Source: an uncultured Schlesneria sp. (GTDB lineage: Bacteria > Planctomycetota > Planctomycetia > Planctomycetales > Planctomycetaceae). From it: a stretch of 64,000 nt of DNA. This document shows, in pieces, positions 1 through 64,000 of this stretch. Below the pieces are notes generated by a model. It did no database searches. It saw nothing but the letters and a program-made list of their open reading frames with translations, and was not told the origin of the DNA. How positions within the stretch are numbered: the first letter of the stretch is position 1; each line of letters begins with the position of its first letter. The position numbers and the translations under genes were made by a program. The stretch is from assembly GCA_903871875.1 (NCBI GenBank), contig CAIQIR010000083.1:1-64000 (forward strand). Direction: 5' to 3'.

Positions 1-92
1 GCTCTCGATCGGCGTTCAATTCCGTTATCAAAAAGCTGTAATCCAGAATGGGGAGGGGGAAATTCCGCCCTCACGGTCCCAAAACATCCATC

Positions 93-130
93 ATTCATGA
101 ATCGATCGTTCCGCGATCAGTTCATGAATA
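93..130. repeat. Two copies of palindromic TTCATGAAT upstream of the first gene
   Basis: The leading stretch before the first gene shows no supportable coding region. It contains TTCATGAAT at 94-102 and again at 121-129, a 27-bp offset, and the first copy extends to the perfect palindrome ATTCATGAAT. The 11-mer GTTCATGAATA at 120-130 recurs at 860-870 across the stop codon of the first gene. A regulatory role is possible, but chance is not excluded. Confidence 0.3.
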
Positions 131-250
131 ATCCGGGCTAGGGGCTTGCCATTGGAACAAGCCACTTGGATCGTTGCCTCATTCAACCGCGCGAGATAAA
201 GTTAATTGACCTCGCCAACGATTGATCTGGAATGTGCGGAGTTGCTCTTT

Positions 251-871
251 ATGCATCGAATTCTCCGAAATCATGGCGCGATGTTCGTTGCTTTCTGGGC
301 ATTGCTTGTTTCTGTCGCCTGGGCCGAGGAAATCACAGTCGAAGGCAAGAAGCTAGCAGAGAAACTCGACGCCACTGACGTCGAACATCATTGGGAACCG
401 GGGCGATCGGTGGCCTGGAAGACGGGGAAACTGCTTGAGAAACAGGGCGAGTATCGGAAAAGCAATACCCACTGCAGCGCGTTCGTTGCTGCCGCCTGTC
501 TGCACATGGATGTCTATATCCTGCGACCACCCGAACATGAAACCAAAAATCTTGCCAACGCTCAGGCCGACTGGCTCGCGGCGAAAGGCCGCGAAGCAGG
601 ATGGAAGCCGGTCAATAATCCGACCGAGGCACAGCATCTCGCCAATCAAGGCCGGCTGGTTGTGGTTGCATTTCGAGAAACGAATCCTGATCGGAACGGT
701 CACATCGCCATTGTCCGTCCCAGCAATAAGTCGGTGGACAAAATTCCCTTCGAGGGTCCGCAGATCATTCAGGCGGGGGCCACCAATGCTAATAGCACCA
801 GCGTGAAAGAAGGGTTTAGGCATCACGCCAATGCGTTTCCGAACGGCGTCCGGTACTACGTTCATGAATAG
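251..871 (+). CDS. Secreted cysteine amidohydrolase-like protein (NlpC/P60- or CHAP-like)
   Basis: Predicted exported protein of 206 residues. I chose the ATG at 251 because GGAG lies nine bases upstream; a longer TTG-initiated reading frame begins at 206. Residues 1-25 form a signal peptide with a hydrophobic stretch ending in AWA. The motif HCSAFVAAAC puts a cysteine at about residue 75 at the start of a predicted helix. GHIAIV puts a histidine at about residue 151 on a strand. This Cys...His order and spacing match NlpC/P60 and CHAP amidases, which cut peptide cross-links or amides in cell-wall material. The family assignment is inference from those two motifs. The gene stands alone, with the tRNA gene downstream, so context gives no substrate. 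It could also be a transglutaminase-like fold. Confidence 0.6.
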   Translation: MHRILRNHGAMFVAFWALLVSVAWAEEITVEGKKLAEKLDATDVEHHWEPGRSVAWKTGKLLEKQGEYRKSNTHCSAFVAAACLHMDVYILRPPEHETKNLANAQADWLAAKGREAGWKPVNNPTEAQHLANQGRLVVVAFRETNPDRNGHIAIVRPSNKSVDKIPFEGPQIIQAGATNANSTSVKEGFRHHANAFPNGVRYYVHE

Positions 872-1167
872 AATCTAATTGCCATCGGCAAATTCGATGG
901 TCACCGTCTGGATTCGGTCCCATCTCCGAACGAATCTCCAAGCGGTATCTCAGAAATTGAGTGTCCCCGGGCATTATGTCTCCCTGAAATGCGGATTTAG
1001 CGTCTGAAAATAGGCGGTTTCATCAGACGACTGCAAGTTGCTTTACCGAAATCGGAACCTCGATTAGAATGCCTCCGCTGACCCGGTCTGTTTCTCGGAA
1101 AAAATTGGTTCCGAGCAGGTAGGGCGATCGGCCGCAGCGACGGAAGTCATTGCAGAGAAATAGGTTG

Positions 1168-1241
<74 letters not shown>

Positions 1242-1311
1242 TTTTTCTTGACCTGACCAGTCGCAGGCCCAATCACACAAAAGAGTTGGGCTGGCGAGAC
1301 GCTGAGGCGTT

Positions 1312-2799
1312 TCAGTCGATGTTAGTCATCTCTGTCTCACCCATTCGGTCCGCACCAGGACGGCTAACGTTCCGGCGGACTTTTCTGACCATCCGACGTT
1401 CTGGTTCTGGCGTGGCTTGCTCAAGACGAGGTCCGTTGGCAACGCCGCACAGCCAGAGAAACAGAAAACCGTAATCGTGCGGCATCCATTCGCCGATCAA
1501 CGTCAGTGAGACCGCAATCAACGTCGCGGCAACGGCGAAAGGAAAGATTCGTTCGTCTCGATTGACGAAGATCGATTGATTCGCAATGCGCCATGCCGAA
1601 AGCGTACAGACGGCGATAAATGATGCGACACCCGCCCAGCCGAATCGCAACAGCAACAACAGATATTCACAATCGATTGTCCAGAACTCGGCAACGGTTT
1701 GTTTGGCATCTGGTCCGAGTGGTACGTTGACGGGGAATGTCGCGGTTCGCTCAGTGCCGTAACCTAACAATCCGGCCTCACGAACAGCCGGCACGTAAGC
1801 CAATAGCACCAACCACCTGGCCGACATGGCGGTTAAGCGATGTTGTTTGCCTTCGAGTTCAACATTGACTTGCTTGGACGCCGAGCCCCATTTTTTGGCG
1901 CCCCAGTCTTCCAGCTGTTGCAGCACCGCATCTTTCGCGAAATAGCCGACGCCGGCTAGTATCAATCCCGCAATGATCAAAATGGTTCGCCACTTGGGCA
2001 GACAAAAAACCATCGTCAAATAGCAAATCCCCAGCGTCGCGAGTGCCGGACCGCGTGAAGCTGTGGCGAGAATGCCGAACAGACTGACAATCGGCATCGC
2101 GGTCCACCACAACGGTCCATCGCTGCGCAGGCTGCGGTAGACGGCCGCGATGACCCAGGGGATCAACAGGGTCTGCACCATCCCGAACCAGATGGGATGA
2201 CGTGTCGGACCTTCGGCCCGCTTGACACCTCCGCGAATCATGATCTGGGGAGTGCGATCGACAGGGCGTTCACCGAAGACCGGATTTGCGAAATTCACGC
2301 GCGTCAGGGATTCGCTGGTTGCGGCAATTGAGCACAGGGTCGCCACGATGACCGCCACGCCCGTCAGCCAACGCCAGTCCTGGATTGTTTGCACGGCCAA
2401 TCGACCAGCAATGTAGGGAATACTCCATTCGCCGAACGCCCGGACGAAATGAGAGAACGCGAAACCATCATGCCATGAATCCGACGCGACGTGGACGAAG
2501 TAGAGCGCGAACACCGCCCAGTCGCCCGCACGAAATCGCCATGAGATTCGCCTCGCGGGATGAAACAGATTGACCAGCAGCATGATCAAGGATGTGGCCA
2601 CACGCAAATCGATATCAGCTAGTCCGATGGATTCGTCAATCCAGCAGGGGAAGAGAAACGAGATCAACACGCCCGTTCCCAAGCCCGCCACAGGGCCGTG
2701 ATAGATGACCACCACCGCGCAGACGAACAGAATGAACGCCAATAGGCCCCACCACATGGATTGCACTCGCTTTGATATCGCCGAATTCAAACAACCCAT
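1312..2799 (-). CDS. O-antigen ligase/polymerase-like polytopic membrane protein
   Basis: Integral membrane protein of about 495 residues with some ten hydrophobic segments spread along the chain. A large periplasmic-type loop in the second half is richer in charged residues. The segment ATASRGPALA carries the S-R-G signature often seen in O-antigen ligase/Wzy_C proteins, and RHPIWFGM lies before it. Such proteins join or polymerise lipid-linked glycans at the periplasmic face. Translation may begin at ATG 2799 or at the GTG just before it (2802); neither has a strong ribosome site. It lies 1.4 kb from the wza-like gene and on the same strand, so it probably belongs to the same polysaccharide system. 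The ligase versus polymerase role cannot be decided from sequence. The 270 bases upstream hold no gene. Confidence 0.72.
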   Translation of the reverse strand: MGCLNSAISKRVQSMWWGLLAFILFVCAVVVIYHGPVAGLGTGVLISFLFPCWIDESIGLADIDLRVATSLIMLLVNLFHPARRISWRFRAGDWAVFALYFVHVASDSWHDGFAFSHFVRAFGEWSIPYIAGRLAVQTIQDWRWLTGVAVIVATLCSIAATSESLTRVNFANPVFGERPVDRTPQIMIRGGVKRAEGPTRHPIWFGMVQTLLIPWVIAAVYRSLRSDGPLWWTAMPIVSLFGILATASRGPALATLGICYLTMVFCLPKWRTILIIAGLILAGVGYFAKDAVLQQLEDWGAKKWGSASKQVNVELEGKQHRLTAMSARWLVLLAYVPAVREAGLLGYGTERTATFPVNVPLGPDAKQTVAEFWTIDCEYLLLLLRFGWAGVASFIAVCTLSAWRIANQSIFVNRDERIFPFAVAATLIAVSLTLIGEWMPHDYGFLFLWLCGVANGPRLEQATPEPERRMVRKVRRNVSRPGADRMGETEMTNID

Positions 2800-3070
2800 C
2801 ACAGGGCATCCCGCAGGATCGGTTCTTTGTCACCGCTAACGGCGCTGTCGGGCGGGAGGTGCCATCATATCTCGCGATCCAGGAAATGAAACGGGCGATC
2901 CTTTACGAAAAGGTCAGTCAGTTAAAGGCTTGAATAGCCTTAAGCGATTCCCGTATAGTCCTTTGAATTGATGTCGCCCGCTCTTGGCGCTTTCGGGGCA
3001 GTGACGAAATTTCGATCTCAAATCCATCAACCGTTTCGCTGTATTGATGAGATTTGTTTGAGGTATTTCA

Positions 3071-4126
3071 ATGCTCGACCGTCGCCATTTTCTGCTGACT
3101 GCTGTTGCGGCGGCGTCGTTCAGCTCTTTGGCGCGGGCCGTGGAACCCAGGATTCGAGACACTCGAACGATCTCGGTCTTGCCTCAAACGATCGCAGAGA
3201 TCAAAGAACTTCACGAACGATCTCGCGGATATTCCGCAGAACTTCTGCCGGAAGACGAGCCTTTCGAAGTGAAAAGTTTCACCCCTTTTTTGACCGCGCG
3301 CGACGAATTCGAGGCCAAGAAACGACTGCCGAACACCTGCAGTCGTCGACACGCTCTTTCTGTGGGCCTTGAGATCTTAAATGACGACCAAAAGCAGCTG
3401 CCGATATTAAGTCGCGACCAGATTCTCTCTTACCTGAAATCCCATTTTGTTTCTGTGCAAGTCAGGATCTATCGTGAACCGGTGACGCGGGCACTTTATC
3501 TTGGACCGCGCTGTCTAGCTGCGACACGCAGCTTTCAGGGGACACCACTCACCAAGGCGTTTTCTCCGACGGTTGCTGAATCGGTCAACAACATCCGCAG
3601 TTTAGGTCTGCTACTGCCCGATCGCTTGCAGCCGACTCCCGCGCATTTGCGAACGCTGGTCTTGGTTCATAAGAATGAATTGAGTGGAGGTACCAAAGGC
3701 GTAGCGCCGGCCAAATCAAACTACGAATACCTATTTATTCGCGCCCGCGAGGCGGAGCCAGATCGCCTGGAATTACACGCGTTCGCCACATCGGACGAGC
3801 GAACCCGGTTTCATTGGTTGAAACCGGCGGAATCACCCATGATGCCCACCGATTGCAGTGTCCGTGGTGCCGTCCACTTCACAGAGTATTCTCACCAGGG
3901 CCTTTATCCGAAGAGTGCCGTGATTCGACGCTCATTGATCACTGGCCAAAAATCATTTCCTTGGGAGACTGTCGAAGCCTACTCGAAAAAAGTGTTTGGC
4001 AACCCGGCGATGGGACAGATCACCGAAATTCTGGATGCGATCATCACTGGGGATTTCGAGAAAACTGATGCTGCATCTGTTCCCTTGCCACCCAGTAGTC
4101 CTGTTTCCGGTACGGGAAAACCGTAA
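3071..4126 (+). CDS. Tat-exported protein of unknown function
   Basis: A 351-residue protein starting at an ATG with TGAGG upstream. The N-terminus has the twin-arginine pattern DRRHFLL followed by an alanine-rich hydrophobic stretch and a likely cleavage after LARA. Export by the Tat route in a folded state is therefore likely. The mature part is mixed alpha/beta in character, with few cysteines and no motif I recognise. Its C-terminal 25 residues are rich in Ser, Pro and Thr. The gene is convergent with the wza-like gene and shares an inverted repeat with it. Location suggests, but does not prove, a link to cell-surface polysaccharide. Confidence 0.7.
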   Translation: MLDRRHFLLTAVAAASFSSLARAVEPRIRDTRTISVLPQTIAEIKELHERSRGYSAELLPEDEPFEVKSFTPFLTARDEFEAKKRLPNTCSRRHALSVGLEILNDDQKQLPILSRDQILSYLKSHFVSVQVRIYREPVTRALYLGPRCLAATRSFQGTPLTKAFSPTVAESVNNIRSLGLLLPDRLQPTPAHLRTLVLVHKNELSGGTKGVAPAKSNYEYLFIRAREAEPDRLELHAFATSDERTRFHWLKPAESPMMPTDCSVRGAVHFTEYSHQGLYPKSAVIRRSLITGQKSFPWETVEAYSKKVFGNPAMGQITEILDAIITGDFEKTDAASVPLPPSSPVSGTGKP

Positions 4127-4141
4127 CCACTTACCCGTCAG

Positions 4142-4173
4142 GCCTGGCCGACCGTGACAGCGTTGGGCCAGGC
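4142..4173. terminator. Inverted repeat between two convergent genes
   Basis: GCCTGGCC at 4142-4149 pairs perfectly with GGCCAGGC at 4166-4173 around a 16-base loop. It sits between the stop codons of two convergent genes, where a shared bidirectional terminator would be expected. Neither side has a clear T run, so intrinsic termination is uncertain. Confidence 0.45.
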
Positions 4174-4195
4174 GACAACGACGATCTGTACAAGA

Positions 4196-5506
4196 TCAAT
4201 GTGGCAGGATCTGCACGCCAAAGCCCACGAAGTTGAGCAGCAGGTTGGAGTACAATTCACCTGGGCTGAAAAACAGCAACAACTGGTCTTCTGGTTGAAT
4301 GATAATTCGCTCGTTCGGGTCATGCAGGGCACGATTGAGATCGACACGGATGCGCAGTTGCTGTCCGTTGGGAAGTTTTCTGACAATCAGAGCACGCGTA
4401 GGGGGGAACACGTTACCAGGACCAGTACGGAAGATGGCAGCGTTGGTCCCTGGGCCGCCAGAAGCGCCGTTAACCAGAGCAATCGCTTCCAGCACATCGG
4501 TATCGCGATCACGAGGCAGCGGAACCTTTCCACCGGGCAATTGACCACCCGTGTAGAAGTTCTCGACTTCTCGCGGTGGCAGATAGACGACATCGCCGTC
4601 TTCCAGAATGATATCGTCTTCGGTGAACGGCACTGGTGCATCGGGATCGACTCGCAATGGAATCCGGATCAGCTGTCGCTCCCCTTGGACCCACTTGGAG
4701 GCAAATTCTTCAGGTGAGCCCGCGTCTTTGATTTGTTTTTGAATCATCGCAGGGTCGTTGTTCGCGGAGTCACGATTGCGGAAGACCCACACTTCACTGA
4801 ATACATCGATGCCCGGTAGTCCGCCGCTGGCAGCCAACGCATGCAGTACATCGTTTTCATAGGCTGGTAAGTCGATCACTTCGCCGTGGCCGATTTTCGT
4901 ATATGGGGCAGCGATTTTTGGTATGAACTGGGGGATCGGACTTTGGGCATCTTCACGCAAGACGACAACGCGGCGAACGCGGGGCCGAAGCAATGTCAGC
5001 ACAACTCGTTCGCGATCCTTCTGGATCACTCCGGCATCTTCGTAAGCGGCCCGAACGATGTCCGTTGCCTTTTCCAATGTTTGACCCCCCAGTTCTAAGC
5101 GACCCACCAAAGGCAGGCGAACCGATCCGTTCGAACGCACGTCGATCGGCACGCCGGTCGCGGGCGTCGCCACGCGACCATACGGTGGATAGTATTGGCC
5201 TAACATGGAGACGGGCGGGTGAATAATCGATTGATCATCGACTTTGGCTGGCATGATGCCGCCGACATAAACGCCCAACAGGTCGCCTTCGTCGACATGG
5301 TGCCCGTTGGAGGGGCGCTGTTGACTGAGCAAATTCAGATCGATCGGCGTCAAATGTTGCCGACTGCAAGTGCGGAACTCCGACGGAAGCCGGTAAGCCG
5401 GAATCGCGTCGCGAGTGCTCATGATGCAAGAAGTGGATGTCATCGCACACCCGACGCTCAGGCAACTCGAGGTCACGATCAAAATGATGAACGAGATTGG
5501 TTTCAT
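4196..5506 (-). CDS. Wza-like polysaccharide export outer-membrane lipoprotein
   Basis: Periplasmic/outer-membrane export protein of 436 residues, expected to form the channel through which EPS leaves the cell. The start was placed at the ATG giving a lipoprotein signal with cysteine 20 in the lipobox LSVGC. A longer frame of 14 residues upstream lacks a signal. A Poly_export domain begins near VDEGDLLGVYVGG and continues through NGSVRLPLVGRLELGG. SLBB-type beta-grasp repeats follow (LHALAASGGLPGID; VLEAIALVNGASGG). The protein ends with a hydrophobic stretch that could be the amphipathic C-terminal helix of Wza. It lies about 125 bp downstream of a lipoprotein gene on the same strand. The cognate wzc-like kinase is 14 kb away on the other strand. 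Confidence 0.9.
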   Translation of the reverse strand: MKPISFIILIVTSSCLSVGCAMTSTSCIMSTRDAIPAYRLPSEFRTCSRQHLTPIDLNLLSQQRPSNGHHVDEGDLLGVYVGGIMPAKVDDQSIIHPPVSMLGQYYPPYGRVATPATGVPIDVRSNGSVRLPLVGRLELGGQTLEKATDIVRAAYEDAGVIQKDRERVVLTLLRPRVRRVVVLREDAQSPIPQFIPKIAAPYTKIGHGEVIDLPAYENDVLHALAASGGLPGIDVFSEVWVFRNRDSANNDPAMIQKQIKDAGSPEEFASKWVQGERQLIRIPLRVDPDAPVPFTEDDIILEDGDVVYLPPREVENFYTGGQLPGGKVPLPRDRDTDVLEAIALVNGASGGPGTNAAIFRTGPGNVFPPTRALIVRKLPNGQQLRIRVDLNRALHDPNERIIIQPEDQLLLFFSPGELYSNLLLNFVGFGVQILPH

Positions 5507-5630
5507 GGTTGACCGATCCTTCAGCCCTTTGGACTCGCGCAAATCCACTTGACTTCCGTGTTGATTTAAAAACTTTCAGAATGTTTGGTCGCCACTGTGA
5601 CCAGCGGCCTGCAACGATACAGGTCGCATG

Positions 5631-6362
5631 TCAATCAAAACGGGTGTTTTGGTTGAATCCGAGAAGCATTGGGTCAGAGAGTCGGGATTGCGTCGAAGAT
5701 GTTTTGATCCAACTTCCGGAGGTTCGTTTCACCGATTTGATGTCGGAATTCAATTTCAGCGTCAGTGGCGATGGAGGAATGGTGGTTTCGCCCGTGGACG
5801 TTGTTCCCGTTTGCGAAGGTGTTTTTTCTTCGCTTGAATCAGGATCTCCAGAACCGGCGGGGGTATCCATCAACTCGTCTTCATCATCAGCATATTGCGG
5901 GCGCTGCTTCATCCCCAGAATCGTGCGGCCGAGCGGATAAGTCGCTTGGTCAGACGACAAACAACTCGGGTAGCACTGTCGGAACGTTCCGGAAATCGGT
6001 ACCGGGTGATAGCGGTCACGACAGGATGCGATCGCTGCCGCGGCTCCGTCGTGGTAACCCGAGTACCAATTCTCGATCGCGATCTCACCGTGTTCGGATT
6101 GGAATTTGTGAGACCAGTAGTGCTGCGGAGGTACCGGCGGGCATTCTCCGTCGCCGCCCATCAACACATCCGTGTATCCGTGCCGCCAACCGCAGGAGTA
6201 ATGCGACCAGGGAATTGACGAACATCGTTCGTCACCAGCAAACCACCACGCTCGATGGGCGCGGCACTTCTGTGCAGCGCGATATTCGCAATCCTGGAAC
6301 GTAGCGCATCCAATCGAGCTGACCAGCAATAATAGCTCGGCGCAGCGTCGCATCGACATCAT
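5631..6362 (-). CDS. Cysteine- and tryptophan-rich lipoprotein of unknown function
   Basis: Predicted lipoprotein of about 243 residues. A start at one of the clustered ATGs (6362, 6359 or 6353) gives a short signal sequence ending in the lipobox SSIGC. The mature N-terminal half has many Cys, Trp, Tyr and His residues, including WRHGYTDV and WYSGYHDGA. The latter resembles small repeats in planctomycete exported proteins that sit next to export genes. The C-terminal 90 residues are acidic and Ser/Thr/Pro-rich, probably disordered. The family is unknown to me. Same strand as the wza-like gene, so co-transcription is plausible and a role at the outer membrane in EPS secretion is an inference. 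The 267 bases between this gene and the next hold nothing I can support. Confidence 0.65.
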   Translation of the reverse strand: MMSMRRCAELLLLVSSIGCATFQDCEYRAAQKCRAHRAWWFAGDERCSSIPWSHYSCGWRHGYTDVLMGGDGECPPVPPQHYWSHKFQSEHGEIAIENWYSGYHDGAAAAIASCRDRYHPVPISGTFRQCYPSCLSSDQATYPLGRTILGMKQRPQYADDEDELMDTPAGSGDPDSSEEKTPSQTGTTSTGETTIPPSPLTLKLNSDIKSVKRTSGSWIKTSSTQSRLSDPMLLGFNQNTRFD

Positions 6363-6629
6363 GAGAAGCCTCCCTGCAAAGCCAGAATCCATTCAGGGAT
6401 GCACGCCGCGAGCTATTAGGTCGAACATCCTGTCGATGTGTGATCGGCAGATTTTCATGGACTAAAGATCATTTGTCGCAACCCAATGAGAATCGCTAGA
6501 ATCCCGACGGCAGTTGATTTCGGCAGGAACCGAAAAATCGGACGAACAAGAAGTTCCGGCATCATTGAATCACTTCGCAAAACAGCTTCAAACGGTAGAA
6601 CCGTTACAGCCGGAGTGTTTTGACAAACG

Positions 6630-8096
6630 TCAGCGATACTCGGGGGTCGAATTGCCCCAGTTTTGCCAGTTGGCTGCGAACTGTCGCATGAATTCTGCCG
6701 CATCCTCGGGCGAGAATGTCTGAGAATCAAACTGGCTTTGAACAACTAGTTCCCCCAGGGAAATGGTCAGTCCGATTCCAAGACGAGTTTTCGGGCGGAT
6801 TGGGGGAGCTCCTCCTGCCCGGACGAATTGAAGATTGCCGATGACTGGTCGGCCATTTTCTTCGGGAAACCGGCGTCGAACGCCACGAAAGGTGTCGCCC
6901 AAATTGGTGAGTACAGCGGTTGAGAAGCAAATGGGTATCTTCACGGCCGCGCCCACAATTCCCGGAACTGATTGAATTACGGGTAAGGCGTTGACCAGAT
7001 TGTATTGCGAACCGTGTTCTTCAATGTAATCCATTTCGGCGCGAATCGTGGCTAGCAGTGAAGGCCAGTCAAGGCACAGGCTGGTGTGTCTGGTGATGAA
7101 CACAAAACTCAGCCGATTCGCCGCCGGCAGAAATTGGTCGCTCGGTTCTCGCAAATCGACGGGAACGAGAATCCGGTACAGTCGATCGCTGCCTGATTCT
7201 CCGTGTGATCGATTCCATTTCGCGATCGAATTCAGCAGGATCGCGATTGCCACATCATTTAATCGAATGCGCGAACCGCGTAATCGATCACGAAATTGGG
7301 CCACCTCCGACCGGGAAAATCGGAAACTGAGAATCTCAATAGGCCCGCGTCCACGCAGGCGAGGAAGCTTTGTCGAAGTTCGTAATGGTGTGGGGTGCTG
7401 TGAGAGAAATTGGTAAATCGTGCGAATTCGTTGCATTAACGTCACGGGTTCTGCGGGAACAAGTTCGGTTTTGGGACGGGGCGGTGTGCGAGTAAATTCG
7501 CCGCGACGACGCAAGCGTTCATAATCCAGCTGGTCGAAGCGGACATGTTTCTGTTCCGGCGCCATGATGGCCGCATAGGCCGTGAGCCAATCCAGAATCA
7601 CCCGTCGAGCACCCCGGCCGTCACATACCGCGTGATGAAACGTGAACCGAATTTCCGAGTTGACTCCGTCGGTTGTTCCCGAAACGCGAAAGCCAGGTTG
7701 TTTCCTCAGATCGATCCGCAGGCTTCCCGATTCTGTCACCGGTTCACCCCATCTGACTTCATCGGAAGGAAAGACAACCGCCGTCCAGTGCCAACGCGAA
7801 TGGCATTTTCGGACGATGGCGCTGAGTAGCGGATTTCGTTGAATGACCTCACCCATGGCTGTTTCGAATGCCGCTTGGTGAAGCTGTCCGGTCAGTTCCA
7901 GTAAGACCGTATAGGTTCGGGGGTAATCACGGTGGTCATCAACCAGCATGAATTTTTCAAAAGCGGTGAGTGGCAACGGAAAGAGATCGTGCGGCGGCAG
8001 ATGTTTACAGGGCTCAAGCGGTTCGACGATCTCCGGTGTCGCGACACATGCGGTGTCCACGTCGAGAGAATCGGCCAATCGCGCACTGTGTTTCAT
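6630..8096 (-). CDS. Condensation/WS-DGAT-like CoA-dependent acyltransferase
   Basis: A 488-residue member of the condensation-domain/alcohol acyltransferase superfamily. These enzymes transfer acyl groups from CoA or carrier proteins to alcohols or amines. The catalytic signature HHAVCDG (HHxxxDG) lies at residues 154-160. PLTAFEKFML near residue 45 and LVPVDLR in the second half also fit the superfamily. The ATG at 8096 overlaps the stop of the Rieske oxygenase gene in an ATGA quartet, which implies translational coupling; I prefer it to a start 57 bases upstream. As the last gene of the polyketide operon it may esterify or amidate the product. The acceptor is unknown. WS/DGAT, PapA-type and NRPS condensation-like functions cannot be told apart here. 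Confidence 0.78.
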   Translation of the reverse strand: MKHSARLADSLDVDTACVATPEIVEPLEPCKHLPPHDLFPLPLTAFEKFMLVDDHRDYPRTYTVLLELTGQLHQAAFETAMGEVIQRNPLLSAIVRKCHSRWHWTAVVFPSDEVRWGEPVTESGSLRIDLRKQPGFRVSGTTDGVNSEIRFTFHHAVCDGRGARRVILDWLTAYAAIMAPEQKHVRFDQLDYERLRRRGEFTRTPPRPKTELVPAEPVTLMQRIRTIYQFLSQHPTPLRTSTKLPRLRGRGPIEILSFRFSRSEVAQFRDRLRGSRIRLNDVAIAILLNSIAKWNRSHGESGSDRLYRILVPVDLREPSDQFLPAANRLSFVFITRHTSLCLDWPSLLATIRAEMDYIEEHGSQYNLVNALPVIQSVPGIVGAAVKIPICFSTAVLTNLGDTFRGVRRRFPEENGRPVIGNLQFVRAGGAPPIRPKTRLGIGLTISLGELVVQSQFDSQTFSPEDAAEFMRQFAANWQNWGNSTPEYR

Positions 8097-9358
8097 AGGT
8101 CGATCGATGAAGTTGCAAGGTGGCAAGGAGGATTGATCGGAGAACAGTCGCAAGCCACAGCCGTCCTCACGTCACTTATTGTTGAGCACGAGGCCTCTGC
8201 GGTGGTTTGCTGCGATTGGTTCTGGAGCCATCGTTGGAATTCATAAATGCGTTCCTCGCAACGCCCTAGCATGCCTGGATTGTGCGAAGAATTGAGTCCT
8301 CGTTGAATTGCCGTGTAAAGTCGAAAGTCCTCTTGCAGAATCTTGAGCGTGATGCCGGCCACGAGACGTCCCCAGAGACGACTACATTGTCGCGACACGA
8401 AGGATTTACCCACGCGACCGAACTGATAGATCACCGATGTGCAGGTTTGCGATCCCGTGGGCCGCACGACATGTAGCAGGCTGACCATATCCGTGAGTGA
8501 AAACAGGATGTTGGGAAACAGATGATGTTGCCGGTAGGCGGATGTTGGAGCACGGTCGGTTAGCAGATGCAATGCTCGACCTTCAATTCTCTGAAACCAT
8601 GCATCGATTCGGGAATGAGGTGCAAAGGGCAGCGTGGTTTGGAACGAACTTCCCGTTTCGCCAAGGAAGTGTTCGGACCGCGCTTCGCCGGGGTCCTCGC
8701 GAAATGTTTCGGGATGGACAGCGGGGACATGGTAGGCTTCCAGCGTATTCTCGACTGGAATTTTCCAATTCACATGATGTGGAAACTCACGCGAGAGTAC
8801 GACTTCCCATCCTTCACCAAATCCGTGAAGCAAAGGTTCCAGTTGATCACCAGCAGCCGTTCTCAGGTCGGGGGCGATGGCGTCCAGATTGACAAAGACC
8901 AACGGTCCCAGCGTCTCCACGCGGTAGACAGGGATTCTTAACGATGCGCGATCAAGCGGCGCGAAATTCTGAGCCAGTGGGATTCGTTGTGTCGCGCCCG
9001 ACGCATCATATTCCCAACCGTGATACTGACATCGCAATTTTGGCGAGGATCCCTTTCGTTCGCTGGTCAGCAGGCAATGTCGGTGAGCACAGACATTGGA
9101 AACCGCGTGGATATTGCCCCCGATATTGCGAACTTGAATCGGCTGACCACAAATCTCGACAGTCAGGAAATCGCCGGGGCGCGATAAGTCGGTCTGAAGT
9201 CCGACAAAATGCCAACTCTTCGCGAACACGTTCGATACCTCCCACGAATAGCTGTCATCCGACCCATAGGCGGACGGGGGGAGTAAGTGCGGCAGTCGTT
9301 CAGTGGCGTGAAACACGGCGATCCCTTGATAACTAAGAGGAAAGCCAGGCGGCAACAT
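8093..9358 (-). CDS. Rieske non-heme iron oxygenase
   Basis: A 421-residue oxygenase resembling the alpha subunit of ring-hydroxylating enzymes. It should use a [2Fe-2S] Rieske centre and a mononuclear iron to insert oxygen. Rieske ligands are visible as CAH at residues 90-92 and CQYH at 110-113. The iron site is ENTLEAYHVPAVH, with histidines at about 210 and 215. QEDF near the C-terminus supplies the likely aspartate. The ATG at 9358 lies 26 bases inside the end of the synthase gene; upstream in-frame codons overlap that gene further and look non-native. No reductase or ferredoxin partner is in the operon, so electrons must come from elsewhere. It probably hydroxylates or desaturates the synthase product; the substrate is inference. 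Confidence 0.88.
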   Translation of the reverse strand: MLPPGFPLSYQGIAVFHATERLPHLLPPSAYGSDDSYSWEVSNVFAKSWHFVGLQTDLSRPGDFLTVEICGQPIQVRNIGGNIHAVSNVCAHRHCLLTSERKGSSPKLRCQYHGWEYDASGATQRIPLAQNFAPLDRASLRIPVYRVETLGPLVFVNLDAIAPDLRTAAGDQLEPLLHGFGEGWEVVLSREFPHHVNWKIPVENTLEAYHVPAVHPETFREDPGEARSEHFLGETGSSFQTTLPFAPHSRIDAWFQRIEGRALHLLTDRAPTSAYRQHHLFPNILFSLTDMVSLLHVVRPTGSQTCTSVIYQFGRVGKSFVSRQCSRLWGRLVAGITLKILQEDFRLYTAIQRGLNSSHNPGMLGRCEERIYEFQRWLQNQSQQTTAEASCSTISDVRTAVACDCSPINPPCHLATSSIDL

Positions 9359-12300
9359 AACCCGTAACGGCCAGCAGAGGGCGACGGTCATTCCCCCATA
9401 CGGTGATGTCAAAAGTGGCCCGCGTCTGGTTGACGTCCACAATTTGCGATCGAATCCAGCAGATTTCCGCAGGACGAGGCAAACGATAAAACGTCGCTCG
9501 TTTCGCGCTCTGGGGCAACGTGATCCCGGGACGAATGCAGTTCCACGCCAGAATGCCAGATGCAAATAACGTCGCATCGAACACCGCACTTGGCGTTAAC
9601 CATCTCGAAATGTCTCGTGCTGCTCCGGCCAATTCGCCCAGGGACGGTGCACTCACTCGCCCCCAGATTCGACGATTTTCGGGATTAATCGCATGTTTTC
9701 TCAAGCAACGTAAGGGACCACCGACGTAGAAACCGGATCCCTGAGGAGGATATTGTGTTGGTTGCCAATCAAGATTTCGTAGAGCCTGTCGATCCAACAT
9801 TTCGTCGAACTCGGATTCGGAGGTCGCCGATTTGAATTCGACGATCGCCTTCGCATACAACCGATCCTTGCTTACCAGCGTGCCATTCCGCGAATAGAAT
9901 TCAGCCGTCAATTCAGCGGCAACGGAGTCATCCGATACCCGAGTTGAAACCACTTGCATTTCGCGGGGGCGATCGGTGGGAAACTTGACGCTGGTTAAGA
10001 TTTCTAGATCCCTCAGACTCGTCGGACGTGAACCGTTTTGAGCGAGAGCTGCTCCTTCCGCCAGAAGTTCGGCCATCATCACCATCGGGAGCAATGGCCG
10101 GCCATTCAAACAATGTTCGCTCAAAAAGGGATCGGCCACAGGATTCAGCACTGCCGAGGCCGCAAGCGAGTCATCAGGTCCAGACGACAGTCGCTCAAGC
10201 AGTGGCCCCACGCTGGTACCGTCAGTTTTGCCTCCGGCACACTCCGATCCCAGCACAATCCGATCTGCCGGATAGAACATCCGATAGTAGCGCATATCGG
10301 TGATCAAGACTTCGCTGATCGGCAGGCCGGCCTCGACTTCACTCAGGAAATGTGCAGCTCCTTCAGCCGCTGGCATCAGGTGCATGCCAATCGATTGCAG
10401 GGCCAAACGAGTTTCTGGCTTCGTCGCCATTCCAATGTTGTCCCAGGCATGCCAATGAAACACCGTCGCGGGAATTGTCGGCCGCAATTGCCGCTGCCAG
10501 TGGACGAGTTTGGCGAGCATCTCGTTCGCCAGAGAATAATCGGTGTGCCCATTTGCTCCAAAGCGACCACTGATCGATCCAAAGGCAATTAGTGCCTGAA
10601 GGGGGTCGCGCTCGGTGAGTGCCATCAGATTCAGCAGGCCGTCGATTTTAGCTCTGAGGCACTGCTCAACCATCGATTGCTCTTTGCGTTGAAAGCTGGC
10701 GTCTTTTCCTATACCCGCTCCGTGAATGATGCCATCGATCGATCCGAACTTTTGACGAATGTTGCCCAATACTTCCGCCAGTTGCGAACGGTTCGCTACG
10801 TCGCACGAATGATAGGACACTGAAAGCCCCGTGGCCCGAAACTGATTCAGCGAACGGTCGATCTCCAATGCCTTTTCAAAATCTTTCCAAGCTGTGAGTG
10901 GTGATTGCCCAAGTTTTCTTGCGCGACGCATGACATCTGCACGCAGTGCCGTGGCGTCGGTCTCGGCTCGGTGCCGATCATCATCAGTCAATCGGGGCTC
11001 AGGAGCCGTCCCCACCAGATGAAAATGAACCGTTGGAAAGCGGTCAGACATTCGCTCGACGACATAAGCCGTGATACCCCTGGCACCACCGGTGACCACC
11101 CAATTACCAGTCGGAGTCAATTGATGCGACGAATACTCCTTGATGGGTTCAGGAGTGGCTCGCAATACGGTTCGCGCGTGCCGGTCCCAGCCGATTTCGA
11201 CGTCATAACTAGGTTCGGTCAACTCGACGCAAATCGCATCGACCACGGCTGACGTAGGCGAATTTGTGGGCAGGTCGAGCAGCTTAATCGGAACGGTTCG
11301 ATAGCCATTCACCCAGCATTCGATCAGGATCGATTTGAACAATCCCGCCAGTGCGCCGCTCTCCGCCGAGGAAATTTCGTGAGCGACGCCAAAGTCGCCT
11401 CCGAGCGCGGTGACTCCGATCAGGCTGGCATCGTCCAGCAGGTTCGATTGTTCCACCAGACTGAGCCATTTCTGACACAGCCAATAGAGGGACGTGATGC
11501 CGGACTCGCGTCGATGTTTCCAGGCCGTTTCGTCGAGCGTCGGTGCCGCCTGCGCGTCGCGTGGCGTTAAGACAAACAGGTGCGGTGACGGTGTTGTTTT
11601 CCAGATCGAATCCAATGCGGCAACCGCTTCTTCACGATTTCCCAAGGCGGGAAGAAGCGAGACTGTAACCCCGAATGTTTTCAATCGTCGCGCCAGCTCT
11701 TCGCATCCCGAGTTGTCGCCGACGATGATCGCCCCCCCGGAAAAATCCGGCGCTCGTCCAGACCAGCGGCGGATCTCCGGCGGAGACATTTCGAGTCGAA
11801 ATCGTCGCGTCAATTCCGGCAATGGCTGATCGAAAACGATCTGTGGAAACTCAAGAGCTTCGAATCTTTCTTGAGCAAGGACCGCATCGTCGTCAAAGGA
11901 AACCGCGTTCTGCTCCGATTCAAGAAGTGGCTCATCCTCACCGAGAGGGAAGGTCCATGAATTTCGCAGCCGTAAGAGGTTTTCCGGGCTGACGTTTGCG
12001 CCAACGGCGACGCCGCGTAGCTCTGCTTCCTCCGTGAAGGACAGCGCCTCCCAGCCGGATATACCCGACAGAGTTGGGGCGATCAGCCTCGTCATTTCTG
12101 TTCGATCGGCGAAATCAAATAATTGGTGTCGTAAGGTTTTGCGGTGAGTTCGACCCCAGCTCTGGCCGCGTTCGAATGCTGCCGATGCCACAGCCGCCAG
12201 CGGGACCACCGGTTCGTCATTCTCAGAGTCACGCCGTCGCGATGGAGATTCCCGTTTGACTGTTTCGCTAGGAACGGCGTCCGCAGGCTGGTGACCAATC

Positions 12301-15300
12301 GCTTCGTTTGTTGATTCGTTTGGAAGGGACGATTCATGGCCATGTTCTTCCGAAATGGCAAGCGGCCCATCAGCTCTGGTGCGAAGTGACTCTTCGATCA
12401 TGTCACGAGTTTGTCGAAGTGTTCGAATCTCTAACAACACCGTGCGGCTCGCCGCGTCGGGCAACGGTAATTGGAAGTGATCACGAACTTCGCCAATTAA
12501 TTGAGCTTTCGCGATGCTGTCGATTCCAAGGTCCGATTCCAAGTCGGCATCAAGATCAATTACGTCGCGCGGATACCCTGTTTTCTCGACGACAAAATCA
12601 ATCAAAAAATCAGCAGTGGCCGAAGCCGTCGCCGACACTTCCTGCGAAGGGGGCTCGATAGCAGCGACGACATCATTCGTTGTTGGTCGACAATTGTGAT
12701 GGAATGCGTTTGTTTCTTCCAAGCGGCCAAAATCAGCTGCGGTCGGTTCTGGAGGAGCCAAATCAGTTGGGATTGGTTGAAGCCAATCTCGCTTGCCGGA
12801 CGACAGTCTCAAGAGTTCGAGCAGATCATTGACCGTTCGAAGTTCGTGGATTTGCGTTGCTTCCCAGGTCGTTTCGAGATCGAAGTACTCGCGTAGTTCT
12901 CCCAGGATTTGGACCTTGCGAATACTATCGATTCCGAGGTCGGCTTCCAGATCCCACTGCATCTCGATGATATCGGGAGGATAGCCGGTCTGCTCGACGA
13001 TGATATCGATCAGGAACTGCGACAGAGCATCGTCGTTGCCGGAATCAGATCGATAGGTGGCGAACGCATCGGCTTTCAGAGACAGGCCCTCGCCAATCGT
13101 CGAAGAAAAATCCGTGTGATTGCGCAGTACTGACGGCTCAAGTGGAGCGGGGAACTCAATTTGCGGGGTGGGGATTGTGTTCCTGAAAAATGCAGTGGTT
13201 GAAGCCGCCTGATTTGCCAGAATGCCTGAGGTGATTCCTACGGCTTCCATGGCCGCTTGAATTCGCTGCCGCTGTAGGTGAAGGCTCAGTGACGGATCAT
13301 CCATCGGAACGACAAAGGCATTTCGATTACCAATAATTTGCTGGGTGATTTTCGTCAGAATGCGGCCCGGTCCAACTTCCACGAAAACGCGTACATCTTC
13401 GGCAAGCAGCCGCTCCACATAGTTCGTCCAGTAAACCGGTTCGATCAATTGTCGCGAGAGGTTGTCAATGATTTCGACACGATCTGAGACGAATCGTCCC
13501 GAAACACTACTCAGCACGGGAATTCCTGGCGGTCGCCAACGGTGCTGACCCAAGGCGATCTGCAATGCCGGTCGCGCGGCCTCCAGCAAGGGCGTGTGGA
13601 ACGGGCTACCTACCGGGAGCTGAATCGCGGGTATTCCCAGTTGTTTCACTCGGGCCGCCAGTTCCGTCACTGCCTGTTGTGTACCCGCAATGACCGTTTG
13701 TCGAGGAGCATTTCCGTGCGAAACAAAAATATCCGTTCGAGCAGCCACGAGCGGACGAACTTCCTTCAGCGTCGCGGCGATTGACAACATCGCGCCCGTT
13801 CCGTGGGGACAACCGAGAATCGCGTTTGATCGAGCCAATGTGATGGCGAATGCCGATTCGAAATCTAGACTACCGGCTGACACGAGTGCGGCGTATTCAC
13901 CAAAACTATGTCCGATCAAAAAGTCCGGATTCAGTCCCCATTCCGTGGCTGCCTCAAAAGCGCAGACGTCCGCCGTCAGCATGGCGAACTGCGTGGCCTG
14001 TAAATCGTCGCCGGGCAAAGTTTCTTCACCAGTGATCCACGGCGAACATTCAGAGATCCCTAAACGTAGCAGTGCTTGGTCGGCCCGCTGCAACATCTTT
14101 GCCGCGGATTCAGACGACTTGATCACATCCGATAGCATACCCGTGCGATGTGATCCCTGTCCGGGAAAGAGGGCTGCCATGCGTGGTCGTTCTTCGGGCA
14201 ATGGGACACAGTAGTAAATCCCCTGCTCCTGAAGGCGTGTCGATGGCTGGCCCGGCTGCAATGTGTCCAAGAGCAACTTCAGTTTCTGTCGAAGGTGCTG
14301 CGGTGCCGAGACGATCGCCAAGCGATAAGGAGCCCGCGCGGGAATGCCGCTGCTCACTCCATCATCGCTTGGTCGTTCGGGGGCCGCCATCAGATCTACG
14401 ATTCGTCGACGCAATTCAAACTCGTCGATGCCCCACATTCGATAGATTTGCGTGGGTTGATCCTCAGGCTCTGAGCGTCGTGCTTCAATTTGATGTTGAC
14501 CGTTTGATACCGTCATCGCAGAGGACTTTCGAATCGTCATGGGCCGACTGAGTTCGGGAGCAGATGACTCTTTGGAAGCGGAGCGGACAGCGCTTTCGCT
14601 CGTCGGTTGGTTGTTGATCTCATTCGGCTTCATTTCGCAGACTGCTTGGTATTCGCCAGCAGTGGTGGTTGTTCGGAATGTCGTTGTTCCGCAGGATTCG
14701 CTGTCTATTTCCGATCTGACAGTAGCGCCGAGGATTTCAAGCAATCCACTCGCCCCTTGCCAATGTCCGAATTGATGCGTCAGCGACGATAATTCCGGTG
14801 ACGGAACGAATTTCTCAACCCCACTCGCCACCGCTTCCCGTGAAGGGTGATCCGAAACCAAAGTCGATCTGACGGTGTCGCGAGAGGTCGCACGCACATC
14901 GCGAATGATGCCGTGAATGCGATCTTGATGGGCGTTTGCATCCGCCAAACGCCGCAGTAGCAGTGCGACGACGCCTTCGCCAGGCGCTGGTCCTTTCCCA
15001 TGCCTGTCATTTTGACTGAGTGCCGATCCCCCAGTTTGATAGTTCCAAGCTTCGAATCCCGCGGCATCCAGGTCTCGTTGCGCAGCGGCGCAGAAGACGA
15101 AATCCACCACATTCGTCGCGAGCAAATGTTGAGCAGCCTGCAGTGCTGCCAAGCCGGAGTTGTCGCCGGCGTCAATTGCCAGTGCTCCCCCCATAATGTC
15201 CAGTGTCTTGGCGATACGCGACGCTTGTGTGCTGCAGGTGAAACTGCCGGTTTGATCTTTGATTGCGGGATAACTCGTCAGGATTTGTGATTGAACCGCG

Positions 15301-17303
15301 GCGCAAACCTGATGAATCTCTCGTTCATTCCAGTCGCGGTTCCGAAGTGTCGTGATGAATTCATCGACGATTTCCGGCAGCCTGAGGCCAATTTGCAGCT
15401 GATGAGAAAAGTCTCCACCAAACAGAGTACCAACCACGACGGCCGCTCGGGAACGATCAAAGGGCCGTATTCCATAGCCACTTTCGTCCAGGGCCTGTTG
15501 CGCGGCATCTAATAACATGAATTGCAATGGATTCGCATGTTCGATCTGCAAGGGAGGAATATGATGCTTCCGCCAGTCGTATTTATACCCAAGAACATAT
15601 CCCCCTTTGGCATGCTGATAGGCATGGCGAATGGTCGGCCTTGATTCCCAGAGGGGCGTGTCTCGCCAACGTTCTGTCGGTGGGGAGCTGAGCTGTGATT
15701 CACCCGACGTCAGTAACTGTCGAAAAGAATTGAGATCGAATGCACCGGGAGCAATGATCCCGCGTCCAATGACGGCGACCGATTTGTCCTTCGCCGCATC
15801 TTGATCATCCTGTTGTCGATCGCGATCTCGGTGGGTGTTCTTCGAAAGTGTGGGCGAAATCGAAGCCGGCTGGTCCAGATCAATGGGACCGTCGACAACG
15901 ACGTGCACGTTCAGGCCGCCAATCCCGAATGCGTTGATACCTGCGCGGCGCGGTTGATCAGTGACGTCGGGCCATGCCATCATGGTTGTGACAGGAACGA
16001 ACGGATTTTCCGACCATCCAATTGCAGGATTCGGGTGTGTCAAGTTAATGGTTGGCGGAATCAAACCTCGCTGCATGCTGAGCACGCATTTTAGTAAACC
16101 GGCCAGACCAGCGGTTTCCAGTGTATGCCCAAGATTCGATTTCACACTTCCCAATGGAATTTTGCGATCATGGGCCGAGTCCTGGAAAAATGCGGAAAGC
16201 GCTTCCAGTTCGGTGGCATCTCCGACCTGTGTACTCGTTGCATGGGCCTCCAAGTACTGAATCGAGCGCGGCGAAATGTCGTCAGCGTAGGCCCGCCGTA
16301 CCGCTTCAAGTTGACCTTCTTTTCGAGGTGCCCACAGGCTGCGACCCCGGCCATCCGAGGAGATGCCGATCCCTCGAACGACGCCTTGAATGGTGTCGCC
16401 GTCCGCCAGCGCCCTGGACAAGGTCTTGATCAGAATGACGACGTATCCTTCCGCATTCACTAATCCGTCAGCGGCGGCGTCGAACGGGCGCGATCCTGTC
16501 GCGCTGCAAGATTGTGCTTGCGAAAACAGGATCAAACTATCCGTCTTGGAGTAGGAGGCACTCGAAACAACCGCTTGTTCGATTTCCCCCTGTGCCAGTG
16601 CCGCACCGGCCAGCACCAGTGCCATCAAGGATGACGCGCAGGCTGCGTCGATGACCATTTGTGGTCCGTCCAATTGGAAACGACGGGCCACAAATTGAGC
16701 GGCAAAATGTGCCTCAAGTCGGGGAAGATCGCTGCTTCTGACAGGACGCCGTCGCTGAATCCTGGCGACGACTTCGGCCAGAATATCGTACCGTTCCGAT
16801 TCTGAGAGAGTCTGAAATTCGGGAATGGTGGCCACGCTCTCTGCCACTTCGGGAATCATGCTGCCCAGCACAAGTTCTCCGCCGAGCGACGATCCGCAGG
16901 AATGCCCCACATAGACGCCAGTTCGGTGTCCTGACATTGTCTCGGCCGACCAGCCTGCGTTCGAGCGAGCCGCATCGACCACTCCACACAAGATCTCGTG
17001 GCTCGGATCCCAGCACAACTTCTCCCGATCGATCGACCGCAAATCTGCAGAGGGATCGGTGGGGCGAGGTGGAATCAGCCCGGAAATCGACGAATAGGTC
17101 TTTGATTGTTCGCCGCATTGTGACGAGAGATAGAGACGTCGGTCCATTCGATCGTCTGGCATCTCTCGAACGCCACTCGCTCCGGTCGCCATCAAAGTCC
17201 AAAACGCGTCCAGGTCATCAGCCCCCGGAAGCCGGCACGCCATGCCAACGATGGCTAACGGTTCCGAGGGAAACTTCTTGCTGCAGTCAGGAGTCGTCAA
17301 CAT
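9333..17303 (-). CDS. Type I polyketide/PUFA-like synthase, KS-KS(dead)-AT-ACP-ACP-(C45-like)-KR-DH
   Basis: A 2656-residue iterative synthase. Ketosynthase 1 (about 12-475) has Cys222 in DAACASS, His354 in EAHATST and His393 in SNLGHT, so it looks active. A second KS-like domain (about 506-865) has DAGDNSG where the active Cys motif should be and lacks the EAHGT-type loop; it resembles a chain-length factor. The acyltransferase (about 1040-1340) has GQGS and Ser1133 in GHSFGE with His1236. Two carrier domains have LGIDS at Ser1460 and Ser1596. Residues 1705-1785 resemble the N-terminal chain of C45 acyltransferases. A ketoreductase (about 1850-2340) has TGGARGI at 2071 and Tyr2256. A hotdog dehydratase has His2397, Gly2401 and Pro2406 (HxxxGxxxxP) and Asp2576. 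No enoylreductase or thioesterase is seen. The start overlaps the upstream reductase gene by 7 bases. The product is unknown; a long-chain unsaturated or hydroxylated acyl chain is likely. Confidence 0.93.
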   Translation of the reverse strand: MLTTPDCSKKFPSEPLAIVGMACRLPGADDLDAFWTLMATGASGVREMPDDRMDRRLYLSSQCGEQSKTYSSISGLIPPRPTDPSADLRSIDREKLCWDPSHEILCGVVDAARSNAGWSAETMSGHRTGVYVGHSCGSSLGGELVLGSMIPEVAESVATIPEFQTLSESERYDILAEVVARIQRRRPVRSSDLPRLEAHFAAQFVARRFQLDGPQMVIDAACASSLMALVLAGAALAQGEIEQAVVSSASYSKTDSLILFSQAQSCSATGSRPFDAAADGLVNAEGYVVILIKTLSRALADGDTIQGVVRGIGISSDGRGRSLWAPRKEGQLEAVRRAYADDISPRSIQYLEAHATSTQVGDATELEALSAFFQDSAHDRKIPLGSVKSNLGHTLETAGLAGLLKCVLSMQRGLIPPTINLTHPNPAIGWSENPFVPVTTMMAWPDVTDQPRRAGINAFGIGGLNVHVVVDGPIDLDQPASISPTLSKNTHRDRDRQQDDQDAAKDKSVAVIGRGIIAPGAFDLNSFRQLLTSGESQLSSPPTERWRDTPLWESRPTIRHAYQHAKGGYVLGYKYDWRKHHIPPLQIEHANPLQFMLLDAAQQALDESGYGIRPFDRSRAAVVVGTLFGGDFSHQLQIGLRLPEIVDEFITTLRNRDWNEREIHQVCAAVQSQILTSYPAIKDQTGSFTCSTQASRIAKTLDIMGGALAIDAGDNSGLAALQAAQHLLATNVVDFVFCAAAQRDLDAAGFEAWNYQTGGSALSQNDRHGKGPAPGEGVVALLLRRLADANAHQDRIHGIIRDVRATSRDTVRSTLVSDHPSREAVASGVEKFVPSPELSSLTHQFGHWQGASGLLEILGATVRSEIDSESCGTTTFRTTTTAGEYQAVCEMKPNEINNQPTSESAVRSASKESSAPELSRPMTIRKSSAMTVSNGQHQIEARRSEPEDQPTQIYRMWGIDEFELRRRIVDLMAAPERPSDDGVSSGIPARAPYRLAIVSAPQHLRQKLKLLLDTLQPGQPSTRLQEQGIYYCVPLPEERPRMAALFPGQGSHRTGMLSDVIKSSESAAKMLQRADQALLRLGISECSPWITGEETLPGDDLQATQFAMLTADVCAFEAATEWGLNPDFLIGHSFGEYAALVSAGSLDFESAFAITLARSNAILGCPHGTGAMLSIAATLKEVRPLVAARTDIFVSHGNAPRQTVIAGTQQAVTELAARVKQLGIPAIQLPVGSPFHTPLLEAARPALQIALGQHRWRPPGIPVLSSVSGRFVSDRVEIIDNLSRQLIEPVYWTNYVERLLAEDVRVFVEVGPGRILTKITQQIIGNRNAFVVPMDDPSLSLHLQRQRIQAAMEAVGITSGILANQAASTTAFFRNTIPTPQIEFPAPLEPSVLRNHTDFSSTIGEGLSLKADAFATYRSDSGNDDALSQFLIDIIVEQTGYPPDIIEMQWDLEADLGIDSIRKVQILGELREYFDLETTWEATQIHELRTVNDLLELLRLSSGKRDWLQPIPTDLAPPEPTAADFGRLEETNAFHHNCRPTTNDVVAAIEPPSQEVSATASATADFLIDFVVEKTGYPRDVIDLDADLESDLGIDSIAKAQLIGEVRDHFQLPLPDAASRTVLLEIRTLRQTRDMIEESLRTRADGPLAISEEHGHESSLPNESTNEAIGHQPADAVPSETVKRESPSRRRDSENDEPVVPLAAVASAAFERGQSWGRTHRKTLRHQLFDFADRTEMTRLIAPTLSGISGWEALSFTEEAELRGVAVGANVSPENLLRLRNSWTFPLGEDEPLLESEQNAVSFDDDAVLAQERFEALEFPQIVFDQPLPELTRRFRLEMSPPEIRRWSGRAPDFSGGAIIVGDNSGCEELARRLKTFGVTVSLLPALGNREEAVAALDSIWKTTPSPHLFVLTPRDAQAAPTLDETAWKHRRESGITSLYWLCQKWLSLVEQSNLLDDASLIGVTALGGDFGVAHEISSAESGALAGLFKSILIECWVNGYRTVPIKLLDLPTNSPTSAVVDAICVELTEPSYDVEIGWDRHARTVLRATPEPIKEYSSHQLTPTGNWVVTGGARGITAYVVERMSDRFPTVHFHLVGTAPEPRLTDDDRHRAETDATALRADVMRRARKLGQSPLTAWKDFEKALEIDRSLNQFRATGLSVSYHSCDVANRSQLAEVLGNIRQKFGSIDGIIHGAGIGKDASFQRKEQSMVEQCLRAKIDGLLNLMALTERDPLQALIAFGSISGRFGANGHTDYSLANEMLAKLVHWQRQLRPTIPATVFHWHAWDNIGMATKPETRLALQSIGMHLMPAAEGAAHFLSEVEAGLPISEVLITDMRYYRMFYPADRIVLGSECAGGKTDGTSVGPLLERLSSGPDDSLAASAVLNPVADPFLSEHCLNGRPLLPMVMMAELLAEGAALAQNGSRPTSLRDLEILTSVKFPTDRPREMQVVSTRVSDDSVAAELTAEFYSRNGTLVSKDRLYAKAIVEFKSATSESEFDEMLDRQALRNLDWQPTQYPPQGSGFYVGGPLRCLRKHAINPENRRIWGRVSAPSLGELAGAARDISRWLTPSAVFDATLFASGILAWNCIRPGITLPQSAKRATFYRLPRPAEICWIRSQIVDVNQTRATFDITVWGNDRRPLLAVTGYVAAWLSS

Positions 17304-18943
17304 GACCTGCTCCCCACCGTAATGCCGCCATGGGTAACAAACGGCAATGACAATACGGACTCGTCTGAAGGCGTTTCGTAGAAGGATCCCAGATGGCTTC
17401 GTAGGGCTTTCATCAAGGGGAGAACTCGCGGCAATTCTTGCATGCTGCCGGTAACGGCAAATAGTCCAGACCGGATTCCGTCTTCCAGCGAAAAGTCTTC
17501 ATCAAGCCAAGCACGGAATGCGGTCGCGGAACCGTAGAGCTGCGAAATTTCGCCCTGTTCGACTGTGGGGCGGTCACAATGAATCCCGGACGGACCAACA
17601 GAAATCCGCCAATATCCTCCGCCCGACCCGGAAAGACAAAGGGAAAGTCTGAAGTCTGCTTCCGGCGTTGCGGATGGAACGTCATCGTCGTGAGGAGATC
17701 GGTCATTGCCCGGGAAAGACGTTGAAGATGTCACTTGCTGCAGCTCCTTCGAGCCTTTCGATACGTCTTCCAGGCAGCGTCGCGGTTCAATTTCTCGGCC
17801 AGAAATCGCGGGATGATCCTCGTCCTTGAATTCGGCACGAATGGCATACTGGAATGCACGAGTGAGCATCTGGATTGTCACCGGAGGGCAAGAGCGACCG
17901 ATGATGTGTTCACGGAACTGCGAGTTGTCGAACACGGGGTCCGAAATGAAATACGATCGATACGTCTCCATATGTTGGCGAAACCCCGCCAGAACTGTTT
18001 GGCTCGATTTTTCTGTCGTTCGACTGACCTCGGAAGCGGCCAATGCTGTTGACGCCGAAATTGTTTCCGACAACGCTTCCAGCATCGACGACATAATCTC
18101 GCGACCATCCGTGGGGGCAGGATTGGTGAGATGGTAAATTCCGCCGTGGCAGGACGAGTCACGAATCATTGAGCCAATCGCGTCACTGACCCAATCGACA
18201 GGAACGAGATTCCTCGACTCGTCGCCGGCCAACTCAAGCTGCTGAAGCAGGAAATCTTGAGATGGAATGAGTAAGGGGGCCTCACGAAGCAGCGTCCAGA
18301 CAAGCTGCAGCGGTTTATAGAGGGCATTAAAACTTGGTGAATAACCCGTGTCAGATTCACCAATAATCACTGATGGTCGATAGATCGTACGCGTAAATTG
18401 TCCTGCGGCCTTCTCAACAAGTTGTTCCGCGAGGCACTTGGAACGCTCGTAGACGTTTCCAAACGGGCTGTCTGACGAATGCAGTTCCTCTAGTACGGAT
18501 GCGGAACGGTTGACCTGTCCGCACGAATAGGCCGTTGAGATATAGTGAAAAGCAGCGGTTCGGGAATCACGGCAAATCTCCAGTAGGTGTCGCGTTCCGT
18601 CCACGTTGGTTCGCATGGGTTCGCCTGAAGCGGACGCCTGAAAACGAACGCTTGCTGCACAATGGACAACGGAAATGACATTTTGACGAAACCAGGTCAA
18701 ATCAGCATCCGATAGTCCAACACGCTCTCGCTGAAGCTCGCCCGCGAGCACAATTGGACGTTGCAACCGAATTCCAAGGCGTTGCTCCCACGTGGCAAGC
18801 AACTGGTCAACACGATCTGCAGCCGAGACGCCACGTCGGCCGCGAGCCAGTACGGCCACGGGCTCACGACGCCGCAATGCTTCGCAAAGCAAGTACTGGC
18901 CGAGTAGCCCTGTGATTCCTGTAAACAACCGCCAGCCAGACAA
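17297..18943 (-). CDS. Thioester reductase-like SDR with C-terminal SCP2-like domain
   Basis: A 548-residue protein. The N-terminal 360 residues match the thioester reductase/male-sterility (NAD_binding_4) group. The cofactor loop is TGITGLLG at 8-15, followed by HYISTAY near 133 and Tyr165/Lys169 in YERSK. Such enzymes release acyl chains from carrier proteins as aldehydes or alcohols using NADPH. Residues about 430-525 (strands around FRLSLCLSGSGGGYW, ending in VTGSMQELPRVLPL) resemble an SCP2 lipid-carrier fold; this is inference. The start is a TTG, supported by GGAGG six bases upstream; no ATG fits the conserved N-terminus. First gene of the operon, and it overlaps the synthase gene in ATGTTGA. 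It is the probable chain-release enzyme, since the synthase has no thioesterase. Confidence 0.85.
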   Translation of the reverse strand: MSGWRLFTGITGLLGQYLLCEALRRREPVAVLARGRRGVSAADRVDQLLATWEQRLGIRLQRPIVLAGELQRERVGLSDADLTWFRQNVISVVHCAASVRFQASASGEPMRTNVDGTRHLLEICRDSRTAAFHYISTAYSCGQVNRSASVLEELHSSDSPFGNVYERSKCLAEQLVEKAAGQFTRTIYRPSVIIGESDTGYSPSFNALYKPLQLVWTLLREAPLLIPSQDFLLQQLELAGDESRNLVPVDWVSDAIGSMIRDSSCHGGIYHLTNPAPTDGREIMSSMLEALSETISASTALAASEVSRTTEKSSQTVLAGFRQHMETYRSYFISDPVFDNSQFREHIIGRSCPPVTIQMLTRAFQYAIRAEFKDEDHPAISGREIEPRRCLEDVSKGSKELQQVTSSTSFPGNDRSPHDDDVPSATPEADFRLSLCLSGSGGGYWRISVGPSGIHCDRPTVEQGEISQLYGSATAFRAWLDEDFSLEDGIRSGLFAVTGSMQELPRVLPLMKALRSHLGSFYETPSDESVLSLPFVTHGGITVGSRSC

Positions 18944-18985
18944 CCTGCACCTCCGCGGACGATGATTAAAAATAGAAACTGATTG

Positions 18986-19037
18986 TTAACAGTTGAACTC
19001 AACAACGTTGTGACATTTGAGGCTATTAACAGCTGAA
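18986..19037. repeat. Pair of TTAACAGYTGAA repeats upstream of the polyketide operon
   Basis: TTAACAGTTGAA occurs at 18986-18997 and TTAACAGCTGAA at 19026-19037, exactly 40 bp apart and in the same orientation. They lie 43-95 bp upstream of the TTG start of the thioester reductase gene. An offset of about four helical turns puts both copies on one DNA face, as expected of a regulator binding two sites. The rest of the intergenic region 18944-19687 carries no gene I can support. It must hold divergent promoters for the lipid operon and the EPS cluster. Confidence 0.45.
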
Positions 19038-19569
19038 ACAGGCAATTGCCTCCACGGACCAATCTTTCAACTCGCAGGACCGCAACGTTTTGCCGTGCCC
19101 AATGTCGTCCCAGAAACGTGACAGCAGTTTGCGCGCCGTATTGTTGGCCGACCCGCGCAACAGTCAGGGCGAAGTGCGTGCGGATAAAGCAGGTTTATGC
19201 CGCGACCTGCACACTTTAGGTGCAATCCATACCATGGAGTGTCCTGCACCAAACGATACCGGTCCCTGATTGGGGAACTTGCAGAAAGTCTTACTGTCAC
19301 GATTCACTGCGATATCGCCAGTATTCTATGCATGTCGAATCGGAAAGCGCGCGTCGGTCACGGTTTCGGGAAAACGAAATCCTTGGGAAATCCAGACGTC
19401 GACCGGCTGGGATGAATGATGCACCCGTCAACCGTTTTGTGACGAGAGTGCTGTTATTTGTGTCGACCACCGTTGCGTATCGACGCGAAGATCGACGCTT
19501 AGTATTTCCCGAAGGCTCATCGAATTGAGTGTGTCGACGCCCTCACTTCAGCGGACGATCGCCGTCGCT

Positions 19570-19585
19570 TGGTACGGACCTTGCA
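19570..19585 (+). promoter_or_regulatory. Sigma-54 (-24/-12) promoter of the EPS cluster
   Basis: The sequence TGGTACGGACCTTGCA fits the sigma-54 consensus TGGCACG-N4-TTGCA with one T/C change. GG (19571-19572) and GC (19583-19584) are separated by exactly ten bases. Transcription should begin near 19596, about 90 bases before the first codon of the wzc-like gene. Sigma-54 promoters need an enhancer-binding ATPase; none is encoded in the window. Confidence 0.7.
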
Positions 19586-19687
19586 AGTCGTTCATGTTTC
19601 AGGAAAGTCAAATTCTAAACGGGCAATTTGTCACACCGGTTAGAAACTTTTCGGAATTCAACAAGCACACGAGATTGGTAAGAACCG

Positions 19688-22117
19688 ATGAAACCATCAG
19701 TACCTCAACGTCCGCATGACGAGTTTCATGTTTCTCAGATCGCTGTCATTTTGCGGAAGAGATGGGTGATCGTAGCGGCGGCTGTCGCGGTGGGGGCCGC
19801 ATTGACCATTGGTCTGCAAGTGCTTTCCACACGCAAGTACGAATCGTCGGCTCAATTGCTGGTGATGCGGAAAGATCCTCGCTTGGCCGCCAAGGGTGTT
19901 GACACAACCGGGGAATCGGAAGTGCGAGTCACGGAAGAATTACTCGCCACGCATATGCAGATGCTGCAAAGCCGCAGTATCGTCGAAAGTGCCTTGAATG
20001 CCGGAGGATTTGCGGAATTGCCGTCGATCGCGGCCAACGTCAATGCGCTTCGAAAGCCGTCCGACTATGTGATCGACAATTTAACGGTGTCTCGAGGCGG
20101 TAAAGGGCAGGCCCGAACAGCACATGTCCTCAATGTTTCGTTACGGAGTACTTCTCCGGAAGACGCGCAAACCGTGTTAAAGGCGATCGTCCAACAGTAT
20201 CAAACGTTCTTGTCGGCCAAGTTCCAAGATGTCAATCAAGAAGCTGCATCGCTGATCTCTCAAGCACAGACTGTGCTTGCTTCGGAACTAGAGGAGGCGG
20301 AAAAGAACTACGAACAGTTTCGGCAACAGTCTTCGAATCTGCTGTGGAAAACGGGTGGTACGGAGAGCACAAACACGCACCGGGTACGATACGACGAAAT
20401 CCTGCAAGAGATAACCAATCTGCAACTGTCCCGTGCCGACTCCGAATCCAAGCTGGATTCCGTCGAGGCCTTTTTGAATGGGCGAGACGCCAGCCAATTG
20501 ACAGATCTTGAGCGTCTGTCACTGGTGGATGAAAAGAATCTGACTCGCGTTGGCTTGCTGCTGATGGTGCAAAAGGGCGAGACAGAATCTCCGAATTTCC
20601 AGGCAGAACAGCCGATTCGATTGGCACACGCTCAGGCAGAGTTTGAGAACTATGCCGAGTTGCAATTGAAGGCAGAAACGCTGCTGACGGAATTGGGGCC
20701 GCGTCATCCCGATGTGATCAACATCCGCAAGCAAATGAGTTCTTTGGCCGACTTCCTGTCAAATCAGAAGCAGCAAATGAAGAGCGGAAATTCGATCGTC
20801 TCGCTGGATTCCGGCGCGCTGTTTTCCGCTTATCGGCAACTGCTGAAGAATGACATCATCGCGATGGAGCGTCGCGAAGCGCGATTGAAAAGCCTTGCTG
20901 AAGACACCATCCAACTTGCCAGTGAAATGGTCACCGACGAAATCCAAGTTGATTCTCTGCGCCGGGAAGTGCAAAGAAAGCAAGTGCTGTTTGACGCTGC
21001 GGTGGATCGTTTGCGCGACATCAACTTGGCGAAAGACTATGGTGGATTCATCAACGAGGTTCTGGCAGAACCCGAATTGGGAAAGAAGGTCACACCGAAA
21101 TTGACGATTTCCCTGGCGGTGGGCATTTTTCTGACGATGCTGATCTGTGCCGCTGGTATCGGGATCGCCGAATACCGGGATCGACGATTCCGCACAATCG
21201 AAGATCTGCAGGCAACGCTACGAGTCTCGGTGTTGGGGCGGATCCCCTCAGTTGTTCAGACGGCCAACAAGAGCAGTTCGCTGTTCAAGCGACGCAACGC
21301 TCAAACGCCGCGTGCTCCTCAATTACTCGATCCCGAGACACGCGGTGCGGATGCGTTCCGTTTGCTGCGTACCTCCCTGATCTTTTCCGAAGGCGAAGAC
21401 TTTCGGCAAATCCTGTGTATCACCAGCCCGAATCCCGCCGATGGAAAGTCAACGGTGGTCGGCAATCTGGCAGTCAGTTTGGGGCAACTTGGTCGTAGCG
21501 TCCTGGTGATCGATTGCGATTTGCGTCGACCAACCCAGCATGAACTGTTCACGCTGTCGAATGACAGAGGATTGACAAACCTGTTGAACGAGGATCTCGA
21601 CCCCAGCGACTTGATCCAAAGCACTCCTTATAAAAACGTCCAATTGCTTCCTCGTGGTACAGAGGTTCCTGATCCGGCTGAATTTCTGGCGACCGGACGG
21701 TTTGCAAGACTGTTGGATTCCTTGAGGGAGAAGTACGACCATATTCTTCTCGACTGTCCGCCCGTGCTGCCTGTCACCGACGCGATGGCCTGTGCGGCAA
21801 TCTCCGATGGCGTTTTGTTTGTGATCCGAGTTGAACGGACGTCGCAACTTCATGCTCAAGCCGCCTGTGCGACGTTGCGTCACGCAGGGGCCGATGTATT
21901 GGGGGTGATCGTCAATGGAATGGCGCCTGGAAGTCTCGACGACGCGACCTATGGTTATGAGTATTCGGACGACGATTACCCACGGTACTCGAAATCGTTT
22001 ACCCGTGAAGGTTCTCCCGCAGAGTTTCGCTCGGCATCGGCAACTTCCCTATTGGGACCTCGAGTTTCCTCCGCCCTACGGCGGAATGGAAAGCACGATA
22101 ACGGCAAACCGACATAA
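19688..22117 (+). CDS. Wzc-like polysaccharide copolymerase with BY-kinase domain
   Basis: An 809-residue inner-membrane protein that should control EPS chain length and couple polymerisation to export. A Wzz-type domain begins near residue 14 with a membrane segment at about 27-45. Long coiled-coil regions fill the periplasmic part. A second membrane segment lies near 468-490, before the CPS-type ATPase. The bacterial tyrosine kinase has a Walker A ending DGKST at about 585-589, Walker A' VLVIDCD and Walker B ILLDCPP. A tyrosine-rich patch, YGYEYSDDDYPRY, at about 755-767 is the likely autophosphorylation cluster. First gene of the EPS cluster and directly behind the sigma-54 promoter. The partner export lipoprotein gene is at 4.2-5.5 kb. 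Confidence 0.92.
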   Translation: MKPSVPQRPHDEFHVSQIAVILRKRWVIVAAAVAVGAALTIGLQVLSTRKYESSAQLLVMRKDPRLAAKGVDTTGESEVRVTEELLATHMQMLQSRSIVESALNAGGFAELPSIAANVNALRKPSDYVIDNLTVSRGGKGQARTAHVLNVSLRSTSPEDAQTVLKAIVQQYQTFLSAKFQDVNQEAASLISQAQTVLASELEEAEKNYEQFRQQSSNLLWKTGGTESTNTHRVRYDEILQEITNLQLSRADSESKLDSVEAFLNGRDASQLTDLERLSLVDEKNLTRVGLLLMVQKGETESPNFQAEQPIRLAHAQAEFENYAELQLKAETLLTELGPRHPDVINIRKQMSSLADFLSNQKQQMKSGNSIVSLDSGALFSAYRQLLKNDIIAMERREARLKSLAEDTIQLASEMVTDEIQVDSLRREVQRKQVLFDAAVDRLRDINLAKDYGGFINEVLAEPELGKKVTPKLTISLAVGIFLTMLICAAGIGIAEYRDRRFRTIEDLQATLRVSVLGRIPSVVQTANKSSSLFKRRNAQTPRAPQLLDPETRGADAFRLLRTSLIFSEGEDFRQILCITSPNPADGKSTVVGNLAVSLGQLGRSVLVIDCDLRRPTQHELFTLSNDRGLTNLLNEDLDPSDLIQSTPYKNVQLLPRGTEVPDPAEFLATGRFARLLDSLREKYDHILLDCPPVLPVTDAMACAAISDGVLFVIRVERTSQLHAQAACATLRHAGADVLGVIVNGMAPGSLDDATYGYEYSDDDYPRYSKSFTREGSPAEFRSASATSLLGPRVSSALRRNGKHDNGKPT

Positions 22118-22325
22118 CCCATTGCAATGGTTTTGAATCATTGCGGCGAAGAAACGATGAACCTCCCGCTCGGTAAGAGTGTGGATATGACATAGCCCGC
22201 ATGCCTCGGCATGCACGACTGTCTGAATGAACGTGCGCTCGCGTGTTTATAATTTCGGTTTGTGCAAGGTCTTAATGATTAAGACGCTTACACTTTGCCC
22301 TGTGGCAACATTTGGAGAACGGCAC

Positions 22326-23885
22326 GTGACAACACAAGCGGTAATAACGGATTTTCCTCATTCTAGCAGCCATTCCAATTCAACCAGCCATTCCGGCGGG
22401 TTGAAAGAAGCGTCGGGTGTGGATCGACTTTGGGACCCGGCCACAAACATGGCATCCTGGACATTGGGGCGCGACGTCACTTACATGTTGCAGGTCTGGA
22501 AAACGGCGATTCCGATTTTCCTGTCAGATATGGTGGCTGTTGGCCTTTCGGTGGCTTTGTCGGCCGCAGTGTTTGCGATCTTTGGCGATCTGCCCTCTGT
22601 ACTCAACTGGACCCATATTGTTGCTTGGTGCCTCTTTCTCAGCGGTGCCTGCCTGCTCAGTGGGTTGTATCCGGCGGTCGGAATGGTCACCGCCACAGAG
22701 ATTCGGCTGTTAGCACGGGTGATCGGCGCGGGGGTGGCTCTGTGCATGGCGTATGACCTGGCGCACGGTGGTGATAATAAGTATCTCCTGTTATGGCCAC
22801 TTTACGGCGTGTTTATGCTGGCGCTCGTACCACTTTCACGAGCATTCTTTCGGCGGGCTGTTTGTCGTTTCGAATGGTGGGGGCTTCCAACCATCGTGGT
22901 AGGGGCCGGCGATCTCGGAATGGATATCTGGCGACGAATGAAACAGAAACCCACGTTAGGTTACAAACCCGTGGCCATCGTCGACCGTTATCGTCCGAAC
23001 TGGATCATCGACAAGGAGACGCAGCCCAAGAGTGGGATCAGTCCTCTGGAAGACACTCCACGCTTGAGTGCCCGGTATCAGGCCTATTGCGGAATTTTCG
23101 TCGGCTCGGAATTTCCGGCGGCCGAACGAATGACAATGATCGACACGTTGACCAGCGTCTTTCCACAACTTTACATCACACCCGATTCTGCCGATGCGGG
23201 GCGGCATTGGTCGGGGGCCCTCGAACTGGGGAACCTGAGATTGCTGAAATTCACTGAGCGTTTGTTGATGCCCGGTGCGCGCTGGTTGAAGCGAGCTGTC
23301 GATGTCCTGGCGGTGCTGATTGTCTCTCCCTTTGTGCTGACCGTCGTCGGTTGCCTGGCCCTGCTGGTGAAACTGACCTCCGCTGGTCCTGCGTTTTACT
23401 GTCACCCTCGAATTGGGCGAAATGGCCGCACCATCCGCGTTTGGAAAATGCGATCGATGGTTCCCAATGCGGATCGCCTGTTGAAAGAATATCTGGCCGA
23501 GAACCCCCATCTGCGAAGCGAATGGGAGCGGATCCACAAACTGCCGAATGACCCGCGAGTGACATTCATTGGGCGATTCCTGCGAAAGACCAGCCTCGAC
23601 GAAATCCCCCAGTTGTGGAATGTGTTTTGCGGCGAGATGAGTCTGGTGGGGCCGCGTCCGATTGTTCAAGCAGAGATCGACAAATATCAAAGCGTTTACC
23701 CCCTTTATCTGCGTGTGACTCCCGGGATTACCGGATTGTGGCAAGTGAACGGTCGGAATTCGACAACCTATGAAGCTCGAATTTCTTATGACGCCGAGTA
23801 TGTCAGAAACTGGTCTGTGTGCCTCGATCTGTACATTCTGGCGAGAACCGTTCTGACGGTCATCACTTGCGATGGAGCGTGTTAG
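22326..23885 (+). CDS. Undecaprenyl-phosphate sugar phosphotransferase (EPS initiation)
   Basis: A polyprenyl glycosylphosphotransferase of about 519 residues that loads the first sugar phosphate onto undecaprenyl phosphate. Several N-terminal membrane segments are followed by a CoA-binding-like region (TIVVGAGDLG). The C-terminal bacterial sugar-transferase domain shows FYCHPRIGRNG, VWKMRSM and the catalytic block LDEIPQLWNV followed by MSLVGPRP. I placed the start at GTG 22326 because GGAGAA precedes it by six bases; an open frame extends to ATG 22227 without a ribosome site. Length and layout match WbaP/CpsE-type enzymes. A 16-base palindrome (22199-22214) lies in the gap after the wzc-like gene. 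The identity of the first sugar cannot be read from sequence. Confidence 0.92.
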   Translation: MTTQAVITDFPHSSSHSNSTSHSGGLKEASGVDRLWDPATNMASWTLGRDVTYMLQVWKTAIPIFLSDMVAVGLSVALSAAVFAIFGDLPSVLNWTHIVAWCLFLSGACLLSGLYPAVGMVTATEIRLLARVIGAGVALCMAYDLAHGGDNKYLLLWPLYGVFMLALVPLSRAFFRRAVCRFEWWGLPTIVVGAGDLGMDIWRRMKQKPTLGYKPVAIVDRYRPNWIIDKETQPKSGISPLEDTPRLSARYQAYCGIFVGSEFPAAERMTMIDTLTSVFPQLYITPDSADAGRHWSGALELGNLRLLKFTERLLMPGARWLKRAVDVLAVLIVSPFVLTVVGCLALLVKLTSAGPAFYCHPRIGRNGRTIRVWKMRSMVPNADRLLKEYLAENPHLRSEWERIHKLPNDPRVTFIGRFLRKTSLDEIPQLWNVFCGEMSLVGPRPIVQAEIDKYQSVYPLYLRVTPGITGLWQVNGRNSTTYEARISYDAEYVRNWSVCLDLYILARTVLTVITCDGAC

Positions 23886-23938
23886 CACGTTGGTGCGTGC
23901 TGAATTGTGGTTGTTTCAGTCTCTAGTAAGAAAAATCT

Positions 23939-24940
23939 GTGTCTAACATCTTTGTCACCGGCTCTGCCGGATTTATCGGTTACCACGTTTGCCGGCGGTT
24001 ATTGAGGGACGGTCATCGCGTCGTCGGCTACGACGCGATGACCGACTATTATGACCCAGCCTTAAAGCGAGATCGTCACCAGCGGCTTGCGGAGAGCCCT
24101 CAATTCACCCCAGTAATTGCGCCGCTGGAAGACTTCAAAACCTTGAAGTCAGCGCTTCACGACCATCAGGCGGAAGTGGTGATCCATTTGGCCGCGCAGG
24201 CGGGGGTTCGTTACAGCCTGGAAAACCCTCGCGCCTACGTCGATTCGAATCTAGTGGGGTCGTTCAATCTGTTGGAGTGTGCGCGAGGAATGTCATTGCG
24301 ACATCTGTTGCTTGCTTCCACCAGTTCGGTCTACGGAGCCAACGACAAGATTCCCTTTGGCGAATGCGATCGCGCCGATGAACCGCTGACGCTGTATGCG
24401 GCTACCAAGAAATCGATGGAGTTGATGGCCCATTCGTATTCACATCTCTTTCGCATCCCCACGACCGTCTTCCGCTTCTTCACGGTCTATGGTCCCTGGG
24501 GACGACCGGATATGGCCGCCTTTAAGTTTGTTTCTTCGATCCTTCGTGGAGAACCCATTGAGATCTACGGCGAAGGGAATATGTCGCGAGACTTTACGTT
24601 TATTGACGACCTGGTGGAGTCCATCGTGCGGCTGACGACGGTGATTCCCGGCCCAGGTACTGCAGTGGCGGAAGATTCGCTCTCGGCGCAAGGCCCCCAT
24701 CGGGTGGTCAACATCGGCGGCGGACAGCCCGTTGCTCTGCTGGAATTCGTCAATACAATCGAGGCCGCACTGGGAAAGAAGGCCATTCGAAATATGCTGC
24801 CCATGCAATCAGGTGATGTGCCGCGTACCTACGCGAATCCAAATCTGCTCTTTGCGTTGACCAATTACAAACCGGCGACCGACGTTTCCACGGGAATTCG
24901 TGCCTTCGTGGACTGGTACCGTACCTATTACAGAATATGA
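23939..24940 (+). CDS. UDP-glucuronate 4-epimerase-like NAD-dependent epimerase
   Basis: A 333-residue extended SDR. GSAGFIG at 8-14 forms the NAD-binding loop. Catalytic Tyr153 and Lys157 lie in YAATK, with the STSSVYG strand before them. The block [15 protein letters not shown] is typical of UDP-glucuronate 4-epimerases, which give UDP-galacturonate. The start codon is GTG at 23939 with only a weak purine stretch upstream. It sits between the initiating transferase and the flippase in the EPS cluster. Together with the UDP-glucose dehydrogenase at 40.2 kb it would supply uronic acids. Exact substrate preference is inference from family resemblance. Confidence 0.87.
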
Positions 24941-25029
24941 ACCGTGATTGTCCTGAGGTTTGCCGAGGGGATCGGCGTTATGGTTCCCAATTCGGCTGCT
25001 TTTCCTGATCGCGAAATGAATTTCGTTTC

Positions 25030-26466
25030 ATGTCCAAGGTGCTCGCATTTTTGTCGTATGGCGTCAACGCCGGTGTCATGCTGGCGGTTGCGCTGTTCCT
25101 GGCGACCACTCTCACAGCGGCGGAGTATTCTCGGTACTCGTTCGCTGTCGCGACAGCACAAACACTGGCGGTCTGCATCTTTGAATGGCTGCGAATGGCG
25201 GCCACCCGTTACTACCCAGGCCCCACTCCCAGCGACACGGCCAACCTTCGTGGAGCGTTTCTTGGTGGTCAGTATCTGATCAGCATCTGCGCTGTGATCT
25301 CGACATGGGCGATCGCTCGTTGGCTCGGGGATTACTCCTGGCTACTGATTACCTGTTATGCCGTCCTGCAGGGTGTCGTCGATCTGCAGTTTACGATGCT
25401 GCGATTCGACGCACGCCTGCGTCTGTTTTCGAAGTTGCAGACCACTCGCGGAATCCTCGCTCTGGCCCTCGCAGTGTCGGCCGCTTTCCTGTTTCAAAAT
25501 GCCAATGCGGCATTGCTGGGGGGGATTCTGGCCAACATTCTGACGGTGGCAATGTTGGAGTTTTCTCAACCTGGTTTTGTGCTGGTCAGGCCGACCGTCC
25601 GCCAAATCTCGCAATTGCGGCAGATGGCCACTTATGGAGTTTCTGCCGCGGCCGCTGGGGGGCTTTATCAGTTTGGTCCGTTCTTAATGAGATGCGCGGC
25701 ATTTCGAGGTGCGTCAGAGACCTCTTATGCCGCGTTCTCGCTGGTCGTGGACCTGATGCAGCGGCCTTATAATGTGGCCCTTACGGCCCTCAACGGTGTC
25801 TTTTTTCCTGACGCGGTTCGCGAGCATGATCGTTCGCCGAACTCGGAACGCATTGCCTTACGTCGGTTATATGCGATCCAAGTCTGGTGTTTGCTGCTCA
25901 TTTTCGGTTGCGCGATGGCGTTTCGCCACGAACTGATGCCCCTGATCGTCAAATCCCCACTCGTCCCGCATGTGCTGGAAGTGTTTCCGTATCTGGCCGC
26001 GTTCTTTCTTGTGCATGCCGCAATTCAAACGACCAGTGCCTTGGTTTTGCATCTTTCTCGTGCCGGTCTCAAGTTGATTATTCAAGCGGCGTTGGAATTG
26101 GGTGGCATCGCTATCTTGACCGTCTTCAGTACATTCGTTTTCGGAGCCGGCATTGTGCCTGTTGCTTGTGGCGGCATGCTGGGAGCAATCATCGGCATTC
26201 TGTTCACCGCTTCGGACTGGCGAGACGTACCTTGCCGTCTTCCATGGACCTCGTGGGCGGTCGCGCTGATCACGACGCTTGTGCTGCTGGTCGTCGGGCA
26301 AACCGATTCGCCAGATCAAATACAAGGGTTTCTTTACAAAATCACGATCGTTGCGCCCGTCGTTGCGATCGGTGGGTTCTTGGGGTTAGCCATTCCTTTT
26401 GGTCTGTTGGGACGATTGCACCAGTACCGTCTGCGCGTGGTACAGCCGACCGAATCGATCCCATGA
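25030..26466 (+). CDS. Wzx-type oligosaccharide flippase
   Basis: A 478-residue polytopic membrane protein with 12-14 predicted hydrophobic helices. The early helix pair starts LSYGVNAGVMLAVALFLA. A conserved-type cytoplasmic loop DLQFTMLRFDARLRLFSK follows near residue 120. This fits the polysaccharide biosynthesis/MATE-like flippase families that move lipid-linked repeat units across the inner membrane. The ATG at 25030 immediately precedes the first helix. It is the only flippase candidate in the cluster. Amino-acid conservation in such proteins is low, so assignment rests on topology and context. Confidence 0.8.
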   Translation: MSKVLAFLSYGVNAGVMLAVALFLATTLTAAEYSRYSFAVATAQTLAVCIFEWLRMAATRYYPGPTPSDTANLRGAFLGGQYLISICAVISTWAIARWLGDYSWLLITCYAVLQGVVDLQFTMLRFDARLRLFSKLQTTRGILALALAVSAAFLFQNANAALLGGILANILTVAMLEFSQPGFVLVRPTVRQISQLRQMATYGVSAAAAGGLYQFGPFLMRCAAFRGASETSYAAFSLVVDLMQRPYNVALTALNGVFFPDAVREHDRSPNSERIALRRLYAIQVWCLLLIFGCAMAFRHELMPLIVKSPLVPHVLEVFPYLAAFFLVHAAIQTTSALVLHLSRAGLKLIIQAALELGGIAILTVFSTFVFGAGIVPVACGGMLGAIIGILFTASDWRDVPCRLPWTSWAVALITTLVLLVVGQTDSPDQIQGFLYKITIVAPVVAIGGFLGLAIPFGLLGRLHQYRLRVVQPTESIP

Positions 26467-26560
26467 TTTGAATTCATCCTGACTGCCAACTTCTCGTTCC
26501 TTCAATGAACATCACCACAAATGCTCTCGGGCTGATTCGAAAAGAGTTGAGACTTCAGAC

Positions 26561-27199
26561 ATGATCCAGCAACCCTCCTATTGGCGCGAAGATTTGGAAG
26601 TGAATTCCCGCCAGCGTGGACTGCTGGCTCCGATCCTGGCTTGGATACTTGATCCCGGGTTCGCCTGCGTAACCCTGATCCGGTTGGCCACCATGCCGCG
26701 TCGTAACGTGATGCGGAAAATCGTCGCGCGCTGGGCGGCACGCCGACTGGCTTATCGTTTTGGATGTTATATCTCCGTCGAAGCTCGGATCGGCCGCCGG
26801 CTGGTATTACCGCACCCTGTCGGGATCGTCATCGGAGAAAACTGTGAAGTCGGCGACGACGTGACCATTTATCAGCATGTCACCTTGGGTCGTCGTGTCA
26901 ACAACGTCAGTCAATACCCAATCATCGGCGACGGAGCCGTACTCTACGCAGGTGCGGTCGTCCTGGGCGGCGTCTTCGTCGGATCGCGTACGGCCATCGG
27001 CGCAAATGCCGTGGTGCTGCACGATATACCCGCGGAATCCAGCGCGGGGGGGGTTCCGGCCCGTATCCTGCGATCTCAGAATTCACCGGAAAAAGAATCA
27101 ACAGAAGCTCTGGTAACTTCTCCTGTACATCCCCAACCCCAGGTCAACAGCCGCTCCACAGCGACAGCAATAGAACAGGACGCGAGAACGCTTCGATGA
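26561..27199 (+). CDS. Serine O-acetyltransferase-like hexapeptide-repeat protein
   Basis: A 212-residue left-handed beta-helix acetyltransferase. After a helical N-terminus (REDLEVN; LAPILAWILDPGF) hexapeptide repeats run from about residue 75 to 160. They include VLPHPVGIVIGENCEVGDD and TIGDGA/AIGANAVV-like turns. HPVGIVIG and YQHVTLG match the serine acetyltransferase (CysE) subgroup. In EPS clusters such proteins often acetylate a sugar or amino-sugar intermediate; that role is inferred from context. The last 40 residues are Ser/Thr/Gln-rich and non-conserved in type. The stop overlaps the next start by four bases (ATGA). Confidence 0.8.
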   Translation: MIQQPSYWREDLEVNSRQRGLLAPILAWILDPGFACVTLIRLATMPRRNVMRKIVARWAARRLAYRFGCYISVEARIGRRLVLPHPVGIVIGENCEVGDDVTIYQHVTLGRRVNNVSQYPIIGDGAVLYAGAVVLGGVFVGSRTAIGANAVVLHDIPAESSAGGVPARILRSQNSPEKESTEALVTSPVHPQPQVNSRSTATAIEQDARTLR

Positions 27200-28386
27200 A
27201 GATCACGCTCGTCAATTCGTTGTACCATCCTTACCAACTCGGTGGCGCCGAGAAGTCGGTGCAATTGCTGGCTGAAGCGTTAACGCGGCTCGGACACGAG
27301 ATTTCCGTGATTGCCCTGCACCCAGAGAAAGAGGTCAAGCGGCATAGTCATAACGGCGTCCAGATCGCGCATATTCCGTTATCGAATTCCTACTGGCCGT
27401 ATGCGAACGCAGACCGTCATGGGTTTCTGTCTCGTATGGGATGGCATCTGCGCAACGTCTGGAATTCTGCGACCGCTGCCACGGCCGGTCGTGTGATCGA
27501 CGAGTTTCGTCCCGACGTTGTTCACGTCAACGTTCCGATGGGCTTTTCCGCGGCGCTGTTGTCCGAAGTGCTCTCGCGTAAGATTCGCCTTGTCCAGACG
27601 CTGCGCGATTACACGTACATGTGTGAGCGGGCTGGGATGTTTCGCGGCGGTCATAACTGTGCCAGTCAATGCTTTGATTGCAAGCTGTTTACGTCGCAAT
27701 ACAAACGCCTTTCTCATCACCTGAGCGCGGTGGTCTCCAATAGCCAATTCGTTTTGGATGCTCATTTACGCAGTGGTTATTTCTCTGGCGTTCCGGCCCA
27801 TGTGATTTTCAATATCGCCAACGTGGATGGCAAAGTAATTCCCCGTGTGCATGACGAAAACAAAAACGGTCGGCTGACGTTTGGTTTTCTCGGACGAATT
27901 GTGGAAGAAAAAGGGCTCGACGTTGTACTGAAAGCGACCGACCGACTGAAGAATGACAACTGGTCGCTCAAAATTGGGGGTAGTGGCCGCGACGAGTACG
28001 TTTCAGAGCTGAAACGCCGCCATGGTGACTCTCGCATCGAGTGGCTGGGATTTGTCGAGCCTCGACGCTTTTTCGAGCAGATCGACGTGGCACTGGTGTC
28101 GTCGGTCTACGCCGAGCCTCTGCCCCGGAGCCTGATCGAATCCTATGCGGCCGGCCGCACCGTGATTGCCTCTCGTGCGGGCGGAAATCTCGAAGTCGCC
28201 GAGTTGGGAAAAACCTACGCCACCTACGATGCAGAGAACGTCGATCAATTGACGCAGCTAATGGACGAGGCTGTCACAACTTCGGCGAAGTGGCGCGACG
28301 GTGGGTTCGCCTCACCTGAGCAGTCGCAGTTGTTTAGCGAAGCGACCGTGACCAAACGGTACCTTGATGTCTATCGAGGAGCGTGA
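27196..28386 (+). CDS. GT4 glycosyltransferase
   Basis: A 396-residue GT-B glycosyltransferase. The N-terminal domain begins with the typical strand and loop LVNSLYHPYQLGGAEKSVQ. The C-terminal domain shows LGRIVEEKGLDVVL, a GT4 donor-binding strand, and the E-x7-E region SSVYAEPLPRSLIESYA. A cysteine-rich insert (CASQCFDCKLF) near residue 155 resembles that of the GT4 protein at 30.0 kb. It probably adds one sugar of the EPS repeat unit at the cytoplasmic face. Start and stop overlap both neighbours, so translation is coupled. Donor and linkage are unknown. Confidence 0.9.
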   Translation: MKITLVNSLYHPYQLGGAEKSVQLLAEALTRLGHEISVIALHPEKEVKRHSHNGVQIAHIPLSNSYWPYANADRHGFLSRMGWHLRNVWNSATAATAGRVIDEFRPDVVHVNVPMGFSAALLSEVLSRKIRLVQTLRDYTYMCERAGMFRGGHNCASQCFDCKLFTSQYKRLSHHLSAVVSNSQFVLDAHLRSGYFSGVPAHVIFNIANVDGKVIPRVHDENKNGRLTFGFLGRIVEEKGLDVVLKATDRLKNDNWSLKIGGSGRDEYVSELKRRHGDSRIEWLGFVEPRRFFEQIDVALVSSVYAEPLPRSLIESYAAGRTVIASRAGGNLEVAELGKTYATYDAENVDQLTQLMDEAVTTSAKWRDGGFASPEQSQLFSEATVTKRYLDVYRGA

Positions 28387-29879
28387 CCATGTTGCAAAGG
28401 AGCCGTTGGTTGGACAGAGCATCACTCGAGCTTGCTGTCGGTGATTTGGCGTCATCGCAAAAGAAAGCGGGGACGCTATCCCTATTGGCGATCATGACCG
28501 CCGTCTTGGTGATGTACCAGTTGTTGATGGCCGCAATGAACGACGACGCACCGTCCAACGTCTGGGCGATGCTGTCGTTTGTGGGCTTTGTGGCATACCT
28601 GTATCAACTTGCCGCCTCTGCCCCGGCGACGGTGATTGTGTTGCTGCCACTGCTCTTGCTCAAGACAACGGAAATTGGATCGTGTGTGGCGATCGAGTCC
28701 GGCGCTTTGATGCATGAAATTGATCAAACGGGATACCCCACCGGGGGAACTGCGCGTCTGGCGATTGCCTTGATGGTCTTCTTCGGAATCGGAGCTCTCT
28801 TGATCGAACCCGCCTGGTTGAAACAATCCGCCGAATCCGATCGTGATCGCATCGACAGGGCCGTGGGGCGGATGGTATGGCCGATCACGTTCGCCTGTCT
28901 TTTTTTTTATGGCTATTTCATTTTTGTCGGTCTGCGCGTCGGTTTTCCGATCCTGAGTGGATCTGACCGTCTGGATTTCAAATATCAGTTGTCAGATCCA
29001 ATTTACACGTCTCTCTTGGGGAATCGTCCACTGTTTGTGACGGCGATGTCACTCTTGGCCATTTCAACCAAGACACAAATACGAGCGTGGGTGCTGTTCC
29101 TGGGTATGTTCTTTGTCTCAATTCTATTTGGTGAAAAGTTCACATCGCTGATTGTCATGTCGTCAATCTTCCCGGCAGCAGGGTTACTGGTATACCTAAG
29201 CCGACACAAACAGCTGCCGATTGCGCGGATGGCATATGTCGGAGTCGCCCTTGGGGCGTTGACGATTGGCACGTGCTTAAATGTTTATTTGTATATTTAT
29301 AATGACTTCGAGACCGCTAAAACGAAGCTGCTGGACAGAATGGCTGAACAGGGTGAGATGTGGTACGTCGGTGATCGAGATTTTCGATATAACACGAACG
29401 TCGACTGGCAAACCATTACAACCGATTTAATTTCGTGCGTGGGCGGGAGTTCTCAAGACCCAAAAGACGTGGGAACCGACTTTGGTCCGTTCTTCGTCAT
29501 GCAAAACTATGCCGACAAATATGTCATGGAAAACGGCCAAAACAAAGGCATTTTCTTTGCCTTCACCTTTTCGACTTACTGGATGATGATTTCCGGTTAC
29601 GGTGGTTTTGCGATTGTCTGGGTGTTGACTGCGGTTGCCTATGGAGTGGCGGGGCGGTTTCTGATGTTGGGGCTGGCCGAAGGTAATTTTATCGGAGCGC
29701 TGCTGGGACAAAAATCGATGTTCCTGGTGTATACAGCAGTAATTACAGGATACTCGTTCTATGTCTTTGGATATAAAACCGTCGGCATATTTTTTGCGGC
29801 TTGGTTGGCCAACTATTGGAAGAAGCTTTTGCGGTTTGTGGCCTATCGTGGCCGGAATACAGTGAACGTTCCCGTATGA
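28383..29879 (+). CDS. Wzy-like polysaccharide polymerase (putative)
   Basis: A 498-residue membrane protein with about ten to twelve hydrophobic segments and a soluble loop near residues 300-380 (FRYNTNVDWQTITTDL). Start is GTG 28383, overlapping the previous stop as GTGA; an ATG two codons later is an alternative. No strong sequence motif is seen, which is usual for Wzy proteins. In the cluster a flippase, an initiator and a copolymerase are present, so a polymerase is expected, and this is the best candidate by topology. The O-antigen ligase-like protein at 1.3-2.8 kb is the competing candidate. Confidence 0.62.
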   Translation: MTMLQRSRWLDRASLELAVGDLASSQKKAGTLSLLAIMTAVLVMYQLLMAAMNDDAPSNVWAMLSFVGFVAYLYQLAASAPATVIVLLPLLLLKTTEIGSCVAIESGALMHEIDQTGYPTGGTARLAIALMVFFGIGALLIEPAWLKQSAESDRDRIDRAVGRMVWPITFACLFFYGYFIFVGLRVGFPILSGSDRLDFKYQLSDPIYTSLLGNRPLFVTAMSLLAISTKTQIRAWVLFLGMFFVSILFGEKFTSLIVMSSIFPAAGLLVYLSRHKQLPIARMAYVGVALGALTIGTCLNVYLYIYNDFETAKTKLLDRMAEQGEMWYVGDRDFRYNTNVDWQTITTDLISCVGGSSQDPKDVGTDFGPFFVMQNYADKYVMENGQNKGIFFAFTFSTYWMMISGYGGFAIVWVLTAVAYGVAGRFLMLGLAEGNFIGALLGQKSMFLVYTAVITGYSFYVFGYKTVGIFFAAWLANYWKKLLRFVAYRGRNTVNVPV

Positions 29880-29986
29880 TCGAGTCTCTTTGACTGGATA
29901 GTCGTCATCATACGTCCCAACCCTCCGTCACTCGGTGCCACAATACCCGGCATCCTTGCCGTTGGTTTTTCGAGGAGAATGCATTC

Positions 29987-31219
29987 GTGAAGATTATCGT
30001 GATCCATGATTCTGCGGCCATCGACGGGGGGGCTTCGAAAATCGCCATCCTCGCGGCGCGGGGTTGTGCTGAGGCAGGTATGGACGTGCATTATGTGGCT
30101 GCCGCTGGTCCGATCGCGCCCGAGCTGTGCGGGTTGGATCGATTAAAGGTGACCTGTCTCGAGCAGCATGACATTAAGGGTGATCCCAATCGGCTGCGGG
30201 CAGCAATCCAGGGGATCGCCAATACCCGCGCGGCGTCGGAAATTCGGCGCATCTTGGGTGCCGCCGATCCTGACACTGTGGTGCATATTCATTCCTGGAG
30301 CAAAGCGCTGTCTCCGTTGGCGGTGCGTGCTGCGGCGGACAGCGGCCTGCCAGTCGTGATGAGTTTACATGAATACTTCACGGCCTGTCCCAATGGAGGG
30401 TTCTACAATTTTCAGAAGAATGAGGTCTGCCATCTGATTCCGCTCAGCCTGAGTTGCATCAGCTGCCACTGCGACTCTCGCTCATACAAGCATAAGCTCT
30501 GGCGGACAGCTCGTGGGTTGGTTCAAACCAAAGTCCTGGGGGTACCGGATTGTGTGAAGAATTACATTATCTTGTCGCCACTCAGCCGAAGGGTGCAAAC
30601 GCCATTTCTCCCGAAAGATGCCACCTTTCATATGCTCGACAATCTGATCGATGTGGTCGATGTCGGTCGGGCACCCGTTGAACACAACAAGACTGTGTTG
30701 TTTGTGGGACGGTTTTCTCGCGAAAAAGGTGTGATTAATTTGGCTCATGCACTGCGGGATTTGGAGATCCCGGCGGTCTTTGTGGGCGACGGCCATTTGC
30801 GGCCGGAGCTGGAACAGATGTTACCTCAAGCGGAATTTACCGGATGGCTGAGTAGTGAAGGTGTGACCGCGCGGATGCGAGAGGCACGCTTGGTGGCGTT
30901 CCCGTCCACTTGGTACGAGGTACAGCCTCTGGTTCCATTAGAGGCCGCCGCCAATGGTGTGCCGACGCTTGTTTCCAACTGTACTGCGGCCATCGACTAC
31001 GTTCCGCACAATGAACGGGGCCTGCAGTTTCAGCACGACAGCGTCGAATCATTGAAAGAGCAACTGCTCGTCGCCATGGATGATCGGGTGATCGAGCGGC
31101 TGAGTCGCAACGCTTATACCTGGTACTGGGATAACCCCTGGACGTCGGACCGTCATGTGAGCGAACTGACGCGGATTTATGAGCAAATGCTGGGGCGCAC
31201 CCCCGTGTTAGCGGGTTAA
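29987..31219 (+). CDS. GT4 glycosyltransferase with cysteine-rich insert
   Basis: A 410-residue GT-B enzyme. The start is GTG 29987 with GAGGAG nine bases upstream. IHDSAAIDGGASK marks the N-terminal Rossmann loop. LSLSCISCHCD near residue 165 is a cysteine insert similar in place to that of the 27.2-kb GT4 protein, and might bind a metal. The donor domain has FVGRFSREKGVINL, with the E-x7-E-like stretch WYEVQPLVPLEAAA near residue 312. It is likely to add a sugar to the EPS repeat unit. A gap of about 107 bases separates it from the polymerase-like gene. Confidence 0.88.
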   Translation: MKIIVIHDSAAIDGGASKIAILAARGCAEAGMDVHYVAAAGPIAPELCGLDRLKVTCLEQHDIKGDPNRLRAAIQGIANTRAASEIRRILGAADPDTVVHIHSWSKALSPLAVRAAADSGLPVVMSLHEYFTACPNGGFYNFQKNEVCHLIPLSLSCISCHCDSRSYKHKLWRTARGLVQTKVLGVPDCVKNYIILSPLSRRVQTPFLPKDATFHMLDNLIDVVDVGRAPVEHNKTVLFVGRFSREKGVINLAHALRDLEIPAVFVGDGHLRPELEQMLPQAEFTGWLSSEGVTARMREARLVAFPSTWYEVQPLVPLEAAANGVPTLVSNCTAAIDYVPHNERGLQFQHDSVESLKEQLLVAMDDRVIERLSRNAYTWYWDNPWTSDRHVSELTRIYEQMLGRTPVLAG

Positions 31220-31291
31220 TTTGATGGGCGACGTCGATGACCGGTTGTGTTTTCCCTTCCTTCTTCAACATAAACATATTGTCGTGAACAA

Positions 31292-32488
31292 ATGGCAGAA
31301 CGTATCCGCGTCATGGTAATTTCCGAGCCCGGCAAAGCCGGAGTGAAACGCCATGTCATCGATCTATTGCGTCGAATCGACCTCGATGCATTTGATGTCT
31401 ACTTCGTCTACAGCTTCGAACGTAGCGACGCCGCCTATGCGGGGGAAATTGCCGAGTTGGAATCTCGCGGTATGACATGCCTCGAGATTCCGATGGATGC
31501 TCCGCTGTCCGTCAAAAAGGATTCGCAAGCGTTCAAAACACTTGTTCGCGAAATGCGTCGAATTCGTCCGCATGTCGTGCACTTGCATAGCTCCAAGGCA
31601 GGTGGGTTGGGGAGATTGGCCGCGCTTTGCGTCCGACCGCGTCCGCGAGTCGTCTACACACCGCACGCGATGGCCTGTCATCGATCGCGGTTTTATTGGG
31701 GTATCGAGGTCGTGCTGGGGCTGATGACCGATCGGACCGTCGCTGTCTCAAAAAGTGAACAGGCCGATTGGGTTCGCTGGAAAATTCCCAAAGCCCAACG
31801 CGCTGCGGTCATTCCTCACGGTTTCGAATCGCCGTCCGTACCACTGGTTGATCATCGCGAGATTCCGGCGGGAACTTCCTGGTCATTCGGAGCGTGCGGC
31901 CGGATCTGTCGTCAGAAAAACGCCTTGTTGATGTTTCAGACGGCGCTTGAGATGCTGCGTAGGGACGCTCATGCGCGATTCGTTTGGATCGGCGATTTCA
32001 GCGAGGATGAAGAGGCTCAGGCAGTCAAGCAACTTCTGGATGAGGCGGGCAACCCTGAACGCCTTGCCGTTACGGGTTGGGTTTCCGATCCGGAAAAGCG
32101 AATGCGAGAACTGGATGTATTTTGCATGATCTCACGGTACGAAGGCCTGAGCTACGTTCTCGCCGAAGCTCAGCTACTTCGCCTGCCGGTCGTCGGTGTT
32201 GATGCTCCCGGCGTCATCGATCTGATTCAGCACGATCAGACGGGTGTGATCGCAGCCCCTCAAGTCGACGCGCTGTGCGATGCCTTGATCACTCTTCGCG
32301 ACGACCGTGAATTGCGGTCTCGGTTGGGTGAGTCGGCCCGACAAGAACTCGTCTTGAATTATTCGTTCCCCAAAATGGTCGGCGCGATCGAAGGCGTGTA
32401 CCGGGATATGTCGCGCCGGGGAAAGCCGAGTGTCGAGTCTGTGCATCGAACTCAGCCCGGTTCCCTTCTTGAGCAGGGCCGATCATGA
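31292..32488 (+). CDS. GT4 glycosyltransferase
   Basis: A 398-residue GT-B glycosyltransferase related to the WsaF/EpsD-type group. ISEPGKAGVKRHV marks the N-terminal glycine loop. HLHSSKAGGLGRLA is the usual acceptor-domain helix start, and YTPHAMACH follows. The donor side shows FGACGRICRQKNALL and the E-x7-E-type region ISRYEGLSYVLAEA near residue 280. The C-terminal tail beyond residue 370 is Ser/Arg/Gln-rich. Its stop overlaps the start of the first OafA-type acyltransferase by four bases (ATGA). Third GT4 enzyme of the cluster; donor unknown. Confidence 0.89.
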   Translation: MAERIRVMVISEPGKAGVKRHVIDLLRRIDLDAFDVYFVYSFERSDAAYAGEIAELESRGMTCLEIPMDAPLSVKKDSQAFKTLVREMRRIRPHVVHLHSSKAGGLGRLAALCVRPRPRVVYTPHAMACHRSRFYWGIEVVLGLMTDRTVAVSKSEQADWVRWKIPKAQRAAVIPHGFESPSVPLVDHREIPAGTSWSFGACGRICRQKNALLMFQTALEMLRRDAHARFVWIGDFSEDEEAQAVKQLLDEAGNPERLAVTGWVSDPEKRMRELDVFCMISRYEGLSYVLAEAQLLRLPVVGVDAPGVIDLIQHDQTGVIAAPQVDALCDALITLRDDRELRSRLGESARQELVLNYSFPKMVGAIEGVYRDMSRRGKPSVESVHRTQPGSLLEQGRS

Positions 32489-33714
32489 CTGCCTCCGGAA
32501 TTTCGCTACCTGCTTATGGCGACGTCGCTGCGCGTGACGACACGATCACCACAGAGCGGACCAGATCTCGTCGATACGCTCTGTTGGATTGCTGGCGGGG
32601 CGTGGCTTGTCTGATGGTCGTGGTGGCTCATGCCAGTGAGATTGCCGCGCTTAAGTATGTCGAAGGGCAAGTGCCCATTACCGATCTCGCTGGTCAGTGT
32701 GTGGTGGCATTGGGGGCCTTTCGTGCAGGCGTGCAGATTTTCTTTGTGATCAGTGGATACTGCATTTCGGCTACGGTTGATGGATTCGGGCAGCGGCAGA
32801 AATCGGTGTCGCAGTATTTCTCACGTCGGTTTTGGAGAATCTATCCTCCATATTGGGCGCTTTTCATTCTCATGACGGTCGCGGTCACGGTATCGGAGCT
32901 GGCCTCCTCACGCGGTTGGATTCCCGGATCCCTGCACATTACAAAATCTCCACTCACGCTGACGGGCTCGCAGCTATTGGGCAACGTCACTTTGACGGAA
33001 ACGTGGCGACACCACCTGTTCGGCAGTGAGAAGAAACTGTTTCTGACTCACGCTTGGACGCTCTGCTATGAAGAACAATTCTACTTGATCGTTGGACTGT
33101 GTCTGATGCTGTTTCCCAGGCGGTTTTTCCCCTCGATCATCGGTGTCACTGTTGTCAGTCTTGCGCTGTTGGTAGCCACCGCATTCAATGCCGTTGACAT
33201 CACCGGTTTTGGCTTCGATCGTCTCTGGCTTCCTTTCGCAATCGGTGTTCTCGTTTACTATCGATTGAGTTACGCGAATCAGAGCGACAACCGCCGAATC
33301 GATCGGGGACTTTGCGTTTTAGCTGTTGTGGCGACGATCGCCAATATTCTCCCTTGGAACTGGAGCGAACTCAGCTATGGGGTTGTTCGGTCGTTGGCAA
33401 CCTCTGCCGTCTTTGCACTGTTATTAATTTCACTCTATCGATGGGACTCGCGGCTTCTGGCACGCCGTCCATTCAAATTGATGGCGTTTGTCGGTCGCAT
33501 CTCGTATAGCCTGTATCTCGTGCATGTCCCGATTGTATTTGTGCTGGTTCGCATCCTGCAGAAGGCGGGGCTGCGTAGCGATCTGCAGACATTATTTGTC
33601 TCGATCCCGCTATGTCTCGCGATTTCGCTGCCTCTCGCTTGGGTATTTTTCAATCTCTTTGAGCGACCATTTCTGCATCGCAAAACGTTGGCCGCTGCGC
33701 CGACGACAGCGTGA
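32485..33714 (+). CDS. OafA-type acyltransferase 3 family protein, copy 1
   Basis: A 409-residue integral membrane O-acyltransferase of the acyltransferase-3 family. Such proteins acetylate cell-surface glycans using cytoplasmic acetyl-CoA. The family signature LLDCWRGVACLMVVVAH holds the Arg and His typical of the first helix. QIFFVISGYCIS, SRRFWRIYPPYW and HAWTLCYEEQFYL follow in family order, then about eight more hydrophobic helices. No SGNH tail is present. It is very similar to the protein at 34.5-35.7 kb, roughly 70 percent identical by eye over the whole length. It probably O-acetylates the EPS repeat unit. Confidence 0.92.
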   Translation: MTASGISLPAYGDVAARDDTITTERTRSRRYALLDCWRGVACLMVVVAHASEIAALKYVEGQVPITDLAGQCVVALGAFRAGVQIFFVISGYCISATVDGFGQRQKSVSQYFSRRFWRIYPPYWALFILMTVAVTVSELASSRGWIPGSLHITKSPLTLTGSQLLGNVTLTETWRHHLFGSEKKLFLTHAWTLCYEEQFYLIVGLCLMLFPRRFFPSIIGVTVVSLALLVATAFNAVDITGFGFDRLWLPFAIGVLVYYRLSYANQSDNRRIDRGLCVLAVVATIANILPWNWSELSYGVVRSLATSAVFALLLISLYRWDSRLLARRPFKLMAFVGRISYSLYLVHVPIVFVLVRILQKAGLRSDLQTLFVSIPLCLAISLPLAWVFFNLFERPFLHRKTLAAAPTTA

Positions 33715-34449
33715 AAGTGATTCGGCTCGTCAAGTTTCTTGAGCCGGAACGATTTGCTGTTGGCCGATCGTGGTCGCGATCAGATCGCTACGGCTTGACG
33801 GTTGAAAAACCTCCCACCCTCCCGTGGTCCTGAGGGCAGGTCAAATGGCCAGCTCCGCACGTTGCTTCTACGGATTAGCGCACCTCCGACGATCACGACA
33901 CGAGAAATGTGGTGATCGGCATACACTTTGCGAACTGGAAAAAAGTTCACTGGAATGAGCGAAGTACCGCCCGTCTGTGTTGTCGTCGTAACTCGATGTA
34001 ATCGAATAAATAACGCAATAAGATATTCAAAATAATGATGTGTAATAAAAGTGTTTGTGACGGTCTGTAAGGGAACGTTTGTCAATGTAAGGGAATGTTT
34101 ACTTAAAAGTGCCGCGACAATGAGCCAATGTGCTGCGAGTTGTCTCAGAGGCAACGACTTCGAATCCACTCATCAAACGAAATCGTAATTGTTGTCGTTC
34201 AGGCTGAACACAAAATCGCCGTTGGAGCGGCAAATGATCCCCGATGGGAACGCAGGTGTGGGCAGCGCCGGAAAAGACGTCCCACTAGGGAGTCGATCAA
34301 ATGAACGTGAACAACATCGTCCGGCAGTGGGCCCGATTCGAATTTGCTTCGATTCGGGATGACGAAGTGTCGAGCGAAGGATCTTCAAATGGCCTGGGAC
34401 GTTCGGTTATGCGATGGAGCGGTACCTTCGTTCTTGGACAGGTTAGATC
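33715..34449. other. Intergenic region between the duplicated acyltransferase genes, with a 15-bp tandem repeat
   Basis: About 735 bases without a convincing gene, richer in A+T than the flanking coding DNA. TGTAAGGGAACGTTT at 34066-34080 is repeated as TGTAAGGGAATGTTT at 34086-34100, a 20-bp period with one mismatch, possibly a regulator site. The last 30 bases before the second acyltransferase resemble the end of the GT4 gene before the first copy. The duplicated unit may therefore have begun inside that gene. Short frames on both strands lack recognisable motifs. Confidence 0.5.
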
Positions 34450-35688
34450 ATGACGGCATCGGAACTGTCCGTGTCGTCTCTTAGTAACGAGACCGCTCGA
34501 GATGGGACGTTGTCGACGAAACGTGCCAGCGTGCGGCGATATGCGTTGCTTGACTGTTGGAGGGGGATTGCCTGTCTGATGGTTATGGTTGCCCACGCTG
34601 GTGAGACGGCCGGGATGAAGTACACAGACGGGCAAGTTCCGATCTCGGAATTTGCGGGACAATGTGTGGCGGCACTCGGTGCACTAGGGGCTGGCGTACA
34701 GATCTTTTTCGTGATCAGCGGATATTGTATTTCTGCGACAGTAAGTGGATTTGCCGAACAGCAAAAGTCGGTTACGCAGTATTTTGCACGTCGCTTCTGG
34801 AGGATCTACCCAGCCTATTGGGCCATGTTCATGCTAATGGCCGTTGCCGTCAGTTTTTCAGAAATGGCTTTGACCCAAGGTTGGATTCCCTCGCCACTTC
34901 ATAACCGGCATTCTCCCTTTGCGCTAACCGGATCGCAACTTCTGGGTAATGTCACGTTGACGGAAACGTGGCGATATCATCTTTTTGGCAGCGACCGTAA
35001 TCTCTTCCTGAAACATGCCTGGACGCTTTGCTACGAAGAGCAATTTTACTTGATTGTCGGATTGTTGCTGCTGTTTTTTCCCAGGCGATTTTTCCAGTCG
35101 ATCGTCGGAGTCACAATGGCTAGCTTAGCGCTATTTGTGGCATCCGCGTTTCATTTGATTGACGTCACCGGGTTTGGTTTCGATTTGCAATGGCATCCCT
35201 TTGCTTTTGGCGTCTTGGTGTATTATCGGTTGAATCTAGCGGGTTGTCAGGAACGACAGCTCATCGATCGGAGCCTTTTTGTCGTTGCGCTACTGGCCAC
35301 GGTTGCTAACTGCGTTCCTTGGAATTGGAGTGAGCTCAGTTATCGGATCGTACGGGGGTTGGCGATATCGACCGTGTTTTCATGGCTGCTGATTGTTCTG
35401 TATCGTTGGGACACTGCCCTCGTTGCATTGCGCCCGTTTAAGCTGCTAGCCATGGTGGGCGGAATCTCGTACAGCCTGTATCTCGTGCATGCACCCATTG
35501 TTGCTGTGTTGGCCCGAGTGCTGCAAAGGGCGGGATTGAGCAGTGATCTGCAGACGTTACTGGTCACGGTCCCGCTGTGTGTGGGAATTTCGCTCCCGTT
35601 GGCTTGGGGATTTTTTATTCTTTTCGAACGCCCGTTTCTTTATCGTCCTACGCTGCTGCAGGCCAGTCCAAACGTCATCACCGAATGA
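34450..35688 (+). CDS. OafA-type acyltransferase 3 family protein, copy 2
   Basis: A 412-residue paralogue of the preceding acyltransferase with the same helix order and motifs. These include LLDCWRGIACLMVMVAH, QIFFVISGYCIS, ARRFWRIYPAYW and HAWTLCYEEQFYL. The proteins differ most in the first 25 residues, the loops near 150-165 and the C-terminal tail. No frameshift or stop is visible, so both copies look functional. They may acetylate different positions of the EPS repeat, or act on different acceptors. The gene has its own 735-base upstream region and so may be expressed separately from the main cluster. Confidence 0.92.
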   Translation: MTASELSVSSLSNETARDGTLSTKRASVRRYALLDCWRGIACLMVMVAHAGETAGMKYTDGQVPISEFAGQCVAALGALGAGVQIFFVISGYCISATVSGFAEQQKSVTQYFARRFWRIYPAYWAMFMLMAVAVSFSEMALTQGWIPSPLHNRHSPFALTGSQLLGNVTLTETWRYHLFGSDRNLFLKHAWTLCYEEQFYLIVGLLLLFFPRRFFQSIVGVTMASLALFVASAFHLIDVTGFGFDLQWHPFAFGVLVYYRLNLAGCQERQLIDRSLFVVALLATVANCVPWNWSELSYRIVRGLAISTVFSWLLIVLYRWDTALVALRPFKLLAMVGGISYSLYLVHAPIVAVLARVLQRAGLSSDLQTLLVTVPLCVGISLPLAWGFFILFERPFLYRPTLLQASPNVITE

Positions 35689-35730
35689 CGATTGTTTTGA
35701 CCGTCGATGGCATTCGGGGGCTGGCCGCCC

Positions 35731-37182
35731 CTATTCCGATGGTGTTTCCCCAGGTGGTAAGCGCATCTCCGACAACACGGCTCCGCCGACAGTCCCCCGG
35801 GCCAGCGTCCCGTCGATCAGTTTTCCGATGTCAAACTGTGTGTGTTGAGCCGGCCGTGAACTTTTATCGTTAATCGCTAACAGAAAGTCGTTGAAGCTCG
35901 ATTGCCGCCAGGTCTGATCCGCGACCGACGAAGTGGAAAACTGATATTCGTTGTTTTGGCTGACCCACGTTTGGGCATCACGGATTTTGATTTGCGAACC
36001 GAGGCGAGGGCAAATCAGCAGACTGTTTCGTATTTCGGTTTTGCCGTCGACCATCCAATCGAGTCCGATCGACGTAATGCGAGTTGCTGACAGTTGCCCG
36101 TTTGCGGCCACCTCAAACTGGCCTTTCAAGTCGGAAGGCCGCACGATCTGGACGTTGTCAAGTTGAATGGTACAGTTTTCACCCGTCTTGCGGTTTCCCA
36201 GCACGACGAACGGCCGCAGAGATCGTTTGGCCTCGACGAGCATGTTTGTCACATGAAAGCTTGTTCCGTCGCAGCCAAAGAACTCGAAGGCCAGATTGTC
36301 GCCAAGTCGACAGTTTGTCATTCGACATTGGGATTGGTTGACGTTGCAGACGCCGGTGGAATTGCCTTGTGACCTCAATCCTTCGACATCCACTTCACAC
36401 GTTTCATGGGCACTGAATCCATCATCGCCGTTCTCGATCGCAGAGATATTTTCGAATCGAATCCGGCGACAGTTGTTGTGAATGTTGAAACCATCGTTCC
36501 AGAAATGGGTTACTGTGACGTTTCGAATGACAAGGTCGGAGCAGGTGCCGCGAATTCGCACACCGCTCTCGCGAATCGGAAATTCGATTCCGGCGTCGCC
36601 CAACTGTTTGTCGGGTTCAATTCGTAGATGAAACGTTTCGTCGCCGGTGGTGAAACTCCATTCCCCCACATTTAAATCGGCGGAATTCTTCATCGCGACC
36701 TGTGGCCCTTTACTCATCCGACCCATGCGTTGTACGCGTCCACCGATACGAAAGAAGACTCGATCAAGCAGAAACATCAGATTCAGTGATTTCGATTTTC
36801 CACGCAGCCTCTTCCAGAGTTCGGCATTGTGGTATCGGCCGTCACCATCGTTATGCCATTCTGCGACGCGTAAATCCTCGGCGCCTGTCAGCGTGGCGCC
36901 GTGGCCATCAATAATGATCGGCCGTTCGATTTCGCCGGAGCGATTCACGACTTCGATCGACTCGCGATAGGGCGCGCTGCGGGACGCGAGATGAAGAGTC
37001 TCACCAGGCCCTACCAGCGCCAGTCCGCGGGTAATCGTCTGCACTGGATGAGTCACGGTCCCGTCGGCGCGATCGTCGCCGCGGTCGGCGTCAACGTAAT
37101 AATCGGCCGCGCTGGCAATCGGAGCGAGAGCGATAACGAATGAAACCGCCGATACGATCAACAGCAGCCTGTGCTTGGACAT
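35731..37182 (-). CDS. Exported parallel beta-helix protein (DUF1565-like)
   Basis: A 483-residue protein with a clear signal peptide ending in ASAAD. The mature start YYVDADRGDDRADGT followed by PVQTITRGLAL is typical of DUF1565, the N-terminal cap of right-handed beta-helix proteins. The following 350 residues show the alternating pattern of such coils, for example LVIRNVTVTHFWNDGFNIH and VEGLRSQGNSTGV. Some relatives are polysaccharide lyases, epimerases or phage-type depolymerases. No catalytic residues can be assigned here. It is convergent with the acyltransferase genes at the edge of the EPS cluster, so trimming or modification of the EPS outside the cell is a reasonable inference. Confidence 0.8.
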   Translation of the reverse strand: MSKHRLLLIVSAVSFVIALAPIASAADYYVDADRGDDRADGTVTHPVQTITRGLALVGPGETLHLASRSAPYRESIEVVNRSGEIERPIIIDGHGATLTGAEDLRVAEWHNDGDGRYHNAELWKRLRGKSKSLNLMFLLDRVFFRIGGRVQRMGRMSKGPQVAMKNSADLNVGEWSFTTGDETFHLRIEPDKQLGDAGIEFPIRESGVRIRGTCSDLVIRNVTVTHFWNDGFNIHNNCRRIRFENISAIENGDDGFSAHETCEVDVEGLRSQGNSTGVCNVNQSQCRMTNCRLGDNLAFEFFGCDGTSFHVTNMLVEAKRSLRPFVVLGNRKTGENCTIQLDNVQIVRPSDLKGQFEVAANGQLSATRITSIGLDWMVDGKTEIRNSLLICPRLGSQIKIRDAQTWVSQNNEYQFSTSSVADQTWRQSSFNDFLLAINDKSSRPAQHTQFDIGKLIDGTLARGTVGGAVLSEMRLPPGETPSE

Positions 37183-37595
37183 CTCGCATTTCCCACATTG
37201 ATTGCACAGATCGGCGTCATCACCTCGTTATGGCTTGATGAGCTCCGTGCGTCAACGTCGTGGGATTGCGCTTAACCGAAAGCTGTGCGTCCTCATTAAT
37301 AATGACGACGGGCAGATCTGCTCTCGTGTCGCACGCTTAACCAGCATCAACGCCCGAAATCGACATCGCTCATCATCAATTATCCTGTCCGTCACAAAGT
37401 TTTAACGCAATGAAAAGAGAAAACGTCGAAAAACTTGTTCTTTCCAAGTTATTGAAAGTCCAATAGTTGCAAATGAATGGCGAAAAGTCTCTCTCATCTG
37501 CTTTCGTTATTTAAAAAACGAGTTAACGAGGCTTGCGACTGGTATGCCGTTAGCTAAGTGGGTTAGTGAGAGGTTTGATTAACTAGAGGAACAGT
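37183..37595. other. Divergent A+T-rich intergenic region
   Basis: About 410 bases between the divergent beta-helix and epimerase genes. It is A+T-rich with several A or T runs and holds no gene I can support. It must contain promoters for both directions. I see no clear -24/-12 element. Confidence 0.5.
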
Positions 37596-38567
37596 ATGAA
37601 AGTCATCGTCACTGGCGGCGCAGGGTTTATTGGAAGTCACATTGTCGATGCGTTGTTGGCAAAGGGACACACGCCCTTCGTCATCGACAATCTTGTTTCG
37701 GGATCCCGAGAAAACATTCCATCACGAGTTCCTCTATTTGAGGTGGACATCTGTGATGTGAAAAAAGTCGCGGCGGTGTTCGACGAAGTTCGACCCGATT
37801 GGGTTTGCCATCAAGCAGCACAGATGTCGGTCAGTCGATCAATGCGTGAGCCGATATTCGATGCCGACAATAATATCATGGGGCTTCTGAATATCTTCGA
37901 CAATGCGGCGCGTGTCGGCGTGCAGCGGATCGTTTTCGCTTCTTCAGGCGGCGTCCTGTATGGTGAAGTGTCAACACCGGCCATCGAAGACTATCCCAAG
38001 CGTCCATCGTCTGCGTACGGCATCAGCAAATGGGTCGGCGAGCAATACCTGGAGTTTTATGCTCGCGAGCGAGGACTGCAAGGCGTTGCACTGCGATATT
38101 CCAATGTTTACGGCCCACGGCAGAATCCGCACGGTGAAGCGGGAGTCGTGGCCATCTTCTGCAAATTGATGCTAGCTGGCAAAGTGGCCACGATCAATGG
38201 AGACGGATGCTACATCCGCGACTACGTCTATGGAACCGACGTCGCACGCGCCAACGTGGCGGCTTTGGAAACGACCATGCAGTCCCGTTTTACCGCGGTG
38301 AATATCGGGACGGGCATTGGCGTCGATGTCAACGAGATTGCCGCGCAGTTGACTCGTTTCACACAGGACTATTTGCTGAGGACGGAAACGGGGCTGCGGG
38401 TTCCCCCCTGCCATCACGGTGAAGCGCGGGCCGGCGACTTGCGATCGAATTTGATTTCTCCCGGATTGGCGGGGCAATTGCTCGACTGGAAGCCCAGCGT
38501 GCACCTGACGGATGGCATCCGACAAACGGTAAAATGGTTCGCTGAACAGATTCGCGTACCGACTTGA
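37596..38567 (+). CDS. GalE-like NAD-dependent sugar epimerase
   Basis: A 323-residue extended SDR that should epimerise a nucleotide sugar, most likely UDP-glucose or UDP-glucuronate. GGAGFIG is at 7-13. The catalytic pair is Tyr141 and Lys145 in YGISK, preceded by FASSGGVLYG. RYSNVYGPRQ and the acidic Asp31 after strand two (FVIDN) support NAD use. Its ATG is preceded by GAGGAACAGT, a good ribosome site. It leads a run of three nucleotide-sugar genes. A UDP-glucose 4-epimerase role is plausible, but other epimerases of the group cannot be excluded. Confidence 0.87.
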   Translation: MKVIVTGGAGFIGSHIVDALLAKGHTPFVIDNLVSGSRENIPSRVPLFEVDICDVKKVAAVFDEVRPDWVCHQAAQMSVSRSMREPIFDADNNIMGLLNIFDNAARVGVQRIVFASSGGVLYGEVSTPAIEDYPKRPSSAYGISKWVGEQYLEFYARERGLQGVALRYSNVYGPRQNPHGEAGVVAIFCKLMLAGKVATINGDGCYIRDYVYGTDVARANVAALETTMQSRFTAVNIGTGIGVDVNEIAAQLTRFTQDYLLRTETGLRVPPCHHGEARAGDLRSNLISPGLAGQLLDWKPSVHLTDGIRQTVKWFAEQIRVPT

Positions 38568-38650
38568 AGGAATGTGTCGCCGGACCACGGCGAGTTTTCG
38601 TACCTGAGACTTTTCGGATTAACTCAGAAATCGTGTTGGTGGATCTCACA

Positions 38651-40129
38651 ATGATTGATGCGAGTGGTGCTGCGCTAGTTGAACGTTTCGGGCAATCGCA
38701 CGTGCTGCAATTCTGGAATGAATTGACCGAATTGCAGAAAGCACAATTGCAGCAGCAACTGACCGACGTCGATTGGAATTTGATCGGCACATATTTGTCC
38801 GAGCTCGAACGGCCGCCGACGGAGGCACCCGAGGCACCAGGTACCGTTGCACCTCCCGCTCATGTGGTGCGTATTCCGACCACAAAAGCCGAGTTGGAGT
38901 ATTGGGAGCAGTCGCGTCAAATGGGTGAGGAGGCACTGCGGGAAGGAAAGGTCGGTGTCGTGTTGTTGGCGGGAGGCCAGGGAACTCGGTTGGGTTTTCC
39001 GCGTCCCAAGGGCATGTATCCGATTGGTCCCGTTTCCGGCAAGTCACTGTTTGAGATCTTTGCCGAACAGGTCATTGCCCTCTCGGAACGCGTCGGACGT
39101 CCGATTCCTTACATGATCATGACCAGCGACGGCACGCACGAGGACACCGTCGCCTATTTTGAGCAGTACGATTATTTTGGCCTCGAACGTGACGACGTCT
39201 TCTTTTTCAAACAGGGATATGCTCCCTGTCTGGACTCTGCCACCGGAAAATTATTGCTGGCTGACAAAGGCGTGCTCAGCATGAGTCCTGACGGTCACGG
39301 CGGAATCCTGGGAGCGATGTTGAAAGCGGGGCTATTTGACGAGCTGCGAAATCGTGGTGTTGATCTGTTGTTTCTACATCAGGTCGACAATCCCCTGGTG
39401 AAGGTCTGTGACCCGGCGTTCCTGGGACTGCATCTGCGGCAGCAGGCGGACGTGTCGATCAAAGTGGTGTCAAAGACCGGCCCTGAAGAAAAGGTCGGTG
39501 TGGCCGTCGACTTGGATGGGCGGACAGCGATTATCGAATATAGTGATCTGCCGAGCCAACTGGCCAATGAGCGCGAGGCAAATGGCGAATTGCGTTACTG
39601 GGCGGGTAGCACCGCCATTCATGTCTTCAATCGGTCGTTTCTAGAGGATGTTGCGACGTCGGCATCGAATCTTCCCTGGCATCGGGCGCGGAAGAAGATT
39701 CCTTATGTCGATGACCAGGGCCAGTCTGTGCAGCCGACGGCGGAAAACGGTGTGAAGTTTGAGCGATTCTTATTTGATACGCTGCCGTTGGCGAAGACCG
39801 CGTTGATCGTCGAGACAATCCGCGAAGACGAATTCGCACCCTTAAAAAATAGCACCGGCGCCTTTTCTCCGGATTATGTGCGACAGCACATGATGCAAGT
39901 GGTGACGAAATGGTTCCGGACGCTGGGGATTACTATTCCCGAAACGGCCGCCATCGAAGTCAGTCCCCTGTTTGCCGCAACCGCGAACGACTTGGCCCAA
40001 CGCTGCGATGAACTCGTGGACCTGAAGTTCGATCGGCCGCTGTATCTCGGTCCGAAAGGAATGACTCAAAACGCATTGCTGTCGTCTGCTGAATCGCGTC
40101 AAGATCAGCCGATCACGATTGGACCCTAA
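38651..40129 (+). CDS. UDP-sugar pyrophosphorylase (UDPGP/UAP1-like)
   Basis: A uridylyltransferase of about 492 residues in the UDPGP family. It should make UDP-GlcNAc or UDP-glucose from UTP and the sugar 1-phosphate. The nucleotide-binding loop LLAGGQGTRLGFPRPKGMYP is diagnostic. HQVDNPLVKVCDP and the block VEYSDL-like IIEYSDLPSQLA also match eukaryotic-type UAP1 proteins rather than bacterial GlmU or GalU. The ATG at 38651 was chosen; the frame stays open upstream to TTG 38564, which overlaps the previous gene. It supplies activated sugar to the EPS pathway. The exact sugar is uncertain. Confidence 0.87.
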   Translation: MIDASGAALVERFGQSHVLQFWNELTELQKAQLQQQLTDVDWNLIGTYLSELERPPTEAPEAPGTVAPPAHVVRIPTTKAELEYWEQSRQMGEEALREGKVGVVLLAGGQGTRLGFPRPKGMYPIGPVSGKSLFEIFAEQVIALSERVGRPIPYMIMTSDGTHEDTVAYFEQYDYFGLERDDVFFFKQGYAPCLDSATGKLLLADKGVLSMSPDGHGGILGAMLKAGLFDELRNRGVDLLFLHQVDNPLVKVCDPAFLGLHLRQQADVSIKVVSKTGPEEKVGVAVDLDGRTAIIEYSDLPSQLANEREANGELRYWAGSTAIHVFNRSFLEDVATSASNLPWHRARKKIPYVDDQGQSVQPTAENGVKFERFLFDTLPLAKTALIVETIREDEFAPLKNSTGAFSPDYVRQHMMQVVTKWFRTLGITIPETAAIEVSPLFAATANDLAQRCDELVDLKFDRPLYLGPKGMTQNALLSSAESRQDQPITIGP

Positions 40130-40237
40130 AGTTGTCCCTGCTTCGTACCGTCGTTGCCATTGATTTGAGAAAGGGCCTCGAAAGACGGCACTCGCGGTTT
40201 CTGCTCCTTCCTACTCGAACTCCCAAAGTAAGCCACG

Positions 40238-41548
40238 ATGAAGCTTGTCATGATTGGTACCGGATATGTCGGTTTAGTTACCGGTACTTGCTTCGCCGAC
40301 AGCGGAAACGAAGTCACTTGTGTCGACGTCGATGCAGAAAAGATTCGTCGCTTGAATCTGGGCGAAATCCCGATTTACGAACCGGGACTCGTCGAACTGG
40401 TCGTTCGCAACGCTCAATCAGGTCGATTGAAGTTCACTTCCAGCGCGGCCGAGGCTGTGCCTGAAGCGAAATGCGTTTTTCTTGCTGTCGGCACACCACA
40501 ACGCGATGACGGATCCGCAGACCTGCGAATCCTGTGGAGCGCGCTCGAGTCGATCGCTCCTTATCTGTCGAACGACGTCGTGGTCGTCATCAAAAGTACG
40601 GTTCCCGTGGGAACAAATTCTCTGGTGGCTCGTCGATTGCGAGAACTGACCGGACGTGAGGTGAATGTCGCCTCCAATCCCGAATTCTTGAAAGAAGGCT
40701 GTGCGATCGATGACTTCACGAAGCCGGATCGCGTGGTCGTCGGAGCGAGCCGAGCGGAAGTCGGAGAGGTGCTGCACGAGTTGTACAAGCCCTTTCTGCG
40801 AACCGATCGCCCGTTCCTGGTGATGAACCTGGAAAGCGCGGAAATGACCAAATATGTGGCCAACTGTTTGCTAGCCACAAAGATCAGTTTCATTAATGAA
40901 ATGGCCAATATTTGCGAGAAGGTCGGGGCGGATATCAATCATGTTCGTAAAGGCATCGGCCACGATCAGCGAATTGGTTTTTCCTTCCTGTTTCCCGGTG
41001 TGGGGTACGGCGGTTCGTGCTTTCCGAAAGACGTTCGCGCCCTGATCAGCGTCGCTCAACGAAACGAGATTGCGCCCCGCATTCTGCAATCCGTTGACGA
41101 TGTGAACGTCGCTCAGAAGGAGGTTCTCTTCCAAAAGATAAGCAATCATTTTCAAGGCCAACTTACTGGACGAGTGATCGCCGTGTGGGGACTGGCGTTC
41201 AAGCCGCGAACCGATGACATTCGAGAAGCCCCCGCTTTGGTGTTGATCGATCGGTTGCTGGCAGCGGGAGCAAAAGTCCAAGTGCATGATCCGGTGGCCA
41301 CCGAAAATGTTCGCAAACTTTACGGCGACAAATTGACCTATTGCGCGACACCCTACGACACCCTCGAAGGGGCTGACGTGCTGGCCATAGTGACGGAATG
41401 GAACGAGTTCCGGACTCCCGATTTCAACGTGATCCGCAAGAAGCTTCGCTGTCCGGCGATCTTCGACGGCCGAAATCTTTTTGATCCGGACAAGATGAGA
41501 CGATTGGGTTTCCTCTATTCGGGAATCGGTTTGGAAACTCGCGAATAG
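40238..41548 (+). CDS. ugd: UDP-glucose 6-dehydrogenase
   Basis: A 436-residue enzyme oxidising UDP-glucose to UDP-glucuronate with NAD. GTGYVG at 7-12 opens the NAD domain and VDVDAEKI follows. NPEFLKEG carries the catalytic Glu/Lys region. The thiohemiacetal Cys is Cys261 in [25 protein letters not shown] and FDGRNLFD mark the UDP-binding C-terminal domain. Length is normal for the family. It is the last of the nucleotide-sugar genes and, with the glucuronate epimerase at 23.9 kb, predicts an acidic polysaccharide. Confidence 0.95.
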
Positions 41549-41581
41549 CCTCCGCCCGATAGTGGCTGCGGTGCTGCCGCA

Positions 41582-42670
41582 TCACAACGCATCGATCACG
41601 GCCTGCGCCATCGCATCTGTTCCCGCCGTTCCTCCTTGATCCGCGGTCAGGCAAGTCCCGGCCGCCAGCACACGTTCCACGGCCTGTTCAATCTTCTGCC
41701 CAGCTGAACGAGCGTGTTCGTCCTGACGAGTCTCTGCAAACCAGTCCAGCATCATCGCGGCCGAAAGAATCATCGCCACGGGATTGGCCAGATTCTTGCC
41801 AGCCAGTGTTGGTGCGGATCCGTGCGACGGTTGGAACAGTCCATGTCGATCCCCCACTTCCGCGGAAGGAGCCAGTCCCAACCCTCCGACAATGCCGGCT
41901 CCGAGATCGGAAAGGATGTCTCCAAATTGATTTTCCATCACCAACACATCGTAGGCCGCCGGATTCTGCACCAGATAGAGACTCATCGCATCCACGTACG
42001 TTGCGTCCGCATGGATATCGGGGTATTCGGCAGCGACTTCGAAAAAGATCTTGCGAAAGAAGGCAAAGCTGCGAAATATGTTTGCCTTATCAACACAAGT
42101 GACCATACGGCGCCCATCTGTTGGACGGCCCTTTCGCCGCGCGGCCAATCGAAAGGCATAGTCAACGACCTGACGCGTTCCTTCTCGGGTGATGACCATC
42201 GTCTCGGTGGCGACCGTGTCGCCCACTAATGTTCCCCCACCGTAGGACGCAAACAGGCCTTCCAGATTTTCGCGTAAGATCACAAAATCAATTCCCGCCG
42301 ACGTATCGGCCAGCGGACTTTTGATTCCCGCATAGAGTTTGACTGGACGAACGGCCGAATGAAGTCCCATGGCACGACGTAATCCGATCATCATATCCGG
42401 CTGCACTTCGGTTCCATCCGGTTTGCGAACATCGGGCAGGCCGATTGCCGCCAGCAGGACCGCGTCGGCTGCGAGACAATCGCGAAGCACCGCATCAGGC
42501 AGAGTGCAGCCGGTGCGGCGGTAGTGGTTGGCACCGGCCTCGCGAATTTCCACCTGAATTTGAAGGCCCGACACTTTTGGGACAGCCGCCGCTAAAACTT
42601 TCAGCGCGGCATCCATCACTTCGGGGCCAATTCCATCGCCGGGCAAACTGACTACTCGATACGATCCCAT
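41582..42670 (-). CDS. Isocitrate/isopropylmalate-family dehydrogenase
   Basis: A 362-residue beta-decarboxylating dehydrogenase that oxidises a 2-hydroxy acid carrying a beta-carboxylate. LPGDGIGPEVMDAAL lies at the N-terminus. The active-site blocks are RENLEGLFASYGGG, DKANIFRS, the metal-binding region FGDILSDLGAG and the cofactor loop PSHGSAPTLAGK. The sequence is not a clear LeuB; isopropylmalate, homoisocitrate and tartrate dehydrogenases share all of these motifs. It is convergent with ugd, only about 30 bases away, and has no leucine genes beside it. Its metabolic role therefore remains open. Confidence 0.88.
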   Translation of the reverse strand: MGSYRVVSLPGDGIGPEVMDAALKVLAAAVPKVSGLQIQVEIREAGANHYRRTGCTLPDAVLRDCLAADAVLLAAIGLPDVRKPDGTEVQPDMMIGLRRAMGLHSAVRPVKLYAGIKSPLADTSAGIDFVILRENLEGLFASYGGGTLVGDTVATETMVITREGTRQVVDYAFRLAARRKGRPTDGRRMVTCVDKANIFRSFAFFRKIFFEVAAEYPDIHADATYVDAMSLYLVQNPAAYDVLVMENQFGDILSDLGAGIVGGLGLAPSAEVGDRHGLFQPSHGSAPTLAGKNLANPVAMILSAAMMLDWFAETRQDEHARSAGQKIEQAVERVLAAGTCLTADQGGTAGTDAMAQAVIDAL

Positions 42671-42767
42671 CGTCTGGCCTCACCATGTCTAAGTGGATAT
42701 GTCACGGCTGAAATTTTGAAGATCCGGTACCGTCGTCTATGCGCGGGCATGAAATCGCCGCGATTCA

Positions 42768-44255
42768 TTACGGACGACCGCGTGGCCGCTGCCTCAAGTC
42801 GTTCATTCGCCGGGTCATTTTCTCGACGAGTTCGGGATGTTGATCCGCCAGATTCTTGGTTTCCGCCAAGTCGTTTTTCAGGTCATACAACTCGATCGAG
42901 GGATGTTTGTTGTCAGCATCCACCAATTTCCAATGTTCCTCACGCAAGGCAATCCGACCGGCGTGTTCGATCAGATGGTCGCGACCGATTAGGGAATCAC
43001 CCAGAAGAGCGGGCAAAACATTGAAGCTGTCGGGAGCATCCACAGACTTCAATTCGACGCCCGTCAGCGAAGCCAGACTGGCACAAAAATCGATTTGACA
43101 GACAAGGGCTTCGCTGACGCCCGGTTTAACTCGTCGGGGCCAATGAACCATGAAGGGCAACCGGGTGCCGCCTTCCCAGATGGTGCCCTTACCAGCGCGC
43201 AACGGGCCCGCCGGTTTGTGGTCTCCCAACTTCTCGACGGCTTGGTCCTGATAGCCATCATCCAGCACCGGGCCGTTGTCACTAGTGACGATGATCAAAG
43301 TGTTATCCGTGAGCTGCAGGTGATCGAGCGTCTTCAGCAGGTCGCCGACCGCGGCATCAAACTCGACAATCGCGTCTCCTCGAGTTCCCATCGATGTGGT
43401 ACCAAGAAAGCGTGGGTGCGGCAGGCGGGGGACATGAATGTCATGCGTGGCAAAGTACAGGAAGAAGGACTCTGTCTGATGCTGCTCAATAAAACTCTGG
43501 GCATGTCGGGTGAAGACGTCCGACATGTCCTCATCCTTCCAATGTGCGGCGCGTCCCCCTTTCATGAAGCCGATTCGTCCGACGCCATCGACGACTGCAT
43601 TGTTATGGCCATGACTCCAATTCAGTCGAAGTCGGTCACGTTCGGCAATCCCATTGGGTTCACCGGAAAATGGTTGGGCGTAGCTGACTTCGACAGGATC
43701 GGTCGGATCGAGTCCTACAATCCGTTGGTTTTCAAGATAGACACACGGCACACGGTCGCCGGTAGCTGCCATGATATAGGAATGGTCAAAGCCCACTTGT
43801 CGCGGGCCTGGCGTGATCTGACCGTTCCAGTCGATCGGTGATTTGCCATCACCCAATCCGAGATGCCATTTCCCGACGACACCGGTGGTATATCCCGCCT
43901 GTTTGAGAATCGAAGGAAGCGTAGCACGGTCGGTTGGAACAACCAATGCCGCATCACCGGGCAGAATATTCGTTCCCTTCTTCCGGAAGGCGTATTCGCC
44001 GGTCATCAGGGCATAACGCGAGGGGGTACAAGTCGCCGCTGCCGAGTGGCCATCGGTGAACCTCAATCCGGCTTGGGCCAATCGATCAAGGTTCGGCGTG
44101 TTCACTCGAGTGGCTCCGTAACAGCCGATGTCCCCGTATCCCAAATCATCAGCCAGAATGATAATAATATTTGGCCGGGCGGATTTCGGGGCATCCCCCG
44201 CGTACAAGACCGCGAACGGAAAGGCCAGCAAGGCGAGTAAGACGGTTTTCATCAT
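42768..44255 (-). CDS. Secreted type I sulfatase
   Basis: A sulfatase of about 495 residues with a signal peptide (LLALLAFPFAVLYAG). ILADDLGYGDIG gives metal-binding Asp36 and Asp37. CTPSR at 76-80 is the formylglycine motif, Cys76 being the residue converted by a maturase. HGHNNAV, TSDNGP and GKWHLG-type segments complete the arylsulfatase A fold. The start at ATG 44255 was chosen because it directly precedes the signal peptide; an upstream extension lacks one. It ends a three-gene minus-strand run. It probably desulfates a polysaccharide in the periplasm, as in other planctomycetes rich in sulfatases. Confidence 0.94.
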   Translation of the reverse strand: MMKTVLLALLAFPFAVLYAGDAPKSARPNIIIILADDLGYGDIGCYGATRVNTPNLDRLAQAGLRFTDGHSAAATCTPSRYALMTGEYAFRKKGTNILPGDAALVVPTDRATLPSILKQAGYTTGVVGKWHLGLGDGKSPIDWNGQITPGPRQVGFDHSYIMAATGDRVPCVYLENQRIVGLDPTDPVEVSYAQPFSGEPNGIAERDRLRLNWSHGHNNAVVDGVGRIGFMKGGRAAHWKDEDMSDVFTRHAQSFIEQHQTESFFLYFATHDIHVPRLPHPRFLGTTSMGTRGDAIVEFDAAVGDLLKTLDHLQLTDNTLIIVTSDNGPVLDDGYQDQAVEKLGDHKPAGPLRAGKGTIWEGGTRLPFMVHWPRRVKPGVSEALVCQIDFCASLASLTGVELKSVDAPDSFNVLPALLGDSLIGRDHLIEHAGRIALREEHWKLVDADNKHPSIELYDLKNDLAETKNLADQHPELVEKMTRRMNDLRQRPRGRP

Positions 44256-44313
44256 CAGTTTCTTTTGTCCGATGGGTGGCAAACAGAACAAGACGGAGGC
44301 AGCGATTCCTATG

Positions 44314-46146
44314 TCATTTCTCGAATTGGATTTGTAGTTTGGCCGGTTCTTGAAAGGTCGCATCGAGCCACAACGTCGAGCCATCCCAGGTCCAGTTGTG
44401 CGGGTTCAGTCGCTTACCATTGATAAGAACTTCTCGCAAATGGGGACTCGCCTTGGCAATCTCGAAGGCCGGATTCACAGAAATTCCAGAGGGACGAAGT
44501 TGTAACGTCAACTCGTTACTGTCGGCCACCAGGCCGATCGCGCGACGTTCGAGAACAAACGATTCCGGGGCCAAGTGTGCGCCGGCCAGTTCCAGCGAAG
44601 GAGGATGCGAGAAACTCTTGGCCCATTCCAGCACGCGGTCATCCGGTGCTGTGCTGAGTCCGATCAGCCAGGCCCAGGTTTGCCGCCGCATTGGCTTTGC
44701 TTGCCCGAGCGTATCGATTGTTTCCAGGTGGGCTTCGCGTAACGGCCTGGGACGCTGCATCGCCCAGCTCATCACGCTATTGTGACTGGGGGTCGTATGA
44801 ATGCGATTGTCGATCGCACCGCCTGTCGTCTGACCGCGGCCCAACGGCCAATGGCTTCCCCAATAACAGGGCGTCACGATTTGTCCCTGATCGGCGAAGG
44901 CCCCGAAAACCACCGGAGGCAACTGGAGATCGGTCGGATGAAAGTAGATCGCGGTTGCTGGGTCGTCCTTGTGCAGTCGCATGCGGTACGCCGCGACCAA
45001 GTCGCGTGATTGAAGCATTGCACCTTGCCGGACAGCATCGTAGGGAAATTCAATTTCCCGTTTTTCTCCGTCGAGAAAGAGGATTGTCACCAGGTCTGGG
45101 GGCAAGACGCTGAAGGGATAGGCTCCTGGCGGAGTCAGAACGATGAACTCGCTGAGTTCATATTCGCTGTCGAGAGCACTTTGAAGTGTCAGCACACGGG
45201 TTCCGAAGCCATCGGGGTAGAAATAATAATCCTCAGTCGCGGCATCACCCCAGACTTTGTAATTGAAATCACAAGACTGATAGGTCCAGCGGACATGAAT
45301 GCGGGTTGCGGTCGATTCAATGATTTCCACTCGGCTATATCGCAGCTCTTTGTCCATCAGAGGTTTGACACAGTCTTTGAAGCCATCTTTTGGCGGCTTT
45401 GTTTCAGCCCACTCATAGCTCATTCCCGTATTGTGCCGGCCCGCCCAGAACGGGACGTAACACGAGCCGCGCCAGAAGACGAAGCGTTCGCCATTCGGCA
45501 GATACACGACGACATCATTCAATGACGTGTCCCAGGCTTTGGTGTAGTCGAGTGATGTAAAGTGGCCGTCCTCCTGACGCACAGAAATCGGTAAGTCGTA
45601 TCGCAACTTCGTGGCAATCGCGCCAAAGCGCGGCCGAGGCGGTAGTGATTGTACAAGCATCGTCGGCAGCGACTTCTCCCAGAGAATCGTGCCATCAGGG
45701 CGATCAATGACAACGCGAAGCTGATCACGGTCGATGTCCTTGGGAATGGAGTCCAGTTTCAATTGGCCTTCGGCACGCTTGTTCGCTGCCAGCGGAAACG
45801 GTTGCGATATCGCCTTTTCTGGCTGCGACGCGAACCAGGCGCGTAGTCGGGCGGTCGCTTCTTCGCCATCGTGAACGATCGCTGCTGCAGTCAGAAACGC
45901 GGACTGTTGGCCACCCAACAATAGCCAATCATGAGGAACGAAAATCGTGCCCAGGTCGACCGGGTTGATGATTTCATCCGGCTTCGCAATGGCATCTGCT
46001 TCGATTCCCGTTGTTTGCTGACCGGTCCCGACTCGGTCGAGACCGAACGGCGGTCGCCAGGGATGAGGTGGTTTCGAATCAGCCGCCTGTGTGGAACAAG
46101 ATAAGCAGCCGACTGCGCACAGCAGCCAGAGCGGGAACTTCATCAT
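44314..46146 (-). CDS. Exported protein of unknown function, possible lipoprotein
   Basis: A 610-residue exported protein. The signal region MMKFPLWLLCAVGCLSCSTQ offers a lipobox (AVGC) but could also be cleaved by signal peptidase I after TQA. The chain is rich in aromatic residues and beta-strand patterns, with stretches such as WRGSCYVPFWAGRHNTGMSY and YWGSHWPLGRGQTTGG. These look like a carbohydrate-active enzyme or binding protein, but I recognise no family. It lies between the heme protein and the sulfatase, with 18 and 58 base gaps, so the three are probably one operon. A role in polysaccharide breakdown is inference. Confidence 0.7.
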   Translation of the reverse strand: MMKFPLWLLCAVGCLSCSTQAADSKPPHPWRPPFGLDRVGTGQQTTGIEADAIAKPDEIINPVDLGTIFVPHDWLLLGGQQSAFLTAAAIVHDGEEATARLRAWFASQPEKAISQPFPLAANKRAEGQLKLDSIPKDIDRDQLRVVIDRPDGTILWEKSLPTMLVQSLPPRPRFGAIATKLRYDLPISVRQEDGHFTSLDYTKAWDTSLNDVVVYLPNGERFVFWRGSCYVPFWAGRHNTGMSYEWAETKPPKDGFKDCVKPLMDKELRYSRVEIIESTATRIHVRWTYQSCDFNYKVWGDAATEDYYFYPDGFGTRVLTLQSALDSEYELSEFIVLTPPGAYPFSVLPPDLVTILFLDGEKREIEFPYDAVRQGAMLQSRDLVAAYRMRLHKDDPATAIYFHPTDLQLPPVVFGAFADQGQIVTPCYWGSHWPLGRGQTTGGAIDNRIHTTPSHNSVMSWAMQRPRPLREAHLETIDTLGQAKPMRRQTWAWLIGLSTAPDDRVLEWAKSFSHPPSLELAGAHLAPESFVLERRAIGLVADSNELTLQLRPSGISVNPAFEIAKASPHLREVLINGKRLNPHNWTWDGSTLWLDATFQEPAKLQIQFEK

Positions 46147-46164
46147 GATGTTGGTGTTTCGGTA

Positions 46165-49100
46165 CTAGGGGGACAGCAACCTGGTGGCCTGTTGACGAAC
46201 CGTTTCGGCCGGATGCTTGATCAGTTGTTCAACTCGTTCAGGTCCCAGATCCGCAGCGGAGAGCTTCTTTTCCGCAACCGCTTTGAGCAGAGCGAGGCAA
46301 CGTTGTTCGTTTCGGATCAGTGCGTTCAGCGCCGCACGGCGGTTTCTCTCCGAGAAGTTCGGCAGATTGGAGAGGATCGCCGGCGCGACTCCAGCGTCGT
46401 CGATGTCCGACAATCCGCCGATCGCACCCACTTGCAGTTCGTCATTGACTGCCGCGGACAAGTATTTCAGCAACACCGGGCTGCCGCGCTTCCATCCCAG
46501 CAAGGCACACATCCGCAGCGCGTCGTACCGCGTCCCGTCAGGAACCTTGGTGTCGTCGGCCATGTCGAGAGACAGATCAAGGGACCGCTGCCACCGTGCT
46601 CGTAGTTCTTCATTGTCACCGAGACATTTGCTGATCACGGGCAATGGGAAATCTCCCGAGCGACTGATGCCATTGATGATCCCGCCACCAAGCACGACGG
46701 CCTGCCAATGTTCGAGACGTCGATCAGGCAGGGGCAGTGACGAGGACAGGATCTCGCGCAGGCGAGCAACATCTTTCGTCTTGGCGACAGCAATCGACAC
46801 ACGCCAGATCCAGGGAATACGGCGATATTCTTCGGGGCTGCCGGCTTCGTCGGGCAGCCCCAAGACCATCAACGGAACGGCCTTGCCTACGGTTTCGACC
46901 GAGTCGGCGATTCGCTGTTCGCGTTCTGCTTGCGGCTGGCGATCATCCAACAAATACCGGGCCAACTCGGTAGGCGAGGCGACCGCCCCCTTCACGACTG
47001 GCAGTTCAACTCTTCCTGCCGCCTCGGGAACGCCGTTGCGACTGACGAGATGGATCGCTCGCACATTGGCCAGTGCCGATCGCGGGGTATCACTGGGCCG
47101 CAATATCAGTTCAGACTCCCCTTCTCGAATTCGAATCGTTCCGAGGCGTTGAAACTGATAGGTGTCCCAGCCGCCGGTGGAGAGCACAGAGGCCGTCAAA
47201 ACGGTCTCTTGGACTTCCAACCGGACGGAGTTCCCTGCCGCTTCAGGGGCACACGACCATTCGCTCCACACATCGAATTCCAGTAACTTCGGGGACTTGA
47301 TCCGCCAGCGGAGAAAGTCGTCTTTTCCAATCCAGGAGTTGACGTTTTGATGGGCCAATTCAAAGGTGATTTCGCTTCCAAAAATCTCGGCCTGCGATGT
47401 CTTCAAGGCCACCTTTCGGGGATTCGTGATCTCGACGATCTCTGGCTGATTGCCCGTGATCGTTTTTGGTGGCTGGTGCCAACTGCGAACATAGGCCCAA
47501 AGGTCCGACACCTCGTCGATGGTCAGCTGGTTTTCAAAACCTTCTGGCATCAGCGACTTCCCGGTATTCCGCAACTCTTCAATTTCCGCACGCAGAATCG
47601 TTTGTTTTTTCCCCTCGGGCAGCAATAGCGTCAAACCGGCTGTCGTCTCTTCGGCAATCTGCCCTGTCGACGTCCGACCGTCTTGCAACGATACGCTGTA
47701 GCTTTGATAGCGAGGCTCGATCGCCTGGCTCGGGTCGAAGACCGCAATCAGTAACGCCTGGGCCGGTTTGCTGCTGTAAGAGACCAGATCGGGGCCAACG
47801 ACATGTCCCTGCTCTTGAATACGGTGACAGGCGGTACAATGTTTCTGAAACAGGAAACGGCCTCGGGTCGTGTCGCCGCGATCATGCAGGCCGGTCAGGT
47901 AGCGATCAACGATCTGCTGCCGTGAGCTGGTGGATGACGAACGAAACGATTTATCGGCCTGGGTTCGGATCGCTTCGTCCGCGTGATTTAGCAGAGCTTG
48001 TTGCTGCAGCAGATTAAAGTCAGCCGAGGTCAGTGTCCGTTGTTCCACAGATCGCAGCAACAGCTTTGTCCAGGCGGGACGCGACATCAGCAGCGGAACA
48101 ACCTCTTTGCGGACCGTGGGCGACAACGTGGACCAGCCGTTCAATAGCGAATTCGGAACGATCGAGTCGTCATCGCGGGCGAGCGCCGTGACAATCGTAC
48201 TTTGCAATTCCGTCGGAGCCCGAGGCGTCAACAACGAGATCAACAGTTCCGCATGACTTTGTCCCAACATCGGTCCCTGCCCAACCAATTGGACGGCTGC
48301 GCGTCGTAACGGCAACTCGAGAGATTCATCTTTAGCCAAGATGACGGCCTGGTCGATGGCCGGTTGCCATCGCTCACGAATAGCGGGTGATTTGAGATCA
48401 AGACCGGTGTGTCTGCGGCGACTCCATGCCTCGAGGAAGCTGGCCAAACGTTGGAGATTTGCGGCTGTGGGGTATTCCGCGACCTGGTGGCTTAAGTCTC
48501 GCAACAGCGATTCGACAGCACCTCCGTCGGCTACCGAAGCCGCCTGGGCGTAGCTCTGATCAATTAGAACGCCCGTCGTTTCTTGGTGTGGTCGCCGTTG
48601 CAGTTCATCGAGAACCGCAATGACGTTGGTTGCGGTAAATGAACTTTCAATCGCCGCTCGCAAATAGGCATCGTCGACACGACCCAGCAGCAGATCGGCG
48701 AGAGCCTTTGAAGCGTCGGGGTGGTTCCACGCTCCGAGCGAATAGGCCACCTGCATCCGAACCATGGTGTCATCATCCCGGACCAGCCGCGTCACCGCCG
48801 CAGCTAACGCTGGTTCAGAATTCATTCTTGGTTCAGACCGCCGCACGGCATGACGCCTGATTCCCGGATGGGAATCGCCGAGCGCCCGTAATAAGGCGGC
48901 ATCCGACGGTTGTTCCAGCACCGACCAGGCACAGAGAGCCTGCAGCCGAACCTCGGCACGAGAACTTTGGGCGGCCAGTTGCTCGAGCGCCGGGATAATC
49001 GAATGATCGTTCCGCCATTGCAACAGCTGCTGTACCAGATCTCGCTGAGTTCCATTCGGCGTTTCGAGCGCCGCAACAAGTTGGTCTGCAGTCAGCCGAT

Positions 49101-50376
49101 CCAATCGCGGGACCGGGCGTCGCGGAGTGTCATCTCGCATAATCCGGTAGATCCGACCCAATTGAGCTCCTGCACGTGGGTCCAAAGTTGCCAGCGTCTC
49201 AGGGGGGATCCAAATGGGATGCTCAATCACATAGCGATACATGTCGACAATCCACAAACCGCCATCGGGGCCGGTGCGTGCCTGCACCGGGCGAAACCAG
49301 GGATCGGTCGACGCGAGGAATTCCGAATCCTGTTCATCGTCCGCCCGTTGACCTGTGAACGTGGCCCCTTCGGGTGAAAGGATCTGACGATGGACCAGGT
49401 TGTTGACCGATTCGCACGAGAAGCCGTTGCCCTGATATTCGGGACCGAGTAACTCGTCCCGATACACACAAATCCCGCAGACAGCTGTCGGCCGGTTGGG
49501 AGGTCCCGACAGTTTGAATCGAACCTGATCGGAGATGGAATACAGTCGTCCGGGATCTGGCCCGGCTGCAATATTCACGACTGTGGGCGGCAGTTTGAGA
49601 AAGGGATTCCGCTTCAGATAGCGGTCACACAATGGGTAGTGTTGCAGCAAGACCAGATTGTTGCAGCCAAACCAATCATCCCAGTCATTGCGGACGCGTC
49701 CTTGCTGTGTCGAACCAGAGACCGCTTCAAAGTCACCGGTCTCTGGATTCAGGCGAAAATCACGACGACCCAGCGGCACTTCTGCTTTCGACAGCGAATT
49801 GGTAATCAGGCCGCCGAAACTGCCGCAGGCTCCATACACCCAGCCATCCAGGCCATATTCGAGGCTATTGACGCGGGCATGGAAATTGTGGGTTCCAAAT
49901 CCGCTAAACAGCTTGCGGACGACATCCGCCTTACCATCGGCGTCGGTGTCTTCTGCATAGAGAATGTCGGGCGCTGCGCAAATCAAGACCCCTTTGTTCC
50001 ATACGGTCACGCCCGTCGGAAAGGGAATTCCTTCGAGAAAAATCTCCGACCGATCGTAGCGTCCGTCACGATCATCGTCGTAAAGACAACGGACCCGCCC
50101 ACCCGGCTCATATCGCCCCGTGAGACCCGCCGGATAGTCCCACATTTCAGCAACCCACAACCGCCCGTCAGCACCAAAGCTGATCGCTACGGGGCTTTGA
50201 ATCAGCGGTTCCGAGGCCACGAGTTCCACATGAAACCCAGGCTTCACTCGCAGCGTCGCCAGGGCCTCAGCGGGCGATTTGGGGCTGACTCCCTGAGTCG
50301 TTTTTGACTCGTCGCCGCGAAGGGCGGACGTGACAAAAATCGCGAGAAAAACCAGGATCCCACGGACGCCCGTCAT
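46165..50376 (-). CDS. PVC-type heme-binding protein with membrane-bound dehydrogenase and HEAT-repeat domains
   Basis: A 1403-residue exported protein. The ATG at 50376 is preceded by AAGGAG and begins a signal peptide (GILVFLAIFVTSALRGDE). Residues about 40-410 form a beta-propeller of the sorbosone-dehydrogenase-like kind, with FGADGRLWVAEMWDYP and DGGLWIVDMYRYVIEHP. Helical repeats of HEAT type fill about 420-800. A single c-type heme site, CTACH, lies near residue 842 with the distal region continuing to LWAYVRSWH. After that, a beta-rich domain and a further helical repeat region form the C-terminus. This layout is typical of planctomycete and verrucomicrobial proteins of unknown substrate. 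It heads the operon with the unknown lipoprotein and sulfatase. Confidence 0.92.
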   Translation of the reverse strand: MTGVRGILVFLAIFVTSALRGDESKTTQGVSPKSPAEALATLRVKPGFHVELVASEPLIQSPVAISFGADGRLWVAEMWDYPAGLTGRYEPGGRVRCLYDDDRDGRYDRSEIFLEGIPFPTGVTVWNKGVLICAAPDILYAEDTDADGKADVVRKLFSGFGTHNFHARVNSLEYGLDGWVYGACGSFGGLITNSLSKAEVPLGRRDFRLNPETGDFEAVSGSTQQGRVRNDWDDWFGCNNLVLLQHYPLCDRYLKRNPFLKLPPTVVNIAAGPDPGRLYSISDQVRFKLSGPPNRPTAVCGICVYRDELLGPEYQGNGFSCESVNNLVHRQILSPEGATFTGQRADDEQDSEFLASTDPWFRPVQARTGPDGGLWIVDMYRYVIEHPIWIPPETLATLDPRAGAQLGRIYRIMRDDTPRRPVPRLDRLTADQLVAALETPNGTQRDLVQQLLQWRNDHSIIPALEQLAAQSSRAEVRLQALCAWSVLEQPSDAALLRALGDSHPGIRRHAVRRSEPRMNSEPALAAAVTRLVRDDDTMVRMQVAYSLGAWNHPDASKALADLLLGRVDDAYLRAAIESSFTATNVIAVLDELQRRPHQETTGVLIDQSYAQAASVADGGAVESLLRDLSHQVAEYPTAANLQRLASFLEAWSRRRHTGLDLKSPAIRERWQPAIDQAVILAKDESLELPLRRAAVQLVGQGPMLGQSHAELLISLLTPRAPTELQSTIVTALARDDDSIVPNSLLNGWSTLSPTVRKEVVPLLMSRPAWTKLLLRSVEQRTLTSADFNLLQQQALLNHADEAIRTQADKSFRSSSTSSRQQIVDRYLTGLHDRGDTTRGRFLFQKHCTACHRIQEQGHVVGPDLVSYSSKPAQALLIAVFDPSQAIEPRYQSYSVSLQDGRTSTGQIAEETTAGLTLLLPEGKKQTILRAEIEELRNTGKSLMPEGFENQLTIDEVSDLWAYVRSWHQPPKTITGNQPEIVEITNPRKVALKTSQAEIFGSEITFELAHQNVNSWIGKDDFLRWRIKSPKLLEFDVWSEWSCAPEAAGNSVRLEVQETVLTASVLSTGGWDTYQFQRLGTIRIREGESELILRPSDTPRSALANVRAIHLVSRNGVPEAAGRVELPVVKGAVASPTELARYLLDDRQPQAEREQRIADSVETVGKAVPLMVLGLPDEAGSPEEYRRIPWIWRVSIAVAKTKDVARLREILSSSLPLPDRRLEHWQAVVLGGGIINGISRSGDFPLPVISKCLGDNEELRARWQRSLDLSLDMADDTKVPDGTRYDALRMCALLGWKRGSPVLLKYLSAAVNDELQVGAIGGLSDIDDAGVAPAILSNLPNFSERNRRAALNALIRNEQRCLALLKAVAEKKLSAADLGPERVEQLIKHPAETVRQQATRLLSP

Positions 50377-50623
50377 TGGAAAACACTCCTTCCGGAATCG
50401 ATGAAGTACCGTCCAGAGACGGCGCACACGGTCCACCTCCATCAGGCGGATCAGGCTAAAACGTCGTTGAAAACTCGGCCGTTCTCCGCAGGCGGTCGGA
50501 GCCGTCTGATCGCATCGCGATGACAGGCGTCACTGTTGGCGCATCGGCCGAAACGTCACCCCCACCAACAAGGTGACGGATCCCGCGAGTTGGGATCGCT
50601 ATTTCGGAAAGTGGCGACTGGCG

Positions 50624-51019
50624 TCAAGCCTTTTCTCGCTTTGCTTCCCAATCGCGAGTTCGAGTTTGTCCGTTACGCTCGATGTTGGCCTTACCGGTGA
50701 TCGTATCTCCGTCGAGTTTGCCTTTGTATTTGGTGACCATTTTCTGGCCATCGCGTTCACGCGTCACCGAGAAAGCCACCTCACCATCTTTGAACGTGGC
50801 ATCGTCGATTTTCACTTCTTGATTGCTGCGGCCACCCATAATCGTTCCCGACAGCTTGTTGTCGGTTAACTTCAATTTGAGAATCAGGTCAAACTTGTTG
50901 TCCTTGAAGGTCACCGACCATTTCCAGGTTCCGGTGGGATCGGCTTTGTCGGCCGCGAGACTTACGCTACCTAGCAACGCCAATACCAATCCCAATGCCA
51001 ACAGTTCGCGTCGATTCAT
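50624..51019 (-). CDS. Small secreted beta-rich protein of unknown function
   Basis: A 131-residue exported protein. I place the start at ATG 51019, with GGGAG upstream; a TTG one codon earlier is also open. The signal peptide runs to SLAAD. The mature part alternates polar and hydrophobic residues in short strands with Gly/Asp turns (GTWKWSVTFKDNKFD; YKGKLDGDTITGK), as in lipocalin-like or small beta-barrel proteins found in planctomycetes. No cysteines are present. The function is unknown. Its neighbours upstream are another small exported protein gene (broken) and the GYF-like gene. Confidence 0.78.
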   Translation of the reverse strand: MNRRELLALGLVLALLGSVSLAADKADPTGTWKWSVTFKDNKFDLILKLKLTDNKLSGTIMGGRSNQEVKIDDATFKDGEVAFSVTRERDGQKMVTKYKGKLDGDTITGKANIERNGQTRTRDWEAKREKA

Positions 51020-51170
51020 CAATGTCTCCCTGGAACGAAATACGGAAGGTCCGGCAAGTTAATCGGATCGCGGCTGTGGTTCGACGCCGCCCCTTGAACT
51101 TGTACCAATCCCCGTCGACCCAAACAACGACCGACCTGAAACGGTCGCCGCACCTGCGCTGTCGCCAGCG

Positions 51171-51533
51171 CTATTCGGCCTGGACGACAGCCGCCAATAA
51201 AACATGGTCATCGCCATTGTTCGCGAAGATGACTGCAATCTGTTGCTTTTCGGCCAGGTTTTTGGCCTCCATGTCCTTCTGTACCAGAACAAGTTTGTCG
51301 CCCCGCTTTTGAGTCGAGAGGACCGAGAGTCGGCTGGTTCCTGTCAATTTGAGTACCAGGCTCTAGTCGAATTTGCCGTCCGCCGCCCGGTGTTTAATCG
51401 TCACCAATTCCTTTTCCACTTTTTCAATGACACCCAGCGTTGTCAGAGGGCGGGGCGTGTCTTCCGCAGCGAGAACCAAGGGCCCCAGGAGCACCGTGAT
51501 GGATAGGAATGCGAACAGCCGGGAACGCGACAT
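51171..51533 (-). pseudogene. Small secreted protein gene interrupted by an in-frame amber codon
   Basis: On the minus strand an ATG at 51533 begins a signal peptide (SRLFAFLSITVLLGPLVLAAE). The frame runs 56 codons to a TAG at 51363-51365. The same frame then continues without another stop for 63 more codons to TAG at 51171-51173. The downstream part (SLVLKLTGTSRLSVLS, KRGDKLVLVQKDMEAKNLAE) has the look of real coding sequence and continues the strand pattern of the first part. Read through, the product would have about 120 residues, like the adjacent secreted protein. A nonsense mutation, a sequencing error or programmed readthrough would all explain it. The family is unknown. Confidence 0.6.
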
Positions 51534-51926
51534 GGAGACTTCCTCTTGCTAAACAGGAACGAATGAGGCGCTCAAACGTACGATCATCGTACTGGTCCGG
51601 CAAACCGCATCGCAATTGTTTTCCCTCCGACTTCTGTCAGACGACGGAGAAGTCTTGGTGGCCTCAAGTCCGCAGTTGTTTTCGTTCTCACACTCGGCAC
51701 GACTTCTTAAGAAGCCGGCTGTAGAGATGGTGACCAAAAAGTAAAGGAATCCCGTTTCCATTCCGCCACGAGATCAGATCTCGCAAAGGGTTCGCCGGAT
51801 GAGGAGATCCCGGAAAGAGGTCCATTTTTGAAATTCGACAATCAGCGGGGGATGTTGAGGAGACCGTCGGTATTCATCCGCATCCGATGCGACGGGAATG
51901 GAGACCAATTCACCAAAGTCTTCAGT
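51534..51926. other. Intergenic region, no gene supported
   Basis: About 390 bases between the broken secreted-protein gene and the GYF-like gene. Short frames here show no signal peptide, motif or ribosome site. It presumably holds the promoter of the broken gene. Confidence 0.45.
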
Positions 51927-52886
51927 TCATTTCGTTGCCACGGAGGCGGTTTTAGAAGTCTTCCGCCATTTGCCCAAGAACCACACCAAGACAATTACAT
52001 CGACGATGATGAACGCGGCAACGAAAATCGTCTGCATGAAATCGGATCCAAACGCAAACGGAGAAACTGTCGATGTCAGGTATGGCAGTCGTCCGTTCAG
52101 ATCTTTGCCTTCATTCAGCCAAATCGCTCGTCGAAGATATCCTGCAAATTTCTCCTCGGACGGACTTTCCTGTTGGCGAGCATCGGCCAGCATTTTGGGC
52201 AAACAATCTCGTCCCGCCCATAACAGTTGCTGCTCCATCCGGTTATCGGAACTTGCTGTCTTCTCAAGCCGGGCAATGATCGGTGCCACTTGTTGTCTCG
52301 CGGCATCCGCAAAGGCGTCCCAGTCCGCCGATGTTGTTTGGGCACTTCGCTTGGCTCGCAGTTCATTCCAGATCGACGAATAAATCGCAATCGGACTCGA
52401 GCGGAACGGCCAGCTGAAAGGAAGATGATTGGCCAGTACGACCAGTAGCGAGCCCGTTACGCCGATCAGTGCGATCCACGAGACAACGACCCGCAAACTG
52501 GCGTTCCGATCAGCAATCGCTTGCCAGATGTTGTCACGGAAATCACCCATCCATTCACGGATCGATATCAGGAATTTGGCCACAGCTCCTGGCTGGTTCT
52601 GTCGTCGATCGACTGGAGGTGGAGCAATCGCTTTCTCGACGGTGGCGGGTTCCAGATTGACGGCGCGTAGCGGCAAACTGGCCAAGCTTTCCGCTCGCAC
52701 CCAGGCGTCGGTTTTCCCTTTTCGAATCAGGTCATCGGCTCCGATGTCTCCTTGTTGGGCCATCTGTCGCAGGCGTTGAAAGAAGATCGGTCCAATCTGT
52801 TTGCCATCTTTCTGAACGTACCAGAACGTCGAATCGGACGATTCCTGTTCGTGATCATTCATTGGTCCGGCCGAATCCATTTCCAT
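51927..52886 (-). CDS. Membrane protein with N-terminal GYF-like domain
   Basis: A 319-residue protein. Residues about 21-70 (FWYVQKDGKQIGP, then FFQRLRQMAQQGDIGADDLI and AWVRAESL) match the GYF_2-type domain common in planctomycetes and other bacteria, thought to bind peptides. Membrane segments are predicted near residues 150-175 (WIALIGVTGSLLVVLANHL) and near 285-308 (FVAAFIIVDVIVLVWFL). The region between them is helical, charged and probably extracytoplasmic. A lysine/threonine-rich tail ends the chain. Its gene is 28 bases downstream of the DUF1559 gene on the same strand, so co-transcription is likely. The role is unknown. Confidence 0.82.
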   Translation of the reverse strand: MEMDSAGPMNDHEQESSDSTFWYVQKDGKQIGPIFFQRLRQMAQQGDIGADDLIRKGKTDAWVRAESLASLPLRAVNLEPATVEKAIAPPPVDRRQNQPGAVAKFLISIREWMGDFRDNIWQAIADRNASLRVVVSWIALIGVTGSLLVVLANHLPFSWPFRSSPIAIYSSIWNELRAKRSAQTTSADWDAFADAARQQVAPIIARLEKTASSDNRMEQQLLWAGRDCLPKMLADARQQESPSEEKFAGYLRRAIWLNEGKDLNGRLPYLTSTVSPFAFGSDFMQTIFVAAFIIVDVIVLVWFLGKWRKTSKTASVATK

Positions 52887-52914
52887 GCGTGGTTCCCCTG
52901 AGTCTCTCGACGAT

Positions 52915-54060
52915 TTAGAACGAGGATTCGATCACAGAGGTGTTGTTGCGGCTATGCAACTGAAACCAGACATCGGGATTCATATTGTCGCTGGCAAAAT
53001 GCACGCTGCCATCCAGCATCAGCAAATAGGCGCCGGCGGGATGCAGGCTGCGAGCAGTGGCTTCGTAGTTGACTTCAATATTGGTACTTGAAAAGCAGGG
53101 CATTCTCAGACGAAGGAGCTGCCCGGCGCCGACCGCATTTTTCAACGCGGTACATCCCTGAATATCGTCACCGCTGACGGCTTGATTGTTGGGGCCAGCG
53201 TCATCTTCATTCGGACTGACTACGCCGTGCCGCATTGTTCCGCTGGCGCCGGAATAACCCAAGGCCCATGAACCGCGGGGATCGAGGGCATGGACGCCCG
53301 CACGAATTTCTTCGACACCCACCAGGTTCGACAGCCCGGTTTGCATATCGGCATATTTGAACGCCACGTTAACGCCTCCGACGCCGTTGCCGCTGAGAGT
53401 TGTGTTGTCGACAGCCAGGTTCGTGCCATCCACCACGAATCCGTCATCACAGGGCGTGGAGGCGCCCGGCAGCGGAATGTTGTAGCAGGCGCGATTCGTC
53501 CCGATATTCATGGCGTAGTTGCCCCGCGCATAGGTGAACCCTGATTGACCCGATTGCTGGCCGCGCTGGTAAAGATTATTGGAACCGTTAAAGGGATCGC
53601 TCGGACATTTCAGCGATGCGACTTCGGCGATCCGCGGCTCGGAGTTCGTGAAATCGGCTGTCGGAAGTCCCAAATGGAACAGGTTGTAAATAGTTGTTTG
53701 ATCGAGTTGTGGCAGGATTAGTATCAGCCAGTTGGCCATCAAGCGATCCGGCTCGCTGGCCGGTGAAATGCCCAGTGCGACGCGGTCCACAATGCCGACC
53801 GGAAGCTGGCCCCCAGCCAGTGGCTCACCTTTCGGACCGGCCCAGATCGAAAAGGGAGGCAGGCTTTGAAACTGGCTGTGATAGTTGGTCAGGGCGAGCC
53901 CGATTTGACGGAGATTACTGCTGCATCCCACGCGGCGAGCCGCCTCACGGGAACTCTGCACGCCGGGTAGCAACAGCGCGATTAAGAGCGCAATGATGCC
54001 GATCGAGACGAGCAATTCCACGATCGTGAATCCGGTTTGCCGACGCTGACACAAGTTCAT
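52915..54060 (-). CDS. DUF1559 protein with prepilin-type N-terminus
   Basis: A 381-residue pseudopilin-like protein. The ATG at 54060 is preceded by GCAGGAGCGG. The prepilin motif GFTIVELL follows a short basic leader (QRRQT), and cleavage is expected before the Phe. Conserved DUF1559 features follow: [33 protein letters not shown], here broken as [13 protein letters not shown] and [15 protein letters not shown], and a C-terminal [14 protein letters not shown]-type block. These large families are nearly confined to Planctomycetota, where many copies occur per genome. The open frame extends 47 codons upstream but lacks typical start signals. Confidence 0.94.
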
Positions 54061-54605
54061 TTTCCGCTCCTGCGGGCGATGGTGCTCGACCAAATCCGAC
54101 GCTTGGTCGAGTGGTGGATTCAATCCGGCCGATGGCCCCAATGCCCAACTGGGGCCAGAAGGGAGATTGGTGTCATCGCTCATCGGTCTGTAACCTTCCA
54201 CTCACCGCACTTTACTTGTTCTGTCTTAAATTGGAGGCCGGTTTTTGCGATTTGTCGCTAGAGACCGTCGGGGGGGGGCAGGAAGCTCGTCCCCCGGACC
54301 TGGCGGCGAGAATGCTTGTCCCCTTCTGAAAAGAGTTTGTTTGTCTGGGGTTTGATTTCAGAAATTCCGTTTTCTTGAAATTTTATGCCGATTCATGGTA
54401 AGCCGAGCCGTGTGTCCGCGGATCGCCCGGAGGAATGAGGAGCGAAAATGCCAGGTTTTACCTGGACAATTTCCGATCACAATGATCATCCGTTTGCCAA
54501 CACGAATGGTCTTGTTCCGGCGGTCATGCTCCGGTTAGGTGGCGGTCGCTCTGAGAGCCGGTCCTGTCGCCCTGCAGCGCGCCCTCACTTGCACCGTCAT
54601 TCACT
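54061..54605. other. Intergenic region with G-run hairpin, no firm gene
   Basis: About 545 bases upstream of the DUF1559 gene and downstream of the DksA-like gene. It has a run of nine G at 54270-54278 and, shortly after, a CCCCC run that could pair with it. A plus-strand frame starting at ATG 54448 has a purine-rich GAGGAGCG upstream. However, it runs antisense into the DksA-like gene and its translation is low-complexity, so I do not call it. Confidence 0.4.
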
Positions 54606-55304
54606 TCAACGATCGTCGACTTCCCGACGATCGAAATTACTTCGATCTTCGACGTCAAACTCTCCGCTGCCCGTGGCTCGTTCCAAATCGCTGCCGTTCG
54701 GATCGCCTCGACCGAAGTTGGTTCCCGCCAGTCCGCCCAATGCTGTTCCACCCCCGGCCGTTCCCGCCGCATGAATGTCAGCCTCGTCGACATGCGAACG
54801 CAAGTCACTGTCAAAGTCGGTATAAGCGAGCGACTTGCGGGATCCCGTCCGTTTTCGGGCCGATCGAGTTTCATCGTCCCCGATCATCATTTGCGATTCG
54901 ACAAATGGTCGATCGGCGGCGATATTCGATTGCGATTGGTGTTCTTGCTGGTCCGCACAGTGGAAGCATTTCCTGGCATAGGGAATCGCCTCCAACCGAT
55001 CCTCGGCGATCTGTTGATCGCAGACCTCACAGCGACCAAAAGTTCCGTTCTCTAACCGCTTGATGGCGGCGACGACTTCGCGGAGGAGATATTGTTCGTT
55101 TTCCAGCAAAACGCTGCTGGTTTCCTGCAGGCTGGCATCCGTACCCATGTCGCCGAGATGCATGGGCGTATTCGACAAACCACCATCCGCCTGTCCTCCT
55201 GTCGAGCAACAGGTTTGCTCTTCGACAGACGACGCGTCGCGCTGAAAAGTGTCCGCCAGTTGAATGAGCAGTTTCCGGTAATCTTCCTGGGTCATGGTGG
55301 TCAT
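54606..55304 (-). CDS. DksA/TraR-type zinc-finger protein with long Gly-rich tail
   Basis: A 232-residue protein. A helical coiled-coil N-terminus (1-90) precedes a four-cysteine zinc finger, CEVCDQQI ... CFHCA, at about residues 92-116, as in DksA/TraR proteins that modulate RNA polymerase. LEAIPYARKCFHC is the usual family signature. An extra C-terminal region of over 100 residues is acidic and Gly-rich (AGGGTALGGLAGTNFGRGDP), so the protein is longer than ordinary DksA. An additional pair of adjacent cysteines lies near residue 32. The DksA coiled-coil tip acidic pair cannot be confirmed by eye. Regulation of RNA polymerase is likely, but the target is unknown. Confidence 0.8.
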   Translation of the reverse strand: MTTMTQEDYRKLLIQLADTFQRDASSVEEQTCCSTGGQADGGLSNTPMHLGDMGTDASLQETSSVLLENEQYLLREVVAAIKRLENGTFGRCEVCDQQIAEDRLEAIPYARKCFHCADQQEHQSQSNIAADRPFVESQMMIGDDETRSARKRTGSRKSLAYTDFDSDLRSHVDEADIHAAGTAGGGTALGGLAGTNFGRGDPNGSDLERATGSGEFDVEDRSNFDRREVDDR

Positions 55305-55573
55305 ACAGTCCTCCTCGACTTCACGACCAGAGATCGCTCTTCGTGACGGCGAGGATGCTCACCCACTGTCCGGCATGATCTCGACGTCCGCTGAGATGAT
55401 CCTCCGGTTCTGATTCCATTGCCGATCGAATGATCGAACCTTGTCGAGAAAAGCGTGCATATTGCGCGCCAGGAAATTGTCTTCATCGCCGCGAATCCCG
55501 CGCAACTCGGTTGCTCGTTACCTCGACACTTGGGTGCTCTTCAATTGACGTTCGCCCGGTGGCCGACAGCTGA

Positions 55574-57352
55574 CTAGTTTTCGATCGTCACCCGAGTATC
55601 CCAGACGCCGGAGACACGAATCCAGAGGCGTTGATCGGCCGCGTCATACCACCAGCCGCTGGGAAGTTTGTCCCATTCGGCCCGGCTATTCTGTTGATCC
55701 AACAAGCATTTATCGACGCGAACTTGCCGGGGTGATTGAGCCGTCCAGATCCGGAAAATCGTGTCCCGGACCGGACCTTCTTCCAGTTGAATGTCCAATC
55801 CCGTTGCCGAGGGAATGACGGTCGCAAAGCTGCGATCCCGAAACGCCATCGAGGGAAACTTCTGCGTATCCCAGAGAACTGCGGTGCTGCTGTGCGCGGC
55901 CGGATAGATATCCAATGTCCGCCAGCCCTTCGAAGCGTCGCTGCCGTGCTGGACGGCGTCGTTGGACACATCCAGCGGAATGATGGAGCCCCGGCGGACG
56001 AATACGGGGCTGCGGTCTTCGAGAACATCGACCATGGCCGTCGTGCCACCCTGGTAGTGGACGCCATTATTCCAATAGTCCAGCCAGTCGCCGTCGGGAA
56101 AAGTGATCTCGCGACGAGGCTGGTCATCGGTCATCACTCCGACCAACAGGGCGTCGCCGAGCAGAAATTCGTGCTTGCCGGGCCCCAGATGCATCAACTT
56201 ACCTTCACGCAGGCTGGCCTGCATCTGTTGTGAATAAAAGAACGGGACCAGTTCCTGATGCAGCCACATATAACGCCGGAAGATCTGAAAGAATTCGGCA
56301 TCAAACTTCCACGGCCGATGCTCGTCGTGTCCGCCAATCAGAAAGAACGGCGTGAGCGCGTTCCACTGTGACCACCGCAAATAAAGCAGTCGGGGCATGC
56401 CCTGCGCAGGCTTCGAGGGACTCTGATATCCGCCGCTGTCGGAACTGACCGAGGGATATTCGAGGGCCAAGGCTCGAAAGGCACTGCGAACCGCTTCGTC
56501 CAGCCCTTTATCCTTCCAGGAATGTCGCTGGTCGCCCACCCAGGTCAACGGGGCTGCATCCAAGGGAGCATGTGCCTGATCCGAGTGCGTGTTGTAGATA
56601 TCGACCGATCGCACCATCGTGGCAAAATCCGCCTGACAGGCGCGACTGTAATGCAACGTATCGCGGTAATAGAGATCCAGGTAATCCCGCATGGTCAGCG
56701 TCCCGCGCTGGGATTTGCGTTGGGTCAGTGCCAGAGTCTCGGCCGATCCGTCCATCTTCCAGCCATCGACGCCCAGCGACAGCGTGCGATCCATGATCCG
56801 ATGCCACCATTCCACCGCGGCGGGGTTGGTATAGTCGATCATCGCGCCGCTTCCCTTCCACCATTTGATCGGGGCTCCGTCGTTGACGAAATAGCCCTTG
56901 GATTTCCCAATGGTGTACAGGTCTTCTTCATCGCCCGGCGCATCGGCCAGGCTCTCTGGAGTATTGATGAAATTGGTCATCCACAGCACCAGCCGGACGT
57001 CGCGAGCGTGCAGTGAATCGATCATCTGGCGAGGATTGGGATACCGTTTTTCGTCGAAGCGAAAGTTGTTGTAACGGGTTGACCACGGGCTATCGATCAG
57101 GATGGCACCCAGTGGCAAATCGTGATCACGACAACCGTCGACCAGATCCCAAATCGCTGCGGCCGTGTTAACGTCGTCTTCCCACAGCCACGGCCGCATC
57201 GACCAGGGCGGAGCGACGGCCGGACTGCTGGTATCGAAACTGTTCTCGAACAGACCAGGCCCCGTGGAGGCCTCTTGCGACCAGGCGACTGGAGCAGTGT
57301 GCGAGGCCAGCCAGCCGATTGCGACGACGGCGATTACTTGAAACGATTTCAT
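55574..57352 (-). CDS. Secreted GH31 family glycosidase
   Basis: A glycoside hydrolase of about 592 residues. The start at ATG 57352 gives a signal peptide (VIAVVAIGWLASH) and AGGA lies upstream; the frame stays open for 98 more codons without a signal. The catalytic barrel begins near PWSMRPWLWEDDVNT. GWKMDGSAE carries the likely nucleophile Asp, and VSSDSGGY the acid/base region. WTMRFINTPE-like segments and a C-terminal beta domain complete the family layout. The N-terminal beta domain seen in typical GH31 enzymes appears short or missing here. GH31 includes alpha-glucosidases, alpha-xylosidases and related lyases; specificity cannot be assigned. Confidence 0.86.
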   Translation of the reverse strand: MKSFQVIAVVAIGWLASHTAPVAWSQEASTGPGLFENSFDTSSPAVAPPWSMRPWLWEDDVNTAAAIWDLVDGCRDHDLPLGAILIDSPWSTRYNNFRFDEKRYPNPRQMIDSLHARDVRLVLWMTNFINTPESLADAPGDEEDLYTIGKSKGYFVNDGAPIKWWKGSGAMIDYTNPAAVEWWHRIMDRTLSLGVDGWKMDGSAETLALTQRKSQRGTLTMRDYLDLYYRDTLHYSRACQADFATMVRSVDIYNTHSDQAHAPLDAAPLTWVGDQRHSWKDKGLDEAVRSAFRALALEYPSVSSDSGGYQSPSKPAQGMPRLLYLRWSQWNALTPFFLIGGHDEHRPWKFDAEFFQIFRRYMWLHQELVPFFYSQQMQASLREGKLMHLGPGKHEFLLGDALLVGVMTDDQPRREITFPDGDWLDYWNNGVHYQGGTTAMVDVLEDRSPVFVRRGSIIPLDVSNDAVQHGSDASKGWRTLDIYPAAHSSTAVLWDTQKFPSMAFRDRSFATVIPSATGLDIQLEEGPVRDTIFRIWTAQSPRQVRVDKCLLDQQNSRAEWDKLPSGWWYDAADQRLWIRVSGVWDTRVTIEN

Positions 57353-57635
57353 GCACGTCACATCCTGAAGAATCAACATTCCGCTCGACTGGGCAACTCG
57401 TCCACGGTGGATCAGCGGCCGGCAAAATTCCGATCTTAAATTCACCGCGGCACGAGAGTTCGTGCCGCGCGGGATCACATCGCCCGTATTCAGGTCATCG
57501 CCACTGGACGGTTCTCCTTCAGCGACCGGGTCACGGACGATCCACGCGTCCCAGTACCCCCGTATTTCGGTAATGGTTTCCCGAACCGGTGTGTCGGGAC
57601 GAAATCCGTTTCGCCATGGCGATTTCGCTGCGGAT

Positions 57636-58889
57636 TCACTTCCCACCTGGTGACGCCGTTTTGTGTACGGTCAAATCTTCGCCGGGATCAAGCAATTGGA
57701 TGACATGTTGGACCCTGTAGGGGCGATGGACGAGGCCACCGGAGCGCGCCGAGTTCCACTGCATCATGCAGACATGATTCGACGTGGCCAGGATCACCGG
57801 ATCCCCCTTCGCTTCGTTGAGGAACGCCGATTTGCGTGCCAGAATCTCGCGTGAGTTCTCGGGCTTCTGAATGTTGTATACGCCGCCCGATCCACAGCAG
57901 TCCCGCGCCTGTGGAGCCAGTTCCCATTGGTAGCCGGTGGCATCCAGCACACTCGCCGGAATGCCCGCCATTTTCTGACCGTGGATCAGGTGGCAGGGCA
58001 GATCGACGTAGACGCGGGCCGCACCGTCGCGTCGAGGACGCCGCACGGGACCGATCTCGCCGAGAAAACTCAGCACGTCACGGACGGGCAACCGGCCCGC
58101 CAGCGCCTTGCCGAGTGCCAGGCCGCAGCCTGAAGAATTGCTGACGACGGCTTGTACCTCCGACAGATCAAAAGCCTGACGATTCCGTGCCTGCAACGCC
58201 TGGACACCGTCCAGGCCGGTATGTTCCTGAAAGGCGCCGCAGCAACCCTGCTCGGGCGGAATCACAACTTGGACGTTGTTCTCGATCAGCACACGAATCG
58301 TGGCGAAGTTGATTTCACGAAACAGGGCTTCCATCAGGCAACCGGTCAGGAAGGCGACGCGGGGGCCTGTCGGACGATGGCGTTCCATCAATTGTTTCGC
58401 GTAATCGGCCGTCGACTGCACGACCGCCGGACGTCCCGCAAACAGAAAACGGTGCGTCAATAAACCGGTCCGACGTAATAATCGCGCCGGCCATAGCGCC
58501 AGGTTGAACAGAGCGGGGCGCGCCGCCAGCAGGGCCGCCAGCCGCAGGACAAGCGGAGGCCGCGACCGTTTCGCCGCGACATGTTCGTGCTTGACCTGTT
58601 CGAAGATGGTTCCGTAGGGCACGTTGGCGGGACAAGCCGATTCACAGGCGAGGCAACCAACGCACTCGGACGTATAGAAGTCGGTCCAGGGATCTTGAGC
58701 CAACCGGCCTTCCGCCTCTTCACGCCACAGACGCAGGCGACCGCGGGGCGAATTATTTTCGTCGCCGGTCAACTTGTAGGTCGGGCAAACTTCCAGGCAG
58801 AAGCCGCAGTGCACGCAACTGGCCAGCAGATCCTGGTCGTGCGACGCGCATTCGCCGGCTGTTGTGAGGCTTTCTTTTGACGTCGTCAC
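57636..58889 (-). CDS. glcF: Glycolate oxidase iron-sulfur subunit (GlcF-like)
   Basis: A 417-residue iron-sulfur protein. Two ferredoxin-type clusters, CVHCGFCLEVCP and CVGCLACESACP, lie at about 25-36 and 75-86. Two CCG-type cysteine domains follow (CCGAF; CCGSGG). This is the GlcF/LldE-type layout that passes electrons from the flavin subunits of glycolate or lactate oxidation to the membrane. The start codon is GTG, overlapping the stop of the flavin gene as GTGA, so the two are translationally coupled. There is no separate glcE gene, because that part is fused to GlcD upstream. Confidence 0.9.
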   Translation of the reverse strand: MTTSKESLTTAGECASHDQDLLASCVHCGFCLEVCPTYKLTGDENNSPRGRLRLWREEAEGRLAQDPWTDFYTSECVGCLACESACPANVPYGTIFEQVKHEHVAAKRSRPPLVLRLAALLAARPALFNLALWPARLLRRTGLLTHRFLFAGRPAVVQSTADYAKQLMERHRPTGPRVAFLTGCLMEALFREINFATIRVLIENNVQVVIPPEQGCCGAFQEHTGLDGVQALQARNRQAFDLSEVQAVVSNSSGCGLALGKALAGRLPVRDVLSFLGEIGPVRRPRRDGAARVYVDLPCHLIHGQKMAGIPASVLDATGYQWELAPQARDCCGSGGVYNIQKPENSREILARKSAFLNEAKGDPVILATSNHVCMMQWNSARSGGLVHRPYRVQHVIQLLDPGEDLTVHKTASPGGK

Positions 58890-61294
58890 TTAATCTTCGA
58901 TTCCTGCTCGAGAATGGTGATCCAACTCGCTTCCAATGCGGAGGGTGTCGTGTCCGGCAGATGACGTGAATGCCAGTCACCGCCGACGGCCTCGAGTTCG
59001 TCCGCTGTTTCTCTGACCAGAGAATGAATTCGCCCCACCTTGTCGGTGCTGTCTTCCAGATAGCCATGCAACACTCCGTTGTAACAGAGAGCCACGCAGC
59101 GGATCCCGCCCTGTTGGGTCAGATCATGGGCCAGACGCACAAGCTGTTCGGGCACCGTTTTGAACACAAAATCCGGACAGCCATCGGTGGGGGCCGGAAC
59201 GTCGCGTTCACCGTTCATTCCCAGTCCGCACGACGCGGCAAATCCCGACAAAAAGTGCTCGATCAACGGCAATTCGGCCGCCGGACAATTCACGACAATC
59301 CGCAGTCGGCAGTCGGGCGTCGCGGACTGGGACGTCGCCCCCGGGATGAGATCGATCGCGTCGAACCAGTGCATCCAGCAAGTCTTCAGCAGCTGTGGCA
59401 CGGCCGCCGCCTGCGCGGCAAACGAACCCGTCATCCAGAAGACACTGGTCACTCCGCAATCCGGACGCAGCCGTAAGACGTAGTCGACCGGTTGACCGAA
59501 ACGGCAGCCGGTCGACAGCAGAAAGCGAAACAGGTCGTAGCCGGTCGTTGTTTTCACCACGCGTTCGCCGACGCGGATCAGGCGGCCGTCCGGCAGTTGC
59601 CAATTCATGCCGACGATATTGTCACAGAACGGACCGAACCGCGACGAAGCAGGAGCAAATCCGGTCGCATTGACCTGTTCACGCAGCGTTGCCGTCTGGT
59701 CGATCACCAGCGGAAAGCGAAGCTGATGGGGCGCGGCCTGAGCTCGAATATCCGCCGCCGTGGCCTCGGCCGATAAGCAGAGCACGCCGTCGATCGGATC
59801 CAAAAACGGCACAAAGTTGCGAGAACCGACCTTGGCTTTGAGGCTGGCCGCGTCACCGTTTGTCACGGCGATTGGGGAATCATTCGTACTGCCGTTCGGG
59901 ATAAATCGACGCTCGGCGAACACTTTCAGCGGATTCAGTTGATGTCGGGGATTGAACATCTTCGGAATCGCCAGTTGCAGCCGGGTGGTCTCGGGGCCGA
60001 AGACCAGCGGCATATAGTCGGTCTTGTCATTGCCGATGCCATGTTCACCCGACAGCGTTCCACCGACGTCGACCACCCGTTGCATTAACCGCTTGCCGAT
60101 ATGCTCGATCTTTTCCAGTTCACCCGGCCGGCGTGAATCAAACAGGAAATTGGGGTGCAGGTTGCCGTCGCCCGCGTGAAATACGTTAACGGCTCGCAAG
60201 CCCGCGGCGTCCGCTTCGTCATAGACCAGTTGCAGCAATTCGGCCAGCGCTCGCTTGGGGATCACGGCGTCTTGCACGACAAAGTCGGCGCTCAATTGTC
60301 CCATCAGTCCGCCGGCCGCCTTGCGGGCCTTCCAGAGTTTTTTTCGCTGCTCTTCATCGTCGCTAAAGACGACATCCTGCGATCCGGCGGTGCGCAGAAT
60401 CGTGGCCACCGCCTCGACCCGCGCGTCGACCAATTCGGGCGGTCCATCGATTTCGGTCAGCAGCATGAACGAGTCTTTTGGCAGACCGACGGCCATCGGA
60501 CTGTTCTCGACCATCGCCACACAGCGCGGATCCATCAATTCGATGGCCACCGGGAACGACGAATGCGCGACCAGCGCATGAATCGCTTTTTCGGCCGTGA
60601 TCAGGTCCGGGTAAGTGGCTCGGAACGTCCAGACCTTGTCCGGACGGGGCAGGATCCGCAGCCAGAACCGGGTGAAGGCCCCCAAGGTTCCTTCCGAGCC
60701 GACCATGAACCGTTTCCAGTCTTCACGCCACGTTCCGCGGCCGCCCGCTGGACCGCCGAAGCGGTGGACGCTGCCGTCCAGCAGAATCGCCTCGACGCCC
60801 AGCACATAGTTGCTGGTCACGCCATAACGGAAACAGTGGGCTCCGCCCGCGTTCATCGCAACATTCCCCCCCAGCGTGCAGACCGGTCCGCTGGACGGAT
60901 CTGGCGGATAAAAGACGCCGTGCGGTTTGAGGGCTTCGTCCAATTGATTGAGCGTCACACCGCATTCGACTTCGCACCAGAACCCTTCGGTACAGATCTT
61001 TCGCACGCTGCGCAAGGCCGACGTATGCACGATCACGCCGCCCTGTGCGGCGACCGGTCCGCCTGACAGAGATGTTCCCGCACCGCGAATACAGATCGGC
61101 ACGCCGAGTTGCTTAGCGCTCTGGAGGACGCGGATCATTTCGTCGGCGTCGGACGGGATGACCACGGCATCGGGCCGGAATGTCTTGTAACCAAGACCGT
61201 CCGCATCGTAACCCGCCAATTGCGCAGGCGACGTCAGGACTCGCCCGCGGACCACGGATTGTTTCAATAGAGATTCGAGCGGAGTGGAGTTCAT
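58886..61294 (-). CDS. Fused GlcD-GlcE FAD-linked oxidase
   Basis: An 802-residue flavoprotein from ATG 61294; the frame is open 15 codons further. Residues 1-470 match GlcD. They include the FAD-binding PCMH region (IRGAGTSLSGGPVA, PPDPSS, TLGGNVAMNAGGAHC, MVGSEGTLGAFT) and the FAD-oxidase C domain with NVFHAGDGNLHP and SGEHGIGNDK. Residues about 490-802 match GlcE, a second, shorter FAD-type domain (EQVNATGFAPASSRFG, NIVGMNWQLPDGRLI, KTTTGYDLFR). In most bacteria these are separate proteins. Together with GlcF it should oxidise glycolate or a similar 2-hydroxy acid. Substrate is inference from family. Confidence 0.9.
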   Translation of the reverse strand: MNSTPLESLLKQSVVRGRVLTSPAQLAGYDADGLGYKTFRPDAVVIPSDADEMIRVLQSAKQLGVPICIRGAGTSLSGGPVAAQGGVIVHTSALRSVRKICTEGFWCEVECGVTLNQLDEALKPHGVFYPPDPSSGPVCTLGGNVAMNAGGAHCFRYGVTSNYVLGVEAILLDGSVHRFGGPAGGRGTWREDWKRFMVGSEGTLGAFTRFWLRILPRPDKVWTFRATYPDLITAEKAIHALVAHSSFPVAIELMDPRCVAMVENSPMAVGLPKDSFMLLTEIDGPPELVDARVEAVATILRTAGSQDVVFSDDEEQRKKLWKARKAAGGLMGQLSADFVVQDAVIPKRALAELLQLVYDEADAAGLRAVNVFHAGDGNLHPNFLFDSRRPGELEKIEHIGKRLMQRVVDVGGTLSGEHGIGNDKTDYMPLVFGPETTRLQLAIPKMFNPRHQLNPLKVFAERRFIPNGSTNDSPIAVTNGDAASLKAKVGSRNFVPFLDPIDGVLCLSAEATAADIRAQAAPHQLRFPLVIDQTATLREQVNATGFAPASSRFGPFCDNIVGMNWQLPDGRLIRVGERVVKTTTGYDLFRFLLSTGCRFGQPVDYVLRLRPDCGVTSVFWMTGSFAAQAAAVPQLLKTCWMHWFDAIDLIPGATSQSATPDCRLRIVVNCPAAELPLIEHFLSGFAASCGLGMNGERDVPAPTDGCPDFVFKTVPEQLVRLAHDLTQQGGIRCVALCYNGVLHGYLEDSTDKVGRIHSLVRETADELEAVGGDWHSRHLPDTTPSALEASWITILEQESKIK

Positions 61295-62272
61295 AAAATC
61301 GGTCTTACAGCAGGTCGTCTCAATCATCGCGTCGATCACGCACCAATTCGGCGTGTACCACTGCTTCGGAGCAGCAGTGACATCCCATGGGAAACTCTTT
61401 TATAACGCCTTCGCTTCGGCTTCGCTCGCTCGAGCCGTTACTCCAGATCGCCGTCAAAAAAATGGGGCGTTCGTGCGAGCCCAGGGCGGACTTCGTTTCG
61501 CCGACTCAACTCCGCTAGCCCAGACGCCCCCGTCGAGCCGTTCAATGCGATGTTGTCATGCAAAAACCGATGATCAAGTTTGATCAACATTGATCATCTC
61601 CCCTGTTTTGTAGGGTTTGAGCGATTTTTGCCCGATGATCAAGTTTGACTGACATTGATCAACATCCCTGTTTTGTAGCGTTTGATCAATCCGCCTCACG
61701 ATGACTCCCTTCAAAAAAGCTCTTCGACTGAGAAATATTTTCCGGCCTTGGCGCGCACTGACACACACAGAACGCCGTCGGAGTTGATCCGCCGCGATCC
61801 ACGTCACATTCATCGATTGTCACAGTCGCCCCGCTGATGCGTCAGGAGCCACCGCTGGTCGCGAAGAGTCCTGCCGGCTCACTTGCCGTACTGGGCGCAG
61901 GCCACCGATGTTGAAAATCGCTTCTAAAACAAGTTTATCGCGGCGACAGACTATGTCAACGTCAAAATGACGCTGTGGTTTGTTTTTTGTGATAAAACAT
62001 GAATGGTCGTCGCGAGCTACCGGCCAACGCTGCTGGGCGAAAGACTAACGGATCACAATTTCGCCATTGCGAATTCATGGCCCGGAATGCTGCTGGCTGG
62101 CGATCGCCGGTGCCCTGACATCGGTTCGCCCAACACGACCTGCCGTGTGAATCTCAATCACGCCCGGAGACTGGCACGATCATTGCGGCCGAGTCAGGGG
62201 CGGAAACGAAATGATCCGCTCCGCTGACGAAATGACGTTTCCGTTGGTCGTTTTTGTAAAAGGAACCTTGCC
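61295..62272. other. Long intergenic region between the glc genes and the cytochrome peroxidase gene
   Basis: About 980 bases with no convincing gene; a 74-codon frame at 62003-62227 shows no motif or signal. The best structured element is the TGATCA array at 61567-61696. Both flanking genes point away from it, so it should hold divergent promoters. No -24/-12 element was seen. Confidence 0.5.
61567..61696. repeat. 65-bp imperfect tandem duplication carrying a phased TGATCA array
   Basis: Two units of 65 bp (about 61567-61631 and 61632-61696). In unit 1 TGATCA occurs at 61571, 61581 and 61591, exactly 10 bp apart. In unit 2 it occurs at 61636, 61656 and 61683, with a degenerate TGACTG at the expected 61646. 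Both units also share CCCTGTTTTGTAG at 61601 and 61666. Six palindromes in about 120 bp on one helix face suggest cooperative binding of a regulator. The array lies about 280 bp upstream of the glc operon start and about 590 bp before the peroxidase gene. Confidence 0.75.
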
Positions 62273-63367
62273 ATGAGCGATTCAATGACCCGTACCGCAT
62301 TGCCGGCCTGGACTGTTTTCTTCGCCGCGAGTGCGACCGCGACCTTAGTGGGAATTTTCACGACGGTCACTTTCTCGCAAGATCCGCAAGAGGCATTGCT
62401 GAAAGAGGCACGGGGGACTTTCCAACCCATCCCGAAGGACGGGGCGACGGCGGAATCTCCCGTCACGCCCGATCGTGTCGAATTGGGCCGCAAGCTGTTC
62501 TTTGATCCACGGATCTCGATCGACGGCACCGGCAGCTGTGTCCATTGTCACCAGCCCAGCTTGTATGGCACTGACGGCTTGCCCAAAGCGAGTGGTGTCC
62601 AGGGCAAGATGACGCCACGCAATTCGCCAACGGTGCTGAATGCGAGCTTGCACTTTCGGATCCACTGGGACGGCGTCTTAGAGGACGTCGAAGAACAGGC
62701 GCGGAAATCGTTGCTCGGCCCCGGGTTCGGCAACCCGGATTTCGCCGCGGCGATGATCCGGATCAAGGGGATCCCGGGCTATCCGGAACTGTTTCACAAA
62801 ACGTTTCCCGACGAGGCCGATCCGGTGACCGAAGGGAACTGGGCCAAGGCGATTGGTGCCTATGAGCGGACATTGGTCACCTCGTCACGGCTTGACGATT
62901 ATCTTGGTGGAAAGACCGGGGCGCTGACGGCGGAGGAAAAACGCGGGCTGCGAACGTTTCTGGATGTCGGCTGTGCGAATTGTCATCGCGGCGCGCTGCT
63001 TGGGGGAACCAATTATGAGAAGTTTGGAGTCACAGGTGACTATTGGAAGGAGACCCACAGCGCCGAAGTGGACGAGGGGCGTTTCAAGGTAACCAAAAAC
63101 AGTGACGACCGGTATGTTTTCAAAGTCCCCAGCCTGCGTAACGTCGACAAGACACCTCCCTATTTTCACGACGGATCCGTCAAGACCCTGCCCGAGGCGG
63201 TACGAATCATGGCCAAGCTGCAACTCGACAAAGATCTTTCGGACCAAGAAACGAAAGGGATCCTCACCTTTCTGGCGAGCCTGACCGGCAGTCTGCCAGA
63301 AAACTTCGCCAACGTCCCAATCCTTCCCCCTGCAGCCTTCGATTCGCAGCCTGCGGCCGTCAAATGA
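62273..63367 (+). CDS. Di-heme cytochrome c peroxidase (MauG/CcpA-like)
   Basis: A 364-residue periplasmic protein. AAGGA precedes ATG 62273, and residues about 10-35 form a signal anchor ending near TFSQD. Two c-type heme sites are visible: CVHCH at 89-93 and CANCH at 234-238. RNSPTVLNA and FKVPSLRNVDKTPPYFHDG are signature blocks of the bacterial di-heme peroxidase family, and the second supplies the distal ligand region. Such enzymes reduce hydrogen peroxide with electrons from small cytochromes. Glycolate oxidation by the neighbouring operon can generate peroxide in some organisms, but a functional link is inference. A short hairpin (ATCCCA/TGGGAT, 63380-63396) follows the gene. Confidence 0.93.
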   Translation: MSDSMTRTALPAWTVFFAASATATLVGIFTTVTFSQDPQEALLKEARGTFQPIPKDGATAESPVTPDRVELGRKLFFDPRISIDGTGSCVHCHQPSLYGTDGLPKASGVQGKMTPRNSPTVLNASLHFRIHWDGVLEDVEEQARKSLLGPGFGNPDFAAAMIRIKGIPGYPELFHKTFPDEADPVTEGNWAKAIGAYERTLVTSSRLDDYLGGKTGALTAEEKRGLRTFLDVGCANCHRGALLGGTNYEKFGVTGDYWKETHSAEVDEGRFKVTKNSDDRYVFKVPSLRNVDKTPPYFHDGSVKTLPEAVRIMAKLQLDKDLSDQETKGILTFLASLTGSLPENFANVPILPPAAFDSQPAAVK

Positions 63368-63548
63368 GGTGGTCACGACATCCCAATAAATGGGATAGTC
63401 GGGCAGCGATCAGGGTGGCGAAGTGTCGAACGCGGGGACTCGATTGCAGGGTAGACTTCCCGTCTAACGGGCTATGGGCTCAAATAGCCCTGGCCATCGG
63501 TCGGGCGCCTTCTTGTTCTGATGCCGTAATCCAGAAAAGTGTGAATCA

Positions 63549-64000
63549 ATGTCGACTCCCATCCTTCGGCTGGCGGCGGAATCCGACCTGCCGACAATCA
63601 ACGAGATCTCCAATTACTATGTGCTGAGGTCGACATGCACCGATCAATTGAAGCCCGAGTCGACGGCGGACCGACTGGCGTGGTTCCGTGAGCACCCTCC
63701 TGAGAAATACCCTGTGACCGTCGTTGAGATCGATGACGACATTGTCGGTTGGGGTTCACTTTCCAAGTGGCGTCCCAGGGCGGCGATGGCTCCGACCGGC
63801 GAAGCGACTGTCTATATTCGTCACGACAGCCATCGTCGTGGACTGGGGAAAATGATTCTGTGCGACCTGATCGAACGGGCCTCCCCAATTGGCTTCCATT
63901 CGCTGATCGGCAGCGTGAGTGCCGATCAGCCGGCGAGCATCGCCTTACAAGAGAGCGTTGGTTTTCAGCCCGTGGCTCACTTAACCGAAGTCGGACACAA
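63549..64000 (+). CDS. GNAT N-acetyltransferase, partial (runs off the window)
   Basis: The frame opens at ATG 63549 and stays open to the end of the window, so the C-terminus is missing; 150 residues are visible. The early block LRLAAESDLPTINEISNYYV, then VTVVEIDDDIVGWGSLSKW and the acetyl-CoA loop RHDSHRRGLGKMIL (R-x-x-G-x-G/A type) match GNAT enzymes of the phosphinothricin/methionine sulfoximine acetyltransferase group. ALQESVGFQPVA is the family's C-terminal signature. It probably acetylates a small amine or amino-acid analogue. No ribosome site stands out upstream. Confidence 0.85.
   Translation, partial: MSTPILRLAAESDLPTINEISNYYVLRSTCTDQLKPESTADRLAWFREHPPEKYPVTVVEIDDDIVGWGSLSKWRPRAAMAPTGEATVYIRHDSHRRGLGKMILCDLIERASPIGFHSLIGSVSADQPASIALQESVGFQPVAHLTEVGH

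Follow-up and report, generated by a model that had tools for sequence, protein, structure and literature searches.

The operon and its products

The window, i.e. the whole stretch of 64,000 nucleotides analysed here, carries four successive genes on the minus strand: a thioester (acyl-ACP) reductase (TR, 17297..18943, TTG start), an iterative type I synthase of 2656 aa (PKS, 9333..17303), a Rieske non-haem iron oxygenase (8093..9316) and an HHxxxDG acyltransferase (AcT, 6630..8096) of the condensation / WS-DGAT / PapA5-like kind. All four open reading frames had been reported in a preliminary description of this DNA and were found again at the same coordinates. The overlaps given there hold for the 7 bases shared by TR and PKS (ATGTTGA) and the 4 bases shared by Rieske and AcT (ATGA). 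A 26-base overlap between PKS and Rieske was rejected on start-codon evidence: it is unsupported because the Rieske homologues have a Met, either as their first residue or within the chain, at the position of window residue V15 (codon GTG, 9316), and because AAGGGA lies just upstream of this codon. As read from the sequence, GTG 9316 is the most likely start, 16 bases after the PKS stop; a start at 9358 is less likely.

The synthase has the order KS-CLF-AT-ACP-ACP-KR-DH, assigned from Pfam matches (KS, AT, two PP-binding, KR and PKS_DH_N) and from motifs. Its first ketosynthase (15867..17264, minus strand like all domains below; AACASS, EAHATST, SNLGHTLE) is active by its motifs, with Cys-His-His present. 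The second domain had also been presented as a KS; it has lost the active Cys (AGDNSG) and is a chain-length-factor-like KS (14604..15761). They are followed by an acyltransferase domain of malonyl type by motif (13314..14186; GHSFG, SPFH), two tandem ACPs (12384..13031; LGIDSI), a ketoreductase (10404..11126; GGARGI, S-Y-N) and a dehydratase (9354..10226; EHCLNGRPLLP and a conserved Asp). Catalytic residues of KS, AT, ACP, KR and DH are kept in an alignment of twelve relatives, two of which have a single ACP. The best NCBIfam match is omega_3_PfaA (TIGR02813), with 614 bits against a curated cut-off of 1010, which rules out a classical PUFA synthase. The plan KS-AT-tandem ACP-KR with LGIDSI ACPs is present, but a CLF stands between KS and AT. 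No PfaD-type FMN enoyl reductase was found between positions 1312 and 28386 of the window.

TR matches Pfam NAD_binding_4 (6e-45) and the NCBIfam Thioester-redct domain (4e-36), and carries GxTGxxG (GITGLLG) and YxxxK (YERSK), the motifs that define R domains of PKS/NRPS systems. A fold search of the PDB returned the PKS R domains 8v1x, 4u7w and 4w4t, and covered the R domain only; the assignment of the C-terminal tail (17375..17650, minus strand, approximately residues 432-523) as a divergent SCP2-like lipid-binding domain consequently rests on Pfam matches in relatives. SCP2 was matched in three of six orthologous tails (best 1.5e-6) but not in the window protein itself, whose SCP2-like tail, as proposed earlier, is a putative one. 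The aligned tails have a common G-GGG-W core, and the predicted secondary structure is one of strands followed by helices. With the tail as query, a PDB profile search yielded a single match below 0.001, to a C-terminal region of a Lactamase_B-domain protein, together with weak SCP2-type matches. In three relatives (L189, L162 and L178) TR and the synthase form a single protein, which supports the action of TR on the product of the synthase.

The oxygenase matches Pfam Rieske and Ring_hydroxyl_A, both above cut-off, and the Rieske ligands (CxH/CxxH) as well as the 2-His-1-carboxylate site (ExxHxxxxH plus Asp) are invariant across 11 homologues. It fails the model of glycine betaine monooxygenase GbcA (NF058607, 98 bits for a cut-off of 670). 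In AcT the HHxxxDG motif corresponds to H154, H155, D159 and G160 and is invariant in ten homologues. NCBIfam gives weak matches to WS/DGAT (1e-7) and PapA5; the protein fails the WS/DGAT wax ester synthase family (TIGR02946, 31 bits for a cut-off of 310), and its sequence match to the solved wax synthase 7nxg is weak (E 0.01).

Conservation of the gene set and its accessory genes

The four-gene order was sought in other genomes and recurs in more than 20 loci, mostly from Planctomycetota with a few from other bacteria; the genes are conserved together, and an oddity of the window alone is ruled out. The wider loci were obtained by a pattern scan in which the Rieske alignment was run against 84,980 named genomes. 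Carriers include Rhodopirellula europaea 6C, Aporhodopirellula aestuarii, a Vicinamibacteria MAG and other unassigned bacteria, and the TR-PKS-Rieske-AcT set also recurs within the window's own family. Many operon contigs stop inside the cluster, hence the smaller number of genes at some loci. A phylum-wide Rieske search of 392 genomes at E<=1e-80 returned the window only; this cut-off is too strict for the divergent orthologues that the pattern scan recovered, and the result carries no weight as to absence. In a KS-CLF tree the 19 Rieske-linked synthases form one clade, apart from 18 others, with support 100/100. The G044 synthase falls among those not linked to a Rieske gene, yet two more distant Rieske genes lie nearby.

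Two accessory genes were absent from the preliminary description. In most relatives a short-chain dehydrogenase/reductase (SDR) is encoded between Rieske and AcT, and its best PDB match is the enoyl reductase FabL (3oic, 2e-54; next best 6e-37). FabL also adjoins most KS-CLF synthases that are not Rieske-linked, and is therefore considered as an old, ancestral partner of the synthase family. No close FabL was found in the genomes of the window, G135 and G071 (best 33-36%), from which the window operon is taken as a derived, ER-less form, FabL having been lost in its lineage. The second accessory gene encodes a Sfp/HetI-type phosphopantetheinyl transferase (PPTase) and follows the operon in L154, L164, L165 and L167; its best match is HetI (1e-18). 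A PPTase-like gene moreover adjoins, at a separate locus in G126, G132 and G133, the gene of the exported protein described below. The window had been said to contain no PPTase, in agreement with the genes that we scanned; its genome has two PPTases elsewhere.

The surface-polysaccharide context

The window operon is embedded in a Wza/Wzc/WbaP/Wzy cluster with glycosyltransferase genes. On one side lie an O-antigen ligase/polymerase-like Wzy_C protein (1312..2802, minus strand; PF04932), an exported protein with a Tat/Sec-like N-terminus (3071..4126, plus strand), a Wza-like polysaccharide export protein (4196..5548, minus strand) and a conserved protein of 253 aa without family (5631..6392, minus strand), whose gene also neighbours Wza in G135 and G071. 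On the other side are a Wzc-type chain-length determinant / tyrosine autokinase (BY-kinase; 19688..22117, plus strand) and a WbaP-type undecaprenyl-phosphate sugar phosphotransferase (22227..23885, plus strand). Two membrane Acyl_transf_3 enzymes complete this glycan cluster. Similar polysaccharide settings are present in G135, G141, G162, G085 and G071. In the operons of G162, L154, L164 and L165, AcT is followed by a same-strand Wzy_C gene; the Wzy_C gene of L152 (G141), likewise on the operon strand, stands between FabL and AcT and is broken by a frameshift or an error. Downstream of the operon, Wzc and WbaP are encoded in L189, and WbaP in L161.

Core polysaccharide markers, searched with profiles, were detected within 10 kb at 11 of the 24 operon loci and at none of 16 loci of KS-CLF synthases not linked to a Rieske gene (Fisher p 0.001, shared ancestry ignored). 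The markers came from sequences resembling those of the window, a bias towards finding them close to the operon. In roughly half of the operon loci, often on short contigs, the available flank shows no polysaccharide marker.

A further comparison covered 170 genomes of the window's family, 16 with the operon and 154 without. The former comprise 15 genomes with an operon-type Rieske gene plus G071, which has the synthase and AcT and no adjacent Rieske. At E<=1e-40, members of the Wzy subfamily seen in the window occur in 14 of the 16 operon genomes and in none of the 154 others. The same proportions were obtained for the exported protein at the cut-off used (13 genomes, plus G066 by profile, versus 0/154). 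Inside three genera of 15, 18 and 5 genomes, sizes that were read off the numbering of the genome labels, operon, Wzy and exported protein match exactly. Since five genomes (G066, G116, G126, G132 and G133) have Wzy on a contig other than that of the operon, the association is not explained by linkage alone; in G126, G133 and G066 the off-contig Wzy gene clearly has Wza, WbaP or glycosyltransferase genes as cluster partners. These counts take no account of shared ancestry, and part of the co-occurrence could reflect joint transfer of an ancestral cluster. Of the new evidence, this association with a single Wzy pathway, drawn from genome comparison, is the strongest, and it points to a surface lipid. 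The operon and the co-inherited glycan enzyme together suggest an undescribed lipid that serves the sugar coat of the cell.

The Wzy_C subfamily has no NCBIfam match and, by eye, presents an Asp at the position of the usual WaaL/PglL catalytic His, another His being invariant. The structure prediction of the exported protein, made from four sequences only, reached a pLDDT of 49, too low to be of use.

Proposed pathway and comparison with known systems

With middling confidence, we consider that a secondary lipid synthase of the PUFA/heterocyst-glycolipid type makes a long-chain lipid that is released reductively, oxidised and esterified, and that is dedicated to a single surface-polysaccharide pathway. 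A PPTase would arm the ACPs, and KS, CLF and AT would build a long chain from malonyl units, KR and DH acting in every cycle. A FabL-type enoyl reductase, working in trans, would finish the reduction in most relatives; in the FabL-less lineage of the window, a housekeeping ER may help or double bonds may stay. TR, with its putative lipid-binding tail, would free the chain as an aldehyde or alcohol, the Rieske enzyme would oxidise it, and the HHxxxDG enzyme would esterify a hydroxyl. The co-inherited Wzy-dependent pathway would yield a glycan with which the lipid may then work, whether as anchor, acceptor or overlay. We infer here the chain length, the order of reactions, the site of oxidation, the acyl donor, the acyl acceptor and any linkage of lipid and glycan. 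The lipid logic of the preliminary description is thus retained for the synthase type, reductive release, oxidation and acylation, on the basis of the TR-PKS fusions, catalytic residues and R-domain folds; it had missed FabL, the operon PPTase and the polysaccharide tie. Its statement that no product is described agrees with our search of the open-access literature, which gave no description of the cluster or its product, and no matching description of planctomycete long-chain diols or hydroxy acids or of a PKS lipid-anchored polysaccharide.

The relation of the lipid to the glycan can be conceived in several ways. A rather unlikely arrangement is one like that of the heterocyst envelope: a free lipid with a long chain, either similar to a wax ester or glycosylated afterwards, would form a layer of its own, made simultaneously with a separate polysaccharide, both being needed for one coat and joined by no covalent bond. 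The parts agree with the list given for heterocyst glycolipids (KS, CLF, AT, ACP, KR, DH, TER, PPTase; PMC11804610), the operon PPTase matches HetI best, AcT can esterify a lipid alcohol, and Wzy and the operon are on different contigs in the five genomes mentioned above. Against such independent layers, a same-strand Wzy_C gene is found within the lipid operon of G162, L154, L164, L165 and L152, and the operon is without an identified hglT-like glycosyltransferase or HgdBC exporter.

A doubtful but more far-reaching proposal is that the oxidised long-chain alcohol made by the PKS is itself the final lipid anchor of the Wzy-dependent polysaccharide, in place of lipid A, a phospholipid or undecaprenol, and that Wzy_C and the exported protein join or place the glycan, giving an LPS-like molecule. 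WaaL-type ligation of lipid to glycan is possible, although this subfamily has an Asp where the catalytic His is usual.

Direct decoration of the polysaccharide appears improbable. Here the HHxxxDG enzyme would acylate a sugar hydroxyl with the chain carried by the synthase ACP, as PapA enzymes acylate trehalose, and TR would account for a minor or proofreading product. PapA5-type HHxxxDG enzymes do take acyl chains from the ACP of a PKS, and the operon locus is a glycan cluster. However, TR is bound to the synthase more closely than any other gene, to the point of fusion in three relatives, which makes reductive release central, and the two membrane Acyl_transf_3 enzymes already in the cluster are fit for sugar acylation. 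Equally improbable is a diffusible secondary metabolite or a polyene pigment with no relation to the envelope, in which the ER-less window synthase would yield a conjugated polyene aldehyde or alcohol modified by the Rieske enzyme: KS-CLF-KR-DH without ER is a domain set of polyene/enediyne type and the genomes of the window, G135 and G071 lack FabL, but nearly all other clade members have FabL and the ER-less lineage keeps the co-occurrence with envelope genes.

Planctomycetota have unusual envelopes and firm surface attachment, and their chemistry is poorly known; the operon offers a concrete way towards an undescribed envelope lipid, which it ties genetically to one polysaccharide system, and cultured genera, Rhodopirellula and Aporhodopirellula among them, include carriers. 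Should the lipid anchor the glycan, this would be a new means of tethering bacterial surface polymers; otherwise it would still be the planctomycete equivalent of the cyanobacterial heterocyst coat.

Several known systems share parts with the operon. Like AcT, WS/DGAT enzymes and PapA5 have an HHxxxDG active site and a length of about 490 aa; unlike WS/DGAT members, AcT lies far under the family cut-off. The SDR of the relatives' operons fits FabL of Bacillus subtilis (enoyl-ACP reductase III) far above other solved SDRs, and the window genome differs from these relatives by the lack of FabL. The window Wzy_C protein and its relatives share PF04932 with WaaL, PglL and Wzy, whereas they form a subfamily of their own, with the Asp noted above. 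An hglE-KS cluster is given by antiSMASH for Kothea flammea, without product. Rieske, HHxxxDG and FabL-type partners of such a synthase are not described together in the open-access sources searched.

PfaA and the secondary lipid synthases treated in the part of Shulse and Allen (2011, PMC3098273) consulted here share the plan KS-AT-ACPn-KR(-DH) and LGIDSI ACPs with the operon synthase, and none of the types described in that part combines TR, Rieske and AcT. In contrast to PfaA, the operon synthase has a CLF directly after KS within a single protein, and the operon has no PfaD-type ER. The hgl island is similar in its KS, CLF, AT, ACP, KR and DH and in the use of a thioester reductase to give a long-chain alcohol (PMC11804610), in a HetI-type PPTase (encoded in the relatives' operons, the PPTases of the window genome being elsewhere) and in an envelope role paired with a polysaccharide layer. 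It differs in that the operon synthase gathers its domains into a single polypeptide in which AT and the tandem ACPs follow the CLF, in that the ER of the operon family is a FabL-type SDR, and in the addition of the Rieske enzyme and the HHxxxDG acyltransferase; neither hglT nor HgdBC was recognised by Pfam near the operon. By analogy, the operon would work like the heterocyst glycolipid synthases and the PUFA-type secondary lipid synthases.

Reductase-synthase fusions and an exported protein

At three loci of relatives (L189, 894-10001; L162, 6940-14703; L178, 1227-7472), a single reading frame encodes a fusion of thioester reductase and synthase, with the reductase as the N-terminal part. 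Among the 170 genomes of the family, an exported protein (window 3071-4126) is present in operon-bearing genomes only. Pfam and NCBIfam searches with this protein gave no match, and its predicted structure was of too low quality for use. The corresponding gene is sometimes adjoined by a phosphopantetheinyl transferase-like gene, at a locus separate from the operon.

Other proteins of the glycan cluster

Two adjacent Acyl_transf_3 membrane proteins (window 32485-35688), encoded inside the glycan cluster, are likely sugar O-acyltransferases. The same cluster encodes two proteins of roughly 480-500 aa without clear family (window 25030-26466, and 28383-29879 with a weak DUF6418 match), which are candidate flippases or polymerases. 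In genome G141, an apparent frameshift divides the operonic Wzy_C gene into two overlapping frames (locus L039, about 10460-11890); an intact second copy is located at the opposite end of the same glycan cluster.

Additional Rieske oxygenases

Several relatives carry a divergent second Rieske oxygenase near the operon (L033, 2116-3243, in G162; L035, 4511-5653, in G085; L039, 6729-7892, in G141; and locus L170); the window genome has no such gene. Another arrangement occurs at L180, L183 (Zavarzinella formosa), L187, L191, L192 and L194, which come from Gemmataceae and related genomes: here a KS-AT-ACP-KR synthase of a different type, divergently oriented, is separated by a few kb from a Rieske homologue (34-38%).

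Follow-up and report, generated by a model that had tools for sequence, protein, structure and literature searches.

Among the closest described systems, phage P4 has the alpha primase-helicase, whose type I iterons lie at ori and at crr, and the Schlesneria module described here resembles this system in combining a primase-helicase with paired sets of 8-bp iterons, putative in Schlesneria and bound in P4 by the C-terminal domain; P4, however, is one replicon with its own origin, whereas the Schlesneria array is a dispersed chromosomal repeat. In SaPI Rep and SCCmec Cch2, the C-terminal domain is described as binding iterons that directly follow the helicase's own gene, and Cch2, a helicase related to the D5 family, has only three 5-nt iterons (PMC7581432). 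The downstream iteron origin of SaPI Rep is attributed there to Ubeda et al. 2007. REP/REPIN sequences are dispersed repeats without genes of their own; their parent copies lie beside a dedicated gene, that of the RAYT tyrosine transposase, and gene and repeat are paired by family (PMC3733652).

The array of interest occupies positions 61567-61696 of the window, as the whole analysed stretch of 64,000 nucleotides is called, in an uncultured Schlesneria genome of 7.61 Mb and 178 contigs (G000). It is one of about seventy scattered repeat copies, not a switch for the neighbouring genes. The module shares with SaPI Rep a rep-like helicase gene and a short-repeat array directly downstream, the C-terminal DNA-binding domain here being predicted, and shares with SCCmec Cch2 the direct repeats downstream of the helicase's own gene, which in Cch2 are bound by the C-terminal domain. 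Unlike SaPI Rep, the Schlesneria helicase belongs to AAA_25 (RecA-like), stands alone between housekeeping genes with no complete island at the loci inspected, and is accompanied by dozens of gene-less array copies scattered in the chromosome; the passages on Cch2 in PMC7581432 mention no dispersed copies. In its gene-less dispersed repeats, its parent copies beside a dedicated gene and its family-specific gene-repeat pairs, the module resembles REP-RAYT pairs in population structure; unlike there, a helicase takes the place of the Y1 transposase as the dedicated gene, the repeats consist of word arrays without the defining GTAG-tagged hairpin, and a link to a transposase was tested for and not found. 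By analogy, the module may work like a SaPI/SCC Rep-origin pair.

Structure and dispersal of the array

TGATCA words start at 61571, 61581, 61591, 61636, 61656 and 61683, six in 118 bp; by chance, such a cluster has a probability of about 1e-10 at a single place and of about 6e-8 across the whole window (36 occurrences in total, against 24.5 +/- 4.9 in shuffles). The six sites of the preliminary description, three of them at 10-bp steps, are confirmed, with clustering far beyond chance. The 65-bp tandem duplication reported there also holds: the two units (61567-61631 and 61632-61696) are identical at 50/65 positions and have in common not only the 13-mer CCCTGTTTTGTAG already noted but also a 17-mer, CCGATGATCAAGTTTGA. 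A repeat search of the array returned 85% over 59 nt, and the sole call of Tandem Repeats Finder was the 10-bp array at 61571-61596. The right half keeps two of its three words, the middle one reading TGACTGA, and the sixth TGATCA (61683) is out of the word register, formed at the end of the second core at a site where most other copies have GTTTGAGC. The GC content of the array is 42%, compared to 57% and 55% in the flanks. The features are as follows.

61567-61696, forward strand: whole array, a dispersed repeat copy of the TTGATCAA family without a helicase gene
61561-61566, forward strand: short A-tract directly before the words (CAAAAACC), AAAAAA in other copies; from the sequence and the other copies
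61571-61597, forward strand: left set of words, TGATCA three times in steps of 10 bp (61571, 61581, 61591)
61598-61619, forward strand: first core, CTCCCCTGTTTTGTAGGGTTTG, matching the core with 2 mismatches
61636-61661, forward strand: right word set, TGATCA at 61636 and 61656 with a degenerate middle word at about 61646
61663-61687, forward strand: second core, CATCCCTGTTTTGTAGCGTTTGATC, the exact genus-wide core, its end overlapped by the sixth TGATCA
58886-61339 of the window, and C37:85950-87284 of G000 (locus L046): glcD-like genes, each with an upstream array

A BLAST search of G000 with the 181 bases around the array gave 46 matches, the 25-mer of the second core matched 61 times at <=3 mismatches (reversed control, 0), and a looser unit pattern found 136 units. 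The family was sampled as 134 units at 69 fetched loci, and an all-against-all comparison of these loci revealed a common part of only about 130 bp, with flanks mostly unique to each copy and a further tail shared by a subset. Within the common part, three 8-bp words are followed by the core CATCCCTGTTTTGTAGCGTTTG, further words and a second core, such that a unit consists of two to four words TTGNNCAA at 9-10 bp steps and then CATCCCTGTTTTGTAGCGTTTG. G000 has two word families, TTGATCAA (the type in the window) and TTGGCCAA; 51 of the 69 loci carry only TTGGCCAA and 10 only TTGATCAA, with six that have both kinds of unit and two that include an unclassified unit. Units are mostly paired and neighbours are of the same type (14 A-A, 44 G-G, 0/58 mixed), spaced by 53 bp in 42/44 TTGGCCAA-type pairs and by 64-65 bp in 12/14 TTGATCAA-type pairs. 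The G000 contigs C47, C48, C147, C18 and C90 end at or soon after arrays and, with the assembly breaking at arrays, the copy number in G000 may therefore be underestimated.

Across the genus, at <=3 mismatches, 136 units are present in G000, 61 in G005, 54 in G001, 43 in G002 and 21 in G006, with one unit in each of two other genomes and none in eight (all reversed controls, 0), and the core also occurs in two bins of uncultured Schlesneria among the named relatives. Congener copies are laid out as A-tract, words, core and inverted words, in many cases repeated in tandem every 150-200 bp, and sister arrays of the same architecture have GGCC or AGC as word centre. Because the sister arrays use these other centres, the earlier suggestion that methylation of the GATC sites could affect the array is weakened. 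The exact core had no match among viral contigs, and Rfam returned no match on 12 array loci. A single array at L132 (C70, about 99060) has a third word type, TTGGACAT, and, judged by eye, is most similar to the array that follows a helicase fragment in G004 (L314); no cognate helicase for these words was found in G000.

The tail is 0.6-1.1 kb long, lies on the right side of the array, extending up to about 1.4 kb (L012-L036 and others), and is common to about 19 array copies, 14 of them among the first 30. This tail is a second repeat, and its far end (CTTGTTTCCAAACGTTTGGAAGA, CTGCAGACGGCGACTGACGTGCGACAG) is also found without arrays, e.g., on C86, C144 and C155. No Pfam family was assigned to the tail at threshold, it did not convincingly resemble the helicase proteins or the helicase-bearing loci, and a comparison to plasmids gave no match.

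Helicase genes and their words

In several congeners' arrays, the repeat runs across the stop codon of an AAA_25 gene. When G000 was searched with the congener protein, exactly two homologs were identified at E <= 1e-3, and each has an array on its 3' side in a one-to-one pairing with word type, TTGATCAA on contig C120 and TTGGCCAA on contig C133. By our own arithmetic, the chance of a given gene ending <=300 bp from one of the 69 arrays is about 0.003, and about 1e-5 for both genes. Short words directly downstream of the helicase gene, as in the SaPI/SCC module, were found at both of the G000 genes (2/2) and at 15/15 close congener copies (>=73% identity; G001, G002, G005 and G006), all of which end inside an array; these copies, drawn from the 30 loci of the genus-wide search, are related and do not represent 15 independent events. 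The words are not present in all distant homologs, with no array seen by eye 3' of L310, L312, L321, L327, L387, L392 and L396. In a test blind to the words themselves (>=4 copies of one 7-mer), 11/41 helicase 3' flanks were positive, compared to 7/215 control gene flanks and 1/31 helicase 5' flanks; the test covered 41 of the 43 helicase loci, the other two having flanks of insufficient length, and the 31 5' flanks that were long enough, with 15 array-bearing control genes excluded. L399 and L400, which repeat L315 and L322, were counted once. Gene calls for this test, for the locus context and for the orientation counts below, which were tabulated by hand, were made with a home-made codon-usage caller.

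In pairwise comparison of the helicase loci, gene and array form one shared block, which mostly begins within about 70 bp upstream of the gene (about 170-300 bp in some). The neighbouring genes at L200, L201 and L203, judged by eye, are D-Ala-D-Ala carboxypeptidase-, dehydrogenase-, lysS- and uvrA-like, and an island context of integrase and related genes was absent from these three loci. Recombinase-like frames were seen by eye downstream only of the distant relatives L311 and L312. In G008 and G010, integrase- or resolvase-like frames (by eye) follow shortly after distant helicase relatives, a hint that integrative elements may be the source. The helicase family is itself multi-copy, with 22 matches in G014, many of them fragments at contig ends.

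Pfam assigned AAA_25 to 11/11 tested proteins. The relative in G011 has an additional PriCT_2 domain and an N-terminal part that matches phage primases, and the N-terminal part of the C120 protein likewise matches phage primase families, though Pfam names none there. Distant relatives were detected by tblastn in 70 phage records and 10 plasmids; the 20 listed of the 70 phage relatives carry primase and/or helicase annotations, in one case polymerase/primase. Modelled with AlphaFold2 (mean pLDDT 78), the C133 protein has a RecA-like core; its C-terminal domain is separate, confidently modelled and made up of three helices and two strands, and is read as a winged helix with a putative role in DNA binding. 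The best Foldseek matches were helicase folds; RadA, DnaB and RSF1010 RepA were among the matches, as were phage AAA/primase proteins, and a phmmer search of the C133 helicase against PDB sequences gave no match at E 0.01.

Other helicase genes have other words on their 3' side, including TTGCTCAA/TTGAGCAA in G003 and G011, TTGGACATC in G004 and CTGGCCA at another G003 gene, with further repeated words at helicase loci L391, L393, L394 and L398. The TTGAGCAA array was predicted as a third pair and then searched for in the genus, with 13 matches in G003 (10 at <=2 mismatches, one of which adjoins its helicase gene) and one in G011, 183 bp past the helicase gene, although the reversed control was not clean (two matches in G006, three in G003). 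The 12 matches in G002 are all at 2-3 mismatches and of the TTGATCAA/TTGACCAA kind, and the other twelve genus genomes, G000 included, have none. The G003 copies retain the same architecture with the words swapped. Further, TCG-centred words occur at four of five fetched second-subfamily helicase genes (G001, G002 and G005; the G006 gene has none), and arrays of this type amount to 38 distinct copies, of which seven lie at helicase loci and 31 at other places (reversed control, 0), counted in loci fetched for other reasons only, with duplicates removed by identical 90-nt sequence. In all, at least four word families are each paired with a helicase lineage of their own.

Transposon-like and regulatory explanations

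It is unlikely that the arrays are an ordinary non-autonomous transposable element (MITE- or REP-like) dependent on some other transposase, with the helicase gene as a passenger that gained an array. The repeat is short, dispersed and intergenic with species-level expansions, as such an element would be, RAYT-type Y1 genes are present in 15/15 genus genomes, and GTAG-tagged hairpins lie between units in congeners; however, none of the five Y1 loci in G000 has an array, the numbers of Y1 genes do not track those of arrays, and a passenger gene leaves the lineage-specific helicase words unexplained. With this absence of linkage, a RAYT-driven REP was rejected. No GTAG-tagged hairpin of 20-40 bp was found near 60 scanned G000 array loci or in the window, no consistent hairpin follows the GTAG inside the core (by eye), and the array copies yielded neither a transposase nor a target duplication nor an empty site. 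The hairpins of the congeners, GTAGGGTGGGTCGAGTCTTCGAGGCCCACC between array units at L060, L068, L166, L175 and L180, look like classical REPs.

A cis-regulatory role, in which the arrays would serve as operators or upstream elements for the genes that follow them and be bound by a global regulator, or by the helicase in that capacity, and in which dispersal would be the recruitment of copies into promoters, is quite improbable. The orientation of genes is in its favour, as at 52/66 loci the gene that flanks the core on its 5' side points away from the array (p = 3e-6; three of the 69 loci have no called gene on this side), and no bias exists on the other side (28/53, covering 53 of the 69 loci), but an insertion preference would produce the same bias. 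Likewise, two of the five glcD-like matches in G000, the one in the window and the one at L046, each have an upstream TTGATCAA-type array, possibly by coincidence; glcD-like genes are present in 39/40 relatives, and upstream of the 12 near-full-length congener orthologs (L084-L095) there was no word cluster (0/12) and no alignable conservation. The genes that flank the G000 arrays are unrelated to one another and have no common function, and spacers and parts of the flanks have been copied together with the words, both of which speak against regulation. FNR/CRP-type boxes do not fit by their spacing (by eye), and the peroxidase was not found in the examined loci of 14 relatives. The preliminary proposal of a cooperative operator for the divergent glc and cytochrome c peroxidase genes, drawn from the position of the array between the two and from its helically phased words, can be dismissed as highly implausible, as both outcomes that it named against itself were observed: similar clusters lie beside unrelated genes at 69 loci, and the site is not conserved at the 12 glcD orthologs.

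A candidate iteron array of a rep-like helicase

An iteron array is the best reading because the gene-array order of SaPI Rep and Cch2 was found, with one word family per helicase lineage. 'Iterons', one of the terms first offered for it, is apt for 8-bp words at 9-10 bp steps that recur 3' of a rep-like helicase gene. On balance, the window array is probably a gene-less, dispersed copy of an origin-like iteron array cognate to that helicase. Its parent copy would be the one 3' of the AAA_25 primase-helicase-type gene on contig C120. By analogy to SaPI Rep and SCCmec Cch2, the winged-helix-like C-terminal domain of the helicase may recognise the repeated 8-bp words, placing the enzyme at the core between the two word sets, which it would then open or enter. 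Each helicase lineage has its own word, and copies of its array are dispersed through the chromosome, in this reading as non-autonomous derivatives whose spread the helicase system would drive; their copying may have involved its replication intermediates, a host recombination route or an unseen recombinase. Membership in the SaPI or SCC elements is not claimed because the island context is missing at the loci inspected, the helicase family differs and the roles in binding and as an origin are inferred.

More tentatively, and with somewhat less than even confidence, the arrays could represent a class of interspersed repeat that is kept and copied by a replication-initiator-type helicase and not by a transposase, in which the arrays would be gene-less satellites and helicase and array would co-evolve word by word, giving several independent families in this one genus. 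When a dispersed bacterial repeat has a known parent gene, a transposase is usually involved; the parent gene here is a replicative helicase of phage/plasmid type. No description of dispersed iteron arrays tied to a helicase gene was found in the partial, mostly open-access literature consulted. The helicase-word pairs offer a test bed for the evolution of initiator-iteron specificity and raise the question of whether dozens of potential chromosomal initiation sites are tolerated, silenced or used.

Clear repeated words were also seen in one of the 3' flanks of five helicase relatives on phage contigs. In this flank (L370), at least four GTGTCAC words occur together with ATATAAATCAT segments, a pattern that could be an iteron array in a virus.
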